NCBI GenBank assembly: GCA_949295645.1
Contig: CASFLY010000014.1
Span: 1 to 48,993, forward strand
Direction: 5' to 3'
DNA from: an uncultured Bacteroidales bacterium
GTDB taxonomy: Bacteria > Bacteroidota > Bacteroidia > Bacteroidales > UBA932
Length of the DNA stretch: 48,993 nt
The translations under genes were made by a program, and so were the position numbers. The notes under the pieces were generated by a model. It was not told where the DNA came from. It worked only from the letters and a program-made list of their open reading frames with translations, and made no database searches. This document shows, piece by piece, positions 1-48,993 of this stretch (its first letter is position 1; every line of letters begins with the position of its first letter).

Positions 1-378
1 ACTGAAGACAAGCTCGAAATCCTCCGCAACGCTGACGACATCTTCATCCGCGGCCTGCGCGAATACAGGATAGATGGGGTGCCTTCTGCTTCGGACCCTA
101 CGGTCATGGCCACGAACCTTTATGACTCGATCTGGCAGGCCGGGGCCATGCTGCTTCCTGTCAAGAGCGTAGGCGTGATGGGAGACGAGAGGACATACGA
201 ATACACCATAGCCCTCCGGGCAGTGATTTCCACTGACGGAATGACCGCCGACTGGGTGCACCTGCCGTACGACTTTCTGGCGAAAGTCAGCAACGACATC
301 ATCAACAAGGTGCGCGGGGTGAACCGCGTCGTCTACGACATCAGTTCCAAACCGCCTGCAACCATCGAGTGGGAATAA
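1..378 (+). CDS. guaA: GMP synthase (glutamine-hydrolysing), C-terminal part
   Basis: This is the 3' end of a gene whose start lies before the window; the frame is open from base 1 to the TAA at 376-378. GMP synthase amidates XMP to GMP in the cytoplasm, the last step of de novo guanine nucleotide synthesis. The visible 125 residues match the C-terminal dimerisation domain: the [12 protein letters not shown] segment is followed by a region ending in the family's near-invariant PPATIEWE terminus. No catalytic ATPase motif is in view because those lie upstream. The gene converges on the GH32-like gene. Confidence is high because the terminal motif is diagnostic. Confidence 0.96.
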
Positions 379-416
379 AAAGACTGAATCCATCCTGACT
401 CCCTGCAACCATCGAG
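355..416. repeat. Imperfect duplication of the guaA 3' end
   Basis: The 15-mer CCTGCAACCATCGAG occurs at 355-369, where it encodes the last residues of GuaA, and again at 402-416, downstream of the stop codon. The following bases are also similar (TGGGAATAAAAAG against GAGGAAAAGGAAA). This looks like a short tandem duplication of the gene end that later drifted. No function is apparent. Confidence 0.6.
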
Positions 417-431
417 GAGGAAAAGGAAAAC

Positions 432-471
432 AAAAAAATGAGTGGCCCGGCTTTCACAAGTCAGGCCACTC
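432..471 (-). terminator. Intrinsic terminator at the end of the PUL operon
   Basis: Read on the minus strand, GAGTGGCC (471-464) pairs with GGCCACTC (447-440). An inner GACTT/AAGCC pairing follows after one mismatch, with loop GTGA. A run of seven T's follows at once (438-432). This is a classic factor-independent terminator for transcripts coming from the GH32-like gene. The plus strand has no T-tract after the stem, so it should not stop guaA efficiently. A second, weaker hairpin (CGGGA 486-490 with TCCCG 497-501) lies between it and the GH32 stop codon. Confidence 0.8.
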
Positions 472-528
472 CCGTTTAAGGGCGGCGGGAAGGATCTCCC
501 GACAGCCCTCGAACCATGCACATGAAAA

Positions 529-2202
529 CTACATTTCCGAAACAGGGGGCTGCTCCGAAGTGTAGTAGATGTTGTCCATCTGCCAGGCATCGAGACTGAC
601 AAGGCGCATAGGGTTGCCTATGGCGCGGACAGACACGCCCGTACTTTCGTCCAGTACGGGATAAGTCCTTATGGCGATGCACTGGCGGTCGTTTACGAAT
701 ACCTCGACGACGCTGCGGTCGATGAAGATGCGCAGCCTGACATTCTCGTCATTGCCGATGAGTACGTCGGCCGTTTCGGTGATACGTGGACGGGCGTCCG
801 CGGAAATGGAGCCGCAGGAATTGTCCAGGGAAATGGCGGATGACACCCAGGTGCTCCAGCTGTCCCGGGAAGTCAGGGTGCGGTCGGGATAACCTCCCTT
901 GAAATAGAACATTATACGGGTATATTCCTCCTTCTGCGGAGAACGCAGCACGTCGATTTCAAAAGCACGGGCGCCGCACAGGTCGATTTCAGCATCGATT
1001 TCCATCGTGTTGCCCTCCACCCCTTCAAGAACGATTTCGCGGTTGGCCGGCATGGCCATGTCCCTGACAGAGACGCACTCCTTCCTGAGCGATTCTATGT
1101 CGCCGTAAGGCTGTATGCACAGGTCGCCGTTGTCATCGAGGGTGAGCAGGCGCGGCAGGGTCATAAGTTCGCTGAACGAATTTCCGCCGATGCGTTTCCC
1201 GCTGGACATATTGAATATGGCCACCACTCCTCCGTTTCCGTCGGGACAGGCCGAAGGGGCATGCACCCCGCCGTTGAGGACGGGTCCATGGTTGAAATTG
1301 CCGCCGCCGGTGACGAAGAACTTGTCCTTTTGAGTATCGTAGTCGCCGATGAGATATTTGCCGGCGCTCTTGTGGCTGAAATGAAGCATTATGTATTTGC
1401 CGTCATCCCCTATCGGGCAGAAATTCGGGCAGGCCCCGTCATCGCCGACAAGTGCATAGTCGTTGTGCTCGACAAACTGGTGCATATACTCCCATTTCTT
1501 CAGGTCCTTCGAGCGGAAAAGCCAGTCGGCAGGCTGCAGTTTGCCTCCGGGGCCAGTAGCCTGTCTTCCTCCGGACAAGGCATAGTAATAGTCCCCGTTG
1601 CGCCAGATACACGGGTCGAACACATCGTAAGGGCGCACTTCTCCCGGTTTCTTGACCGGGACTATCGGATCGGGCATTTTCTCCCAGTTGAGAAGCAGGG
1701 GGTCGGACGATACTGCCACCATGTTGCCGTAGCCGACTCCGTGATATGCAGCCAGCACCCTGTCCGAGTCGACGAAAGTGGTGCCTGAAAAGCACATCCT
1801 CTCCGGATCGGGGTAAATGGCCAATGGAAGGTCGCGCCAGTGTATCATGTCGTCGCTGACCGCATGACCCCAATGCTGGCGCTTGTCCTCAGGCGGGTAT
1901 GCCTGGTAGAACAGATGCCACTTGCCGTTCCAGCGGCACAGCCCGTTCGGGTCGTTCAGCTGCCCTTCCGGGGAAATGAAATGGTATGCAGGCCGGTGCC
2001 TGTCGAGGGAATCGAGACGCCGCCGAGACTCCGCATAGCGTTTCAGCAGAGGGTTCTCTTCCAGCTGTTTCAGCTGCTCGTCCGCGTCCGTGGAGAATGT
2101 CCAGGAGGGAACTTTCGATTTCAAGTCCGACTGTGCACCGGCTTCCGGTACCAGGACAGGAAACAGCATCGCTGCCACTGCCATCAAAAACTTTTTTCTC
2201 AT
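529..2202 (-). CDS. GH32-like glycoside hydrolase, secreted, atypical active site
   Basis: A protein of about 557 residues with a signal peptide (MRKKF start, hydrophobic stretch, EAGAQ cleavage region); upstream in-frame ATGs exist at 2217 and 2244. The fold is that of GH32: an N-terminal five-bladed propeller and a C-terminal beta-sandwich ending in the typical DRSVVEVFVND segment. The nucleophile motif is present (LNDPNG, Asp about 84), and an FDP motif (Asp about 196) replaces the usual RDP. The usual ECP motif carrying the acid/base Glu reads GACP (Ala about 257). GH32 enzymes normally cleave fructosides; the changed residues make the substrate uncertain, and a non-fructan role or non-standard catalysis is possible. 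Last gene of the PUL, 62 bp after a Gfo/Idh/MocA gene and followed by a terminator. Confidence 0.85.
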   Translation of the reverse strand: MRKKFLMAVAAMLFPVLVPEAGAQSDLKSKVPSWTFSTDADEQLKQLEENPLLKRYAESRRRLDSLDRHRPAYHFISPEGQLNDPNGLCRWNGKWHLFYQAYPPEDKRQHWGHAVSDDMIHWRDLPLAIYPDPERMCFSGTTFVDSDRVLAAYHGVGYGNMVAVSSDPLLLNWEKMPDPIVPVKKPGEVRPYDVFDPCIWRNGDYYYALSGGRQATGPGGKLQPADWLFRSKDLKKWEYMHQFVEHNDYALVGDDGACPNFCPIGDDGKYIMLHFSHKSAGKYLIGDYDTQKDKFFVTGGGNFNHGPVLNGGVHAPSACPDGNGGVVAIFNMSSGKRIGGNSFSELMTLPRLLTLDDNGDLCIQPYGDIESLRKECVSVRDMAMPANREIVLEGVEGNTMEIDAEIDLCGARAFEIDVLRSPQKEEYTRIMFYFKGGYPDRTLTSRDSWSTWVSSAISLDNSCGSISADARPRITETADVLIGNDENVRLRIFIDRSVVEVFVNDRQCIAIRTYPVLDESTGVSVRAIGNPMRLVSLDAWQMDNIYYTSEQPPVSEM

Positions 2203-2264
2203 ACTTATCATACTCATAAAGTCTACTAATATCGTCTGCTTCAACGTCGGTTAGACAGACCTTA

Positions 2265-3608
2265 TTATATCTTAGGCTCCCAGCCTTTTTCGTATTTCCG
2301 GCTCCAGAGTCTGTCAGTTTCTGTATCCGAATTTTTGATTTTCCCTGTCAACGGGTCAATTTCAAGCGAATGCCCCACACGCTGTGCGATGTTTCCGTAC
2401 TGCACAAGCTGGGTGGATATGCAGGCGTCTTCAAGCCCGGAATTCAGTTTCGCATTCTTGCGAATGGCATCGAACCAGTTCCTGAAGTGGAAAAGATCAA
2501 GGGCTTCCGAAGGATTCAGCAGGTTGCCGGTTTCGAATTTCAATTCGCTTTTGACATCCTTGATGACACCTCCTTTGAAGTCCAGGATCGTGTACTCGTT
2601 TCCACCGGTCAGCCGTAAGTTGGCATTCTCGCCGTAAAACATCACTCCGAGAGGAAGTCCGTCCACACCGGCAGGATTGCAGCTTCTGCCTTCCCATGAA
2701 CCGGATGCCACGTCTCCGAACTGATAGGTTATAAGTTGTGTGTCAGGCGTCTGCCAGTCATCTTGATAACGATAGCGTCCGCCGATAGACCCTACCGTCG
2801 TAGGATAATCAACTCCGAGGCCCCAACGCATCATATCCACGAAATGGGTACCGTTGTTCAGAGCCTCTCCGGTTCCCCAGTTCCAGAACCAATGCCAGTT
2901 GTAGTGCACGATGTTGTCACGGAACTCCTGTCTTGGTGCCGGGCCCTGCCAGAGATCCCAGTCAAGCCACTCTGGAACGGGGACAGACTTTCCGACGCCA
3001 ATGGACGGACGGTTGTTCACATACCATGCTTTGGCATATCTGACCTTGCCGATATTGCCGGCCTTGATTTCGTCTATACCGGCCTTGACATTCGGCCAGG
3101 AACGTCTCTGATTCCCGACCTGTACGACTGATCCGTATTTCAGGGCGGCGCGGACAAGCATCCCGTTCTCCGCCGGATTGTGGCTCGTCGGCTTCTCCAG
3201 ATAGACATGCTTTCCCGCACGCATTGCCATAATGGCAGCCGGGGCGTGCCAGTGGTCCGGAGTGGCAATGACTACCGCATCAATATCCGGAGCTTCGAGC
3301 AGCTTCCGGATGTCCCGCTCCGCCTTCGGGGTTTTCCCCGTAATCTTTTTGACTGTGTCCTGACATTTGGTTATGGCCCTGCTGTCCACATCGCAGATCC
3401 AGGTTATCTCGCAGTCCTTGAGTTTGGAAAGCCCGGACGCAAGACCGAGACCGCGGGAATTCACCCCTATCATACCAAGACGTATCCGGTCATTCGCCCC
3501 CATTATCGTACCCTTGGGGTCGAATGCCATGGATTTGAACATGTTGCCGAGCAGCAATGTCGCGGCTCCGGCTCCTGCCTCTTTTATAAAGTTCCTTCTC
3601 GAAACCAT
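2265..3608 (-). CDS. Gfo/Idh/MocA oxidoreductase with Tat signal (PUL copy D)
   Basis: A 447-residue NAD(P)-dependent oxidoreductase of the Gfo/Idh/MocA family. A twin-arginine signal is visible at the N-terminus (SRRNFIK, residues 3-9, then a hydrophobic stretch), so it probably folds with its cofactor in the cytoplasm and is exported to the periplasm. The Rossmann region lies at about 42-60 (MIGVNSRG) and the catalytic EKP motif at 138-140. Family members oxidise or reduce hydroxyls of sugars and cyclitols; some act as glycosidases through a transient keto sugar, but I see no feature proving that here. It lies between the alpha/beta hydrolase and GH32-like genes. Exact substrate unknown. 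Confidence 0.9.
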   Translation of the reverse strand: MVSRRNFIKEAGAGAATLLLGNMFKSMAFDPKGTIMGANDRIRLGMIGVNSRGLGLASGLSKLKDCEITWICDVDSRAITKCQDTVKKITGKTPKAERDIRKLLEAPDIDAVVIATPDHWHAPAAIMAMRAGKHVYLEKPTSHNPAENGMLVRAALKYGSVVQVGNQRRSWPNVKAGIDEIKAGNIGKVRYAKAWYVNNRPSIGVGKSVPVPEWLDWDLWQGPAPRQEFRDNIVHYNWHWFWNWGTGEALNNGTHFVDMMRWGLGVDYPTTVGSIGGRYRYQDDWQTPDTQLITYQFGDVASGSWEGRSCNPAGVDGLPLGVMFYGENANLRLTGGNEYTILDFKGGVIKDVKSELKFETGNLLNPSEALDLFHFRNWFDAIRKNAKLNSGLEDACISTQLVQYGNIAQRVGHSLEIDPLTGKIKNSDTETDRLWSRKYEKGWEPKI

Positions 3609-3641
3609 TTCAATCGGATTTTAATAATTAATAATTTCGGT

Positions 3642-3681
3642 TCGACGAATTTATGTTGCTGAAGGCCATGGAATTCGTCGA
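3642..3681. repeat. 10-bp inverted repeat between two PUL genes
   Basis: TCGACGAATT (3642-3651) and AATTCGTCGA (3672-3681) are perfect inverted repeats around a 20-nt spacer, in the 89-bp gap between the alpha/beta hydrolase and Gfo/Idh D genes. In RNA this gives a 10-bp stem without a following U-run, so it is more likely a processing or stability hairpin, or an operator, than a terminator. Confidence 0.5.
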
Positions 3682-3697
3682 CAATAAATACGTTGTT

Positions 3698-4609
3698 TCA
3701 TTTCAAATACTTTTCGAGAAAGTCGTAGCCTTTCTCGAGGGCATATCCCGGAGGCCTGTGTCCCGTGGCATGGTTCAGGAAAAACAGGGTCTTGCAGTCC
3801 CGGGGCATCGCTGCGGACAACGCCTTGCGGCTGTCATCATTGTCAGCCTCGCCGGCTATCAGGAAAAACGGCTTGAATCCCGAATACTCCCACAGATCGG
3901 TATTGCATGCCCCGGCGGCCTTCAGTTCTTCCAGCCTGTCGCCCCAATACCATGGTTTTTCCCAGTTCGTCTGCTCCCAAAGCAGCCCGAAATCGCTTGC
4001 CAGTATCGCCTTTATACGAGGATCCACACACCCGGTATAAAATGCCATCTTGCCTCCTAAAGAATGACCGGCTATGCCTATCCTGTCGTTGTCCACCCTC
4101 GGGTCTGACTCCAGTATGTCGATCAGCAGCCTCGTATCTGCTACCAGTTTGCCGATCCCGCACCATTGGGGCCAATCGGTCAGAAGGGCATCGGCTGCAT
4201 CCTGCCACCGGGAAAAGTCATCCCTCGGCTTTCCGGAGTCCGGACAATAAGTCAGATGATAGGATTCGGCACTGATACAGATGAAGCCGCGCTTTGCCAG
4301 ATGGGCCATCATCTCTATCCCGGCATAGCGCGGCAGAGCCTCGCCTGTGAGAATATCGAAGCCCAGCATGGCATCAGGGAAATAGAATGGGACTACAACT
4401 GCGGGACACGGGCCGTCAGCTGCATCCCGGGGAATCACCATTACCACTCTCTGCCATGTGTCAGGTCCGTTCCGTTGAAGCATGACTTCCGCATCGAAAT
4501 CCTCATAGCTATGCCGCTCCACAAACTTCACCTCGTGAGGAAAGACATACTCCTGCGGTACGGAAAGATACTGGAAAATCAGAGATATTATCAGAATCAG
4601 TTCAGTCAT
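3698..4609 (-). CDS. Alpha/beta hydrolase, dienelactone-hydrolase/acetyl-esterase-like
   Basis: A 303-residue alpha/beta hydrolase. The nucleophile elbow GHSLGG places the catalytic Ser at about 183; an Asp in the AGEADND segment and a His in HATGHRPP near the C-terminus would complete the triad. The N-terminus is hydrophobic (residues 1-16), consistent with export, though the signal is weak. The family includes carbohydrate esterases that remove acetyl or other acyl groups from glycans, which fits a PUL setting, but the substrate is not determined. Its start overlaps the GH20 stop by four bases (ATGA), indicating translational coupling. Confidence 0.8.
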   Translation of the reverse strand: MTELILIISLIFQYLSVPQEYVFPHEVKFVERHSYEDFDAEVMLQRNGPDTWQRVVMVIPRDAADGPCPAVVVPFYFPDAMLGFDILTGEALPRYAGIEMMAHLAKRGFICISAESYHLTYCPDSGKPRDDFSRWQDAADALLTDWPQWCGIGKLVADTRLLIDILESDPRVDNDRIGIAGHSLGGKMAFYTGCVDPRIKAILASDFGLLWEQTNWEKPWYWGDRLEELKAAGACNTDLWEYSGFKPFFLIAGEADNDDSRKALSAAMPRDCKTLFFLNHATGHRPPGYALEKGYDFLEKYLK

Positions 4610-6300
4610 TCCATTTCCTGTTTGAATTTCTCCGGAATCCCGTATTCACCGAAAACTGCCCGACTATAAGGATAGTCCATAATATCATAGGCCTGCATCT
4701 GATGCACCAGTGCTTTCTTGAAACGTTCAAAGTCACGTTTCCCCTTTTCGCACCACTGGATTTCACTCAAGGCATCCATCCTCGGCAGAAGGTTGTAATA
4801 CATGTTCACCCTGTCTGAAATGAATTCGGTCCAGAGATTTGCCTGCACTCCGAGTATCTTGTCCAAATGTTCCGGATCCACTTCCTCTTCAGGCTCGTAA
4901 GAATATGTTTTCTCAATCGGTATAAAGCCCCCGATGCTCAGAGGTTCAAGATCCAGATGTTCGGACTGGTAATAGTCGAAATAGAAATACGGGGCAGGAA
5001 CCATTACCGTTCGGAATCCATCATTTGCCGGCATCCGGCTTCTGCCCGGACGCCAATACATGACTACCGCGTCCTTGGATATGTCCCCTTCGATGATTTC
5101 GTCCCAACCCATGAGAGTCCGTCCATGTTCAGCCAGGAATTTCTGAACTCTGTCTGTCACGTAGCACTGAAGATACTGTTCTTTGGTGAAACGCGAATCG
5201 GAACGCAGGCCCAGCTTCCTGATAAGGCGCTGGCAGTCAGGACAATTCTCCCAGAACTGCTTGCGGCATTCGTCTCCTCCGATATGGATGATTTCCGACG
5301 GGAAAAGTTCCATGATTTCGGTCAGGACATCTTCGATGAATGTAAATGTCGCCTCTTTTCCCGGGCAAAGGGCTTCGTCGGCGATGGCCCAGGTACATCT
5401 CACCTCGTACGGGCCTCCGGTACATCCCATTTCCGGATATGCTGCAAGAGCCGCCACCATGTGTCCAGGCATGTCGATTTCCGGGATGACGGTGATTCCC
5501 AGGCTGTCGGCGTATGCGACGACATCGCGGATTTCATCCTGGGTGTAATACCCGCCGTAAGGAGTATTGTCGTAGATGTTTCCGTTGACCTTGTGCATCG
5601 GGTCATTGTGGTGCCCGACTATGGTCTGCTTCCTGATGCTTCCATATTCAGTGAGTCTCGGGTACTTACGGATTTCGACCCTCCAGCCCTGGTCATCCGT
5701 AAGATGCCAGTGGAAAGTGTTCATCTTGTGCATGGCCATCAGGTCAAGGTAGCGCTTCACTTCATCCGCGCTGAAAAAATGCCGGGCGACATCGAGGTGC
5801 ATGCCACGGTAGTGGTATCTGGGGGCATCCTCGATGGTAAGGCATGGCAGTTTCCACAAGGCGTCACGGACGGTAGTATCTCCATAATATTCCACAGGGA
5901 GCATCTGCCCTATGGTCTGTATTGCATAAAGCACTCCGTGGAAGTCAGCTGCCGTGATTCTGGCAGAACGGGCGGAGATGTCTATCCTGTAGGATTCTCT
6001 GCCCATAGTCGAGTCTGTGCAAAACGAAATGCCGTGTTCCTTAAGTCCGGTGCAGACACGGCTTTTCCTGCCGGTGACCTTTCCGAGCCTTCCGGCGAAT
6101 TTCTCTATGGCAGCCACAGACATGGCATCCATATCTTCGGAAACAGAAATGCCTGCACCGGCTACTTTGAATGTACCATCACCTGCAACAATACTTTGGG
6201 GAGCAGGGATAATATTGTCCGTAACAAAGTTTATATTGTCCTGCGGACCGCAGGACAATATAAACATACCTGAGAGGGCTATGGCCGCTATGTGTTTCAT
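4606..6300 (-). CDS. GH20 beta-N-acetylhexosaminidase, lipoprotein
   Basis: A 564-residue exo-beta-N-acetylhexosaminidase that would release terminal GlcNAc or GalNAc by substrate-assisted catalysis. The start at 6300 (MKHIAA) gives a clean lipoprotein signal with lipobox LSC (Cys about 17); an upstream in-frame ATG at 6324 would overlap the preceding gene. A GH20b-type N-terminal domain (about 30-150) precedes the TIM barrel, and the catalytic Asp-Glu pair lies in HIGGDE (about 343-344). The family suits a PUL that also carries nagA and a nagB-like gene. The lipobox codons form a perfect 37-nt palindrome (6229-6265). The stop overlaps the next gene's start by ATGA. Confidence 0.95.
   Translation of the reverse strand: MKHIAAIALSGMFILSCGPQDNINFVTDNIIPAPQSIVAGDGTFKVAGAGISVSEDMDAMSVAAIEKFAGRLGKVTGRKSRVCTGLKEHGISFCTDSTMGRESYRIDISARSARITAADFHGVLYAIQTIGQMLPVEYYGDTTVRDALWKLPCLTIEDAPRYHYRGMHLDVARHFFSADEVKRYLDLMAMHKMNTFHWHLTDDQGWRVEIRKYPRLTEYGSIRKQTIVGHHNDPMHKVNGNIYDNTPYGGYYTQDEIRDVVAYADSLGITVIPEIDMPGHMVAALAAYPEMGCTGGPYEVRCTWAIADEALCPGKEATFTFIEDVLTEIMELFPSEIIHIGGDECRKQFWENCPDCQRLIRKLGLRSDSRFTKEQYLQCYVTDRVQKFLAEHGRTLMGWDEIIEGDISKDAVVMYWRPGRSRMPANDGFRTVMVPAPYFYFDYYQSEHLDLEPLSIGGFIPIEKTYSYEPEEEVDPEHLDKILGVQANLWTEFISDRVNMYYNLLPRMDALSEIQWCEKGKRDFERFKKALVHQMQAYDIMDYPYSRAVFGEYGIPEKFKQEME
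6229..6265. repeat. Perfect 37-nt palindrome over the GH20 lipobox codons
   Basis: GTTTATATTGTCCTGCGG (6229-6246), one central base, and its exact reverse complement (6248-6265). It covers codons for about residues 12-24 of the GH20 lipoprotein, so both strands can encode the same peptide FILSCGPQDNIN. The transcript could fold into a stem of about 17 bp roughly 35-70 nt after the start codon. Confidence 0.95.
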
Positions 6301-6313
6301 GGCAGGCAACATT

Positions 6314-8857
6314 TTATTCCACAACAGTAAGTGAGACGTCGTCGATGTTCACGAGACATTTCACTGTCTGACCGCTTTCATTCAGGACCGGAACCGGATT
6401 GAAATGTATCGCGCACTTCCCGAAGCTGATACCAGGATTCTCGCTGATGATTTTCGGGAGATCGAAAGTGACCGAGCACTCCACCCAGTTTCCGCTCTTG
6501 TCCAGAGTTATGGTCTCCTCGTATGTAGTATCGGTAGTATTTGTCGCTCCGGTAGAAGACACGATACCGACTCTCATTTCCTCGATATTGTTCAGGTTCG
6601 CCGCAACATTACTTGTACCCCAGACAAGAGCAGGTCTGTTGTACCAGAACGTCAGCTTGTATGTCTTGGTATCATCCAGAGAGAGTGTCTGTGCCAGGGA
6701 GAACAGGTGCTCCATATTATCCTTATGGTCTGCATATTGGGATGTAGCACCGAATGCCGTATATACCACTGCCGATTTGGTACCCGTATGGGCTATCGGG
6801 GTGCCGCCTCCGGTATATTGCAATTCCGTGTCATCAATATACGTGAACCAAAACCACGAATTGTTGCTGCATCTGTGGAACCAGGTCCCGTCAGGAACTG
6901 TAGTACCGGCGGTTGCATCCGGGAAAGTACTCATGGATGTAGTATTGAAGAAACCGGCAAGACGCAAAGGCCGTACAAGCGCATTGGTATGGACTACAGG
7001 AGATACCGAATGCGGGGTAATCTCCTCCTCGAAACCGCCGTTCAGGATTTCTTCCCTGAGTTCTACAGGCGGAAGATCCTCATCGGAAAATTCAGGAATC
7101 TCCGTCCCGATGATCGGCTCGTCAGGGAGGGTCTTGTCTATGACGGCCTTGTGGTTCTCATAGAATGTCTTGGCCGCCTTCATCACGCTGATGTTCTCGC
7201 TGTAGGTCACAGGATCGGAATCCTGGCAGTTGCCGATGAGCACGATACCGTCACACCTCAGATACAGGAACTCCATAGCTTCAAGCAAGATTTCCTCATC
7301 GACAGGCTGATAGGCTTTTGGAAAATCGGCTTTTCTGTGGTTGTACACGGCACCGATGCAGGCATATATCTTCTTCCCGGCAGGAAGTCCGTTGCGGGCC
7401 TCCTCCAGGACTGTCCTGGTGTCGGATTTCCAAAGTTCTATATCATCGTTGACCATCACCACATCAAGGTAGAGAATATCGGCATATTGTCTGAGCACCC
7501 TTGTCGGTTCTACGGCATAGCGCAGCCAGCTGTCCATCCTTGCAAACTCGGTTTCATAACTACCAAGCAGAAGGGCCGTAAGAGCTGTAGGGCCTACTCC
7601 CTTATAGCCGATGGTGGTCACATCGTTCGCCGCGTGGAAGGTTTCGTAAACGCTTTTGAAACGCTCTACCATGGCGGCATTGTTACTACTGCGATCCCCT
7701 ATCCATGTGCTCTGGTTGATGAGAACCGGACGTGTCACACTCTCCCCGACCTTGGTGATACGGCTCAGAACCGGAGGGTTAGGCTCCCCAGGGGCCAGGA
7801 CATCCGGATCCTTCTCTGAAAGATCGGCTTCCTTTACATAGTTTATCGGCTGGAGACCGAATTTCAGAAGGTCATCAGGTGTATTCGTAAAGTTAAGGCA
7901 CTCATAGACATAGAATTCGGAAGGCTCACGGGTGATGTCTCCTGACTGCTCAGAGGTGTCGAGCTTGATATTGGCAGCATGGTTAGAGATGAACTGTTTG
8001 GTAGTGTTGTATATATCCTGCACCCTGCCGTCTGTCCAGGCTACGTCCTCACCGTTTTCGCCTTTGCCATGAGACCAGATCACCACTCCGTCGAGTCGCT
8101 CGTAGCAGGCTTCGAGCATTTTCATCCACACGTCAGTCGTCATGAACTGCTGGTAGTACTCATTGCTCTCGAGGTTGTAGTACTGAGGCCAGAGATATCC
8201 TACGATCTTCTTGTCCGGAAAATTCTCCCTGATATAGTTTACCGTCACGTCCAGATCGGATATGTATTGGTCTATGTCCGGATTCATGGCATAGAGCGAA
8301 GGATACAGCACGTCCGAAACTTCCGCCGCTCCCATGCGTTTCTGGCTGTCGGATTTCCAGCGGGCTATAAGTTCCTCTTCGGTCTTTCCGACCATATTCG
8401 GGTTGTGACGGAGAATGTTCAGATCCGACACAGGAAGTCCGTAATTGCCGACATTACATCCCGGGATAGCCTCCTTGAATCTGTCGAACAGTGTAGTAAA
8501 TCCTGCCTTCATCTCCGCGCCGGACTTGCTCGAATACCAGGCTTCAATGTCTGTACTGATGGTATTGACTCCCGTGGCCTTGGCAAGGTCAATCTGTGTC
8601 TGGATCTTCTCGTCATCCAGTTCACCGTCATCCCCCAATAAGAAAGCCTCGTATATTAATGTAACTGGCGATATCATGTCAGCTTTCAGATCAGGCTTGC
8701 CATCGTACGACATGGCGTCATAGACATAAAACTCTTTCGTTGCACCGGGAGTTTCATCTTCCTCTTCGAGGTATGCTGGCGGTTCGGGTTTTGAACAGGC
8801 CATAGCCGAAACCAACAGGGCCGCCATTAAAATGAATATATTGCTATGATGTCTCAT
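6314..8857 (-). CDS. Hyaluronidase-like lipoprotein with duplicated barrel domain and CBM-like tail
   Basis: An 847-residue lipoprotein (lipobox SAMAC, Cys 21). Residues about 42-292 resemble the GH56 hyaluronidase barrel: an acidic DxE motif after a beta strand (STDIEAWY, Asp103/Glu105), a YPSLY segment like the YPSIY of hyaluronidases, and a late DGVVIW strand. Residues about 314-570 look like a second, degenerate copy (FYVYE for FYVYD, DILYL for DVLYP, CDGIVLIG for LDGVVIWS) in which the DxE is lost. Residues about 604-847 begin LNGGFEE and look like a jelly-roll carbohydrate-binding module. A role as a surface endo-N-acetylhexosaminidase is inferred from motifs and from GH20/nagA neighbours; no family can be assigned firmly. 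A single-domain paralogue lies next to it. Confidence 0.75.
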   Translation of the reverse strand: MRHHSNIFILMAALLVSAMACSKPEPPAYLEEEDETPGATKEFYVYDAMSYDGKPDLKADMISPVTLIYEAFLLGDDGELDDEKIQTQIDLAKATGVNTISTDIEAWYSSKSGAEMKAGFTTLFDRFKEAIPGCNVGNYGLPVSDLNILRHNPNMVGKTEEELIARWKSDSQKRMGAAEVSDVLYPSLYAMNPDIDQYISDLDVTVNYIRENFPDKKIVGYLWPQYYNLESNEYYQQFMTTDVWMKMLEACYERLDGVVIWSHGKGENGEDVAWTDGRVQDIYNTTKQFISNHAANIKLDTSEQSGDITREPSEFYVYECLNFTNTPDDLLKFGLQPINYVKEADLSEKDPDVLAPGEPNPPVLSRITKVGESVTRPVLINQSTWIGDRSSNNAAMVERFKSVYETFHAANDVTTIGYKGVGPTALTALLLGSYETEFARMDSWLRYAVEPTRVLRQYADILYLDVVMVNDDIELWKSDTRTVLEEARNGLPAGKKIYACIGAVYNHRKADFPKAYQPVDEEILLEAMEFLYLRCDGIVLIGNCQDSDPVTYSENISVMKAAKTFYENHKAVIDKTLPDEPIIGTEIPEFSDEDLPPVELREEILNGGFEEEITPHSVSPVVHTNALVRPLRLAGFFNTTSMSTFPDATAGTTVPDGTWFHRCSNNSWFWFTYIDDTELQYTGGGTPIAHTGTKSAVVYTAFGATSQYADHKDNMEHLFSLAQTLSLDDTKTYKLTFWYNRPALVWGTSNVAANLNNIEEMRVGIVSSTGATNTTDTTYEETITLDKSGNWVECSVTFDLPKIISENPGISFGKCAIHFNPVPVLNESGQTVKCLVNIDDVSLTVVE

Positions 8858-8894
8858 AATTGTATTGATTGTTAAAATTCAGTGTCGTCTGTCA

Positions 8895-9761
8895 TTATTC
8901 GCCGGCAATATCGGTCACTATGTTGTCCGAATGCTCGGAAATGAATTCCTTGGTCACTTCATACATGGCCTGCACCCTGCTGTCAGACCATTGCACATAA
9001 GTCTTGTTGTCCTCGTCACGGCCGTGAGCCCATATGACCACTCCGTCCAGATACTTGTAGCAGGCTTCCAGGACGGCCCTCCAGTCTTCCGGACTGATGA
9101 ACTTCTGGTAGTACGGATTGTATTTGAGGTTGTAGTACTGTGGCCAGATGTAACCGATGACCTTCTTCCCAGGAAAATTCTTGCGGATAAACTGTGCAGT
9201 GGTCTTTACGTCTTTGGCAAACTGCTTCATGTCCGGATTCATGGCATAGAGCGAAGGATAGAGCACATCGCTGACTTCCGCTACCGGGAAACGGTTCTTG
9301 CTGTCGGATTTCCAACGGGCGATGATTTCCTTTTCCGGTTTTCCTTTCATGGAGGTCGTGTAGCGTAGAACGTTCAGGTCTGATACCGGGACACCGTAGT
9401 TGCCTACATTACATCCCGGGATGGCTTCCTTGAACCTGTCGAAAAGTTCCGTAAAGCCGGCTTTCATCTCCTCTCCTGTCCGGCTCTCATACCACTCCTC
9501 TATATCCGTGCTGATAGTATTTATACCGGAAGCCTGTATGTCCTTAATACGGGCATCTACCTTGGCCATGTCCAGCTGAGTGTCCTCTCCTATCAGGAAA
9601 GCCTCGTAAATCAGCGTGACAGGAGACAGTTTGTCTTCAAGCAGGGAGGCAGGCTTGCCCTGATAGTGCATAGCATCGTAAATGCAGAACGTCTTCTGCG
9701 CAAAAGAAGGGAAAGTCATTGAGAGCAGCGCAATAGCCGCAATTATTATCCGTTTTCTCAT
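8895..9761 (-). CDS. Hyaluronidase-like secreted protein, single domain
   Basis: A 288-residue paralogue of the first domain of the adjacent lipoprotein, with long identical stretches such as FDRFKEAIPGCNVGNYG. It has a standard signal peptide ending SFAQ at about 22 and no lipobox, so it is probably periplasmic or released. The putative catalytic DxE is kept (TDIEEWY, Asp86/Glu88), as are the LYPSLYAMNPD, GYIWPQYYN and DGVVIWAHG segments. The spacing and motifs recall GH56 hyaluronidases and, more loosely, GH18-type barrels with a substrate-assisted mechanism. It sits between susD and the longer lipoprotein, a usual place for PUL glycanases. Function is inferred. Confidence 0.75.
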   Translation of the reverse strand: MRKRIIIAAIALLSMTFPSFAQKTFCIYDAMHYQGKPASLLEDKLSPVTLIYEAFLIGEDTQLDMAKVDARIKDIQASGINTISTDIEEWYESRTGEEMKAGFTELFDRFKEAIPGCNVGNYGVPVSDLNVLRYTTSMKGKPEKEIIARWKSDSKNRFPVAEVSDVLYPSLYAMNPDMKQFAKDVKTTAQFIRKNFPGKKVIGYIWPQYYNLKYNPYYQKFISPEDWRAVLEACYKYLDGVVIWAHGRDEDNKTYVQWSDSRVQAMYEVTKEFISEHSDNIVTDIAGE

Positions 9762-9816
9762 AAAATACCACTGTCAATGTATTGTCAATCAAATATCTGT
9801 ATTACGGGCAGCCGCA

Positions 9817-9835
9817 CCGGGGATTAATACCCCGG
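9817..9835 (-). other. Hairpin over the susD stop codon
   Basis: CCGGGG (9817-9822) and CCCCGG (9830-9835) are 6-bp inverted repeats around a 7-nt loop that contains the TAA stop of the susD gene. No U-run follows, so it is not a standard terminator. It could protect or process the transcript after susCD. Confidence 0.4.
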
Positions 9836-11317
9836 ATTGTTCTGCCATTTTCTCAGTTCCACCTGTCTTACCGGCAGAGGGAAGAGATAGTTCTGCCTGC
9901 CGGCATTCACCCTTGCACCGATGTCCGGATTCTTGGAAACCATCTCGTCCACCCTGTCGGTGCGAACCAGCTGGAACCATCTTTTGAATTCGAACACGTT
10001 CTCCCAGCCGAACTCGTCGAAGACCGCGTCCTCGAATTCGTCGGCAGACATCTGCGGCAAGACATAGTCGGGATCGCCCATAGCCCTTGCCCTAACTTTC
10101 CTGAGGCATTCACGGGCCAGGTCGTCAGGATTGCCCGTAGCCTTGGTGACGGCTTCGGCGTAGAAAAGAAGGGCATCGGCATAACGGTATATCGGCGTCA
10201 GACCTTCGGACAACTGTCCTGCAGCAGCCGTATTGCCCTCTATCCCATACTGTCCGCATCCACCGAAACCCCGGTATTTTCTGATATAAGGTGCGCCGGC
10301 ATCAAAATCTTCCCACTGAACTATCTCACCGGTTGTCTTGTCTTCCGTGGATGTCACGAAACAGAATTCCTTTCTCGTATCGTCCGGGAAACTTTCGAAG
10401 AACACCGGATCGGCCGCATAATCGCTCCATCCGCCTTCTTCATAACCGAGATATGATATACCGTACTGGCTCGGCAGATAAGTGAGAGAGTGATGCAGGG
10501 CAAAAATATGTTCAGTAGTGTTATTCACGTTTCCGATCTGCCAGAGCTGGCGGTATTCAGGCATGAGTGAGTGCGGTGAATTTTCCACTACGTCCTTTGC
10601 CACGGCAGCAGCCTCGGCGTAGTACCCTGTCTCGTTCATCGGCCAGCCTGCCATATTCAGGTAGACATCTGCAAGAAGTGTCTTTGCCGCCCAACTTGTA
10701 GGGGCCTGCACGGTTCTGCCCGTACCCTCAAGAAGTTCAGATGCAGCAATGGCGTCCGGAACGATGATCCTTTCGTAGATATCCTTCACGCTTTTTCTCG
10801 GGATGGACTCGTCACCGTCTATGTCGGCTGTGGACTGAGGGTCTGTGATGGCCGGAGCGTCTCCCCACAGGCGGACTACGTAGAAATACATCAGCGCCCT
10901 GATGAAACGCGCCTCACCGAGATACTTGTCTGTCACAGTGTGATCCAGTTTGTCATTGGCCTCTATCAGGGCAATGATATTGTTCGCGGAAAAGATAGCC
11001 TTGTAGAACCACTTCCACAACGTGCTGACGTCCGGACTGTCGATGGCGGCACTCATCTGGTCGTTCAACAAGACCCTGGTCTTGGTAATGTCTCCCACTA
11101 TCATATCGTCACCGGCCACGGCCAAAGAGGCAAGCCGGCAATTATAGCCGAAATTTTCTCCCCACCAGTCCTTGTACATACCGTTGCACATGCTCCCAAG
11201 GATGTCTTCATTCAGTTCGATGGTTTCCTGGAAAATCTGGCTCTGCGGTTTCTGCAGGAGATCGACGCACCCGGAAAGCAACAGGGCCGCGAATGCAAAA
11301 CAGATTATCTTTTTCAT
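9824..11317 (-). CDS. SusD/RagB-family glycan-binding lipoprotein
   Basis: A protein of about 497 residues, starting at MKKIIC (an upstream ATG lies at 11329), with a lipobox (LLLSGC) close to the N-terminus. SusD-like proteins sit on the outer surface over the SusC barrel and deliver oligosaccharides to it. The sequence has the TPR-rich SusD pattern: a DLLQKPQSQ start, a helical region with YFYVVRLWGDAP, the late YADALLFYAEA segment, and a C-terminus with NPGY. It follows susC by 13 bp, the usual paired order. Specificity cannot be read from sequence; the neighbouring enzymes suggest an N-acetylhexosamine-containing glycan. Confidence 0.96.
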   Translation of the reverse strand: MKKIICFAFAALLLSGCVDLLQKPQSQIFQETIELNEDILGSMCNGMYKDWWGENFGYNCRLASLAVAGDDMIVGDITKTRVLLNDQMSAAIDSPDVSTLWKWFYKAIFSANNIIALIEANDKLDHTVTDKYLGEARFIRALMYFYVVRLWGDAPAITDPQSTADIDGDESIPRKSVKDIYERIIVPDAIAASELLEGTGRTVQAPTSWAAKTLLADVYLNMAGWPMNETGYYAEAAAVAKDVVENSPHSLMPEYRQLWQIGNVNNTTEHIFALHHSLTYLPSQYGISYLGYEEGGWSDYAADPVFFESFPDDTRKEFCFVTSTEDKTTGEIVQWEDFDAGAPYIRKYRGFGGCGQYGIEGNTAAAGQLSEGLTPIYRYADALLFYAEAVTKATGNPDDLARECLRKVRARAMGDPDYVLPQMSADEFEDAVFDEFGWENVFEFKRWFQLVRTDRVDEMVSKNPDIGARVNAGRQNYLFPLPVRQVELRKWQNNPGY

Positions 11318-11330
11318 GATTCTTGTCAAT

Positions 11331-14300
11331 TTACAATGTCAGGTTAATGCCGAAAATGAATTCCCTTTTGCTCGGATATGTGCCGGTATCAAGACCCGGA
11401 CGCAGAGGATTGCTGACTGCCAGTTCAGGATCATTTCCGGAATAGGAGGTGATGGTGAAGACATTCTTCGCGGAAACATAGAGTCTGAGATTGACTTTCT
11501 TGAACGTGTAGCCCAATGTCACATTCTTGAGTTTCACGAAGCCGCCTTTTTCGACAAATGTGGAAGAAGCCACGTTGTCGTAGGAAGTGATGGCATCCCT
11601 GTCCGTGCCGAATCCGGCGATCCTGGCATCTTCGTTGACTCCGGCTATCCACCTGTCCGCTAAAGCAGGAGTAGGTGCGAGCTGGGAAGTCAGTCTGGCC
11701 TCAGGATAGTTGTAGATGTCGAAACCGTGATAGCCTATGAAGAAGACTGACAGGTCGAAATTCTTCCAGTTCAAGGTGTTGTTGAAGCCCCAGTTGAACT
11801 TCGGTTGCCCGTTGCCTATGACCTGATAGTCATCGGCATTGATAAGTCCGTCGGCCTCGACTTCTTCATACCTGTACGAACCCGGCCTTACCTTTGGACT
11901 GGTAGGTTTCGCCACAGAAGGGTCGTTGTATGCCTCCGTAGACCATACGCCGAGGGATTTCAAGCCGTATATGGTACCGATAGGCTGGCCCTCGTAGAAT
12001 CTGAAAAACGCATTTCCCCAGCCTGTACCGAGTTCCATGTAGTCGGACTCTATGTCACCGAGTTCGGTGATCACTGCGTTGTTGTGGGCCAGGGTGAGGT
12101 CGGCTTTCCAGTAGAAATTCTGGGTGTTGACCGGAATGGCTCCGACGGTGATTTCCACGCCCTTGTTCCGGATGGCGGCAGCGTTGCGAAGACCGGAGGA
12201 CATTCCCATGTCATCAGGAAGGATAACCTCGTTGATGGCATTCCGTGTATTCTTTATATAGTAGTCCGCACTTATGGTCAGACGATCATTCCAGAAAGAG
12301 GCGTCGAGACCTATATTGTGCTGGGCAGTCTTTTCCCACCTGAGGCTTGAGTTGCCAGGGTTAAGAGTATAGGCAGTGGAGTTGTCGGATCCTATCACGG
12401 CAGAATAAGTGCTGAATGCGGAATATGCTGCCACCGCCTGGTTTCCTGAAATACCATATCCATACCTCAGTTTGAGCTGCTTGATGAAGTCTGCATCCCT
12501 GAGGAAAGACTCCTTTTTGATGTCCCATGCCACACTGGCGGCAGGGAAAGTGTCCCATCTGTTTTCATAAGCGAGAAGAGAGGAACCGTCCCGCCTGAGA
12601 GTAGCGGTGACCATATACCTGTCCATCAGCACATAATTCACCCTGGCGAAATATGACATGGCTGTCGTAGTGGTCGCAGACTGGGACGTGATCCTGCTTT
12701 CGCGTGAAAGCATCAAGTTTTTCCAACCGATCTCGGTCGAGGTGAGGCCGTCCGCTTGCAAGGCAAGTGCGTAGTTATTGGAAATGCTTGATTCAAAACC
12801 TATGGTGGCGTTGATACGATGGTTACGGTTGAACTCCCTGGTATAGTTCAAAGTCGTGGTGTTCTTCCAGCCCCAGGCATTCCTGTCGTTGTAGGTAGCC
12901 GTGGACTCGCCTCTGAGCTTTCCGCTGTAGCTTTGGTCACTGCTGGTCGTTCCATAGTAGCGGTTCGAGAAGGTAATCTGCTCGTCATGCCTGAGAGTAA
13001 GTCCCGGAATCGGCTCGTAGGACAAATACGCCTGAAGGTAATTTCTGAAATTCATGTCCAGGTTGTTGTTCCTTTTCTGTTCGTCTATGAAGCCTACCGG
13101 ATTATAGACACTCGCATTGGAAATTGTCCCCTGGGTCAGGTTTCCGTCCTCGTCATACGGCAGGACAGTCTGGGGGAATTCTCTCGCCAGGGTAAGGATG
13201 CTGGTAGAACCGGAAAAACCGTTCGTGGTCGCATCTATGATACTGCCGTAAAAGTTCACCCCTGCCTTCAGATTCCGAAGGATATCGGCATCCACTTTCA
13301 GTCTGTAGTTCCAGGCATTGTTCTGCGAGATTCCCACTACACCTTCATTGTGTGCATACTGTGCCGAAAACAGGAACTTTACCTTCTTGCTTCCTCCTCT
13401 GAGGCTGATATCGTGTACATGACTGATTGCCACATCCTTGAAAATGGCATCCATGTAGTCGAAAGTATCGTAGCCGTTCTTGAAATTGGTGATCTGACGT
13501 TCGGTGTACATGTCTCCGTTCTGGTACATGAGCTGGTTCCACTCATTCGCCATTCTCGCGAACTCGTCTACCGGCATGATTTCCGGCATGTCGGCAGGAG
13601 TTCCAAAATCCACATAGCCGTTGTAGGAGAAATATACTTTCTCGTTTGAAGTGCTTTTCGTAGTAATCAGGATGACACCGTTTGCTCCACGGGATCCGTA
13701 AATGGCCGTGGAAGAGGCATCCTTCAGGATTTCGATTGACTGGATATCCGCAGGATTCACTGCATCCAGACTACCGCCTGCAAAACCGTCAATGACGATA
13801 AGCGGTCCCCCGTCAGCCTTGATGGAGTTGACACCTCTGACACGCATGGTCGGACTGGCACCGGCTGCTCCGGATGAAGAAACCACACTCAGTCCTGCCA
13901 CCCTGCCCTGAAGCAGGTCAGAAACCTGTGACACCGGCATCTTTTTCATAGTTTCTTCGGCATTCAATGATGATACTGCACCTGTCAGGTCGGATTTGCG
14001 CTGGACACCGTATCCTACCACAACGATTTCATCAAGATAATTGATATCCGTCTCAAGGACGACATCCACTACTGCCCGGCCGGAAACATTGACCGTCAGA
14101 TCCTTGTATCCCATACCGGAAAAAGTCAGTCCGCCCTCGGACGAAGCCAGTTCTATTCTGTAGGTTCCGTCTGCTGACGTTATCGTACCGTTGGGCCCGT
14201 CTGTTTCCATGACTCCGGCCCCGATGACCGGCTCACCGTTCTCGTCCGTCACCTTTCCTGTGACGGTGAAAGGTTCCTGAGCCAGGGCATTCATCCCTAT

Positions 14301-14348
14301 CGAAAGGAAGACGAATAAAGAAACGAATAGTTTACCTTTGAGCTCCAT
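11331..14348 (-). CDS. SusC/RagA-family TonB-dependent outer-membrane transporter
   Basis: A 1005-residue outer-membrane transporter that imports oligosaccharides using energy from TonB. In order: signal peptide (about 1-24, ending ALAQ), a carboxypeptidase-regulatory-like domain (about 27-105), the conserved DEIVVVGYG segment (about 106-115), plug domain with the IEILKDASSTAIYGSRGANGV signature region, and a 22-strand barrel to the C-terminal NLTL. Its start overlaps the end of the beta-helix frame upstream by 17 bases. The pairing with SusD is standard for glycan import. Confidence 0.97.
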   Translation of the reverse strand: MELKGKLFVSLFVFLSIGMNALAQEPFTVTGKVTDENGEPVIGAGVMETDGPNGTITSADGTYRIELASSEGGLTFSGMGYKDLTVNVSGRAVVDVVLETDINYLDEIVVVGYGVQRKSDLTGAVSSLNAEETMKKMPVSQVSDLLQGRVAGLSVVSSSGAAGASPTMRVRGVNSIKADGGPLIVIDGFAGGSLDAVNPADIQSIEILKDASSTAIYGSRGANGVILITTKSTSNEKVYFSYNGYVDFGTPADMPEIMPVDEFARMANEWNQLMYQNGDMYTERQITNFKNGYDTFDYMDAIFKDVAISHVHDISLRGGSKKVKFLFSAQYAHNEGVVGISQNNAWNYRLKVDADILRNLKAGVNFYGSIIDATTNGFSGSTSILTLAREFPQTVLPYDEDGNLTQGTISNASVYNPVGFIDEQKRNNNLDMNFRNYLQAYLSYEPIPGLTLRHDEQITFSNRYYGTTSSDQSYSGKLRGESTATYNDRNAWGWKNTTTLNYTREFNRNHRINATIGFESSISNNYALALQADGLTSTEIGWKNLMLSRESRITSQSATTTTAMSYFARVNYVLMDRYMVTATLRRDGSSLLAYENRWDTFPAASVAWDIKKESFLRDADFIKQLKLRYGYGISGNQAVAAYSAFSTYSAVIGSDNSTAYTLNPGNSSLRWEKTAQHNIGLDASFWNDRLTISADYYIKNTRNAINEVILPDDMGMSSGLRNAAAIRNKGVEITVGAIPVNTQNFYWKADLTLAHNNAVITELGDIESDYMELGTGWGNAFFRFYEGQPIGTIYGLKSLGVWSTEAYNDPSVAKPTSPKVRPGSYRYEEVEADGLINADDYQVIGNGQPKFNWGFNNTLNWKNFDLSVFFIGYHGFDIYNYPEARLTSQLAPTPALADRWIAGVNEDARIAGFGTDRDAITSYDNVASSTFVEKGGFVKLKNVTLGYTFKKVNLRLYVSAKNVFTITSYSGNDPELAVSNPLRPGLDTGTYPSKREFIFGINLTL

Positions 14349-15561
14349 AATCGCTATAATTATTTACAGGTGAAAAAACTACATTGTCCGGATCAGCCGT
14401 CGAGAAGATTTCCGACGCTACAGGTACGGTGCCTGCTACCGGGCAATAACCGTTGGGATTGAACCAGTTCATCGCAAGTCCGGATGAAGCGATATTGTCT
14501 TCGATCACAGGAGAGAATGAGCTGTTTTTGTCGGTGATGTACGCAAAACGCCTGGCCCCCGCCGCAGGATTGGTGTTGTAGAAGATGTTTTTCCTGATGG
14601 TGAGCCCGCCGAGAGAATAAGCGTACAGACCGGCGAAATTGTTGTTGTGCGGCATCATGTTGTAGAAAGTGTTGTTTTCTACTTTGATGACTGTCCCTTG
14701 GAATCCGCTGTCCGGAGCATTTTGCTCGTTGCTGTACAGCAAAGAAAAGCCCTGCGTGTATGTATTGCTGCAGAAGATATTGTTGCTTATCGTAATGTTT
14801 TCCCATGAATCGAGGTGATTTGGGGCGTACAGGAATTCGATAAGCCTTGTAAGGCCGGTAGTGGCAGCGGTGGTGATGTCCGAATCCACAAGCCTGAAAT
14901 CCTTCGGGCCGAGCAGTTGTCTATTGTTTATTATGACGAAATACTTTGTGGCATCCGGGATGAATATTTCGCAGTTGTCGATGTGGACACAGTTCATCTG
15001 GGTGGTGAACGGGCGGATGGCGCTGCTGTTTGTCAGATCAAACCGGACGCCTTTTATGAGAAGATTTTCGTCTGCGTCTCCGGTAAGATACAAGGCGTAT
15101 GGAGGCGTAATTGTCGAACTCGGTGTGAAAGTCACTTTCCGCGCGTCATAACGGCTCACGAGGATGAGATTCCCGACATTGACCTCTTTGCTGTTCACGA
15201 ATCCGTAGTCCCCCGCGGATTCGAGGAAGAAGACGCCGGACTTTTTGTTGCATTCGGCGTAAAGGTCTATGTCTCCGGATACGGCAGAGAGGAGTTTCGC
15301 TGTCAGGCCGGTGGATTCCTTGCTGTATTCAAGGCCGGCTATTTCGATGGATTTGCCTGCTTCCCAGAGTTTCCAGTTGTCGATGCGGCCGTCGAGAGGG
15401 CCGAGGTCTGTGATTTTGTTCCGTCCCGCAGGCAGGGCATTGGGCGCATTGACTTCGCCCAGATAGTCGGTGCATTCGTCATCACCGTAGAATGTGACGG
15501 TAAAACCGTCTTCGAAGCGGATGTCGGGGGCTATGGCGATGCAGTTGTCCTCACCGGGCAC
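14332..15561 (-). pseudogene. C-terminal part of frameshifted fimbrillin/beta-helix surface protein
   Basis: This reading frame encodes the end of the fimbrillin-like domain (APDIRFEDGFTVTFYGDD) and then a parallel beta-helix of the kind found in surface glycan-binding proteins of PULs (repeated strands such as LLIKGVRFDL, CVHIDNCEIFI, ITISNNIFCS, VIKVENNTFYN). The only start here is an internal GTG at 15561. The frame actually continues upstream to the G9 tract (15588-15596), across which it would join the N-terminal part if the tract held 7 or 10 G's. The stop lies 17 bases inside susC, suggesting coupling. As written it is probably untranslated, unless slippage restores the frame. Confidence 0.8.
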
Positions 15562-15578
15562 TGCATCAACAGTAATCT

Positions 15579-16196
15579 TTAGGCTCTCCCCCCCCCAGAA
15601 AGGAATTCGCCTTCACCTGTAGCAGGGTCTACGGACATGACCCCGGCGAGAGACTCGTCCGCATTGCCTTTCAGGACGGCTTTCACTACACCGGCCTTGG
15701 AAATACGGAAGCGGAGGAGGTTCACGACATTGCGGAAAGTGAAGTCTTCCGTCATGCCGGCATCGATGGACGCGACTTGAACTGTCTGCCTGCCCCTCTG
15801 CTGTACGGACTTAACTGCATCGAGAGAAATCCGGCCTTCGGAAAGAGTGACCGTACCGTCTGTCACGGCATCATAAGGGCAGACCGCGATATAGTTCTCT
15901 GCAGAAGCATCGGCCTCGGCCTTGAAGACTATGCGGCTGCCGCTGATACTGAGAACTGTAGCCCTCGAGTAGGCTGTGCCGTCGTAGACGCCGATTTCAT
16001 CGGAAGAGTCCCAGGTCACGGTCCCGTCAGGGCCTGCCGAGGACTTTGTCCCAGGATAGGTTTCCATACTGCCGGAGAACAGGATTTCTCCGGGAAGAAG
16101 ATCATATTCGGGGATGCCGGCTTCCTGAGGAATTTCCGCACAGGAAACTGCCGCCAAGCCCGCCAGAAGCATCAGATTGTAAAGAATCGGTTTCAT
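15579..16196 (-). pseudogene. N-terminal part of frameshifted fimbrillin/beta-helix surface lipoprotein
   Basis: A 205-residue fragment beginning at MKPILY with a lipoprotein signal (lipobox AVSC); the TTG at 16211 is a less likely start. The sequence is fimbrillin-like: a TKSS segment, VTWDSSDEIGVYDG, then YIAVCPYDAV and LLRFRI strands. It runs into nine G's and ends two codons later (SGGGRA-stop). The downstream frame continues the same domain, so the intact product would be about 621 residues: lipid anchor, fimbrillin-like domain, beta-helix. The position directly before susC suits a surface glycan-binding protein. Either a phase-OFF state or a sequencing slip explains the break. Confidence 0.85.
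15588..15596. repeat. Homopolymer tract C9 (G9 on coding strand)
   Basis: Nine consecutive C's on the plus strand lie exactly where the fimbrillin-like frame and the beta-helix frame meet. Nine G's give an early stop; 7 or 10 would join the frames. Tracts of this length are known to change length by slipped-strand replication. Confidence 0.9.
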
Positions 16197-16207
16197 AAGC
16201 TTTGGTT

Positions 16208-16336
16208 TCAATTGTCCCAGTCGTATTGTTCAGTGTCATAAGTCTCTGCCGCCCCTCCCATGGAAGCGCAGGAGTCCGTTTCCGGACAGATTTCCAGAAT
16301 CTCTAATTCCGGAGTGGAGTAGTTTTCCTTTTTCAT
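16208..16336 (-). CDS. Small peptide, 42 residues, YSTPELEILEI type
   Basis: A short gene starting at ATG 16336 and ending at TGA 16208, in the gap between the small membrane protein (12 bp before) and the fimbrillin-like lipoprotein (11 bp after). The product begins MKKENYSTPELEILEI, continues with a CPETDSCASMGG segment and ends in an acidic tail. Short proteins with a lysine-rich start, a Y-x-x-P-E segment and a later cysteine or small-residue motif are common in Bacteroidota beside surface-protein genes; their role is not known. It has no signal peptide and no membrane segment. The tight spacing and in-frame fit between two genes support it being real. Confidence 0.7.
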   Translation of the reverse strand: MKKENYSTPELEILEICPETDSCASMGGAAETYDTEQYDWDN

Positions 16337-16348
16337 AACTGTACTGTA

Positions 16349-16606
16349 TTATGTGGTAATATTTTCTTTCCGGCGGCGTCCAAACAGCCTTTTCAGAATC
16401 AGGATCAGCAGTCTCGGGATCCACAGGAGGGCATAGAGCGCCGCAGCGACGACGACTACATATCCCAAGCTGCCCGCCAATTCCGTCAGCGGCCGGGAAT
16501 AGTGTATCACGGCATAGACGTTGAGCGAAAAGGCGGCCAGCAGACATGCCGCGGCAACGATCAGTTCGGTGCGGATGGCCCGGCCTTTTATGACTATATC
16601 CTTCAT
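16349..16606 (-). CDS. Small inner-membrane protein with two predicted helices
   Basis: An 85-residue protein with two hydrophobic helices (about 13-33 and 44-70), a basic C-terminal segment (FGRRRKE) and a short N-terminal cytoplasmic part. It starts five bases after the Gfo/Idh C stop codon. Similar short membrane proteins are frequent in Bacteroidales PULs; no biochemical role is known to me. It may be a helper for a neighbouring membrane-linked oxidoreductase, but that is a guess from position. Confidence 0.7.
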   Translation of the reverse strand: MKDIVIKGRAIRTELIVAAACLLAAFSLNVYAVIHYSRPLTELAGSLGYVVVVAAALYALLWIPRLLILILKRLFGRRRKENITT

Positions 16607-16611
16607 AAGCT

Positions 16612-17928
16612 TCAGAATTTCATGTAAGGGATCCTGTATCTGTCCGGGAAAGCCGTCACTTCCCGTTTTTCCATAGCTTCATTCCCCAAAAGGCAAAGCA
16701 TCGTGGAACAATAGGCCTCTTCCACGAGGTTCGGGGCCTTCGCCCCAGTAATGCACGACTGGCAGAATGCCGAAAGGATTTCGAGGGATCCGTCATTTTC
16801 GACGCCCGTCATATTCTGCCCTCCGTTCACGCTCACCGGAGATTCCAGTATCGCATGCGGGACATACTCCCCTTTCACCTCCGGCCTCCAGCTCGGGCCA
16901 GCGACCGGCACGGCGGCAAAGATCCCGTCCCTGATCTGGTTCAGGAGCTGCCGCATCCCGTTGACCGTATGGTCATCTTCGAGATAATAGACACCCTTGG
17001 AAAGGTCGACTGTCCCCCTGCTGCACAATATCTGGTCTTCCATCCCGTTGAACTTGTTCGAAATCAGGGTCTGGTAGTTGATAAGCCGTCCGTCGGAGAA
17101 TCTGTAGACAAGGCTGCAGCTGTCATATACTTCCCTTCCGTCTTTCCAGTAGATGATGTCTCCGAAGCCCGACACCTCCACCGGCATCTTCCCGGTCACC
17201 AGAGTGCAGACCTCCAGCTGGTGCGATGCCAGTTCCGTCATCAGCCCGCCCGAGCTTTCACGGTACAGGCGCCAGTTTATCTGCCTTTCCAGTTCCGGAG
17301 ACGGGACGGGCCTGCGCCAGTCCGCATTCCTGAACCAGTGGCATCTCATCCCGACGACTTCGCCGAGCTCTCCTGAAGCTATCAGGCTGAAGCCTTTGAT
17401 GTACTTTTCGTCGTACATCCTCTGCATACAGTAGTACAGGGCCTTTCCCTGCCGGACGTATGCGTCGTAGACGGCCTTGCACTCGTCCATCGTAAGGGCC
17501 ATGGCCTTTTCGCAGAAGACATGCTTTCCGGCAGAAAGGCTGTCGAGAGTAATCCTGGCATGAGTGCCCAGAGGAGTGGCTATTATCACCCCGTCGATGT
17601 TTTTGTCTTCAAGCAGTTTCCGATAGTCGGCATACGGGGTCGCCCGTGGGAACATTTCCCGGGCCCTGGCCAGGTTTTCAGGATAAATGTCGCAAAGGGC
17701 CACGACTTCGGCGTGGCCGATCCCGCGGAGGTTTACCAGATGGTAGCATCCGCGCGAGCCTGTTCCGATAAGGGCCACCCGTGCCTTGCGTTCCCTCCTG
17801 ACCTCTTTCAGTTTGTCGGGAGTGCACGAATTCAGCCACGGCATAGAGGACAGTACGGCAGTCCCCGCTGCCATACAGCCCAATTCCTTTATGAATTTTC
17901 TCAGGCCGAGATCCACTTCCTTTCCCAT
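16612..17928 (-). CDS. Gfo/Idh/MocA oxidoreductase (PUL copy C)
   Basis: A 438-residue Gfo/Idh/MocA-type dehydrogenase. A weak export signal is seen: LRKFIKELG before a hydrophobic stretch to about residue 32, with only one arginine, so Tat export is doubtful. The Rossmann motif GTGSRG lies at 55-60 and the catalytic lysine in E140-K141-A142, with Ala replacing the usual Pro of EKP. The second domain holds YCMQRMYDEKY and HWFRNADWRRP segments. The substrate is unknown. It lies between the nagB-like gene (21 bp gap) and the small membrane protein (5 bp gap), so it is part of the amino-sugar section of the operon. Confidence 0.88.
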   Translation of the reverse strand: MGKEVDLGLRKFIKELGCMAAGTAVLSSMPWLNSCTPDKLKEVRRERKARVALIGTGSRGCYHLVNLRGIGHAEVVALCDIYPENLARAREMFPRATPYADYRKLLEDKNIDGVIIATPLGTHARITLDSLSAGKHVFCEKAMALTMDECKAVYDAYVRQGKALYYCMQRMYDEKYIKGFSLIASGELGEVVGMRCHWFRNADWRRPVPSPELERQINWRLYRESSGGLMTELASHQLEVCTLVTGKMPVEVSGFGDIIYWKDGREVYDSCSLVYRFSDGRLINYQTLISNKFNGMEDQILCSRGTVDLSKGVYYLEDDHTVNGMRQLLNQIRDGIFAAVPVAGPSWRPEVKGEYVPHAILESPVSVNGGQNMTGVENDGSLEILSAFCQSCITGAKAPNLVEEAYCSTMLCLLGNEAMEKREVTAFPDRYRIPYMKF

Positions 17929-17949
17929 TCCGACGTTGTTTTCAGTGTA

Positions 17950-18714
17950 TCAGACTATATATTTCCCGCTTTCCGCATCCACATACATGGTCGCTGCCGG
18001 ATGCTTTCTGAGTATGGTAGCCGGACATTTTTCCGAAACAGGTCCCTTTACCGTCTCTTCCACTGCCCTGGCCTTTTCCCCGGACGGCACCACACAGAAA
18101 ATCCTGTCTGCCGAAAACAGGGTCGGGCAGGTCAGCGTAATGGCATATTCAGGGACCTCGTCTAATGTCCGGAAACAGCCGTCATGCACCTGCTGGTTCC
18201 TGCATACATTGTCCAAGGCGACCTTCTTGATTCTTTTCGGGTCATGGAAATCCGCTTCGTGAGGGTCGTTGAACGCTATGTGGCCGTTCTCGCCGATACC
18301 CATAAACACCACGTCGATATGATGGTTCTCTATGATACGGTCATAGTTTTCCATCGCCTCCGTCTCGCTCCCGTAGCTGTTCAGGTACTCCACGGATGCA
18401 AAAGGAAGCCTGTCGAAAATCGCGCGGCGCAGGTAATTCCCGAAACCCTGGGGAGCATCGGCGGGAAGGCCGATGTATTCATCCATGTGAAGGGCGTGCA
18501 CCCTCTTCCAGTCGATGCCATCGGAAGCTGCGACCGCTGACAGGAATTCATTCTGCGACGGAGCCGCGGCAAAAACCATATAGATTTCATCTTTCGTCTG
18601 CAAAAGACTCCTCAAGTAGGCGGACGCCTCCTCGCCTGCCGCGGCCCCCATTGCCTTGCGTGTGTCATACACGTTGACTTTCAACGAGTCGACCTTAAAT
18701 GATTTCTTTAACAT
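17950..18714 (-). CDS. nagB: Glucosamine-6-phosphate deaminase-like protein
   Basis: A 254-residue cytoplasmic member of the NagB/isomerase family, expected to convert glucosamine 6-phosphate to fructose 6-phosphate and ammonia. HMDEY (Asp78) matches E. coli Asp72, and FMGIGENGHIAFNDP matches the active-site loop. The loop differs from E. coli: Asn143 stands at the position of Asp141 and Asp150 at that of Glu148, while the His is kept (His145). These changes occur in a NagB-like subgroup and leave room for another amino-sugar phosphate. The start overlaps the nagA stop by seven bases, which supports a joint role. Confidence 0.88.
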   Translation of the reverse strand: MLKKSFKVDSLKVNVYDTRKAMGAAAGEEASAYLRSLLQTKDEIYMVFAAAPSQNEFLSAVAASDGIDWKRVHALHMDEYIGLPADAPQGFGNYLRRAIFDRLPFASVEYLNSYGSETEAMENYDRIIENHHIDVVFMGIGENGHIAFNDPHEADFHDPKRIKKVALDNVCRNQQVHDGCFRTLDEVPEYAITLTCPTLFSADRIFCVVPSGEKARAVEETVKGPVSEKCPATILRKHPAATMYVDAESGKYIV

Positions 18715-19880
18715 TGGTAAACGACTTTGCCATTGATTATTGTTACACCCACATTTATATCGTCATCGAATATCACTATGTCGGCATCCTTTCCCGGGGC
18801 TATCGCGCCTTTCCGGTCAGCTATGTCCATAAAGACGGCCGGATTGCGGGTCATCATCCTTACAGCCTCCTCCAGGCTGCATCCCCCGTCGCGGATCATC
18901 GTCCTGACCAGACGGTCCGCCGTAGCCACGCTGCCTGCGAAACAGCTTCTGTCCGGCATCTTGGCCACACCGTCCTCGATGATTACCTCCTGGCCGTCCG
19001 AAAGCCCGCCCAAAATGCTCGGGCCGTCCGGCATGCCAGCCCCGCGCATAGAATCCGTCACAAGGGCTATCCTGTCCGTCCCCTTGAGCTTGACTATCAG
19101 GTGCAGCAGGGAGGAAGGGACATGGATGCCGTCAGCTATGATTTCCACAGTCATTCCGTCCTGCCAGTAGCCGTACTCTATGGCGCCGGCATACCTGTAG
19201 CCGTCTTTCCTGGTGATGGTGCTCATGCAGGAATAAAAATGCGTGGCGTGCCTGAATCCGTTCCTGAAAGCCCTGTCGCACTGTTCGAAGGTCGCGTTGG
19301 TATGGGCTATGGAAGCCAGGATTCCCCTTTTTTCCAGTTCCCTGCCGAATTCTTCCGTTCCGGGCAGTTCGGGAGCCGCGCTCCAGCGGGCTATCCTGTC
19401 TGTCCTGTCCAGGATACGGACATAATCCTCAGGAACGGGATTCCTCAGATACCGTCTGTCCTGGGCGCCGGCCTGATCCGGGGAAAAATACGGGCCCTCC
19501 AGGTGAAGTCCGCCGAAAGCGGAGCCGGCGGCATTGGCCTTCACGGCCTCTTCATATATCCCGAATGTTCTGAAAAGCTCTTCGTCCGACGAAGTAAGTG
19601 TGGTCGGATACAGGAGTGTCGTCCCGTGTCTGGCATGCATTTCAGCCGCGGTGAGCCAGGCATCCACAGTCCCGTCCATAAAATCCGCCCCGCCTGCCCC
19701 GTGCGTATGCATGTCGATGAATCCGGGGCCGACATACCGGTTCTGCGCATCGATGACAGTTGCGTCTTCCGGCAAGTCGTCCACTATACCTGAAATCTTT
19801 CCGTTCTCGACAAGGAGGATGCCGCTCCGTATCCCCTCGGGAGCGATGATGCGCCCGTTTGTTACCGCTGTTTTTTCCAT
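18708..19880 (-). CDS. nagA: N-acetylglucosamine-6-phosphate deacetylase
   Basis: A 390-residue cytoplasmic amidohydrolase that removes acetate from GlcNAc 6-phosphate. The start at 19880 (MEKTAV) overlaps the permease stop by 19 bases; a longer upstream frame is not conserved in character. The metal-binding MHTHG motif is at His58/His60. Further family signatures are LEGPYFSPDQAGAQD, SIAHTNAT, ATHFYSCM and the catalytic Asp in LVTDSMRGAGMPDG. A beta-strand end piece (VGVTIINGKVVY) closes the protein as in other NagA enzymes. No sugar kinase is in the window, so GlcNAc phosphorylation must be encoded elsewhere. Confidence 0.95.
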   Translation of the reverse strand: MEKTAVTNGRIIAPEGIRSGILLVENGKISGIVDDLPEDATVIDAQNRYVGPGFIDMHTHGAGGADFMDGTVDAWLTAAEMHARHGTTLLYPTTLTSSDEELFRTFGIYEEAVKANAAGSAFGGLHLEGPYFSPDQAGAQDRRYLRNPVPEDYVRILDRTDRIARWSAAPELPGTEEFGRELEKRGILASIAHTNATFEQCDRAFRNGFRHATHFYSCMSTITRKDGYRYAGAIEYGYWQDGMTVEIIADGIHVPSSLLHLIVKLKGTDRIALVTDSMRGAGMPDGPSILGGLSDGQEVIIEDGVAKMPDRSCFAGSVATADRLVRTMIRDGGCSLEEAVRMMTRNPAVFMDIADRKGAIAPGKDADIVIFDDDINVGVTIINGKVVYQC

Positions 19881-21133
19881 GACTCTATCCTGTAACCGTA
19901 AACCGCATAAAAAATCATATATGCAAAGCATGGCAGCAGAAGCCAGTAGGCATCCTGCATCCCTATCCTGTCGCATTCCGCTCCGTACAGGAGGGACAGC
20001 ACGGCGTTGCCGCACAGTGCCATGACCAAAAGCGAGCTCCCGAGACTTGTCCACTTGCCCAGATTCCTTATGGCCAGCGGCCATATACCGGCATATATCA
20101 GTGAGTTCGGGACTCCGAGAAGAACAAGGCTCCAGATGCTTGCCTTTTCAGGCAATACCAGAACCATAAACGACAGCACAAGGCCCGAAACCGTGCATAT
20201 CAGCAACGCTTTCTGCTGGCTGAGGAAGTTCGGTATGCAGATCACGCCTATAAGGTAGCCTATCATAATGCAGGAGAGGGTGTAGGACGGGAAGAGCAGG
20301 GAGGCTTCCATACTGTAGCCGAGGGATTCGGCATAGCTGCTTATCGTACTGATGGAAATCTGCTGCGAGCCTACATGGGCGAAAAGGGCTGCGATACCGA
20401 GAATAAGGTAAGGGTACTTCAGTATCGAAGTGCGCGTATCCCCTCCGGAGGTCTTGTTTTCCGTGTTCGGATTTATGTCCGGAAGCGAGGATTTGTAGAA
20501 AAGCACTCCGAACAGGACAAGCGCCAGGCCGAGGACAAGGTACGGCGGGATGACTCCCCTGACCATTTCGTTCAGGGCGGCTTCCTTGGCCTCCCCGGTC
20601 AGCAGGCCGGCCTTTATCAGGTCCATGTTTTCCTGATCCTGAGGCCTTATGACCGCAGCGGCGAATATCACAGGACTAAGGATTCCTGCCAGCTTGTTGC
20701 AGATGCCCATAATGCTGATCCGCCTTGCAGCGCTCTCCATAGGTCCTATTATCGTCACGAAGGGATTCGCTGCGGTCTGGAGGATGGCTAATGCGGTCCC
20801 CATAGTGAACAGGGCTACCAGAAAGAGGGCATAGCTTCTGGTCATCGCTGCCGGAATAAAAAGCAGGGCGCCGAGACCGAGTATCCACAGCCCGACCATC
20901 CCGCCTTTTTTCAGTCCCACTTTCCCGAGGAAAAATCCCGACGGGACAGTCATCACGAGATAGGCTATGTAGAAAGCGAAGGTCACCAGATAGCTCTGCA
21001 GCTGCGTGTGCAGGTCGCAGGCTACCCTGAAATACGGGACAAGGACCGAATTGACCCACGATACAAGTCCCATTATGAAAAACAGGAGGGCGAGCATCAC
21101 AAGATGCCTGGCATTTTGACTGTTATTTCCCAT
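19862..21133 (-). CDS. FHS-type MFS sugar permease, NagP/FucP-like
   Basis: A 423-residue inner-membrane transporter with about 12 hydrophobic helices. It resembles the fucose-galactose-H+ symporter (FHS) branch of the MFS: FFIMGLVSWVNSVLVPYF in helix 1, LQTAANPFVTIIGP in the fourth-helix region and the late SLIYAGIWPLAIRNLG segment. In Bacteroidota this branch includes the GlcNAc permease NagP, and the next gene is nagA, so amino-sugar/H+ symport is the best guess. The start overlaps the preceding gene by 11 bases. Confidence 0.9.
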   Translation of the reverse strand: MGNNSQNARHLVMLALLFFIMGLVSWVNSVLVPYFRVACDLHTQLQSYLVTFAFYIAYLVMTVPSGFFLGKVGLKKGGMVGLWILGLGALLFIPAAMTRSYALFLVALFTMGTALAILQTAANPFVTIIGPMESAARRISIMGICNKLAGILSPVIFAAAVIRPQDQENMDLIKAGLLTGEAKEAALNEMVRGVIPPYLVLGLALVLFGVLFYKSSLPDINPNTENKTSGGDTRTSILKYPYLILGIAALFAHVGSQQISISTISSYAESLGYSMEASLLFPSYTLSCIMIGYLIGVICIPNFLSQQKALLICTVSGLVLSFMVLVLPEKASIWSLVLLGVPNSLIYAGIWPLAIRNLGKWTSLGSSLLVMALCGNAVLSLLYGAECDRIGMQDAYWLLLPCFAYMIFYAVYGYRIESWKKQR

Positions 21134-22457
21134 GATAATTCCGTTCTGCTGTTCTGACGGCTTCCGTCGTTATGTAATACTTCGTCAGCGTGTTGGTACG
21201 CTCCCATTCCGGCAGCCCCTCACCGTTTACAAGCGAAATGAACCGGCGTGCCACCTTGCTGAAATGGTCTTCATGACTGCTTCTGTACTCCGAAGGGACA
21301 ACGATGCGGAAACATCCTTCACCGGCATCTACCGCCGAAAGTTCCGGGAACCTGTCCGAAAGGCCCGACAGGACATCCTGCAGAGCCTCCCGGTCAGCTG
21401 TGGAGATGAAAAGTTCCCGTCTGTAACCGGTCTGCGCATCCTGAAGAATCCGCAATTCCGTCTTTTCCGACCTTATCCTCTGGCAGAAACTGTCGGATAT
21501 CCCTTCGTGCTCCGGCATGAAATCCCACCGTACCCCGATATGTACATGCGTTCCGTTCACGTCGAATCCGATGTCCCCGTTAGCCATCACCTCTATGTTT
21601 CCCGCCCCGTCAGCGTACTCTTCCAGGTAGTCGGGGAATGCCGTTTCTCCGGTGGACATTCCGTATTGTCCGAGCGATATTACAGTCGGATAATGGCTTG
21701 CCTCAAGGTTTTCTATGCTTTCAGTCCCGACGGCCTCTCCGGGAAAGAGTTCCCAGAAAATCAGGTCGATAAAATGCGTTGTGACATCCGCTATCCCCTC
21801 TCCCTGCTGCCTTACATCGTAATACCAGGCCGGGCGCAGGGTCGGCTTCCCGAGGACTTCCTTATAGAAATGGTGCACGTCCATAATATCCACCGTGTCC
21901 GCCCCTGTCGGGAACAGGCGTCTGTCGGACAGGAACTCTTTGGCAAGGACGTTCAGGATCTCATACCGCTCGGTCATCAGGTCGTATACGACCGTCCCTT
22001 TTCCGGCCGCTTCCGAATAGGCCTCTTTAAGAACGGCATAATCCTGCGAGGTTATCGCCATCGGCTTGTCCGAAAGGACGTTGTATCCCTTTCTCACGGC
22101 TTCGATGATGTACCGCGCCTTGTCCCTGTTGTTCCCGCTCAGGATTACGAACCCGCCTTTCCCGGCTTCAGGGAGCTTTTCGAGAAAATCGTCTCCGGCA
22201 TAGACGTCTTCAACCCAGGATGTCGGGGAGTTCTCCCTTGTGTTGAACGACTCTACGGTCTCGAGGTAGCTGTCGAGTTCCGGACCCCGGGGAGCATACA
22301 CCTTTACAGTGTCGTTTACGCCTTCAAGGCTCTCTTTCTGCAGGAGCGCCGCGTGGAAATGGCCCGGAGCCACCACCGTAAGACGGTTACCGGCCGGTTC
22401 CGCACATCCTGCAAGAAGTGCCGCCATGAACAATACCGTATGCAGTCCGCCGCGCAT
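21123..22457 (-). CDS. Gfo/Idh/MocA-like lipoprotein oxidoreductase (PUL copy B)
   Basis: A 444-residue protein with a lipoprotein signal (lipobox LLAGC, Cys18). The N-terminal domain resembles Gfo/Idh/MocA enzymes, with a DKP motif at 130-132 in place of EKP, followed by the long C-terminal domain type of 'putative oxidoreductase' proteins (VDIMDVHHFYKEV, then GIADVTTHFIDLIFW). The Rossmann glycine pattern is poorly kept (VVAPGHFHA), so tight NAD binding is uncertain. Anchoring at the cell envelope points to action on extracytoplasmic glycan fragments. The start ATG shares one base with the stop of the preceding gene (TAATG). Confidence 0.82.
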   Translation of the reverse strand: MRGGLHTVLFMAALLAGCAEPAGNRLTVVAPGHFHAALLQKESLEGVNDTVKVYAPRGPELDSYLETVESFNTRENSPTSWVEDVYAGDDFLEKLPEAGKGGFVILSGNNRDKARYIIEAVRKGYNVLSDKPMAITSQDYAVLKEAYSEAAGKGTVVYDLMTERYEILNVLAKEFLSDRRLFPTGADTVDIMDVHHFYKEVLGKPTLRPAWYYDVRQQGEGIADVTTHFIDLIFWELFPGEAVGTESIENLEASHYPTVISLGQYGMSTGETAFPDYLEEYADGAGNIEVMANGDIGFDVNGTHVHIGVRWDFMPEHEGISDSFCQRIRSEKTELRILQDAQTGYRRELFISTADREALQDVLSGLSDRFPELSAVDAGEGCFRIVVPSEYRSSHEDHFSKVARRFISLVNGEGLPEWERTNTLTKYYITTEAVRTAERNYHGK

Positions 22458-23467
22458 TATCTGTAAGCTTTGAGAAGTCTGTCCGCTTCCTTGCGCCCTG
22501 CCTTGTACGCCTCTTCCATGGAAACAGCCCTGCTGTCCCGTTCCAGGCTCATATTGGAAGCTTTCATAAAGGTGAAGATTTCGAGCGTCTCCTCACTGCT
22601 TACAGGAGGCACGTCCGTTTCGAAAAACTCGAGAATGGCGTCGAGAAGGACACGGTATCCCTCATAGCCCCCTACGGGCACGGCGCCTTTTTCCTTAGTA
22701 ATGGCGGTTCCACCATAGATGTTCGGTCCGTCGCAGATGGCACGGAAAGTCCCGATTCTGCCGTCATCCCACACGCCTGTCACCACGTCGGAAGATCCGG
22801 TATGGGCCCTGCTGACCTTCTCGCAGCCTGTTCCCATTACGGCAAAGAGGCTTTCCACCCCATGGATGCCATAGTAGCCGAAATCAGGATGCGTAGGCTC
22901 CGGATGATGAGGGGAATAGCAGTCGGCACCCAGCACGGCGCCGTATTTCCCGCCGCGCAGATCCTTTGTGTTCTGCGAAAAGCGGAGTGCGCTGGAAGAA
23001 AAGACCGGGCGGCCATAGAGCTCCGCAAGTTCGTAAATGGCAATGGCTTCGCCGAGGGTCGCCCCCACAGGCTTGTCGATATAAAGCTTTTTTCCGGCTT
23101 TCAGGACCTGCGCGGCCTGTTCCAGGTGCAGACGTCCGTCATTCGTCTCCAGGAATACGCAGTCCACAAGGGAGAGCAGTTCTTCGATCGAGGCGGTGAT
23201 TCTTACACCGTATGACCTGATTTCTTCCGTATATTCCGGAATCCTTTTTGCGGCCGACTCTATCTCCGTCGTCCCGTAAGGATAGGCGGCCGTAACTTCA
23301 TATTTCCGTACATAATAATTGTCTTCCGTCCCGTTGAGCATTTTGGTAAACGCGATGGAATGGGAGGTGTCGAGACCTATGATCCCGACTTTCACGATGT
23401 CCTGCGCCATACAGGACACAAGGGCACAGAAAGACAGGGCGATGATGGTTGAAAAGAAATGTTTCAT
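22457..23467 (-). CDS. Gfo/Idh/MocA oxidoreductase, exported (PUL copy A, first operon gene)
   Basis: A 336-residue protein starting at MKHFF with an export signal; LVSC (Cys19) can serve as a lipobox, although signal-peptidase-I cleavage after CMAQ is also possible. Upstream in-frame ATGs at 23503 and 23509 would lie beyond the predicted promoter box. The nucleotide-binding start reads VGIIGLDTSH instead of GxGxxG, a pattern known from an exported subgroup, and DKP is at 131-133. It is the first gene after the promoter/operator region 23491-23555. Substrate unknown. Confidence 0.85.
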   Translation of the reverse strand: MKHFFSTIIALSFCALVSCMAQDIVKVGIIGLDTSHSIAFTKMLNGTEDNYYVRKYEVTAAYPYGTTEIESAAKRIPEYTEEIRSYGVRITASIEELLSLVDCVFLETNDGRLHLEQAAQVLKAGKKLYIDKPVGATLGEAIAIYELAELYGRPVFSSSALRFSQNTKDLRGGKYGAVLGADCYSPHHPEPTHPDFGYYGIHGVESLFAVMGTGCEKVSRAHTGSSDVVTGVWDDGRIGTFRAICDGPNIYGGTAITKEKGAVPVGGYEGYRVLLDAILEFFETDVPPVSSEETLEIFTFMKASNMSLERDSRAVSMEEAYKAGRKEADRLLKAYR

Positions 23468-23490
23468 TATCAGCTTCAGTATTACTGACG

Positions 23491-23498
23491 CAAATATA
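23491..23498 (-). promoter_or_regulatory. Bacteroidota -7 promoter box of the PUL operon
   Basis: On the minus strand the box reads TATATTTG, a full match to TAnnTTTG. Transcription would start near 23484, giving a leader of about 17 nt before ATG 23467. No good -33 TTTG lies at 19-21 nt (the nearest is 25 nt upstream), which suits a promoter that needs an activator. Confidence 0.6.
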
Positions 23499-23502
23499 GC
23501 CA

Positions 23503-23555
23503 TTCGCAAATTTCGATAATTGACAAATAACGAAAACCAATCTTCAATTTGCGAA
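23503..23555. promoter_or_regulatory. Paired inverted operator-like sites upstream of the PUL
   Basis: TTCGCAAATT (23503-23512) and its reverse complement AATTTGCGAA (23546-23555) flank the -33 region, with centres 43 bp apart, about four helical turns. This spacing places both on the same DNA face. The gene for a LacI/AraC-type regulator ends 37 bp further upstream, making it the obvious candidate to bind. Confidence 0.55.
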
Positions 23556-23591
23556 ATACTTCAGCTGACAGAGGGAAATGTCCGGAGACCG

Positions 23592-24758
23592 TCAGAGAAT
23601 GACGGATTTCCTCATCGAACGGTATTCCGACGGGGATATGCCGTAAATTTTCTTGAATATTCTGGATACATTGTTATAATCTTCGAAACCTACCTCGATG
23701 GCAAGGTCGATCAGCTGCCTGCGGGTCGTGAGCAGCAGGTCGGCAAGGTGACGGCACCTGCACTGCAGCAGGTACTTGTACACCGAGGTGTCGGTCGCCT
23801 GTCTGAACCTGATTTCGAAACTTCTTCTCGACAACGGGATATCCTTCAGGAGCTCCTCGACGGTGACAATCCTGTTGTATTCGTTCTCTATGCGCTCCAC
23901 CACGGCCGCCACGTACTTGTCTTCGAAGACATACTTGTCCGTAGACTGTCTCGGCACCACCCTTACCGGAGTTATGACTATGTCGTTTCTGACAAGCTTT
24001 CCCGTCTGCATCATCCTGTCGATAAGTTCCCCTATGGCATAGCCGCCCGCGATGACGTTCAGTTCGATGGACGAGATGGGAGGGCATGAGATATTGCACA
24101 TCAGTTTGTCGTTGTCCACTCCCAACAGGGCCATCTGCTCCGGAATCCTGATATTGTACATCATGCAGATTTCCGAGACGGCCAGCGCATTCTCGTCGTC
24201 GCAGCAGAACAGCGCCACCGGATTCGGCAGGCTTTGCAGCCATCTGTACAGTCTTGTCCGCATAGAAGAGTCTTTCTTCTCGTATTCGAAGCAATACAGC
24301 TTCCCGCCGATCGCCTTGACCTCTTCAGCGAAGGCGTTTTTACGCTCCTCCGACCACACGACATTCTTCAGTCCGAAGTATGCAAAATTCCGGTATCCTT
24401 TACGTATGAAGAACTGCGCGGCCATGTGTCCGGCACTGGCATAGTCGCCCGTGAGGTTCGAGCAGGTGATTCTCCTGTGGTGGTAATTCTGGATTATTAC
24501 CGGCACGCCGAGTTCTTTCTGAAGGTCTATCGCGTCGTTGTCCCATCTCCCCACGACCGCATCGGCTTTCCAGCGTTTCGCATAGTCCACGATGGCCGAG
24601 TCTCCGTACGTGTCCTTGTAGGATGGAGGCAGCCTGTAGAACAGCCAGGGGCCATGGTCGTTCGAATACTTGACTATGCCCCTCAGGAGGTTGCGTTCGA
24701 ATTCGCTGGTATAGTCGAGAAGGAGCAGTACTTTGCAGATTTTTGAGCCGGAGTTCAT
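23592..24758 (-). CDS. XylR-like regulator: LacI-type sensor plus AraC HTH
   Basis: A 388-residue transcription factor. The N-terminal part (about 8-275) has the periplasmic-binding-protein fold used as a sugar sensor in LacI-type and XylR regulators (ALFCCDDENALAV, then LLGVDNDKLMCN). The C-terminal part (about 295-385) is an AraC-type double helix-turn-helix, with SRRSFEIRFRQ and the closing signature AIEVGFEDYNNVSRIFKKIYGISPSEYR. The same architecture is known from E. coli XylR. It probably senses a monosaccharide or its phosphate and activates the downstream PUL. No promoter of its own is visible in the 51-bp gap to apbE. Confidence 0.93.
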   Translation of the reverse strand: MNSGSKICKVLLLLDYTSEFERNLLRGIVKYSNDHGPWLFYRLPPSYKDTYGDSAIVDYAKRWKADAVVGRWDNDAIDLQKELGVPVIIQNYHHRRITCSNLTGDYASAGHMAAQFFIRKGYRNFAYFGLKNVVWSEERKNAFAEEVKAIGGKLYCFEYEKKDSSMRTRLYRWLQSLPNPVALFCCDDENALAVSEICMMYNIRIPEQMALLGVDNDKLMCNISCPPISSIELNVIAGGYAIGELIDRMMQTGKLVRNDIVITPVRVVPRQSTDKYVFEDKYVAAVVERIENEYNRIVTVEELLKDIPLSRRSFEIRFRQATDTSVYKYLLQCRCRHLADLLLTTRRQLIDLAIEVGFEDYNNVSRIFKKIYGISPSEYRSMRKSVIL

Positions 24759-24809
24759 GGTTATCGGTGTTAATGTCGGTTTTAAGGAGTGTATTGTACA
24801 GGGGTTCGG

Positions 24810-25655
24810 TCAGAAAAGCCAGGCAGATTCGATGTCGAAGCCGGAGGCTATGTCTTTTCCGGCAGTGTCGCCGGCAATAAGCCATACGGTGCTCAGCACT
24901 TCGGCATCGAGGGCGTCGCGGGCTATGATGACAGAAGTGCGGGTGGAACTGTCCGGCCTGCCGGTACGCGGGTCCACGATATGCCCCGTGTAGTGCGGAG
25001 TATTTCCGGAGGTGGACATGCACATGTCTTTCAGATCGAAGACTTTCAGTATTTTTCCGGTAAACGGATCCGGCAGAGAGACTTTCCACGCATCGCCATA
25101 AGGGTGAGCGCCTATCGCACAGATCGAACTGTTTCCGAAATTCACGAATGCCCGTCGGATGCCGGCATCCGTTATGAGATTCCGTATTTTCTTCAGGGCA
25201 TAGCCCTTGGCAAAGCCTCCGAAATCCACCTTTATCCCGCCGCAAGGCACGACGAGGGCTCCGTCCGGAGAAAAATCGAAGTCCCACTTACCCTCTAAAG
25301 TGATGTCGAACAGGCCTCCGGTGCGCATAGAATAGTCCCGGGCGGTTTTCAGCATGTCAGCCATGAGCTCACTGACATAAACCATGGAGACGGGTTCCGC
25401 CGCATTGATACGCGACACTTCGCTCGCGGGGTCGAACCGGTCGGCAATGGAGCCTGTCCTGCCGAGGAGGGATACGATTCCGTCGAAAACGGCGCCGCAC
25501 ACGTCCTTGCCGGCATCTCCGGGTATGATCATCTCGAACTTCGTCCCCATTATGTTCATAACGGAGGCAGCAAAAGCCCTCGCATCCGGATCGTAGTATG
25601 AAGAGATTTCCATCGTCTGTGCGGTATCGGCGTTCATATCGGTCTCAGTCTTCAA
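24810..25655 (-). CDS. apbE: FAD:protein FMN transferase, ApbE family
   Basis: A 281-residue ApbE-type flavinyltransferase, which attaches FMN to Thr or Ser of target proteins such as the Na+-pumping NADH dehydrogenase. Family segments seen are MGTKFEM near residue 36, an RFDPASEVSRIN block, GGIKVDFGGFAKGYA, and STSGNTPHYTGHIVDPRTG with the metal-site region. Most ApbE proteins are exported lipoproteins, but this N-terminus is polar with no signal peptide. Either it works in the cytoplasm or the true start differs. It begins 10 bp after rmuC. Confidence 0.9.
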   Translation of the reverse strand: MKTETDMNADTAQTMEISSYYDPDARAFAASVMNIMGTKFEMIIPGDAGKDVCGAVFDGIVSLLGRTGSIADRFDPASEVSRINAAEPVSMVYVSELMADMLKTARDYSMRTGGLFDITLEGKWDFDFSPDGALVVPCGGIKVDFGGFAKGYALKKIRNLITDAGIRRAFVNFGNSSICAIGAHPYGDAWKVSLPDPFTGKILKVFDLKDMCMSTSGNTPHYTGHIVDPRTGRPDSSTRTSVIIARDALDAEVLSTVWLIAGDTAGKDIASGFDIESAWLF

Positions 25656-25665
25656 ATGTCAGTCG

Positions 25666-27012
25666 TCAGTCGGACGAAACGACCAGCTCCACGTCATCCA
25701 AAGACTTGTCCTTGCCGGCAGGAACTCCGAGACGGGCTACATCCTTGGCGGACTTGACTATGCTGCGGCCTGAGTCCTTGAGCTTGGCATTGCACTTTTC
25801 GTAGGCTTCATGCGCATCGTCGAGCCTGCGTCCCAGGACTTCGAACGTCTTGACGAGTTCGGCCACACGTTCGATCATCTTTGTGGCTCCGTCGATGATC
25901 TTTTCCTGGTTGCGGACCTGTTCGGTGTTGCGCCAGGCTATGGTAATCATACGCAGGAACGGCATCAGGGTCTCCTCCGTCGTAATCAGGACATTCCTGG
26001 AGAAAGCATCCCTCCATACGTTCGGATCCTCGCTGTAGGCAAGCTGCAGGGCCGAATAGTTCGGGACGAACATCACTGTGTAGTCAAGCATCCTGTGCCC
26101 CGGAGCCAGGTAGCCCGAATAGTTCTTGCCCGAGAGCCTGCGCACCTGCTCCCTTATGGAAGAGAGGTTCCTTGCGGACGCCTCCTTGCGGGCAGCCTCG
26201 TCCGAGGCCTGGATATAGTCGGAGAATGCGGCCAGAGACACCTTCGAATCTATCACCACGTCGTTCTTGTCCGGGAAATGGACGATATAGTCGGGACGCA
26301 TCTTCGAACCGCTGTCCTCGTTCAGGATCACGTTGCCCTTGCTGTCCCTCAGGGTGACTTCGCGGTCATAGTTGACGCCTTCGATAAAGCCTTCGTTGTC
26401 GAAAAGGGTCTGGAGGATGGTTTCCCCCCAGCATCCCTGCATCTTGTTCTGTCCGCGCAGGGCATCGGCAAGGTTGTCCGCCTTGCTGCCTATGGATTTT
26501 GTGTTTTCCTCGAGATTCCTTATGGCGCTGGCCAGGCTTTCCTTCATCGCGGAAGAAGTCTCGGTCTGGGTCTTCCTGTTCGACTCGAAAGCCTCTTTCA
26601 TATTCTTTATGTCCCGCTCCAGACCTCCGGTGATGGTGGAAAAGGTCTCATGCGCCTTTTTGTTCAGTTCTTCCTCCCGTTTGCGCAGAAGTTCGTCCGT
26701 CTCCGCCTTCATTTCGGCTTTCAAAGCCTCGATCTGCCTTGTCAGGGCCTCGGCATGAGTCTTGCGGACTTCTTCAAGCGCCTTCTCGCCGGACTGGCGC
26801 ACCTCCTCCTCTATGCGTCTGTGCGCCTGCGCCTCGGTTTCGAGTCTTGCCTGCAGGGCATGCGCTTCTGCCTCCCGGGAAAGGAGTTCCTTTTCCCTGG
26901 ATCTGATTTCGGATTCCAAGGTTTTTGTCCTGGAAGAAAAATATAAGTAGACCGCTGCCGCGGCAATGGCGGCGGAAGCCACCGCTACGGCCAATATCAA
27001 AAGTCCCTGCAT
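25666..27012 (-). CDS. rmuC: RmuC-family DNA recombination protein
   Basis: A 448-residue protein. The start at 27012 (MQGLLIL) puts a single membrane helix at about residues 3-24; an upstream ATG at 27075 is less likely. A long coiled coil follows (about 28-160), rich in Glu, Lys and Ala heptads, then the RmuC core with GCWGETILQTLFDNEGF, RPDYIVHFPDKNDVVIDSKVSL and the LAPGHRMLDYTVMFVP segment. RmuC limits DNA inversions and rearrangements in E. coli; its core belongs to the PD-(D/E)xK nuclease-like group. Confidence 0.95.
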   Translation of the reverse strand: MQGLLILAVAVASAAIAAAAVYLYFSSRTKTLESEIRSREKELLSREAEAHALQARLETEAQAHRRIEEEVRQSGEKALEEVRKTHAEALTRQIEALKAEMKAETDELLRKREEELNKKAHETFSTITGGLERDIKNMKEAFESNRKTQTETSSAMKESLASAIRNLEENTKSIGSKADNLADALRGQNKMQGCWGETILQTLFDNEGFIEGVNYDREVTLRDSKGNVILNEDSGSKMRPDYIVHFPDKNDVVIDSKVSLAAFSDYIQASDEAARKEASARNLSSIREQVRRLSGKNYSGYLAPGHRMLDYTVMFVPNYSALQLAYSEDPNVWRDAFSRNVLITTEETLMPFLRMITIAWRNTEQVRNQEKIIDGATKMIERVAELVKTFEVLGRRLDDAHEAYEKCNAKLKDSGRSIVKSAKDVARLGVPAGKDKSLDDVELVVSSD

Positions 27013-27056
27013 AATATATTCCTGCAAATTACAATTAACGTCTGTCAGGCACGGCA

Positions 27057-27557
27057 TCAATAGAATTCCTTGCATTCGACGTAATCGGCGGCATTGTGCC
27101 GGATCATTTTCAGGATGGCTTCGGAACCGTCCTTGACCTTTTTTGCCGGGATTCCGGCATAGATCCCGGGCTCCAGAACGCTGTTTGCCAGGACGACCGC
27201 CCCGGCTGCGATGACCGTCCCGGACGGAACCACGGCATTGTCCATCACGATGGCCCCCATCCCGATGAGCACATCGTCTCCGATTACCGCCCCGTGCACG
27301 ATGGCATTGTGTCCCACAGTCACGTCATTACCGATTTTCACCGTCGAGACATCAGGCGTGGCATGCATCACGGCACATTCCTGCACGTTCACCCTGTCGC
27401 CCAGGACAATGCTTCCGACATCGCCCCTGAGCACTGCCCCGTACCAGATGCTGCAGTCATCCCCGAGAGTCACATCTCCCACCAGCACTGCATTCTCCGC
27501 CACGAACACGCCTTTTCCCATACGCGGCGTCATTCCCTTATACTCTTTCAATATCAT
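27057..27557 (-). CDS. Gamma-class carbonic anhydrase-like hexapeptide-repeat protein
   Basis: A 166-residue left-handed beta-helix protein. Hexapeptide repeats run through most of the length (VLVGDVTLGDDC, GAVLRGDVGSI, VTVGHNAIVHGAVIGDDV). The three zinc ligands of the gamma class are present: His65, His83 and His88. It is close to the YrdA/PaaY group, which have variable carbonic anhydrase or thioesterase-related activity, so the reaction is not certain. The start at 27557 is supported by a strong AGGAGG seven bases upstream. Confidence 0.93.
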   Translation of the reverse strand: MILKEYKGMTPRMGKGVFVAENAVLVGDVTLGDDCSIWYGAVLRGDVGSIVLGDRVNVQECAVMHATPDVSTVKIGNDVTVGHNAIVHGAVIGDDVLIGMGAIVMDNAVVPSGTVIAAGAVVLANSVLEPGIYAGIPAKKVKDGSEAILKMIRHNAADYVECKEFY

Positions 27558-27564
27558 AATATAA

Positions 27565-27570
27565 CCTCCT
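27565..27570 (-). promoter_or_regulatory. Strong Shine-Dalgarno sequence AGGAGG
   Basis: A full AGGAGG lies seven bases before the carbonic-anhydrase ATG and one base after the stop of the upstream dehydrogenase gene. Such sites are uncommon in Bacteroidota. It decides the start over the ATG at 27575. Confidence 0.75.
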
Positions 27571-27571
27571 G

Positions 27572-28498
27572 TCACCAGTTTTCTCCGATATTCTCCGCAA
27601 TTTTCAATACCAGTCTGTTCCTTGCCTCTACCGAAGCCCAGGCCGTATGCGGCGTCAGGGACAGCCTTTCCTGATGCTTCACCTTCGAAAGCGGATTCGC
27701 CACCTTGAGAGGTTCCTCGGAATACACATCCAAGGCCGCGCCTGCAATCCTGCCGGAATCCACAGCCCCGGCTAAGGCCGCCTCGTCGACAATCCCTCCG
27801 CGGCCCATATTCACTATCACGGCAGAAGGCTTCATCAGAGCCAGCTCCTCCGTCCCCACCAAACCGGCAGTCCTCTCATTCAGAGGGGCATGAACGGAAA
27901 TGACATCGGACTCGGACATCAGCCGCTCCAGCGGCACGCTCGGCCAGTCGGTACAATGCGATGTGCCCGAAGTCGAATAATATATCACCTTCATGCCGAA
28001 AGCTTCCGCCACCCGGGCCACCCTGCGGCCTATCGTCCCCATTCCGATGATGCCTATGGTCTTGCCGTCGAGTTCGAAAAACGGTTCGGAAACATCGGTA
28101 AACATCCCGCTCCAGGAATACCGTCCAGATTTCACCCTGGCATCGTAGTACGGGAGTCTGCCGACCAGACTAAGGATGTGCATAAACGTGCTCTGTACCA
28201 CAGACTCCGTCGAATATCCGGCTACGTTCTTCACCGGAATCCCCTTCGAAGCCGCATATTCCAGATCGATATTGTTGACCCCTGTCGCCGCCTCGCAGAC
28301 GAGTTTCAGATTCTTCGCCGCATCCATCAGTTCCGGAGTCACCTTCACCTTGTTCACAATCATCACATCGCAGTCCTTCACCCTCTCCATGGCTTCCTCA
28401 GCCGTCGAGTTCGCGTAACATACCAGCTCCCCGAGCTTCTCAATCGGGGCAAAGGACACATTCCCCAATGTCCCCGCATCCAAAAACACAATCTTCAT
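27572..28498 (-). CDS. D-2-hydroxyacid dehydrogenase (glycerate/phosphoglycerate dehydrogenase type)
   Basis: A 308-residue NAD(H)-dependent cytoplasmic dehydrogenase. The Rossmann motif GMGTIGRR lies at about 152-159. The catalytic triad of the family is complete: Arg233 in MGRGG, Glu262 in SEEP and His284 in TPHTAW. The size and the lack of a C-terminal ACT domain exclude a long SerA; hydroxypyruvate/glycerate dehydrogenase is the nearest description, but several 2-ketoacids are possible. It is probably cotranscribed with the carbonic-anhydrase-like gene, whose ribosome site begins right after its stop. Confidence 0.93.
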   Translation of the reverse strand: MKIVFLDAGTLGNVSFAPIEKLGELVCYANSTAEEAMERVKDCDVMIVNKVKVTPELMDAAKNLKLVCEAATGVNNIDLEYAASKGIPVKNVAGYSTESVVQSTFMHILSLVGRLPYYDARVKSGRYSWSGMFTDVSEPFFELDGKTIGIIGMGTIGRRVARVAEAFGMKVIYYSTSGTSHCTDWPSVPLERLMSESDVISVHAPLNERTAGLVGTEELALMKPSAVIVNMGRGGIVDEAALAGAVDSGRIAGAALDVYSEEPLKVANPLSKVKHQERLSLTPHTAWASVEARNRLVLKIAENIGENW

Positions 28499-28540
28499 TA
28501 TATTCCTCGAATAAATTAGTTTCAGATATCATTCCGAAGG

Positions 28541-28706
28541 CGGCAGGAGGGTAGAGGGTGCGGGGGCATTGGCTCCCGAAACCGACGACAAACCGAAAGC
28601 TGTCAAACTTGTTTGGACAGCTAAGGTGCGAAGGAGGAAAACCATAGGTTAAAGGGAGGGGACCCACGATGTGGGGAGGACCCCCGCACCCTCTACCCTC
28701 CTGCCG
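28541..28706. repeat. Nested inverted-repeat element, 26-bp perfect arms
   Basis: The 218-bp gap 28499-28716 holds no gene. CGGCAGGAGGGTAGAGGG plus eight more bases (28541-28566) is repeated exactly inverted at 28681-28706. Inside are a hairpin AGCTGTC (28598-28604)/GACAGCT (28616-28622) with an inner AAAC/GTTT stem, and a small CCCAC/GTGGG hairpin (28663-28675). The arms are purine-rich on one strand. There is no T-run for a normal terminator. It may be a miniature mobile element, a repetitive intergenic element or a structured 3' end of the bat transcript. Confidence 0.8.
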
Positions 28707-28716
28707 TCCACCATAT

Positions 28717-31308
28717 CTAAATAATTTCCATGTCTTCGGATTTCATCCAACCCTGACGTCCATCAGCCAGTTCGATATTCCGCCATTCCCCCACTTCGTC
28801 CAAAACCGTCACCTTCGTCCCCTCATGCAGGATGAACAGATCCGTGGAAGTCTCCGCCGACGGCGAACTCTTTACCGACACTACCGGAGTCATAATCACC
28901 GCACCGTCCTTCCGCATATAGTCAGCCTTCTGCCAGAACGAGAAAGACACGGACATCACCGTAAGCAGGAAGAACACTATCGCGGTAAAGAACCCGGCCC
29001 TGCGCAGAGCCAGCGACCCGGAAAGCAGGAACAGCAGAAGGGCTGCCGCCATGATCGCGAAAAGAATTATCCCTGTCACGGCCCAGGTGTCGGAATCCAG
29101 CGCATAGCACAGGTCCCTGACCCAGGTCTTGAGAATGAATTCAGGCACCGGCTCTATCCTGTCCTGGATGAAATCCGAAACCACGGCCGCATTGTACCTT
29201 GCATCCGAATAGGACGGATCGAGTTTCAGCGCCCTTTCATAATAAAGTATGGCCATAGACACATCCCCGTTCTTGTAATGCGCATTGCCGAGGTTGCAGT
29301 ACAGCGCCGGAGACTCCAGCCCCGCATTCTCGATCGCCGTATACGCAGCGACCGCATCCTCCCAGAGCCCTTCCGAATAAGCCGCATTCGCGGCATTGAA
29401 CAGAGAATCCACATAGTCTCCGGCAGCATATCCCGACACCGGCAGTCCCGACATCAGCAGGACGGCGGCCACAACGGCCACTCCTGTCTTCTTCCTGTTT
29501 TTCATATAAGAATCGATAGACGAAATCACCTCTACGGCATCCTGATAATGGGCCGACATGGCTGCATTTCCGGAATCCGGAGAATACCTCGCGAACTCGC
29601 ACGCATCCAACAGTGCCCCGAAACGCGCCCGGACCTCCTCCGGAACACCTCTCCCGGCAAGTTCCTCCGAAATCCTCTCCCTGGAAAGCTCCGCCACGGA
29701 CATATTCAGTTTGTCCGACACATAGCCTGTCAGGGCCTTGTGCAGCTCATCATAGAACGCAGTGTAAAGATTCTGAGACAGGTACTCGGAGGCCTTGCGC
29801 AGACGCTTGCGAGCCATCTTGGTGGCACCCCTGTTCTTCGACCCTGCCACATCGGCCCTGCGTGCGGCGACAAACCTCAGAAGCAGGAAGGCCGCAGCTC
29901 CGACAATGACGACAAGCGCCATCACCGCCCAGAACAGGACAGTACCGGCAAAGAAATCCCCTTTGGCGGCAAGTCTCAGATCCTTGGTATCGATAAACCT
30001 TATATCCTGGTTCAGATCCTTGACCCCCCTTCTTGCGACACCTGGCACCGTTACCGGGCCGGCCGCCTCGGATTCATTGCCCTTGACTACGGAAAACGGC
30101 AGAAGCGGAGTCGCGACGGTCACGTATTTCCCTGCATTTATGTCATAATAGCTGTACTTTATCGGGGCTATGGCAAAATCTCCGGCACTTCGCGGAATAA
30201 ACGGGAACTCGTACGTCTTGCTGCCGGAAATCCCGCCGGAAGCCTTGTCTATGGACTCCGAAACCTTGGTGTCGTACACCTCGAAATCAGGAGGGAAGAC
30301 CACATCCGGCTCCTCCAGAAGGGATACGTTCCCCTTTCCGCTTATCTTCACTATCAGCGAAGCCGCATCGTGAGTGCGGAGGGAATCCTTGCTCAGGGAG
30401 GCGGAAATGCTGAACTGTCCTACCCCGCCCTTGAACGATGCAGGGGCTCCCGACGGAAGGGGCGAGACGTTTATGGTATATGACGGAGTGCTGATGCGTT
30501 TGCGCACAGTCCTGTACTCGTCGAAAAACTCGTCGAAAATGCTGACGCTCCCGGTAGAGACGGTCCTGACATTGACAAGGCACACAAGTTCGGCCGGGTC
30601 GATCTTCAGCTGTCCGGACTGCTGCGGGATAAGGATGTACTTTCTGAGCAGGGCGGCATTGTATATCCTGTCGTTCATGCTCTCCCTGTGGAACTCTATG
30701 TTGGACGGAGCCTCTATTTCCTGATTCCAGAAACCGTTGAACGAAGGGAAGCGGGCGTCTTCGAAACCTGCTATGTTGACCCTCTGGTACAGCTTCAGCG
30801 TGGCCACGACAGGTTCGCCGACGACCACATTCCGCTTGCTGAATGTCAGTCTGAGGAAAAGGTTGTCATCGGAAATGTCGGCAGAGACCTGTCCGGATGA
30901 AGACGGAGAGCCCTGCTGTCCGGCCGATGCGCCCTGCGACACTACGGAGATGCTGACCGGCTCCGTGGAAAAGGTCTTGCCCTTTACCGTCACGCTGGCC
31001 CCGGGTATGGAAAATGTCCCTGTCTTCTTGGGGGTAAGTATGTAGGTGTACGTGAACTGGGAAGATTTGGTTCTTTTCCCGTTTATGATCTGTATGCTCG
31101 TGGAACGTCCCTGCTGTGGCCCCCAGACCAGCTGGAAGTCATCTCCCTGAGACCATTCGAATCCCGAAGGGGAATTCTCGCCTTCATAGATGAAGGTAAC
31201 GTTGAACTGTTCGTCGAGAGACACCACATCCGGCACCTCGACCCTCAACTGGGCAGACATTGCCACAGCCTGCAATATTACAAATAGCGTCAGCAATAAT
31301 TTTTTCAT
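28717..31308 (-). CDS. BatD-BatE fusion protein
   Basis: An 863-residue envelope protein. Residues 1-20 are a signal peptide; about 20-455 form the BatD region of beta-sandwich domains, with DDNLFLRLTFSKRNVVVGEPV typical of it; a membrane helix lies at about 456-478; then a cytoplasmic segment runs to 600. At residue 602 a BatE-like unit begins (MKNRKK and a hydrophobic helix that would be a signal peptide if separate), with TPR motifs (about 628-700), two more helices and an SH3-like C-terminal domain. The two genes are joined without a stop. Bat proteins are linked to oxygen tolerance in Bacteroides; the mechanism is not settled. Confidence 0.9.
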   Translation of the reverse strand: MKKLLLTLFVILQAVAMSAQLRVEVPDVVSLDEQFNVTFIYEGENSPSGFEWSQGDDFQLVWGPQQGRSTSIQIINGKRTKSSQFTYTYILTPKKTGTFSIPGASVTVKGKTFSTEPVSISVVSQGASAGQQGSPSSSGQVSADISDDNLFLRLTFSKRNVVVGEPVVATLKLYQRVNIAGFEDARFPSFNGFWNQEIEAPSNIEFHRESMNDRIYNAALLRKYILIPQQSGQLKIDPAELVCLVNVRTVSTGSVSIFDEFFDEYRTVRKRISTPSYTINVSPLPSGAPASFKGGVGQFSISASLSKDSLRTHDAASLIVKISGKGNVSLLEEPDVVFPPDFEVYDTKVSESIDKASGGISGSKTYEFPFIPRSAGDFAIAPIKYSYYDINAGKYVTVATPLLPFSVVKGNESEAAGPVTVPGVARRGVKDLNQDIRFIDTKDLRLAAKGDFFAGTVLFWAVMALVVIVGAAAFLLLRFVAARRADVAGSKNRGATKMARKRLRKASEYLSQNLYTAFYDELHKALTGYVSDKLNMSVAELSRERISEELAGRGVPEEVRARFGALLDACEFARYSPDSGNAAMSAHYQDAVEVISSIDSYMKNRKKTGVAVVAAVLLMSGLPVSGYAAGDYVDSLFNAANAAYSEGLWEDAVAAYTAIENAGLESPALYCNLGNAHYKNGDVSMAILYYERALKLDPSYSDARYNAAVVSDFIQDRIEPVPEFILKTWVRDLCYALDSDTWAVTGIILFAIMAAALLLFLLSGSLALRRAGFFTAIVFFLLTVMSVSFSFWQKADYMRKDGAVIMTPVVSVKSSPSAETSTDLFILHEGTKVTVLDEVGEWRNIELADGRQGWMKSEDMEII

Positions 31309-31342
31309 TTCGACCCTTCGTTTTTCAATAGTAATGACTGTT

Positions 31343-32104
31343 TTACCAGTTTTTCTCCCTCTGTCTGGACTTCATCACGGCAGCCTTTTCCTTTTTCACC
31401 TTGTCCTGCGTCTCCTTCTCCTTGGCCATTATGGCATTGAGCATCTGCTGAGCCGCCTGCTTGCTTATCTGAGGCTGCGGCTGCTGTCCGGACTGCTGCT
31501 GGCGGGAGTCGTCCTGATTCCGGCCGTTGTCATCGCTGTCATCATTACGGTCGTCCCGGTCCTTGTCGTTTTCATTGTCCTTGTTATCCCGATTATCCTT
31601 GTTGTCCTGATTGTTCTGATTGTTCTGATTGTCCTGATTGTTCTGGTTATTCTGATTATTCTGCTGATCCTCCAGTTTCTTTTTCGCGTAGATATAGTTC
31701 TCTTTCGCATCGAGATCGCCGGGGTTCGCAAGCAGGGCCGACCTGTAGGCATCCACCGCGCCCTGATAATCCTTCAGGGCCAGGGCCGTATTGCCGGTAT
31801 TGTAATAGTAGTCCGACGAATACCCCGAGACCGGAGCCTGTCCGGCAACGGTATCGAGCACAGACCGCGCTTCCTGATAATTTTCAAGACGGTACAGGGC
31901 ATTGGCCAGATTGTAGGAAGCGGCAAAAGAAGCGGAATCCCTGAGCAAGGCCTTCTGGTAATCCACCACCGCCTCGCGGAACTCCCCCTTCGCAAAATTC
32001 CTGTTGCCACGGCGGACATCCTTCCTGTCGTCATCCCGGGCAATGGCAGCGACAGCCGGAACCGTCGCCAGCAATATCATTATGGACAATATTCTCGTTT
32101 TCAT
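31343..32104 (-). CDS. batC: BatC, TPR protein with Asn/Asp/Gln-rich segment
   Basis: A 253-residue protein with a signal peptide (about 1-22), TPR motifs (about 28-130) and a low-complexity segment of about 65 residues made of QNN, QDN and Asp/Lys/Arg repeats, followed by a basic C-terminus. TPR units typically hold protein complexes together, and BatC is a member of the Bat aerotolerance group in Bacteroides. The gene lies between batB and the batD-batE fusion with gaps of 12 and 34 bases. The low-complexity part is encoded by a 9-bp tandem repeat and may vary in length. Confidence 0.92.
   Translation of the reverse strand: MKTRILSIMILLATVPAVAAIARDDDRKDVRRGNRNFAKGEFREAVVDYQKALLRDSASFAASYNLANALYRLENYQEARSVLDTVAGQAPVSGYSSDYYYNTGNTALALKDYQGAVDAYRSALLANPGDLDAKENYIYAKKKLEDQQNNQNNQNNQDNQNNQNNQDNKDNRDNKDNENDKDRDDRNDDSDDNGRNQDDSRQQQSGQQPQPQISKQAAQQMLNAIMAKEKETQDKVKKEKAAVMKSRQREKNW
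31600..31664. repeat. 9-bp tandem repeat inside batC
   Basis: About seven imperfect copies of a 9-bp unit (ATTGTTCTG on the plus strand), encoding Gln-Asn-Asn or Gln-Asp-Asn units. Since the unit is a multiple of three, length changes keep the frame. Confidence 0.8.
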
Positions 32105-32116
32105 ATCCGGATTTTT

Positions 32117-33115
32117 CTACAGCAAATGTTTACGCACTTTCCTCTCTCCGATCAGCATCTCGATGACAAGCAGGGCAAGGGCTATGGCGAAAAAATACAT
32201 GTACTGCTCGTCGAACTCCTCGAACACCACCGAACTGAACATCTCCTCGTCCATCTTCTTGATGTCGTCCACGATAGGGTTCAGCCCGAACTCGCTCATC
32301 CCAGCCCTGACGTATGCACCGCCGCCTGCCGAAGCTATGTCCCTGAGGGTCTTCTCGTCGAGTCTCGACACCACGATGTTTCCGTCCTTGTCCTTGAGCA
32401 GCCCGCCCTGGTACGGGATCGGCTTGCCTTCCGAAGAGCCCACGCCTATGGTAAAGACCTTGATACCCATCTCTGCGGCCTGTTTTGCGGCTGCGACCGG
32501 GTCATCCTCATGGTTTTCGCCGTCGGTTATCACTATTATGGCCCTGCTCCTCTCGCTCTGGGCGCTGAAACTCCTGATACAGGTAGTGATGGCCTCTCCC
32601 AGAGCAGTACCCTGAATCGGGACGGACTCGGTGTTGATGCTGTTCAGGAACATCTTCGCCGAGGCATAGTCGGTCGTGACAGGAAGCTGGACGAATGATG
32701 TCCCCGCGAAGACGACAAGGCCTATCCTGTCATCGCGCAGCTTGTCCACAAGACTTGCGATGGACAGTTTCGCACGTTCGAGACGGTTCGGCGAGTAGTC
32801 CTCTGCCATCATCGAATTCGAAACGTCCAGGGCTATCATGATTTCCACCCCCTTGATGTTCCTCTCCTTGAGTTTGGCCCCTATCTGAGGCCTCGACAGG
32901 CCTATCACAAAGAAAAAGAACGCCATCGCGAACAGAGTCAGCCTCACCCAGCCTTTGGAGGAGGATACGGACGGCATCAGTTCCCCGACCAGCTCCCTGT
33001 CCCCGAAACGGGATATCCGTCTTTTCCGGAAATGCCGCATCACGGCATAGGCCACGAAAAAGACAGGTACGAGCAGGAGCAATATCAAATAATGCGCTTG
33101 TGCAAAATTTATCAT
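32117..33115 (-). CDS. batB: BatB, von Willebrand factor A membrane protein
   Basis: A 332-residue membrane protein. It has hydrophobic helices at about 8-26 and 57-74, a VWA domain (about 90-290) with an intact metal-ion site (DVSNS, Asp97-Ser99-Ser101; TDYAS; ITDGENHEDD), and a C-terminal helix near 308-322. VWA domains bind partner proteins through a divalent metal. It belongs to the Bat set and is paralogous to batA just upstream, 18 bp apart. It likely works with the MoxR ATPase at the start of the operon. Confidence 0.95.
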   Translation of the reverse strand: MINFAQAHYLILLLLVPVFFVAYAVMRHFRKRRISRFGDRELVGELMPSVSSSKGWVRLTLFAMAFFFFVIGLSRPQIGAKLKERNIKGVEIMIALDVSNSMMAEDYSPNRLERAKLSIASLVDKLRDDRIGLVVFAGTSFVQLPVTTDYASAKMFLNSINTESVPIQGTALGEAITTCIRSFSAQSERSRAIIVITDGENHEDDPVAAAKQAAEMGIKVFTIGVGSSEGKPIPYQGGLLKDKDGNIVVSRLDEKTLRDIASAGGGAYVRAGMSEFGLNPIVDDIKKMDEEMFSSVVFEEFDEQYMYFFAIALALLVIEMLIGERKVRKHLL

Positions 33116-33133
33116 AACACTGACCTCCGACTT

Positions 33134-34120
33134 TTAAGGCAACCGCCTCAACACGAATACTCTCAGAAGGAACTCCAAAAGCAGGGCTGCAAGGGCCACA
33201 AGGGCGTACGTCCCGAAAAGTTCCTTGTAGACGGGGAAACTGTCGACCGTGGTGCGGACTTTCTCCATCCGGTTTATCTCGCTGTATATCTCCATCAGTT
33301 TGGTATTGTCCGTAGCACGGAAATACTGGCCTCCGGTAGCCTCGGCGATTTCCCTGAGCAGGTCTTCGTCTATTTCCACCTGCACCTTCTGGATGTCGAC
33401 GCCCCACGGGGTCATCACCGGGTAAGGTGCAAGGCCCCGGGCCCCGACGCCTACGGTATAGACACGTACCCCGTAAGTCTCGGCTATCTGCGCAGCCATC
33501 TGCGGAGTGATTTCCCCGGAGTTGTTCACTCCGTCGGTCAACAGGATGACCACACGGCTTTTCGCGTCCGAATCCTTCATCCTCGCCACGGCAGTCGCCA
33601 GGCCGTTTCCTATGGCTGTCCCGTCCTCTATAAGGTCGGTCTGGACTTCCTTCATCAGGTTTATCAGCGTAGACCTGTCGGTAGTCATAGGACACTGGGT
33701 AAAGCTCTCCCCGGCAAAGACCACGATTCCGATCCGGTCATACGGACGCTGGGCGATGAATTCTATGGCAATGTCCTTCGCCGCGCTGAGCCTGTCCGGG
33801 GTAAAATCCCTCGCCAGCATACTGGTGGACACGTCCATAGCCAGCATTATGTCTATTCCTTCGGAATCCGTCTTTTCAATCTGCCCGGCAGACCTCGGAC
33901 GCGCTATGGCTATGACTATCATCACCATAGCCAATATCCTCAGGACAAAAGGCAAATGGCGCAAGACCCCGAGGACAGACTTTCCGGACTTCATCCACGG
34001 AACAATGACCGACACCCGCAGGTGAGGGGCCCGCTTTCTCCACTCCATATATACGTAATGGAGTATCATCAGCAGCGGGATTATCTCGAGCCAGAGTAAT
34101 TTCGGATATTCAAAAAACAT
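33134..34120 (-). CDS. batA: BatA, von Willebrand factor A membrane protein
   Basis: A 328-residue paralogue of BatB with the same plan: helices at about 10-22 and 55-73, VWA domain with DVSTS (Asp96-Ser98-Ser100) and LTDGVNNSGE, and a C-terminal helix. The metal-site residues are complete. In MoxR-associated systems VWA proteins are clients or adaptors of the MoxR ATPase. The gene follows the bat-associated protein by three bases. Confidence 0.95.
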   Translation of the reverse strand: MFFEYPKLLWLEIIPLLMILHYVYMEWRKRAPHLRVSVIVPWMKSGKSVLGVLRHLPFVLRILAMVMIVIAIARPRSAGQIEKTDSEGIDIMLAMDVSTSMLARDFTPDRLSAAKDIAIEFIAQRPYDRIGIVVFAGESFTQCPMTTDRSTLINLMKEVQTDLIEDGTAIGNGLATAVARMKDSDAKSRVVILLTDGVNNSGEITPQMAAQIAETYGVRVYTVGVGARGLAPYPVMTPWGVDIQKVQVEIDEDLLREIAEATGGQYFRATDNTKLMEIYSEINRMEKVRTTVDSFPVYKELFGTYALVALAALLLEFLLRVFVLRRLP

Positions 34121-34123
34121 AGT

Positions 34124-35176
34124 CTACTCCTCCCTTGTCTTGTTCGCTTCGGCTTCGGAATCGATCTCTTCCTGATATGTCATGGTAACGAACCTGACGG
34201 CAGACGGCAGCACAGACGCATTTTCGTCCTGCGTGGCGACATACTTGGCGAACTTCACATAGTCCGCCCTCTCGAACAGTTCCCTGACCTCTTCGTAAAG
34301 TTCCGGCCTGATGTCCTTCCCTTTCAGCCCGTCGAATATCTCTTTAGTCGTCATCTCCATCGCCGGAACGCCGAAACGCGACACGATGTATTCCCTGAGC
34401 GCATCCGTCACCCCCGAATAGAAAGCCTTCTGTTTCTCGGGAGCCCAGAACGAATCGCTGCGGAACCGGTCTATCTTTCTCAGCGCCCTGATATGGGCCG
34501 GTTCCCGTGATGCTGCGTCACCGGACTTTTTCCTGATGTATCTTCTTGTCAGCCAGACAGCGACCGCAATGACGGCCGCCAGCAGCAAGGCGCCTCCGAG
34601 ATACGGGACGACCTCCCTGAATTCCACCGGATAGCGTATCTGCCCCTTGATGTCGTGCACAGTGAAACTGGCGGTATCCACAGGCATGGTCTTTACGTCC
34701 AGGATCTTCGGGGCAAACGAGAGGGTGTCCGCCCGGCCTTCAGGAGATATCCTGACTATATGCACCGGCGGCAGTTCATAGCTTCCCTCATCGAAAGAGG
34801 TGATGACCACGCTGCCCCTGATGTCCATAATTTCGGGCGACTTCTTCCTTCCCTTCAGGATCCCGACCGTATCCACTGTCCACGGGGACACCACTTCCAC
34901 TCCCTCGCAGAAGCCCTTTGAATAGTCAGGGAACATGAATCCTGTCCCGGCCTTCACTTCTTTCAGTTCGAACCCGTACCGGAGCTGGTCGGCTATCAGG
35001 ACAGAGTCCCGCGGCTGAAGCTGTTCGAGGAAAGCCTCGCCTGCATAGGCCGTCGGAGCAGGAGTGCGGGCAAGCGTGTCGGAAACGGCACCCGAATCCT
35101 CTGCATCCGCAACGGAGACGGCACAAAGGAAGAAGGCCGCAGACACGGCAGATATTGACTTGAAAACGGATTTCAT
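34124..35176 (-). CDS. Bat-operon protein with signal peptide and one membrane helix
   Basis: A 350-residue protein with a signal peptide (about 1-25), a periplasmic part with beta-rich sequence (SYELPPVHIV, then KILDVKTMPVD), one membrane helix at about 192-210 and a cytoplasmic helical tail that contains ALREYIVSRFGVPAMEMTTKEI, similar in style to the end of BatD. Proteins of this type sit between the DUF58 gene and batA in many Bacteroidota, but I know no assigned function. The gaps to both neighbours are below five bases. Confidence 0.8.
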   Translation of the reverse strand: MKSVFKSISAVSAAFFLCAVSVADAEDSGAVSDTLARTPAPTAYAGEAFLEQLQPRDSVLIADQLRYGFELKEVKAGTGFMFPDYSKGFCEGVEVVSPWTVDTVGILKGRKKSPEIMDIRGSVVITSFDEGSYELPPVHIVRISPEGRADTLSFAPKILDVKTMPVDTASFTVHDIKGQIRYPVEFREVVPYLGGALLLAAVIAVAVWLTRRYIRKKSGDAASREPAHIRALRKIDRFRSDSFWAPEKQKAFYSGVTDALREYIVSRFGVPAMEMTTKEIFDGLKGKDIRPELYEEVRELFERADYVKFAKYVATQDENASVLPSAVRFVTMTYQEEIDSEAEANKTREE

Positions 35177-35177
35177 A

Positions 35178-36068
35178 CTATCTTTTTTGGAAAAAGGCCA
35201 TAAGCCCCTTTACATAATCGCTGTCGGTAGAAATGCTGACATTGTCCACCTTATATTTAAGGAACAGCCTCGAAGACGCTGCGGAAAGGTCTGCGAACCA
35301 TTTCTCGTATGCCGACCTCATCTTTTTCGACGAAGTGTCGATCCAGGCTGCCGACATTGTCTCCGAATCCTTGACATGGACGAAGCCTACGTCCGGAAGG
35401 GTCCGTTCACGCGGATCGTGCACCTCTATGACGGAAAGGTCATGCCTGTTCACGGCCACTTTCAGCGCATCTTCATAATTCGGATTCCCGTCACCGTCCA
35501 CATCGATCAGGTCTGAAAGCAGGAATGCGGTACACCTTTTCTTCAAGGCGTTGGTCAGGAAACGCAGGGCCTCTCCGATGTCGGTGCCGTTGTGCTCCGG
35601 CTGGAATTCGAGGATTTCCCTGATGATGTGCAGAAGGTGGCTGCGGCCTTTTTTCGGAGGGATGAATTTCTCCACCCTGTCGCTGAAAAACATGGCCCCG
35701 ACCTTGTCGTTGTTGATAATGGCGGAAAAAGAAAGGACCGCGGCAATCTCCGCTATCATATCGCGCTTGTTCTGTCCGGCAGTCCCGAATAGTCCTGATC
35801 TGCTGATATCTATCAGCAGGACCACCGTCATTTCCCTTTCCTCTTCAAAAACCTTTATATAGGGGGAACGCATCCTGGCAGTGACATTCCAGTCCATGTT
35901 GCGGACATCGTCGCCGTACTGGTATTCCCTGACTTCGCTGAAAGTCATACCACGTCCCTTGAAAGCGGAATGGTACTCCCCCGCGAAAATCTGATGCGAA
36001 AGCGCCTTGGTCCTGATTTCTATCTTCCTGACCTTCTTCAGAAGGTCGTTGGCATCCTTCTTTTCCAT
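35178..36068 (-). CDS. DUF58 family protein, MoxR-associated
   Basis: A 296-residue cytoplasmic protein of the DUF58 family. The typical block G-x-x-F-S-E-V-R-E-Y-x-x-G-D-D-V-R-N-M-D-W-N appears at about 40-61. A VWA-like fold follows, with LLIDISRS resembling a partial metal site. DUF58 proteins are nearly always encoded next to moxR and are thought to act with it. The start shares one base with the moxR stop, so translation is coupled. Confidence 0.95.
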   Translation of the reverse strand: MEKKDANDLLKKVRKIEIRTKALSHQIFAGEYHSAFKGRGMTFSEVREYQYGDDVRNMDWNVTARMRSPYIKVFEEEREMTVVLLIDISRSGLFGTAGQNKRDMIAEIAAVLSFSAIINNDKVGAMFFSDRVEKFIPPKKGRSHLLHIIREILEFQPEHNGTDIGEALRFLTNALKKRCTAFLLSDLIDVDGDGNPNYEDALKVAVNRHDLSVIEVHDPRERTLPDVGFVHVKDSETMSAAWIDTSSKKMRSAYEKWFADLSAASSRLFLKYKVDNVSISTDSDYVKGLMAFFQKR

Positions 36069-37060
36069 TATGGAACCTCTACGGCATTTATGATTTCCGC
36101 GATGATGTTTTCAGGAGTCACGTTCTCCGCCTCGGCCTCGTACGTAAGGCCTATCCTGTGACGAAGAACCTCATTGCAGACAGCCCTGACATCTTCGGGA
36201 ATCACATATCCGCGTCTTTTTATGAATGCGTATGCCTTTGATGCCATGGACAGGGAGATGCTCGCCCTCGGGGAGCCTCCGTAGGCAATCAGTCCGGAGA
36301 GCTTGTCCAGACCGTAGTCGGAAGGAGTCCTCGTGGCGTACACGATGTCCACTATGTACCTTTCAATTTTCTCGTCCATATAGACATCCCTTACCACCGA
36401 GCGGGCCTTCACTATATCTTCCGGCTTCAGCACCGGGGAAGCCTTTGGAAACGAGCCGGAATTGTTCATCCTGACGATGAGCTTCTCCTCTTCCTTTTTC
36501 GGATAGCTGACCACGACCTTCAGCATGAAACGGTCGACCTGCGCCTCCGGAAGCGGATAGGTACCCTCCTGTTCGATAGGATTCTGTGTGGCCATTACAA
36601 GGAAAGGCTCGGGAAGCCTGAAAGTCTCGTCCCCGATGGTCACCTGCCTCTCCTGCATGGCTTCGAGAAGCGCCGACTGGACCTTGGCCGGAGACCTGTT
36701 GATCTCGTCCGCGAGGACAAAATTCGCGAATATAGGGCCCTTCTTGATCTGGAACTGCTCGCTTTTCTGAGAGTAGATGAGGGTACCGATGACGTCGGCG
36801 GGAAGAAGGTCCGGGGTAAACTGGATTCTGCTGAACTTGGCATCGATGGCTGAGGCCAATGTATTTATGGCTAATGTCTTGGCCAGTCCAGGAACGCCTT
36901 CGAGAAGAATGTGTCCGTTGGCAAGGAGACCGATGAGAAGATTTTCCACCAGATGTTTCTGGCCCACGATCACCTTGTTCATTTCCATCGTGAGGATGTC
37001 CACAAAAGAGCTTTCCTGCTGGATGCGGTCATTCAATTCCTTAATATTTATATTGTCCAT
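36068..37060 (-). CDS. MoxR-family AAA+ ATPase
   Basis: A 330-residue AAA+ chaperone-like ATPase. The start at 37060 (MDNINI) fits the promoter box; the ATG at 37087 would lie inside that box. The P-loop GVPGLAKT is at about 55-62 and Walker B LADEINRSPAKVQSALLEAMQE follows near residue 125, with sensor 1 in ATQNPIEQEGTYPLPEAQVDRF. MoxR proteins use ATP to assemble or activate complexes, often with VWA-domain partners such as BatA and BatB here. It is the first gene of a seven-gene operon. Confidence 0.96.
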   Translation of the reverse strand: MDNINIKELNDRIQQESSFVDILTMEMNKVIVGQKHLVENLLIGLLANGHILLEGVPGLAKTLAINTLASAIDAKFSRIQFTPDLLPADVIGTLIYSQKSEQFQIKKGPIFANFVLADEINRSPAKVQSALLEAMQERQVTIGDETFRLPEPFLVMATQNPIEQEGTYPLPEAQVDRFMLKVVVSYPKKEEEKLIVRMNNSGSFPKASPVLKPEDIVKARSVVRDVYMDEKIERYIVDIVYATRTPSDYGLDKLSGLIAYGGSPRASISLSMASKAYAFIKRRGYVIPEDVRAVCNEVLRHRIGLTYEAEAENVTPENIIAEIINAVEVP

Positions 37061-37076
37061 ATAATTAAAATTATTG

Positions 37077-37092
37077 TACTTTTGCAAATCTA
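37077..37092. promoter_or_regulatory. Back-to-back -7 boxes of the truA and moxR promoters
   Basis: On the plus strand TACTTTTG (37077-37084) is a full -7 box, with TTG at 37053-37055 at 21-nt spacing, giving a truA transcript from about 37091. On the minus strand the next eight bases read TAGATTTG (37092-37085), a full -7 box for moxR. The two boxes abut and form a near-palindrome around TTTGCAAA, so the two polymerase sites overlap. Confidence 0.65.
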
Positions 37093-37113
37093 ATCATTAT
37101 CCCGCAATTTTTA

Positions 37114-37887
37114 ATGCGATATTCCATCAGACTTTCATACGACGGAACCGGACTCAGCGGCTGGCAGATCCAGCCGAACGGACTTTCGGTGCAGGAATCT
37201 CTCCAGAACGCACTCTCCACGGCATTGGGTGAAAACGTGCAGGTCACCGGTGCAGGCCGTACCGATGCCGGGGTAAATGCGGTGAACTATGTGGCGCATT
37301 TCGACGTTGAAAGACAGCCGGTTTCCGAACCGGGGGCATTGGTATGCAAACTGAATGCCATCCTGAAGAAAGAAATCACGGTCCATGCGATATCGCCTGA
37401 GGAAGAATCGTTTCACGCGAGATTTTCAGCAGTATCGAGGGAGTACCGCTATTTCATTCACCGGAAAAAGGATCCTTTCATCGGAAAATTTTCGTGGCAG
37501 TGCGGATACAGGCTCGATGTGGAAGCGATGAACGAAGCCGCATCCTGTCTGCCGGGAACCCGCGACTTCAGCTGTTTCGAGAAAAAGGGCGGGAACAACA
37601 GGACTTCCGTCTGTACGGTCTATGAGGCCGGCTGGAAAAACTACCTCCCGTCGCATGCGGAGGTTCTGGGTTATCCTGCCGCAGCGGAGGACTATCTGTT
37701 TTTTACCGTAAGGGCCGACAGGTTCCTGAGGAATATGGTCAGGGCGATCGTCGGCTCGCTCATAGATGTGGGACGGGGCAAAAGGGACGTACGATGGTTC
37801 AGGGACCTCCTCGAAAACGGCACACGCTCCGAGGCGGGAGAATCCGTCCCGGGGCATGCTCTCTTCCTTAAGGAGATAGGATACTGA
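37114..37887 (+). CDS. truA: tRNA pseudouridine(38-40) synthase
   Basis: A 257-residue tRNA-modifying enzyme that isomerises uridines 38-40 of the anticodon stem-loop. The catalytic Asp is in AGRTDAGVNA (Asp51). Other family segments are LSYDGTGLSGWQIQ at the N-terminus, FHARFSAVSREYRYFI in the middle and FLRNMVRAIVGSLIDVGRGK near the C-terminus. Length is normal for bacterial TruA. A promoter with a full -7 box lies 30 bp upstream. Confidence 0.97.
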   Translation: MRYSIRLSYDGTGLSGWQIQPNGLSVQESLQNALSTALGENVQVTGAGRTDAGVNAVNYVAHFDVERQPVSEPGALVCKLNAILKKEITVHAISPEEESFHARFSAVSREYRYFIHRKKDPFIGKFSWQCGYRLDVEAMNEAASCLPGTRDFSCFEKKGGNNRTSVCTVYEAGWKNYLPSHAEVLGYPAAAEDYLFFTVRADRFLRNMVRAIVGSLIDVGRGKRDVRWFRDLLENGTRSEAGESVPGHALFLKEIGY

Positions 37888-37979
37888 CAGATGCCGTCAG
37901 GCGACAAGATTCCGGCCCGATTCCGTGTCTGGCACAATGATTGACCATATACCGACCCGCTATCGCAACCGGCCTTATA

Positions 37980-37994
37980 CTGACAAAATGTCAG
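37980..37994. repeat. Short palindrome upstream of lon
   Basis: CTGACA, three A's and TGTCAG form a 6-bp inverted repeat about 70 bp before the lon start, inside the 176-bp truA-lon gap. It could be an operator; no known site is recognised. Confidence 0.4.
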
Positions 37995-38025
37995 CACGGT
38001 TGCCTTATGCACGCAAAAAGACATC

Positions 38026-38041
38026 GGCCGGAATGCCGGCC
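38026..38041 (+). other. GC-rich hairpin in the lon leader
   Basis: GGCCGG (38026-38031), loop AATG, CCGGCC (38036-38041): a strong 6-bp stem ending 22 bases before the lon ATG. There is no T-run after it. It may affect lon translation or mark the end of truA messages. Confidence 0.45.
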
Positions 38042-38063
38042 TGACATACAAAAGAGCGAAATT

Positions 38064-40469
38064 ATGAAGGATATACAAATGAAAGACCTCCTCTCTCCGT
38101 CCGGCACGGAAGTGAACATCATTCCGGTGCTCCAGGGCGAAGGTTTTATGAAAATAGACGAGTCGGAACTGCCTGATTCGCTTCCGATTCTGGCTCTGAG
38201 AAATGCCGTCCTGTTTCCCGGGACCATATATCCGATAACTATCGGGCGGGAAAAGTCCATAAAGCTGATAGAAGACGCCGAGAAGAACAACGCCTTCATC
38301 GGGGCCGTGCCGCAGAACGACATCTCGGTGGAAGACCCGAAAAAAGAGGATCTGTACCGGTACGGTACCGTGGCCAGAATCCTGAAGACGTTAGAGATGC
38401 CGGACGGCACCATCACGGCCATACTCCAGGGGTTCAAGAGGTTCCAGATAGATTCCGTCACGGAATACGAACCGTACATGCTCGGTCTCGTGCACTACCT
38501 GCACGACGTACATCCCGACAGCAACGACAAGAATGTCAAGATGATAGCCGAAACCCTGAAAGAAAAGGCCATCACCGTACTGAAGATGTCGTCGTACGTG
38601 CCGCGGGAGGCCGCTTCCGCATTGAAATCCATAGACGGCTTCGAGTTCCTGGTCAATTTCATAGCTACGACAGTCGAGGTGGAGAACTTCGGCGACAAGG
38701 TGGAACTCCTGCAGTACGAGGATCTCAAGGTCAGGGCGATGAAGCTTCTGGCAGTGCTCGACACCCAGATTGAACTCCTGAAAATCAAGCAGGACATCAA
38801 CCAGAAAGTCAAGATGGAAATCGACCAGCAGCAGAGGGAATACTACCTGAACAGCCAGTTGAGGACCATTCAGGAAGAGCTCGGCATGGATGAAATGGAG
38901 GATTTCGACAAGCTGAGGGCCAGGGCCGCGGAGAAGAAATGGCCTGAGTCAGTAGCGGAAATCTTCGAGAAAGAGATGACGAAGCTCGAAAGATACAACC
39001 CGAGTTCTCCGGACTACAGCATCCAGTTCAACTATATCCAGTTCATGCTGGATCTCCCGTGGGGAGAAATGTCCAAGGACAACCTGGATCTGAAGCATGC
39101 GCAGAAAGTTCTGGACGAGGATCACTTCGGACTCGAGAATGTCAAGGACAGGATAATTGAATACCTGGCAGTGCTGAAACTGAAGGGCGACATGAAATCG
39201 CCTATCCTGTGCCTGTACGGGCCTCCGGGAGTGGGAAAGACCAGCCTCGGGAAATCGATAGCCCGGGCTCTCGGCAGGAAATATGTCAGGATCGCACTCG
39301 GAGGGGTGCACGACGAATCCGAAATAAGGGGTCACAGGAAGACATATATCGGGGCCTTGCCGGGCAGGATACTGAATGCCATAAACAGGGCGGGGACTTC
39401 GAATCCGGTGATAGTCCTGGACGAAATAGACAAGCTGAGCACGGACATCAAGGGAGACCCTTCTTCCGCACTGCTCGAAGCCCTCGACCCGGAGCAGAAC
39501 ACCACGTTCCACGACAACTACCTGGACATCGACTACGACCTGTCCAACGTGCTGTTCCTGACTACGGCGAACACGACGTCCACCATCCAGCCGGCCCTGC
39601 GGGACAGGATGGAGATGATAAACGTTACGGGCTACCTGGCAGAGGAGAAGATGAGCATAGCGAAGGACTACCTGATTCCAAAGCAGCTCGAGGAGCACGG
39701 AATCGGGAAAAAGGAGCTGAGGATAGACAAGTCCTGCCTCGAAAAAATCATCAGCGACTACACGAGGGAGTCCGGAGTCCGTGGCCTTGAAAAACAGATA
39801 GCCAAGATCGCGAGGGTGACGGCCAAAAAGATAGCCCTGGGGGAAAACTACCCGAAAGTACTGAAAAAAGAGCATCTGAAAGAGTACCTCGGACTGCCGA
39901 CAAGCTTCCACGACATGCAGAAGGGCAATGAGGCTCCAGGAGTGGTGACCGGACTGGCCTGGACGGAAATGGGAGGGGAAATCCTCTTCATCGAAAGCTC
40001 CATAAGCAAGGGCAAGGGGAATCTTTCGATGACCGGCAACCTCGGAGATGTGATGAAGGAGTCCGCGACGATAGCCTACCAGTACATCAAGGCCCATCCG
40101 CATCTGGCGCAGATGACCTCCGAAGAGTTTGCCGAAAAGGACATCCACGTCCATGTGCCCGAGGGTGCGGTGCCAAAGGACGGGCCGTCCGCCGGCATCA
40201 CGATGGTGAGCTCCATGATCTCGGCCCTGAGGGGACAGCAGGTAAAAAGCGGGATAGCGATGACGGGAGAGATGACCCTGCGCGGCAGAGTATTGCCGGT
40301 AGGCGGGATCAAGGAGAAGATACTGGCTGCCAAACGCGCCGGCATCCGCACCATCATCATATCCGAAGACAACCGCAAGGACATAGAGGACATCAAGGAA
40401 ATCTATGTCAGGGGGCTCGACTTCGTTTACGTCAGGACGATCGACGACGTCATAAACTATATATTCTAA
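38064..40469 (+). CDS. lon: ATP-dependent protease Lon
   Basis: An 801-residue cytoplasmic protease that unfolds and degrades damaged and regulatory proteins. In order: N-terminal substrate-binding domain (about 25-225), coiled-coil region, AAA+ module with Walker A GPPGVGKT (386-393) and Walker B VIVLDEIDKL, and the protease domain with Ser709 (PKDGPSAG) and Lys752 (GGIKEK) as the catalytic dyad. The start at 38064 (MKDIQM) matches the usual length; a longer frame from 37941 is not family-like. Confidence 0.97.
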   Translation: MKDIQMKDLLSPSGTEVNIIPVLQGEGFMKIDESELPDSLPILALRNAVLFPGTIYPITIGREKSIKLIEDAEKNNAFIGAVPQNDISVEDPKKEDLYRYGTVARILKTLEMPDGTITAILQGFKRFQIDSVTEYEPYMLGLVHYLHDVHPDSNDKNVKMIAETLKEKAITVLKMSSYVPREAASALKSIDGFEFLVNFIATTVEVENFGDKVELLQYEDLKVRAMKLLAVLDTQIELLKIKQDINQKVKMEIDQQQREYYLNSQLRTIQEELGMDEMEDFDKLRARAAEKKWPESVAEIFEKEMTKLERYNPSSPDYSIQFNYIQFMLDLPWGEMSKDNLDLKHAQKVLDEDHFGLENVKDRIIEYLAVLKLKGDMKSPILCLYGPPGVGKTSLGKSIARALGRKYVRIALGGVHDESEIRGHRKTYIGALPGRILNAINRAGTSNPVIVLDEIDKLSTDIKGDPSSALLEALDPEQNTTFHDNYLDIDYDLSNVLFLTTANTTSTIQPALRDRMEMINVTGYLAEEKMSIAKDYLIPKQLEEHGIGKKELRIDKSCLEKIISDYTRESGVRGLEKQIAKIARVTAKKIALGENYPKVLKKEHLKEYLGLPTSFHDMQKGNEAPGVVTGLAWTEMGGEILFIESSISKGKGNLSMTGNLGDVMKESATIAYQYIKAHPHLAQMTSEEFAEKDIHVHVPEGAVPKDGPSAGITMVSSMISALRGQQVKSGIAMTGEMTLRGRVLPVGGIKEKILAAKRAGIRTIIISEDNRKDIEDIKEIYVRGLDFVYVRTIDDVINYIF

Positions 40470-40472
40470 CTC

Positions 40473-40503
40473 TTGGACATCTCCGTTTTTTTCTGCAATT
40501 TTG
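40473..40503 (+). promoter_or_regulatory. Candidate promoter of ung
   Basis: TTG (40473-40475) and CAATTTTG (40496-40503, one mismatch to TAnnTTTG) are 20 nt apart, placing transcription start near 40510 and the ung ATG at 40524. Confidence 0.4.
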
Positions 40504-40523
40504 CTCCGCATTATCCGTAGAAA

Positions 40524-41192
40524 ATGGACGTCAAGATAGAACAAAGCTGGAAAAACGCACTGAAAGGGGAATTCGACAAACCGTATTTCGCCTCTCTGGT
40601 GCGTTTCCTGCATCATGAAAAGGCCGCCGGAAAGACCATATACCCTCCGGGCCCTGCCATTTTCAGGGCTTTCGAACTCACTCCTGCGGACAAGGTAAAG
40701 GTGGTCATACTCGGGCAGGATCCCTATCACGGGGCCGGCCAGGCGATGGGGCTTTCGTTTTCCGTACCCGACGACATCCCTGCCCCGCCGTCGCTGAAAA
40801 ACATCTTCAGGGAAATACATGACGATCTGGGCATCACTATGAGCGGCAGGCCCAATCTGGAAAAATGGGCCAGACAGGGAGTCCTGCTTCTGAACGCGTC
40901 CCTGACCGTGCAGGCCGGGATGCCGAACTCGCACAGCAACATAGGCTGGACAGAATTCACCGATGCCGTCATCGGCTGGCTGTCGGAACATCGCAGCGGG
41001 ATCGTCTTCCTGCTCTGGGGCAGCTATGCCCGCAACAAGAGGGCGCTGATAGACACCTCGAGGCATTATGTCCTGGAGGCGGCGCATCCGTCCCCGCTGG
41101 CCCGCGGGGCATTTTTCGGCTGCAGGCATTTTTCCAGGACCAACGAAATACTCGTCAGGGAAGGCCTCGAACCCATCGACTGGCAGTTGTAG
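40524..41192 (+). CDS. ung: Uracil-DNA glycosylase, family 1
   Basis: A 222-residue DNA repair enzyme that removes uracil from DNA. The water-activating motif GQDPYHG is at 64-70 (Asp66), and the leucine-loop motif HPSPLARG lies near the C-terminus. LLLNASLTVQAGMPNSH and FLLWGSYARNK are further family segments. Length is normal. It follows lon on the same strand but has its own candidate promoter. Confidence 0.97.
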   Translation: MDVKIEQSWKNALKGEFDKPYFASLVRFLHHEKAAGKTIYPPGPAIFRAFELTPADKVKVVILGQDPYHGAGQAMGLSFSVPDDIPAPPSLKNIFREIHDDLGITMSGRPNLEKWARQGVLLLNASLTVQAGMPNSHSNIGWTEFTDAVIGWLSEHRSGIVFLLWGSYARNKRALIDTSRHYVLEAAHPSPLARGAFFGCRHFSRTNEILVREGLEPIDWQL

Positions 41193-41265
41193 GATGGCCC
41201 GGCATGCTCCAGCCGCTGCCGCAAGGTACAGGCAGCCTCGACCGGCATAAACAAACACAGACCAA

Positions 41266-41742
41266 ATGAAACGCACAGCATTATTCCCAGGCTCATTCGA
41301 CCCGTTCACGGCAGGGCATCTGAACATCCTGAAACGCGCCCTTACGATGTTCGACGAGGTCGTGGTGGCCATAGGCATCAACATCGACAAGAAAGGACAT
41401 TTCTCCACTGACAGGAAAATGGAAATCATCAGGCAGGCTACGGCCGGACTCGAGGGGGTCAGAATCGTAAAATACGACAACCTCACGGTCGACATCTGCC
41501 GCGAGCTCGGTATCCGCCACATAGTCCGCGGAGTCAGGAATATGATAGATTTCGAAACGGAAAGATCCATAGCCGACGCCAACAGGAGGCTCGCACCCGA
41601 AATCGACACCGTCATCATACCTACCGCACAGGAATTCGCGCACATCTCCTCGACGGCTGTCCGCGACCTGCTCAAGCACAACAGCGACACATCGATGTTC
41701 GTTCCGGAAGGAGTGGACAAAAACCTGCTGAAAAACGGATGA
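41266..41742 (+). CDS. coaD: Phosphopantetheine adenylyltransferase
   Basis: A 158-residue cytoplasmic enzyme that adenylates 4'-phosphopantetheine to dephospho-CoA, the fourth step of CoA synthesis. It carries the nucleotidyltransferase motif T-x-G-H (TAGH, His18) after FPGSFDPF, the RGVRNMIDFETE segment, and the ISST motif (HISSTAVRDL) near the C-terminus. Length is typical. The last four bases overlap the start of the next gene (ATGA). Confidence 0.97.
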   Translation: MKRTALFPGSFDPFTAGHLNILKRALTMFDEVVVAIGINIDKKGHFSTDRKMEIIRQATAGLEGVRIVKYDNLTVDICRELGIRHIVRGVRNMIDFETERSIADANRRLAPEIDTVIIPTAQEFAHISSTAVRDLLKHNSDTSMFVPEGVDKNLLKNG

Positions 41743-43319
41743 GGGCGGTACAAGTGCTCATCCTGTGCGCTGCCGTCGCAGCAATGTCCGTTTGCACGGA
41801 AGCATCCGGAAGGCCGTCCGTCCCTTCCTGCGAAGTACGGGACACGTCAGCCACGGCCCGGGACGTTTCCACGGAACGGCCCGAAGCCCTGGATTCATCG
41901 GTCACCGGAGCCTTGGGCAGGAAACTGGACGAATACACGGCCGTTCTGGAACGCGAACCTGTGGAGACAAAATGCGGGGAAGCGGACTTCCTGATAGAGA
42001 GCTGCACGGATTCGCTCATAAGGCAGTTCACTGCGATTAGACTCTACGGGCACTATGTCTCGTCGAAACTAATGGGCGACGAGGCTGTAGCCATACACAT
42101 TTTCGACCGCTGGTTCGCTACCGGCGAGGTAAGGATGCGGAACGAACCGGACCTGATGAATGCAAGGATATTCGCAGAGTTCAACAGGCAGTCCCTCATC
42201 GGAAACAAGGCTCCGGAACTGGCACTCGAGGACATTTCAGGAAAGAGGGAGGTCATTTTCGGGGACGGAAGCTACAGCGACCGGGTGACTGTGCTGTTTT
42301 TTTACGACAGCGGCTGCCCTACGTGCAGGATGGATGCGATACTGCTGCGCAATGTCCTCGGCGACGGCCGGTACCGGCTGAACCTGTATGCAGTGTACAC
42401 GCAGCAATCGAGGCAGGACTGGGAAAGTTTCGCAGACGAATATCTGGACATCGAGAATCCGGAAGTCAGGGTCAGGCATTTCCATGATCCCGAAGTGCAG
42501 TCCGACTTCCAGAGGAAATACGGGGTGTTGCAGACACCTATGATATTTTTGGTGTCGCGCGACGGGACTGTCCTTGGGCGGCATCTCGACGTCCCGGCCC
42601 TGGTGCAGCTGCTCGACATCTACTGCAAGCCATACGTCTACGGGAATGAAGAGTCGGAAGCCTTTTTCGACAGGGTCTTTGCAAAATACGGGGGCAATCC
42701 GGACTGCGGCACGGTGAAAGGGATATGCGACAGCATAGCGGTCAGGACTCTGGGTATTCAGGACACCCTGATTTTCAAGCAGATGGCCGGCGACCTGATG
42801 TACTGGCTCGGAGCCAACAGGGGCGAAGGGGTCAAATGCGGGCTGGAATACCTGACAGACAGATACATAGACGGCATGCCCGATGTATGGGACGCCCCGG
42901 AAGACTCATTGGGCATACTGCCGTACGCCGGCCTTCTCGGGGATCTGCTCGGGAAAACCGCAACCGGGGGAAAACTGCCGCCGATCGAAGTACAGGGTAC
43001 GCTGAAAGTCCGCGGGAAAGACAGGACCGTGTCAATAAGGCTGGACAGGCTGCGCAATGCGACCGTCATTTTCCATACGGAAGGATGCGCTTTCTGCGAG
43101 GCCGAACTCTCCGCAGCCGATTCCATATCCTTAGCCGACAGAAAGGCAAGATTCTTTATCGTCGACATCGATGCCGTGCTCGACACCAGCCCCGAGACTG
43201 CCCGCAGCCTTTTCGATGCCGTCGACCTGTCGGTCCTGCCTTACATTACAGCCGTCGACAGGAAAGGGAGGATTGCAAGGAAGTATGTCTCGCTTCTTCA
43301 GGCGTCGGGACGGACGTAA
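41739..43319 (+). CDS. Exported protein with two thioredoxin-like domains
   Basis: A 526-residue protein with a signal peptide (about 1-23). After a helical region of about 130 residues comes a thioredoxin-like domain with a CxxC site (CPTC, Cys193/Cys196) and a cis-Pro region (LQTPMIFLVS), then a linker and a second thioredoxin-like domain with CAFC (Cys450/Cys453) and LPYITAVD. Such proteins resemble the AhpC/TlpA-like exported redox proteins of Bacteroidota. Two active sites in one chain suggest an electron relay or disulphide exchange in the periplasm, but no partner is encoded nearby. The 3' end overlaps rluD by 22 bases, tail to tail. Confidence 0.85.
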   Translation: MRAVQVLILCAAVAAMSVCTEASGRPSVPSCEVRDTSATARDVSTERPEALDSSVTGALGRKLDEYTAVLEREPVETKCGEADFLIESCTDSLIRQFTAIRLYGHYVSSKLMGDEAVAIHIFDRWFATGEVRMRNEPDLMNARIFAEFNRQSLIGNKAPELALEDISGKREVIFGDGSYSDRVTVLFFYDSGCPTCRMDAILLRNVLGDGRYRLNLYAVYTQQSRQDWESFADEYLDIENPEVRVRHFHDPEVQSDFQRKYGVLQTPMIFLVSRDGTVLGRHLDVPALVQLLDIYCKPYVYGNEESEAFFDRVFAKYGGNPDCGTVKGICDSIAVRTLGIQDTLIFKQMAGDLMYWLGANRGEGVKCGLEYLTDRYIDGMPDVWDAPEDSLGILPYAGLLGDLLGKTATGGKLPPIEVQGTLKVRGKDRTVSIRLDRLRNATVIFHTEGCAFCEAELSAADSISLADRKARFFIVDIDAVLDTSPETARSLFDAVDLSVLPYITAVDRKGRIARKYVSLLQASGRT

Positions 43320-44383
43320 TGGCGCCATTTGTCGATCAGGGCGGACATATCGTCCGGAAGCGGGGAATCGAAGATCAGGTGCTCCTTCGTGCGGGGATGG
43401 ATGAAGCCGAGGGTCCTGGCATGAAGAGCCTGTCGCGGCATTATCCTGAAACAGTTCTCGATGAACTGCCTGTATTTGGCATAGATGGTCCCTTTGCGGA
43501 TTTCCGAGCCGTCGTAACGGTTGTCATTGAAAAGAGGGTGGCCGATATAGTTGAAATGCACCCTTATCTGATGCGTGCGGCCGGTTTCCAGCCGGCACTC
43601 CACCACCGTCACGAAGCCGAACCTTTCCAACACGCGGTAATGCGTCACCGCATGCTTTCCGCAATCCCCTTCCGGGAACACCTTGAACCGCATCCTGTCA
43701 TTGGGATCCCGGCCTATGTTCCCGGTGATGGTCCCCTCGTCCTCCTTCAGGTTTCCCCAGACCACCGCCACATAGCGTCTGTCGATGGAATGTACGAAAA
43801 ACTGCCGGGCAAGATCGAGCTGGGCCTCATCGTTTTTCGCCACGACAAGCAGGCCTGAAGTGTCCTTGTCGATCCTGTGAACCAGGACGCCCATCCTTTC
43901 GTCCTCGGCGTCGGGGCCCTGGCTGATACCGAGATGATAGGCCAGGGCATTCACCAGCGTCCCCGAGAAGTGCCCGTGACCCGGATGCACGACCATGCCG
44001 GCTTTCTTGTCCAGCACCAAAAGATCCTCGTCCTCGTAGACGATGTCGAGGGGGATGTTTTCCGGAAGTATCTCCAGGCCGCGCCTCTGGTAAGGCATCA
44101 CGAAAGAGATGACGTCTCCCGGCCTGACGATGCAGTTCGCCTTGGCCGTCCTGCCGTTTACCTTGACGTATTCCTTCTTGATAGCCAGCTGGATGCGGTT
44201 TCTGGATGTGTTTTCCAGATGCGTGGCCATATACTTGTCCACACGCATGGCCGCCTGGCCCTTGTCGAGTTCCAGGCGGAAATGCTCGAACATTTCCCTC
44301 TGCTCGTCATCTATGTCCGTCCCGTCCCCGTAATCGGGTTCGTCGGTCAGTTCTTCGTCTATGTCGAATATCCTGTCAGTCAT
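43298..44383 (-). CDS. rluD: RluA/RluD-family large-subunit pseudouridine synthase
   Basis: A 361-residue rRNA pseudouridine synthase. An acidic N-terminal extension of about 40 residues precedes an S4 RNA-binding domain (about 45-100) and the catalytic domain with HRIDKDTSGL (Asp172). ETGRTHQIRVH and ARTLGFIHP are further family motifs. RluD modifies helix 69 of 23S rRNA in E. coli; the target of this paralogue group is likely similar but not proven. The start overlaps the PASTA gene stop by ATGA. Confidence 0.92.
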   Translation of the reverse strand: MTDRIFDIDEELTDEPDYGDGTDIDDEQREMFEHFRLELDKGQAAMRVDKYMATHLENTSRNRIQLAIKKEYVKVNGRTAKANCIVRPGDVISFVMPYQRRGLEILPENIPLDIVYEDEDLLVLDKKAGMVVHPGHGHFSGTLVNALAYHLGISQGPDAEDERMGVLVHRIDKDTSGLLVVAKNDEAQLDLARQFFVHSIDRRYVAVVWGNLKEDEGTITGNIGRDPNDRMRFKVFPEGDCGKHAVTHYRVLERFGFVTVVECRLETGRTHQIRVHFNYIGHPLFNDNRYDGSEIRKGTIYAKYRQFIENCFRIMPRQALHARTLGFIHPRTKEHLIFDSPLPDDMSALIDKWRHYVRPDA

Positions 44384-45213
44384 AGGAGATCCGTATTTTC
44401 CGCGATATTTTCTTCAGTATCTTCCTCTTCCGGCTCCGGCACCTTGGAGACGTCGGTAGTCAGGTACAGAGAGAGTTCCGTCCCCATAAGCAGGGGTTCC
44501 TCCCCGTAGTCGGGCTCTATTCTGAAGACTACGGCATCGAGCGAGTCAGCATAGTCCCTCACCGTCTCGTCGAAGATGACCTGACTGACATTCAGGGAGT
44601 TGTCATGTACGGCCTCGACCGCATTCATATACCTTGTCCCGAGAATGGCAGGAGCGTAGGTCACGCAGTCGTCATAGTTGAGCCCGAGTTCCAGGTCTAT
44701 CCTGCTGCCGCTCTCTACCAGTGTTCCCGGCTTTATCTCCCGAGAGCCGCAGAACTGGCGCAGGACATTGTTCGTGGCAATGTCCGAGACGTAGTTCAGC
44801 CTGCCTATCTGCAGGCCTTTGGAGAGGATTTCCGCCTTGGCCTGCCTCATGGAATAGCCTATGAGATTCGGCATCATCACCTTTTTGGCATTGACGGCAT
44901 TGATCGTGAGCAGTATGCGCCTGCCTTCCTTGACCTTGCTTCCGGCAGACGGATTCTGCCTGTATATCAACCCCTTGCCCATTCTTTTGACATATACCGA
45001 ATCCACCACTTCGAGGCGCATCCTGTTTGCCTCCACTATCTTTTCGGCCTCCGCCACACTCTTGTTCGTCAGGTCGGGCACCGTGATTTCGTGGTTGTGT
45101 CTTGTAATCTTGTCCAGCATCACCTGCGTCCCGAATATCAGGGCGAAAACGAGGATGACGCCGGCCAGGACATTGAGCGTTATCTTGTTGAAAAGGATTT
45201 TCTTGAAACTCAT
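44380..45213 (-). CDS. PASTA-domain membrane protein
   Basis: A 277-residue protein with a short cytoplasmic start, one membrane helix (about 12-32) and three PASTA domains outside (about 42-108, 110-178 and 180-258), followed by an acidic tail. PASTA domains bind peptidoglycan fragments in Gram-positive kinases and PBPs; here they stand without a kinase or transpeptidase domain. This form is common in Bacteroidota, where it is found next to rluD, as here. Function not known. Confidence 0.9.
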   Translation of the reverse strand: MSFKKILFNKITLNVLAGVILVFALIFGTQVMLDKITRHNHEITVPDLTNKSVAEAEKIVEANRMRLEVVDSVYVKRMGKGLIYRQNPSAGSKVKEGRRILLTINAVNAKKVMMPNLIGYSMRQAKAEILSKGLQIGRLNYVSDIATNNVLRQFCGSREIKPGTLVESGSRIDLELGLNYDDCVTYAPAILGTRYMNAVEAVHDNSLNVSQVIFDETVRDYADSLDAVVFRIEPDYGEEPLLMGTELSLYLTTDVSKVPEPEEEDTEENIAENTDLL

Positions 45214-45252
45214 AATATCTCTATATCAATGATTTTACTTGGGGGACGGCCG

Positions 45253-45906
45253 TCACATGACAGGGGCGCCTTTGAATATCGCCCTGAACAGGCCCTCGCC
45301 GAGCAGGACAAGTCCGATGATTATCACCACCGCACCCGTGAGCCTGTTTATCCATATCACCGTGCGGAGGTTGAACCTGTTCTGGAAGCGGCTCAGGAGC
45401 CAGGTCACGACAAACCAGTAGAAGGCCGCGCCGCAGCTCACCGAAAGGATAATCGGGGCCACCCTGTAGTCCGACCTGTCCAGCGGGCCTATTCCGAAAA
45501 ACGCGAAAAGGGCGAATATTACCAGAATCGCTCCCGGATTCGAAAGGCCCATGACCACGGCCTGAAGAAAATTCTTCACGTTCGCGGCCGGAGATGTGTT
45601 CTGTTCCGCTTTCATCTTACGGAGCGGATTGGACGTGCTCATGCTCCAGCCGAGCAGGGCCACCACCAGACCTCCCGCTATCAGGATGAGTTCCCTGTTG
45701 TCATCGATAAGCCTCTGGGCCGCCGCCAGCGCGAAAATGGCTATGATGGAAAATACCGTATCCACCACACAGGCGCCCATACCGGTGATAAAACCTGCCT
45801 TATGGCCCCTGGTAATGGACTTCTGAATGACGAGAATGGCTATCGGCCCGACCGGGGCCGACGCGCATATTCCTATCACGAATCCTTTGAGTATATCCAG
45901 AAACAT
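45253..45906 (-). CDS. LysE/RhtB-type amino-acid exporter family protein
   Basis: A 217-residue inner-membrane protein with six hydrophobic helices. The N-terminus (GICASAPVGPIAILVIQKSITRG) matches the LysE/RhtB consensus, and helix 4 holds GLSNPGAILVIFALFAFF. The substrate cannot be predicted. The gene is divergent from lnt, with a full -7 box (TATCTTTG, 45931-45924) before it. Confidence 0.9.
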   Translation of the reverse strand: MFLDILKGFVIGICASAPVGPIAILVIQKSITRGHKAGFITGMGACVVDTVFSIIAIFALAAAQRLIDDNRELILIAGGLVVALLGWSMSTSNPLRKMKAEQNTSPAANVKNFLQAVVMGLSNPGAILVIFALFAFFGIGPLDRSDYRVAPIILSVSCGAAFYWFVVTWLLSRFQNRFNLRTVIWINRLTGAVVIIIGLVLLGEGLFRAIFKGAPVM

Positions 45907-45923
45907 ATTTTGACGTCAGGCCG

Positions 45924-45984
45924 CAAAGATACATTATTTTAACGGGAAAGGCACTAATTTATGCAATGAAAAAAACTATCTTTG
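45924..45984. promoter_or_regulatory. Divergent promoters of the lysE-type gene and lnt
   Basis: The same -7 box TATCTTTG occurs on the minus strand at 45931-45924 and on the plus strand at 45977-45984. They point away from each other, toward ATG 45906 and ATG 46006, leaving leaders of about 12-15 nt. -33 elements are weak on both sides. Confidence 0.65.
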
Positions 45985-46005
45985 CCGGACAAAACCGGAA
46001 GAAGG

Positions 46006-47634
46006 ATGAAAAGGACGAACCTGATGTTTGCCGGAATGTCGGCATTGTTCGCGGTACTTATGTCGATACCGTTTTTAGTCCCGCATGCGGGATTTGTCGC
46101 GCTTGTCGGGCTGCTGCCGCTGTTGATAATGGACAGGATAGCGACATTGTCCGGGTACCGGCGCTTCTGGATATGGCATTACCTTTCCTTCGTACTGTGG
46201 AACGCCGCCACTACGTTCTGGGTCTGCAACGCCACTGTCGGAGGCGGCATTTTCGCCGTTTTGGCCAACTCATTCCAGATGTCCGTCATCTTCGCCCTTT
46301 TCCGCCTGAGCAAACGGCATTTTTCCGGAGTCCTGCCCTACATCTTCCTGGCCGCTATGTGGATAGCCTGGGAAAGGGCTTATTTCGATGCTGAAATCTC
46401 CTGGCCCTGGCTCGTGCTCGGGAACGCATTCGCCACGAGCATAAAGGCAGTGCAGTGGTACGAATACACGGGGACACTCGGAGGGTCTCTCTGGATTTGG
46501 CTGTCGAACCTGTCTCTGTTCGGGATAATGACAGCCCTGTCGGACGGCACCTGGTCGGGATTCAACCGCAAGGCCAAAGCCGCAGCATCGGCAGGCTGCA
46601 TCATCGTCATAGCCGCCCCTTTCATCGTCTCAAGCCTCATATACGGCTGTTATGAAGAAAAGGAAGACCCGTTCGAAGTCCTCATCGTCCAGCCGGACAT
46701 AGACCCGTACCATAAATTCGAGGCCCTGACCCAGAAACAGCAGACGGACATATTCCTCTCACAGGTGGAAAAAGCCCTGCAATACAGGAAAAACGACAGT
46801 ACCGCCTCACCCCTTCTCGTTCTCGCTCCGGAGACTTTCACCAACGACGCGGTGACCAACAGCCTGTCCTCCGGACGGACCCTGCAGGCTTTCGACGCCT
46901 TTCTGAGGGACTATCCGGGGGTGAACATCCTGTTCGGGGCCTCGTCCTACACCTACATAGACTCCGCTACGCGTCCGTCGCATACTGCCAGGCAGCTCCG
47001 CTCCGGAAGATGGATAGAATCGCACAATTCCGCCCTCGTCACGGACGGGAGCGGGAATCCGGAAATCTTCCACAAGAACAAGCTCGTGGTAGCCGTGGAA
47101 AAGACTCCCTACCCTGCCCTGTTCTGCAAAATAGACGATCTGCTCGGAGGGGTGATGGGCCGGTGCATCGGACAGGATTCTGTCTCGCTCCTGCATTACC
47201 GGGGGACGGACGGTTCGGTGGAACCGTTCGGCTGCGCCATCTGCTATGAATCCGTGTACGGGGAATATTTTACCGGATATGCGGCAAAGGGGGCAGGGAT
47301 AATGACCATAATCACGAATGACGCGTGGTGGGGAGACACGCCGGGATACAGGCAACACCTGAGATATGCCTCGCTCAGGGCAATAGAAACGCGGCGCAGC
47401 ATAGCGAGATGCGCCAATACCGGCATCTCGGCCCTTATAGACCAGAGGGGGGATATTACGGAAAAGACGGGTTGGCAGGAAAAGACGGTACTGCAGGGCA
47501 GCATAAACAAAAACGACGGCCTGACATTCTTCACAAGACATGGAGACATAACAGGCCGCGTGTGCAATTTCGTATTCTGGCTGCTTCTCGCAGCCCTCGC
47601 CGTCAGGATGCTGGTGCGTCAGCCGCGCCGGTAA
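46006..47634 (+). CDS. lnt: Apolipoprotein N-acyltransferase
   Basis: A 542-residue inner-membrane enzyme that adds the third acyl chain to lipoproteins such as those of the PUL in this window. Several N-terminal helices (to about residue 215) precede a nitrilase-like domain with the catalytic triad Glu276 (APET), Lys359 (HKNKL) and Cys413 (CYES). The start at 46006 (MKRTNL) follows the predicted promoter; the ATG at 45982 lies inside the -7 box. It ends nine bases from the converging outer-membrane gene. Confidence 0.95.
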   Translation: MKRTNLMFAGMSALFAVLMSIPFLVPHAGFVALVGLLPLLIMDRIATLSGYRRFWIWHYLSFVLWNAATTFWVCNATVGGGIFAVLANSFQMSVIFALFRLSKRHFSGVLPYIFLAAMWIAWERAYFDAEISWPWLVLGNAFATSIKAVQWYEYTGTLGGSLWIWLSNLSLFGIMTALSDGTWSGFNRKAKAAASAGCIIVIAAPFIVSSLIYGCYEEKEDPFEVLIVQPDIDPYHKFEALTQKQQTDIFLSQVEKALQYRKNDSTASPLLVLAPETFTNDAVTNSLSSGRTLQAFDAFLRDYPGVNILFGASSYTYIDSATRPSHTARQLRSGRWIESHNSALVTDGSGNPEIFHKNKLVVAVEKTPYPALFCKIDDLLGGVMGRCIGQDSVSLLHYRGTDGSVEPFGCAICYESVYGEYFTGYAAKGAGIMTIITNDAWWGDTPGYRQHLRYASLRAIETRRSIARCANTGISALIDQRGDITEKTGWQEKTVLQGSINKNDGLTFFTRHGDITGRVCNFVFWLLLAALAVRMLVRQPRR

Positions 47635-47643
47635 GGCGGCACG

Positions 47644-48993
47644 TCATCCCCGGCGGTGAGGAGGAGGCCCCATCGGGCCATGTCCGCCCGGACCGCGGCC
47701 GCCCTGAGGGCCGTTGAAATTCCCGAAACGGTAGGTAAGGGAAAGGATGATGTATCTGCCGAGGGTATTGTTCCTCGTTTCCAGATGGTAGTTCGATTCG
47801 TCGGTCACGGAAAGGTTTTTCGACTGGTTGAAGATGTCGTAGGCCTTGACAGCCAGGGTGAACTTGTCCTTGAAAAGAAGCTTGTTTATCTCGGCGTTCA
47901 GTACGAACTCGTCTTCCTGAGGGGTCGTGTAGCCGTTATACCAGTTGTAGTCGAAGCTCGATATCAGGTTTATGCCTCCCGGGATAGTCCAGTTCACGGA
48001 GGCGTCCACCTGATTGTTCCAGGTAGCCTTCTGGTTGTACGAGGATATGGTGTACCAGGATTTGGAAACCCTCGTCCGGGCGCCGATATTCACTTCTACG
48101 GCTTCATCGCGGTAGGTAAAGCGAAGCCTCTGGGAGAAACTCAGGCTCCGTGTCCTGTTCTCCGTGAACATCTCGCTTCCCTTTTCATTGAAATCGTTGT
48201 AGAAGGTTTCATAGTCGAATTCGGCATTCTCGCTGTCATAATAGACATCGGTATCGAAGCCGTCTGTCTTGCCGATATACGAATTGGCCTCGTTGTAGTT
48301 CGCGCTGGTCATTGAGAAAACGGAGAACCGGGATTCTTTCCTGAACGGGGAGTTGATCATAAGCCTGGCGTTCGCCGTTCCAGACAGAGGGCCGTTCACA
48401 GGGATGGAATACTGCGCAGCGTTGCCGTCATACCACTGGGCATTCACTATGGGATTCTGCACCAGGCTTCCGCCGAAACTTCCGTGGATGGACATGAATG
48501 TCTCCGTGTCGGTGTAGCCGAACATGGATCTGAGGTTGTGCGAGAAATAAGGCAGCAGGTACGGGTTGCCCAAAGAGACGTTCAGAGGGTCCGAATTGTC
48601 CGGGACAGGCATCAGCTGCGAAGTAGACGGCTGGGACGAACGCCCGAAATAGAACATCCGGATGTCGGCATAGTCGTTTACGTCGTACTGGAGCATGGCC
48701 TGCGGAGACCAGTTCAGCACCTTGCTGTCATAGGATTCGCCGTTGGTCTCGTTGTGCGTATCGGTCGGACGCAGGGCGGCCCCGAGCTGTGCCCTGAGTT
48801 TGTCTTTCTGGTACATGACATTGAGTCCGGCACTCTGGTTTACGTAGCGGTTCAGGATGTTGTTCGAATAGATGCCGTCATACGTTTCCCCTGACGGATC
48901 GTAAACCAGATGATCCTTCGAGCCGTCCAGTGCATTGGAACCGCTGTTGTACGTATTCTTGACGGAAGTGCTCCTGTTCCAGCTGTAGGAATA
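47644..48993 (-). CDS. TonB-dependent receptor-like outer-membrane beta-barrel protein, C-terminal part
   Basis: The open frame runs to the window edge, so the start is missing; 449 residues are visible. The sequence is that of the C-terminal barrel of the outer-membrane beta-barrel family related to TonB-dependent receptors: alternating strands with aromatic ends, a plateau such as NPYLLPYFSHNLRSMFGY, and the strand GRYIILSLTYRFGNF close to the end. A Gly/Pro/His-rich tail (GPGGHGPMGPPPHRRG) follows, typical of this group. The ligand is unknown. It converges on lnt. Confidence 0.88.
   Translation of the reverse strand, partial: YSYSWNRSTSVKNTYNSGSNALDGSKDHLVYDPSGETYDGIYSNNILNRYVNQSAGLNVMYQKDKLRAQLGAALRPTDTHNETNGESYDSKVLNWSPQAMLQYDVNDYADIRMFYFGRSSQPSTSQLMPVPDNSDPLNVSLGNPYLLPYFSHNLRSMFGYTDTETFMSIHGSFGGSLVQNPIVNAQWYDGNAAQYSIPVNGPLSGTANARLMINSPFRKESRFSVFSMTSANYNEANSYIGKTDGFDTDVYYDSENAEFDYETFYNDFNEKGSEMFTENRTRSLSFSQRLRFTYRDEAVEVNIGARTRVSKSWYTISSYNQKATWNNQVDASVNWTIPGGINLISSFDYNWYNGYTTPQEDEFVLNAEINKLLFKDKFTLAVKAYDIFNQSKNLSVTDESNYHLETRNNTLGRYIILSLTYRFGNFNGPQGGRGPGGHGPMGPPPHRRG

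What the first reader, a model, noticed from the sequence alone, without database searches (positions are those of the whole stretch)
6314..9761. Pair of hyaluronidase-like proteins in an amino-sugar PUL, one with a degenerate second barrel
Two adjacent exported proteins share a domain with a DxE motif (STDIEAWY / STDIEEWY), a YPSLY segment and a DGVVIW strand that recall GH56 hyaluronidases, a family known mainly from animals. The longer one has a second copy (residues about 314-570) with matching landmarks but no DxE, and then a CBM-like domain. The neighbours GH20, nagA and a nagB-like gene are consistent with an endo-N-acetylhexosaminidase. This may be an undescribed bacterial glycanase family with an inactive partner domain used for binding.
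Basis: partly seen in the sequence, partly recalled or inferred. Interest (0 to 1): 0.85.

Follow-up and report, generated by a model that had tools for sequence, protein, structure and literature searches.

The report
Bacterial cousins of animal hyaluronidases
Two neighbouring genes in a bacterium, probably of the Bacteroidota, encode distant relatives of the animal and venom hyaluronidases, one of them carrying a second copy of the same barrel without its catalytic residues, in a gene cluster that appears built to harvest N-acetylated amino sugars; what they cut is not yet known.

Summary
P0002 (288 aa) and domain 1 of P0001 (847 aa) are 62% identical; P0001 residues ~313-584 are a divergent second copy without the DxE. 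Neither protein reaches a related Pfam or NCBIfam family, but the GH56 resemblance is homology, shown through intermediates: a profile of five relatives outside the window's subfamily ranks four GH56 hyaluronidases first in the PDB (E 2.7e-7 to 1.4e-5; next 0.35) and matches P0002 (2e-26), domain 1 (3e-23) and domain 2 (3e-9). Three relatives pass Pfam's GH56 cut-off. AlphaFold2 gives P0002 a seven-stranded barrel with DxE ending strand 3; four GH56 active-site residues are invariant in 12 of 12 domains. Foldseek was inconclusive. Best reading: endo-beta-N-acetylhexosaminidases with substrate-assisted catalysis, a surface lipoprotein (live barrel, dead barrel, beta-rich domain) plus a soluble partner, feeding SusC/D, GH20, NagP-like, NagA and NagB-like proteins. 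The dead barrel is under purifying selection; dead copies arose at least twice. Relatives in the searched samples are rare and scattered: Sus-type loci, a glycosaminoglycan-type locus, two surface-polysaccharide biosynthesis clusters. Activity and substrate are untested. A new bacterial branch beside GH56.

The parts
6314..8857 (-). P0001: lipoprotein, 847 aa: GH56-like barrel 1 (active-site residues present), GH56-like barrel 2 (degenerate), C-terminal beta-rich domain
   Evidence: lipobox read by eye
7949..8743 (-). Domain 1 of P0001 (residues ~39-303), predicted catalytic
   Evidence: A9 profile 2.9e-23; 62% identity to P0002
8543..8551 (-). DxE of domain 1 (Asp103, Glu105)
   Evidence: alignment columns D86/E88 of P0002
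7106..7921 (-). Domain 2 of P0001 (residues ~313-584), degenerate copy without the catalytic residues
   Evidence: substitution pattern; clade with L005 domain 2
6317..7057 (-). C-terminal beta-rich, probably carbohydrate-binding domain (residues ~601-847)
   Evidence: 23% identity, E 8e-9, to the next listed ORF after the GH56-like gene of L019; a CBM16 module (2zew, TMt 0.55) among Foldseek rows for the low-confidence full-length model, aligned range not shown; no PDB relative by profile
8895..9761 (-). P0002: single-domain exported GH56-like protein, 288 aa
9498..9506 (-). DxE of P0002 (Asp86, Glu88) at the C-terminal end of predicted strand 3
4606..6324 (-). GH20 beta-N-acetylhexosaminidase (lipobox read by eye)
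   Evidence: PF00728 2e-111
3698..4609 (-). alpha/beta hydrolase (esterase-like), same order in L004
   Evidence: PF01738 2.6e-6
2265..3608 (-). Gfo/Idh/MocA protein with Tat signal, related to glycoside 3-dehydrogenases below their cut-off; same order in L004
9824..11329 (-). SusD-like lipoprotein
   Evidence: PF14322 5.6e-20
11331..14348 (-). SusC-like TonB-dependent transporter
   Evidence: TIGR04056 6.7e-241
17950..18714 (-). NagB-like glucosamine-6-phosphate deaminase (below the NCBIfam cut-offs)
18708..20084 (-). NagA, N-acetylglucosamine-6-phosphate deacetylase (ORF probably longer than the gene; match starts at residue 71)
   Evidence: TIGR00221 267 bits, cut-off 225.65
19862..21133 (-). 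NagP-like MFS transporter (315 bits, NagP cut-off 625)

Best explanation
P0002 and domain 1 of P0001 belong to a bacterial branch of the GH56 hyaluronidase superfamily. They most likely hydrolyse beta-N-acetylhexosaminide bonds inside a polysaccharide by substrate-assisted, retaining catalysis: Glu88 (P0002 numbering) acts as acid/base, the 2-acetamido oxygen of the sugar in subsite -1 is the nucleophile, Asp86 orients it, and Tyr122, Tyr172 and Trp244 line the subsite. P0001, a lipoprotein, would work on the cell surface, with domain 2 (dead barrel) and the C-terminal domain holding the polymer; SusC/SusD import the fragments; P0002 and the GH20 shorten them; the released N-acetylhexosamine enters by the NagP-like carrier and is processed by NagA and the NagB-like protein. 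Shown: homology to GH56 through intermediates, conserved residues, a fold prediction, lost residues in domain 2, cluster content. Inferred: activity, endo mode, surface and periplasmic location, the catalytic role of each residue, the binding role of domain 2. Open: the substrate.
For: A9 profile (5 relatives outside the window subfamily) vs 177,635 PDB sequences: PH-20, bee, wasp and Hyal-1 hyaluronidases first, nothing else below 0.35; the same profile hits P0002 2.1e-26, domain 1 2.9e-23, domain 2 3.4e-9, and 0 of 1,206 shuffled (1,200) or reversed (6) controls at E<=10. A7 profile: the same four first (1.3e-9 to 0.0038; next 0.082); A4: bee and wasp only. Three relatives over the Pfam GH56 cut-off (genome search); one of them finds bee hyaluronidase alone by phmmer (7.9e-4). 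Tyr184, Tyr227 and Trp301 of the bee enzyme align with Tyr122, Tyr172 and Trp244 in the printed alignments (residue roles from a passage of PMC13080975); Glu, Tyr, Tyr and Trp invariant in 12 of 12 domains. AF2 seven-stranded barrel, pLDDT 88.8, pTM 0.86. GH20, NagA, NagB-like and NagP-like genes in the locus. The L019 relative is in a locus with PL8, sulfatase and Hepar_II_III genes.
Against: P0001 and P0002 themselves miss PF01630, and the profile of the window subfamily alone (A1) finds no GH56 in the PDB at E<=10: the link is through intermediates. Foldseek of the P0002 model gives generic TIM barrels, TM below 0.5, with no GH56 among the 50 of 236 hits (E<=0.001) shown. HMMER's local alignments to animal enzymes begin after the DxE, so the DxE correspondence rests on motif and strand position. 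Fewer Cys than the two catalytic-domain disulfides of animal GH56 need. Three of 12 domains have Asn for the Asp. No activity data.
Confidence: 0.7

Rival explanations
1. It is a true hyaluronan/chondroitin hydrolase: the window locus is a hydrolytic glycosaminoglycan locus parallel to the usual lyase route.
For: The homologous animal enzymes cut hyaluronan and chondroitin (PMC7793863 table). The L019 relative lies in a locus with PL8, sulfatase and Hepar_II_III genes. The window's own genome holds two PL8 hits over the cut-off, a sulfatase and a sub-threshold GH88 hit on contig C21, and GH88 hits over the cut-off on C115 and C159, so the organism probably meets glycosaminoglycans.
Against: Genome-wide searches of the own genome place no GH88 (0 of 3 matches), PL8 (0 of 2) or sulfatase (0 of 6) on the window's contig, and none of the 17 window proteins scanned against Pfam matched a lyase or beta-glucuronidase family; a hydrolase product would need a glucuronidase (not searched for genome-wide). 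Relatives in surface-polysaccharide biosynthesis clusters (L017, L033) are unlikely to act on animal glycans.
Confidence: 0.25
2. The family cuts bacterial or other non-animal polymers that contain N-acetylated amino sugars (capsule, O-antigen or exopolysaccharide), and the window locus scavenges such a polymer.
For: L017: five domains in three genes inside a cluster with a Wzz/tyrosine-kinase protein, flippase, Wzy_C protein, glycosyltransferases, sugar transferase and two sulfotransferases; L033: one gene inside a cluster with flippase, glycosyltransferases, Polysacc_synt_2 and the N-acetyl sugar amidotransferase WbuX (281.6 bits, cut-off 203.2). The window locus carries amino-sugar catabolism but no uronate genes were seen.
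Against: The evidence is about relatives at 19-25% identity to P0002, which may differ in substrate; the polymers are unknown.
Confidence: 0.4
3. The barrels are exo-acting or act on glycoprotein N-glycans or short chito-oligosaccharides rather than on a long polymer.
For: GH20, NagA and NagP-like neighbours fit any GlcNAc source; P0002 has no extra domains.
Against: The animal GH56 enzymes listed in PMC7793863's table are endo-acting; P0001 carries two additional putative binding domains next to SusC/D, the usual arrangement for a polymer.
Confidence: 0.15
4. The barrel is a TIM-barrel glycosidase of another lineage, or a binding protein, that only looks like GH56.
For: Foldseek lists GH5, GH164, GH99, a GH18-type chitinase, heparanase and non-glycosidase barrels and no GH56 in the 50 rows shown; window proteins miss PF01630 and A1 misses the PDB enzymes.
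Against: Profile statistics with a clean gap, a chain of significant matches, and four conserved GH56 active-site positions.
Confidence: 0.08

Closest known systems
GH56 hyaluronidases (bee and wasp venom hyaluronidase, human Hyal-1 and PH-20; Pfam PF01630)
   Same: Detectable homology from about helix 3 to strand 7, seven-stranded barrel (prediction), DxE, and equivalents of Tyr184, Tyr227 and Trp301 of the bee enzyme (PMC13080975 passages).
   Different: Bacterial, about 265 residues per barrel, no room for the two catalytic-domain disulfides, no EGF-like domain (lacking in the bee enzyme too); P0001/P0002 do not reach PF01630; lipoprotein or plain exported forms; tandem active/inactive barrels; in a Sus-type locus.
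Bacterial relatives over the PF01630 cut-off in surface-polysaccharide clusters (two proteins of L017/G679, one of L033/G727)
   Same: Same domain and conserved Glu/Tyr/Tyr/Trp.
   Different: 19-25% identity to P0002; Asn instead of the Asp of DxE in three of the four L017/L033 domains of A7; biosynthetic rather than catabolic neighbourhood.
Other substrate-assisted hexosaminidase families (GH18, GH20, GH84, GH85, GH123)
   Same: Proposed mechanism through an oxazoline or oxazolinium intermediate (GH18, GH20, GH84 and GH56 grouped so in a passage of PMC4263850); NxE variants recall the Asn/Glu pair of GH85 (recalled, no call).
   Different: No Pfam match to any of them in P0001/P0002 at E <= 1; different motif arrangement (recalled).
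Bacterial hyaluronan-degrading enzymes (PL8, PL16, PL33, GH84 etc.)
   Same: Possible substrate.
   Different: Different families; the passages seen of a 2024 review of microbial enzymes place none in GH56 (PMC11669647).

Membership tests
GH56 / PF01630 | PF01630 score at or above the curated cut-off (23.2 bits) | tested here: not met
   P0001 and P0002: no PF01630 match at E<=1; P0002 no family at all at E<=10. In one search, 3 of the 12 A7 members match PF01630 (best 6.4e-8; the call does not name them); two L017 proteins and the L033 protein exceed the cut-off.
GH56 / PF01630 | Statistically significant homology to characterised GH56 enzymes | tested here: met
   Indirect: A9 profile to four PDB GH56 sequences, 2.7e-7 to 1.4e-5, and to P0002/P0001. 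The window subfamily alone (A1) is not significant.
GH56 / PF01630 | Catalytic Asp-x-Glu at the end of strand 3 | tested here: inconclusive
   D86/E88 at the end of predicted strand 82-86, conserved in all six window-type domains; but the printed HMMER alignments to animal enzymes begin after the motif and its place on strand 3 of the animal fold is recalled.
GH56 / PF01630 | Tyr184, Tyr227, Trp301 (bee numbering) | tested here: met
   Aligned with Y122, Y172, W244 in printed alignments to 1fcq_A, counted by hand from the row numbers; invariant in 12 of 12 domains.
GH56 / PF01630 | Distorted (beta/alpha)7 barrel | tested here: met
   Prediction only: AF2 strands 25-31, 49-52, 82-86, 118-122, 166-168, 200-205, 240-245; compare PMC13080975 passage.
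GH56 / PF01630 | Structural superposition on a solved GH56 | tested here: inconclusive
   Foldseek lists no GH56 in the 50 of 236 hits shown; the second aligner was not available.
GH56 / PF01630 | Two catalytic-domain disulfides | tested here: not met
   P0002 has three Cys (26, 117, 234) and P0003 two, too few for two disulfides (disulfides of the animal enzymes from a PMC13080975 passage).
GH56 / PF01630 | Hydrolysis of hyaluronan/chondroitin with retention | not testable with these tools
   Needs enzyme assays.
GH18, GH20, GH84, GH85, GH123 | Match to the family's Pfam model | tested here: not met
   No such match in P0001/P0002 at E<=1.

The most novel reading that the evidence does not exclude
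GH56 is not an animal family that bacteria lack but has a bacterial branch, rare and scattered, whose ancestral work is cutting amino-sugar polymers that bacteria make (capsules, exopolysaccharides), with tandem dead barrels evolved at least twice as glycan-holding modules and with Asp-x-Glu and Asn-x-Glu catalytic variants; animal hyaluronidases would be one specialised outgrowth.
Probability: 0.3. Interest if true: 0.8.

Novelty: new variant of a known kind. Interest (0 to 1): 0.62.

Why it matters
GH56 contains the human sperm, lysosomal and venom hyaluronidases. The microbial hyaluronan-degrading enzymes in the review passages seen here belong to other families, mostly lyases. A bacterial branch gives small models of the GH56 active site without its disulfides, with natural variants (Asp or Asn beside the catalytic Glu; dead barrels) that bear on how the family works and where it came from. 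If the surface-polysaccharide association holds, it also adds a family to the hydrolases that trim bacterial surface polysaccharides during synthesis, and it gives the window locus an assayable function.

Tried and rejected
Direct family scans of the window proteins against Pfam, NCBIfam and PHROGs gave nothing related. phmmer of P0002 against the PDB gave only chance hits (best 0.27). The window-subfamily profile alone did not reach GH56 and the domain-2 profile alone gave only chance hits (best 0.2). No relative in phage records, plasmid records or IMG/VR contigs (137 pattern matches, none confirmed). Foldseek on P0002 and on the poor full-length model (pLDDT 63.2, pTM 0.41) gave generic barrels; the latter is not used beyond the CBM16 hint, and it also listed methionine synthase, PgaB and other unrelated folds. 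The C-domain profile found no PDB relative at E<=1. dN/dS ratios could not be computed for most pairs because synonymous sites are saturated. Literature false matches: GH56 in PMC6985274 is a strain name (passages); the single GH56 count in PMC10113389 seems to come from a GH5 entry with a superscript reference number, as the passage shown has no GH56; PMC5352709 names GH56 only among genes absent from planctomycetes (passage). A weak relative in G699 (L034, 7.6e-4 over 57 profile positions) is counted in that call's tally but left out of alignments and the tree.

Considered and rejected: that domain 2 is decaying junk (68.8% identity between window and L004 with pN 0.217 against saturated pS 0.78; a supported clade with the L005 copy); that degenerate copies share one origin (starred branches force at least two label changes).
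Full report
What is there. On the minus strand, P0002 (8895-9761, 288 aa) and P0001 (6314-8857, 847 aa) lie directly downstream of a SusC/SusD pair (11331-14348, 9824-11329) and upstream of a GH20 beta-N-acetylhexosaminidase, an esterase-like alpha/beta hydrolase and a Tat-signal Gfo/Idh/MocA protein. Further upstream, on the same strand, are a NagB-like protein, NagA (over its NCBIfam cut-off) and a NagP-like MFS transporter. P0001 starts with a lipobox at Cys21 followed by an acidic stretch; P0002 has a plain signal peptide (both read by eye). L004, a contig titled as an uncultured Bacteroidales MAG, keeps the same order from SusC to the Gfo/Idh/MocA protein (SusC, SusD and GH20 confirmed by Pfam).

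Domains. P0001 domain 1 and P0002 are 62% identical. Domain 2 (about 313-584) is a remote copy: BLASTP E 5e-13 against P0002, hhalign 99.8% between the two profiles. At the columns of D86, E88, Y122 and W244, domain 2 has N/N/I, S/K/G, K/V/V and I/L/S in the three sequences available (window, L004, L005), while all six domain-1-type sequences keep D, E, Y, W; Y172 is V/T/Y. The C-terminal part is related to the next listed ORF after the GH56-like gene of L019 (BLASTP 23%, E 8e-9), which itself has a weak, sub-threshold CBM_4_9 match (0.01). Foldseek of the low-confidence full-length model lists a CBM16 module (2zew, TMt 0.55; the aligned range is not given, I assume it is the C-part). I take it as a probable carbohydrate-binding domain, no more.

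Homology to GH56. The window proteins reach no Pfam or NCBIfam family of this kind, and a profile of the six window-type domains (A1) does not find GH56 in the PDB. Relatives bridge the gap. A1 finds proteins of genome G679 (L017; best 3.8e-30), of which two exceed the Pfam GH56 cut-off (31.8 and 40.2 bits against 23.2); a third such protein came from G727 (L033; 31.9 bits) and finds bee hyaluronidase as its only PDB match by phmmer (7.9e-4). A profile of five such relatives without any window-type sequence (A9) places PH-20 (2.7e-7), bee (2.3e-6), wasp (7.6e-6) and Hyal-1 (1.4e-5) first among 177,635 PDB sequences, next best 0.35. The same profile hits P0002 (2.1e-26), P0001 domain 1 (2.9e-23) and domain 2 (3.4e-9), and none of 1,206 shuffled or reversed controls at E<=10. 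hhalign of A1 with A9: 99.9%. A4 (eleven domains) found bee and wasp only (4.9e-6 and 7.2e-6); A7 (twelve) ranks the same four enzymes first (1.3e-9, 1.5e-8, 5.7e-4, 0.0038), next 0.082.

Active site. A passage of PMC13080975 names Asp111, Glu113, Tyr184, Tyr227 and Trp301 of the bee enzyme as conserved and important for catalysis. In the printed alignments Tyr184, Tyr227 and Trp301 fall on Tyr122, Tyr172 and Trp244 of P0002 (counted by hand from the row numbers). Glu88, Tyr122, Tyr172 and Trp244 are invariant in 12 of 12 domains of A7; Asp86 is Asn in 3 of 12. The DxE itself lies before the aligned stretch, so its equivalence rests on the motif and on its place at the end of predicted strand 3. 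AlphaFold2 (eight rows, pLDDT 88.8, pTM 0.86) gives seven main strands, with Asp86 and Tyr122 the last residues of strands 3 and 4, Tyr172 four residues after strand 5 and Trp244 one before the end of strand 7, like the distorted (beta/alpha)7 barrel described for the bee enzyme (PMC13080975 passage).

Evidence against. Foldseek of that model returned 236 PDB hits at E<=0.001; the 50 shown are GH5, GH164, GH99, a class III chitinase, heparanase, DHDPS and other barrels with TM below 0.5, none GH56. The second aligner was not available and no coordinates could be read, so structural confirmation is missing. P0002 has three Cys, too few for the two disulfides of animal GH56. By the rule that a tested and failed feature bars membership, I file this as a bacterial branch beside PF01630, not as a PF01630 member.

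The dead barrel. Between window and L004, domain 2 keeps 68.8% identity with pN 0.217 against pS 0.78, not far from domain 1 (75.0%, pN 0.145) and the linker plus C-part (70.5%, pN 0.204). In a tree of 17 domains the three domain-2 copies, including that of the Sphingobacterium MAG L005, form one clade (99/98), so the live-dead-C architecture predates the separation of those copies or was transferred whole. In L017 an 868-aa protein has two other degenerate copies followed by an NxE copy that is 95-96% identical to a separate single-domain gene; the starred branches force at least two changes of the label, which I read as two losses. The tool warns that L033, L019 and L005 domain 2 are long branches. 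Tandem dead barrels therefore recur and are kept, which fits a binding role but does not show it.

Distribution (counts include the window's own or the centre's own genome where it was in the set; sets overlap; searches of whole genomes were confined to the window's phylum). P0002: 2 of 101 relatives. A1: 3 of 393 of the order, 2 of 395 of the phylum. A4: 1 of 244 of G679's class, 2 of 151 of the genus. PF01630: 2 of 296 of the phylum, 0 of 14 control genomes. A7: 2 of 395 of the class, one of them the weak 7.6e-4 match. The pattern scan of genome contigs, which finds close relatives only: 12 pattern matches, 2 relatives. In these samples the family is rare and scattered, as if moved horizontally; wider absence was not tested.

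Neighbourhoods. Sus-type loci: window, L004, L005 and L020 with SusC- and SusD-like genes, L018 with a SusD-like gene and GH36. A glycosaminoglycan-type locus in L019 with PL8, GH16, sulfatase and Hepar_II_III proteins upstream (the last resembles HepC at 211 bits, below the cut-off of 700). Two surface-polysaccharide biosynthesis clusters: L017 with Wzz/GNVR-AAA, Polysacc_synt, Wzy_C, glycosyltransferase, Bac_transf and two Sulfotransfer_3 proteins (NCBIfam named neither sulfotransferase), and L033 with Polysacc_synt, glycosyltransferases, Polysacc_synt_2 and WbuX N-acetyl sugar amidotransferase over its cut-off.

Substrate. The window locus offers amino-sugar catabolism. Of the own genome's matches to GH88 (3), PL8 (2) and sulfatase (6), none is on the window's contig; two PL8 hits, a sulfatase and a sub-threshold GH88 hit are on contig C21, so a canonical glycosaminoglycan locus probably exists elsewhere in this 83.55% complete genome. 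I therefore do not commit to hyaluronan.

Literature. Searches for GH56 with bacteria, Bacteroidetes, Bacteroides, exopolysaccharide, polysaccharide utilization, and for PF01630/Glyco_hydro_56 listed no paper that, by title, start of abstract or the passages I opened, treats a bacterial GH56 enzyme. Passages of PMC11669647 and PMC12254123 and a table in PMC7793863 give GH56 as animal and venom enzymes and, in the first, place microbial ones elsewhere. No paper was read in full. The library is open-access only; the CAZy list of bacterial GH56 entries could not be consulted.

Verdict. A new bacterial variant of a known enzyme kind, of moderate to high interest.

Noticed in passing
window 14332-16211 (-): The lipoprotein-like ORF 15579-16211 and the DUF5123/beta-helix-like ORF 14332-15561 (both only sub-threshold Pfam matches) look like one gene split by a frameshift near 15560-15580; a similar DUF5123-ended gene precedes the GH56-like gene in L020. 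Described only.
   Followed up: partly
window 2265-3608, 16612-17928, 21123-22457, 22457-23509 (-): Four Gfo/Idh/MocA-type proteins flank the locus; the first has a Tat signal and resembles glycoside 3-dehydrogenases (158 bits, below the cut-off of 750), hinting at a keto-sugar step or a GH109-like role (GH109 recalled).
   Followed up: partly
L017 10263-15552: Three genes with five GH56-like domains inside a surface-polysaccharide biosynthesis cluster with sulfotransferases; two copies degenerate, two others with Asn in place of the motif's Asp.
   Followed up: partly
L033 8815-9798 (-): A GH56-like protein (lipobox by eye) with NxE between a glycosyltransferase gene and a WbuX gene of a surface-polysaccharide cluster.
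   Followed up: partly
L034 832-2493 (-), genome G699: A 553-aa protein with a weak match (7.6e-4) to the family profile; by eye it has a DxE and PSxY-like landmarks. Possibly a further branch.
   Followed up: no
G000 contig C21, about 16.9-25.0 kb: Two PL8 lyase hits, a sub-threshold GH88 hit and a sulfatase: probably a canonical chondroitin/hyaluronan locus in the same genome.
   Followed up: no
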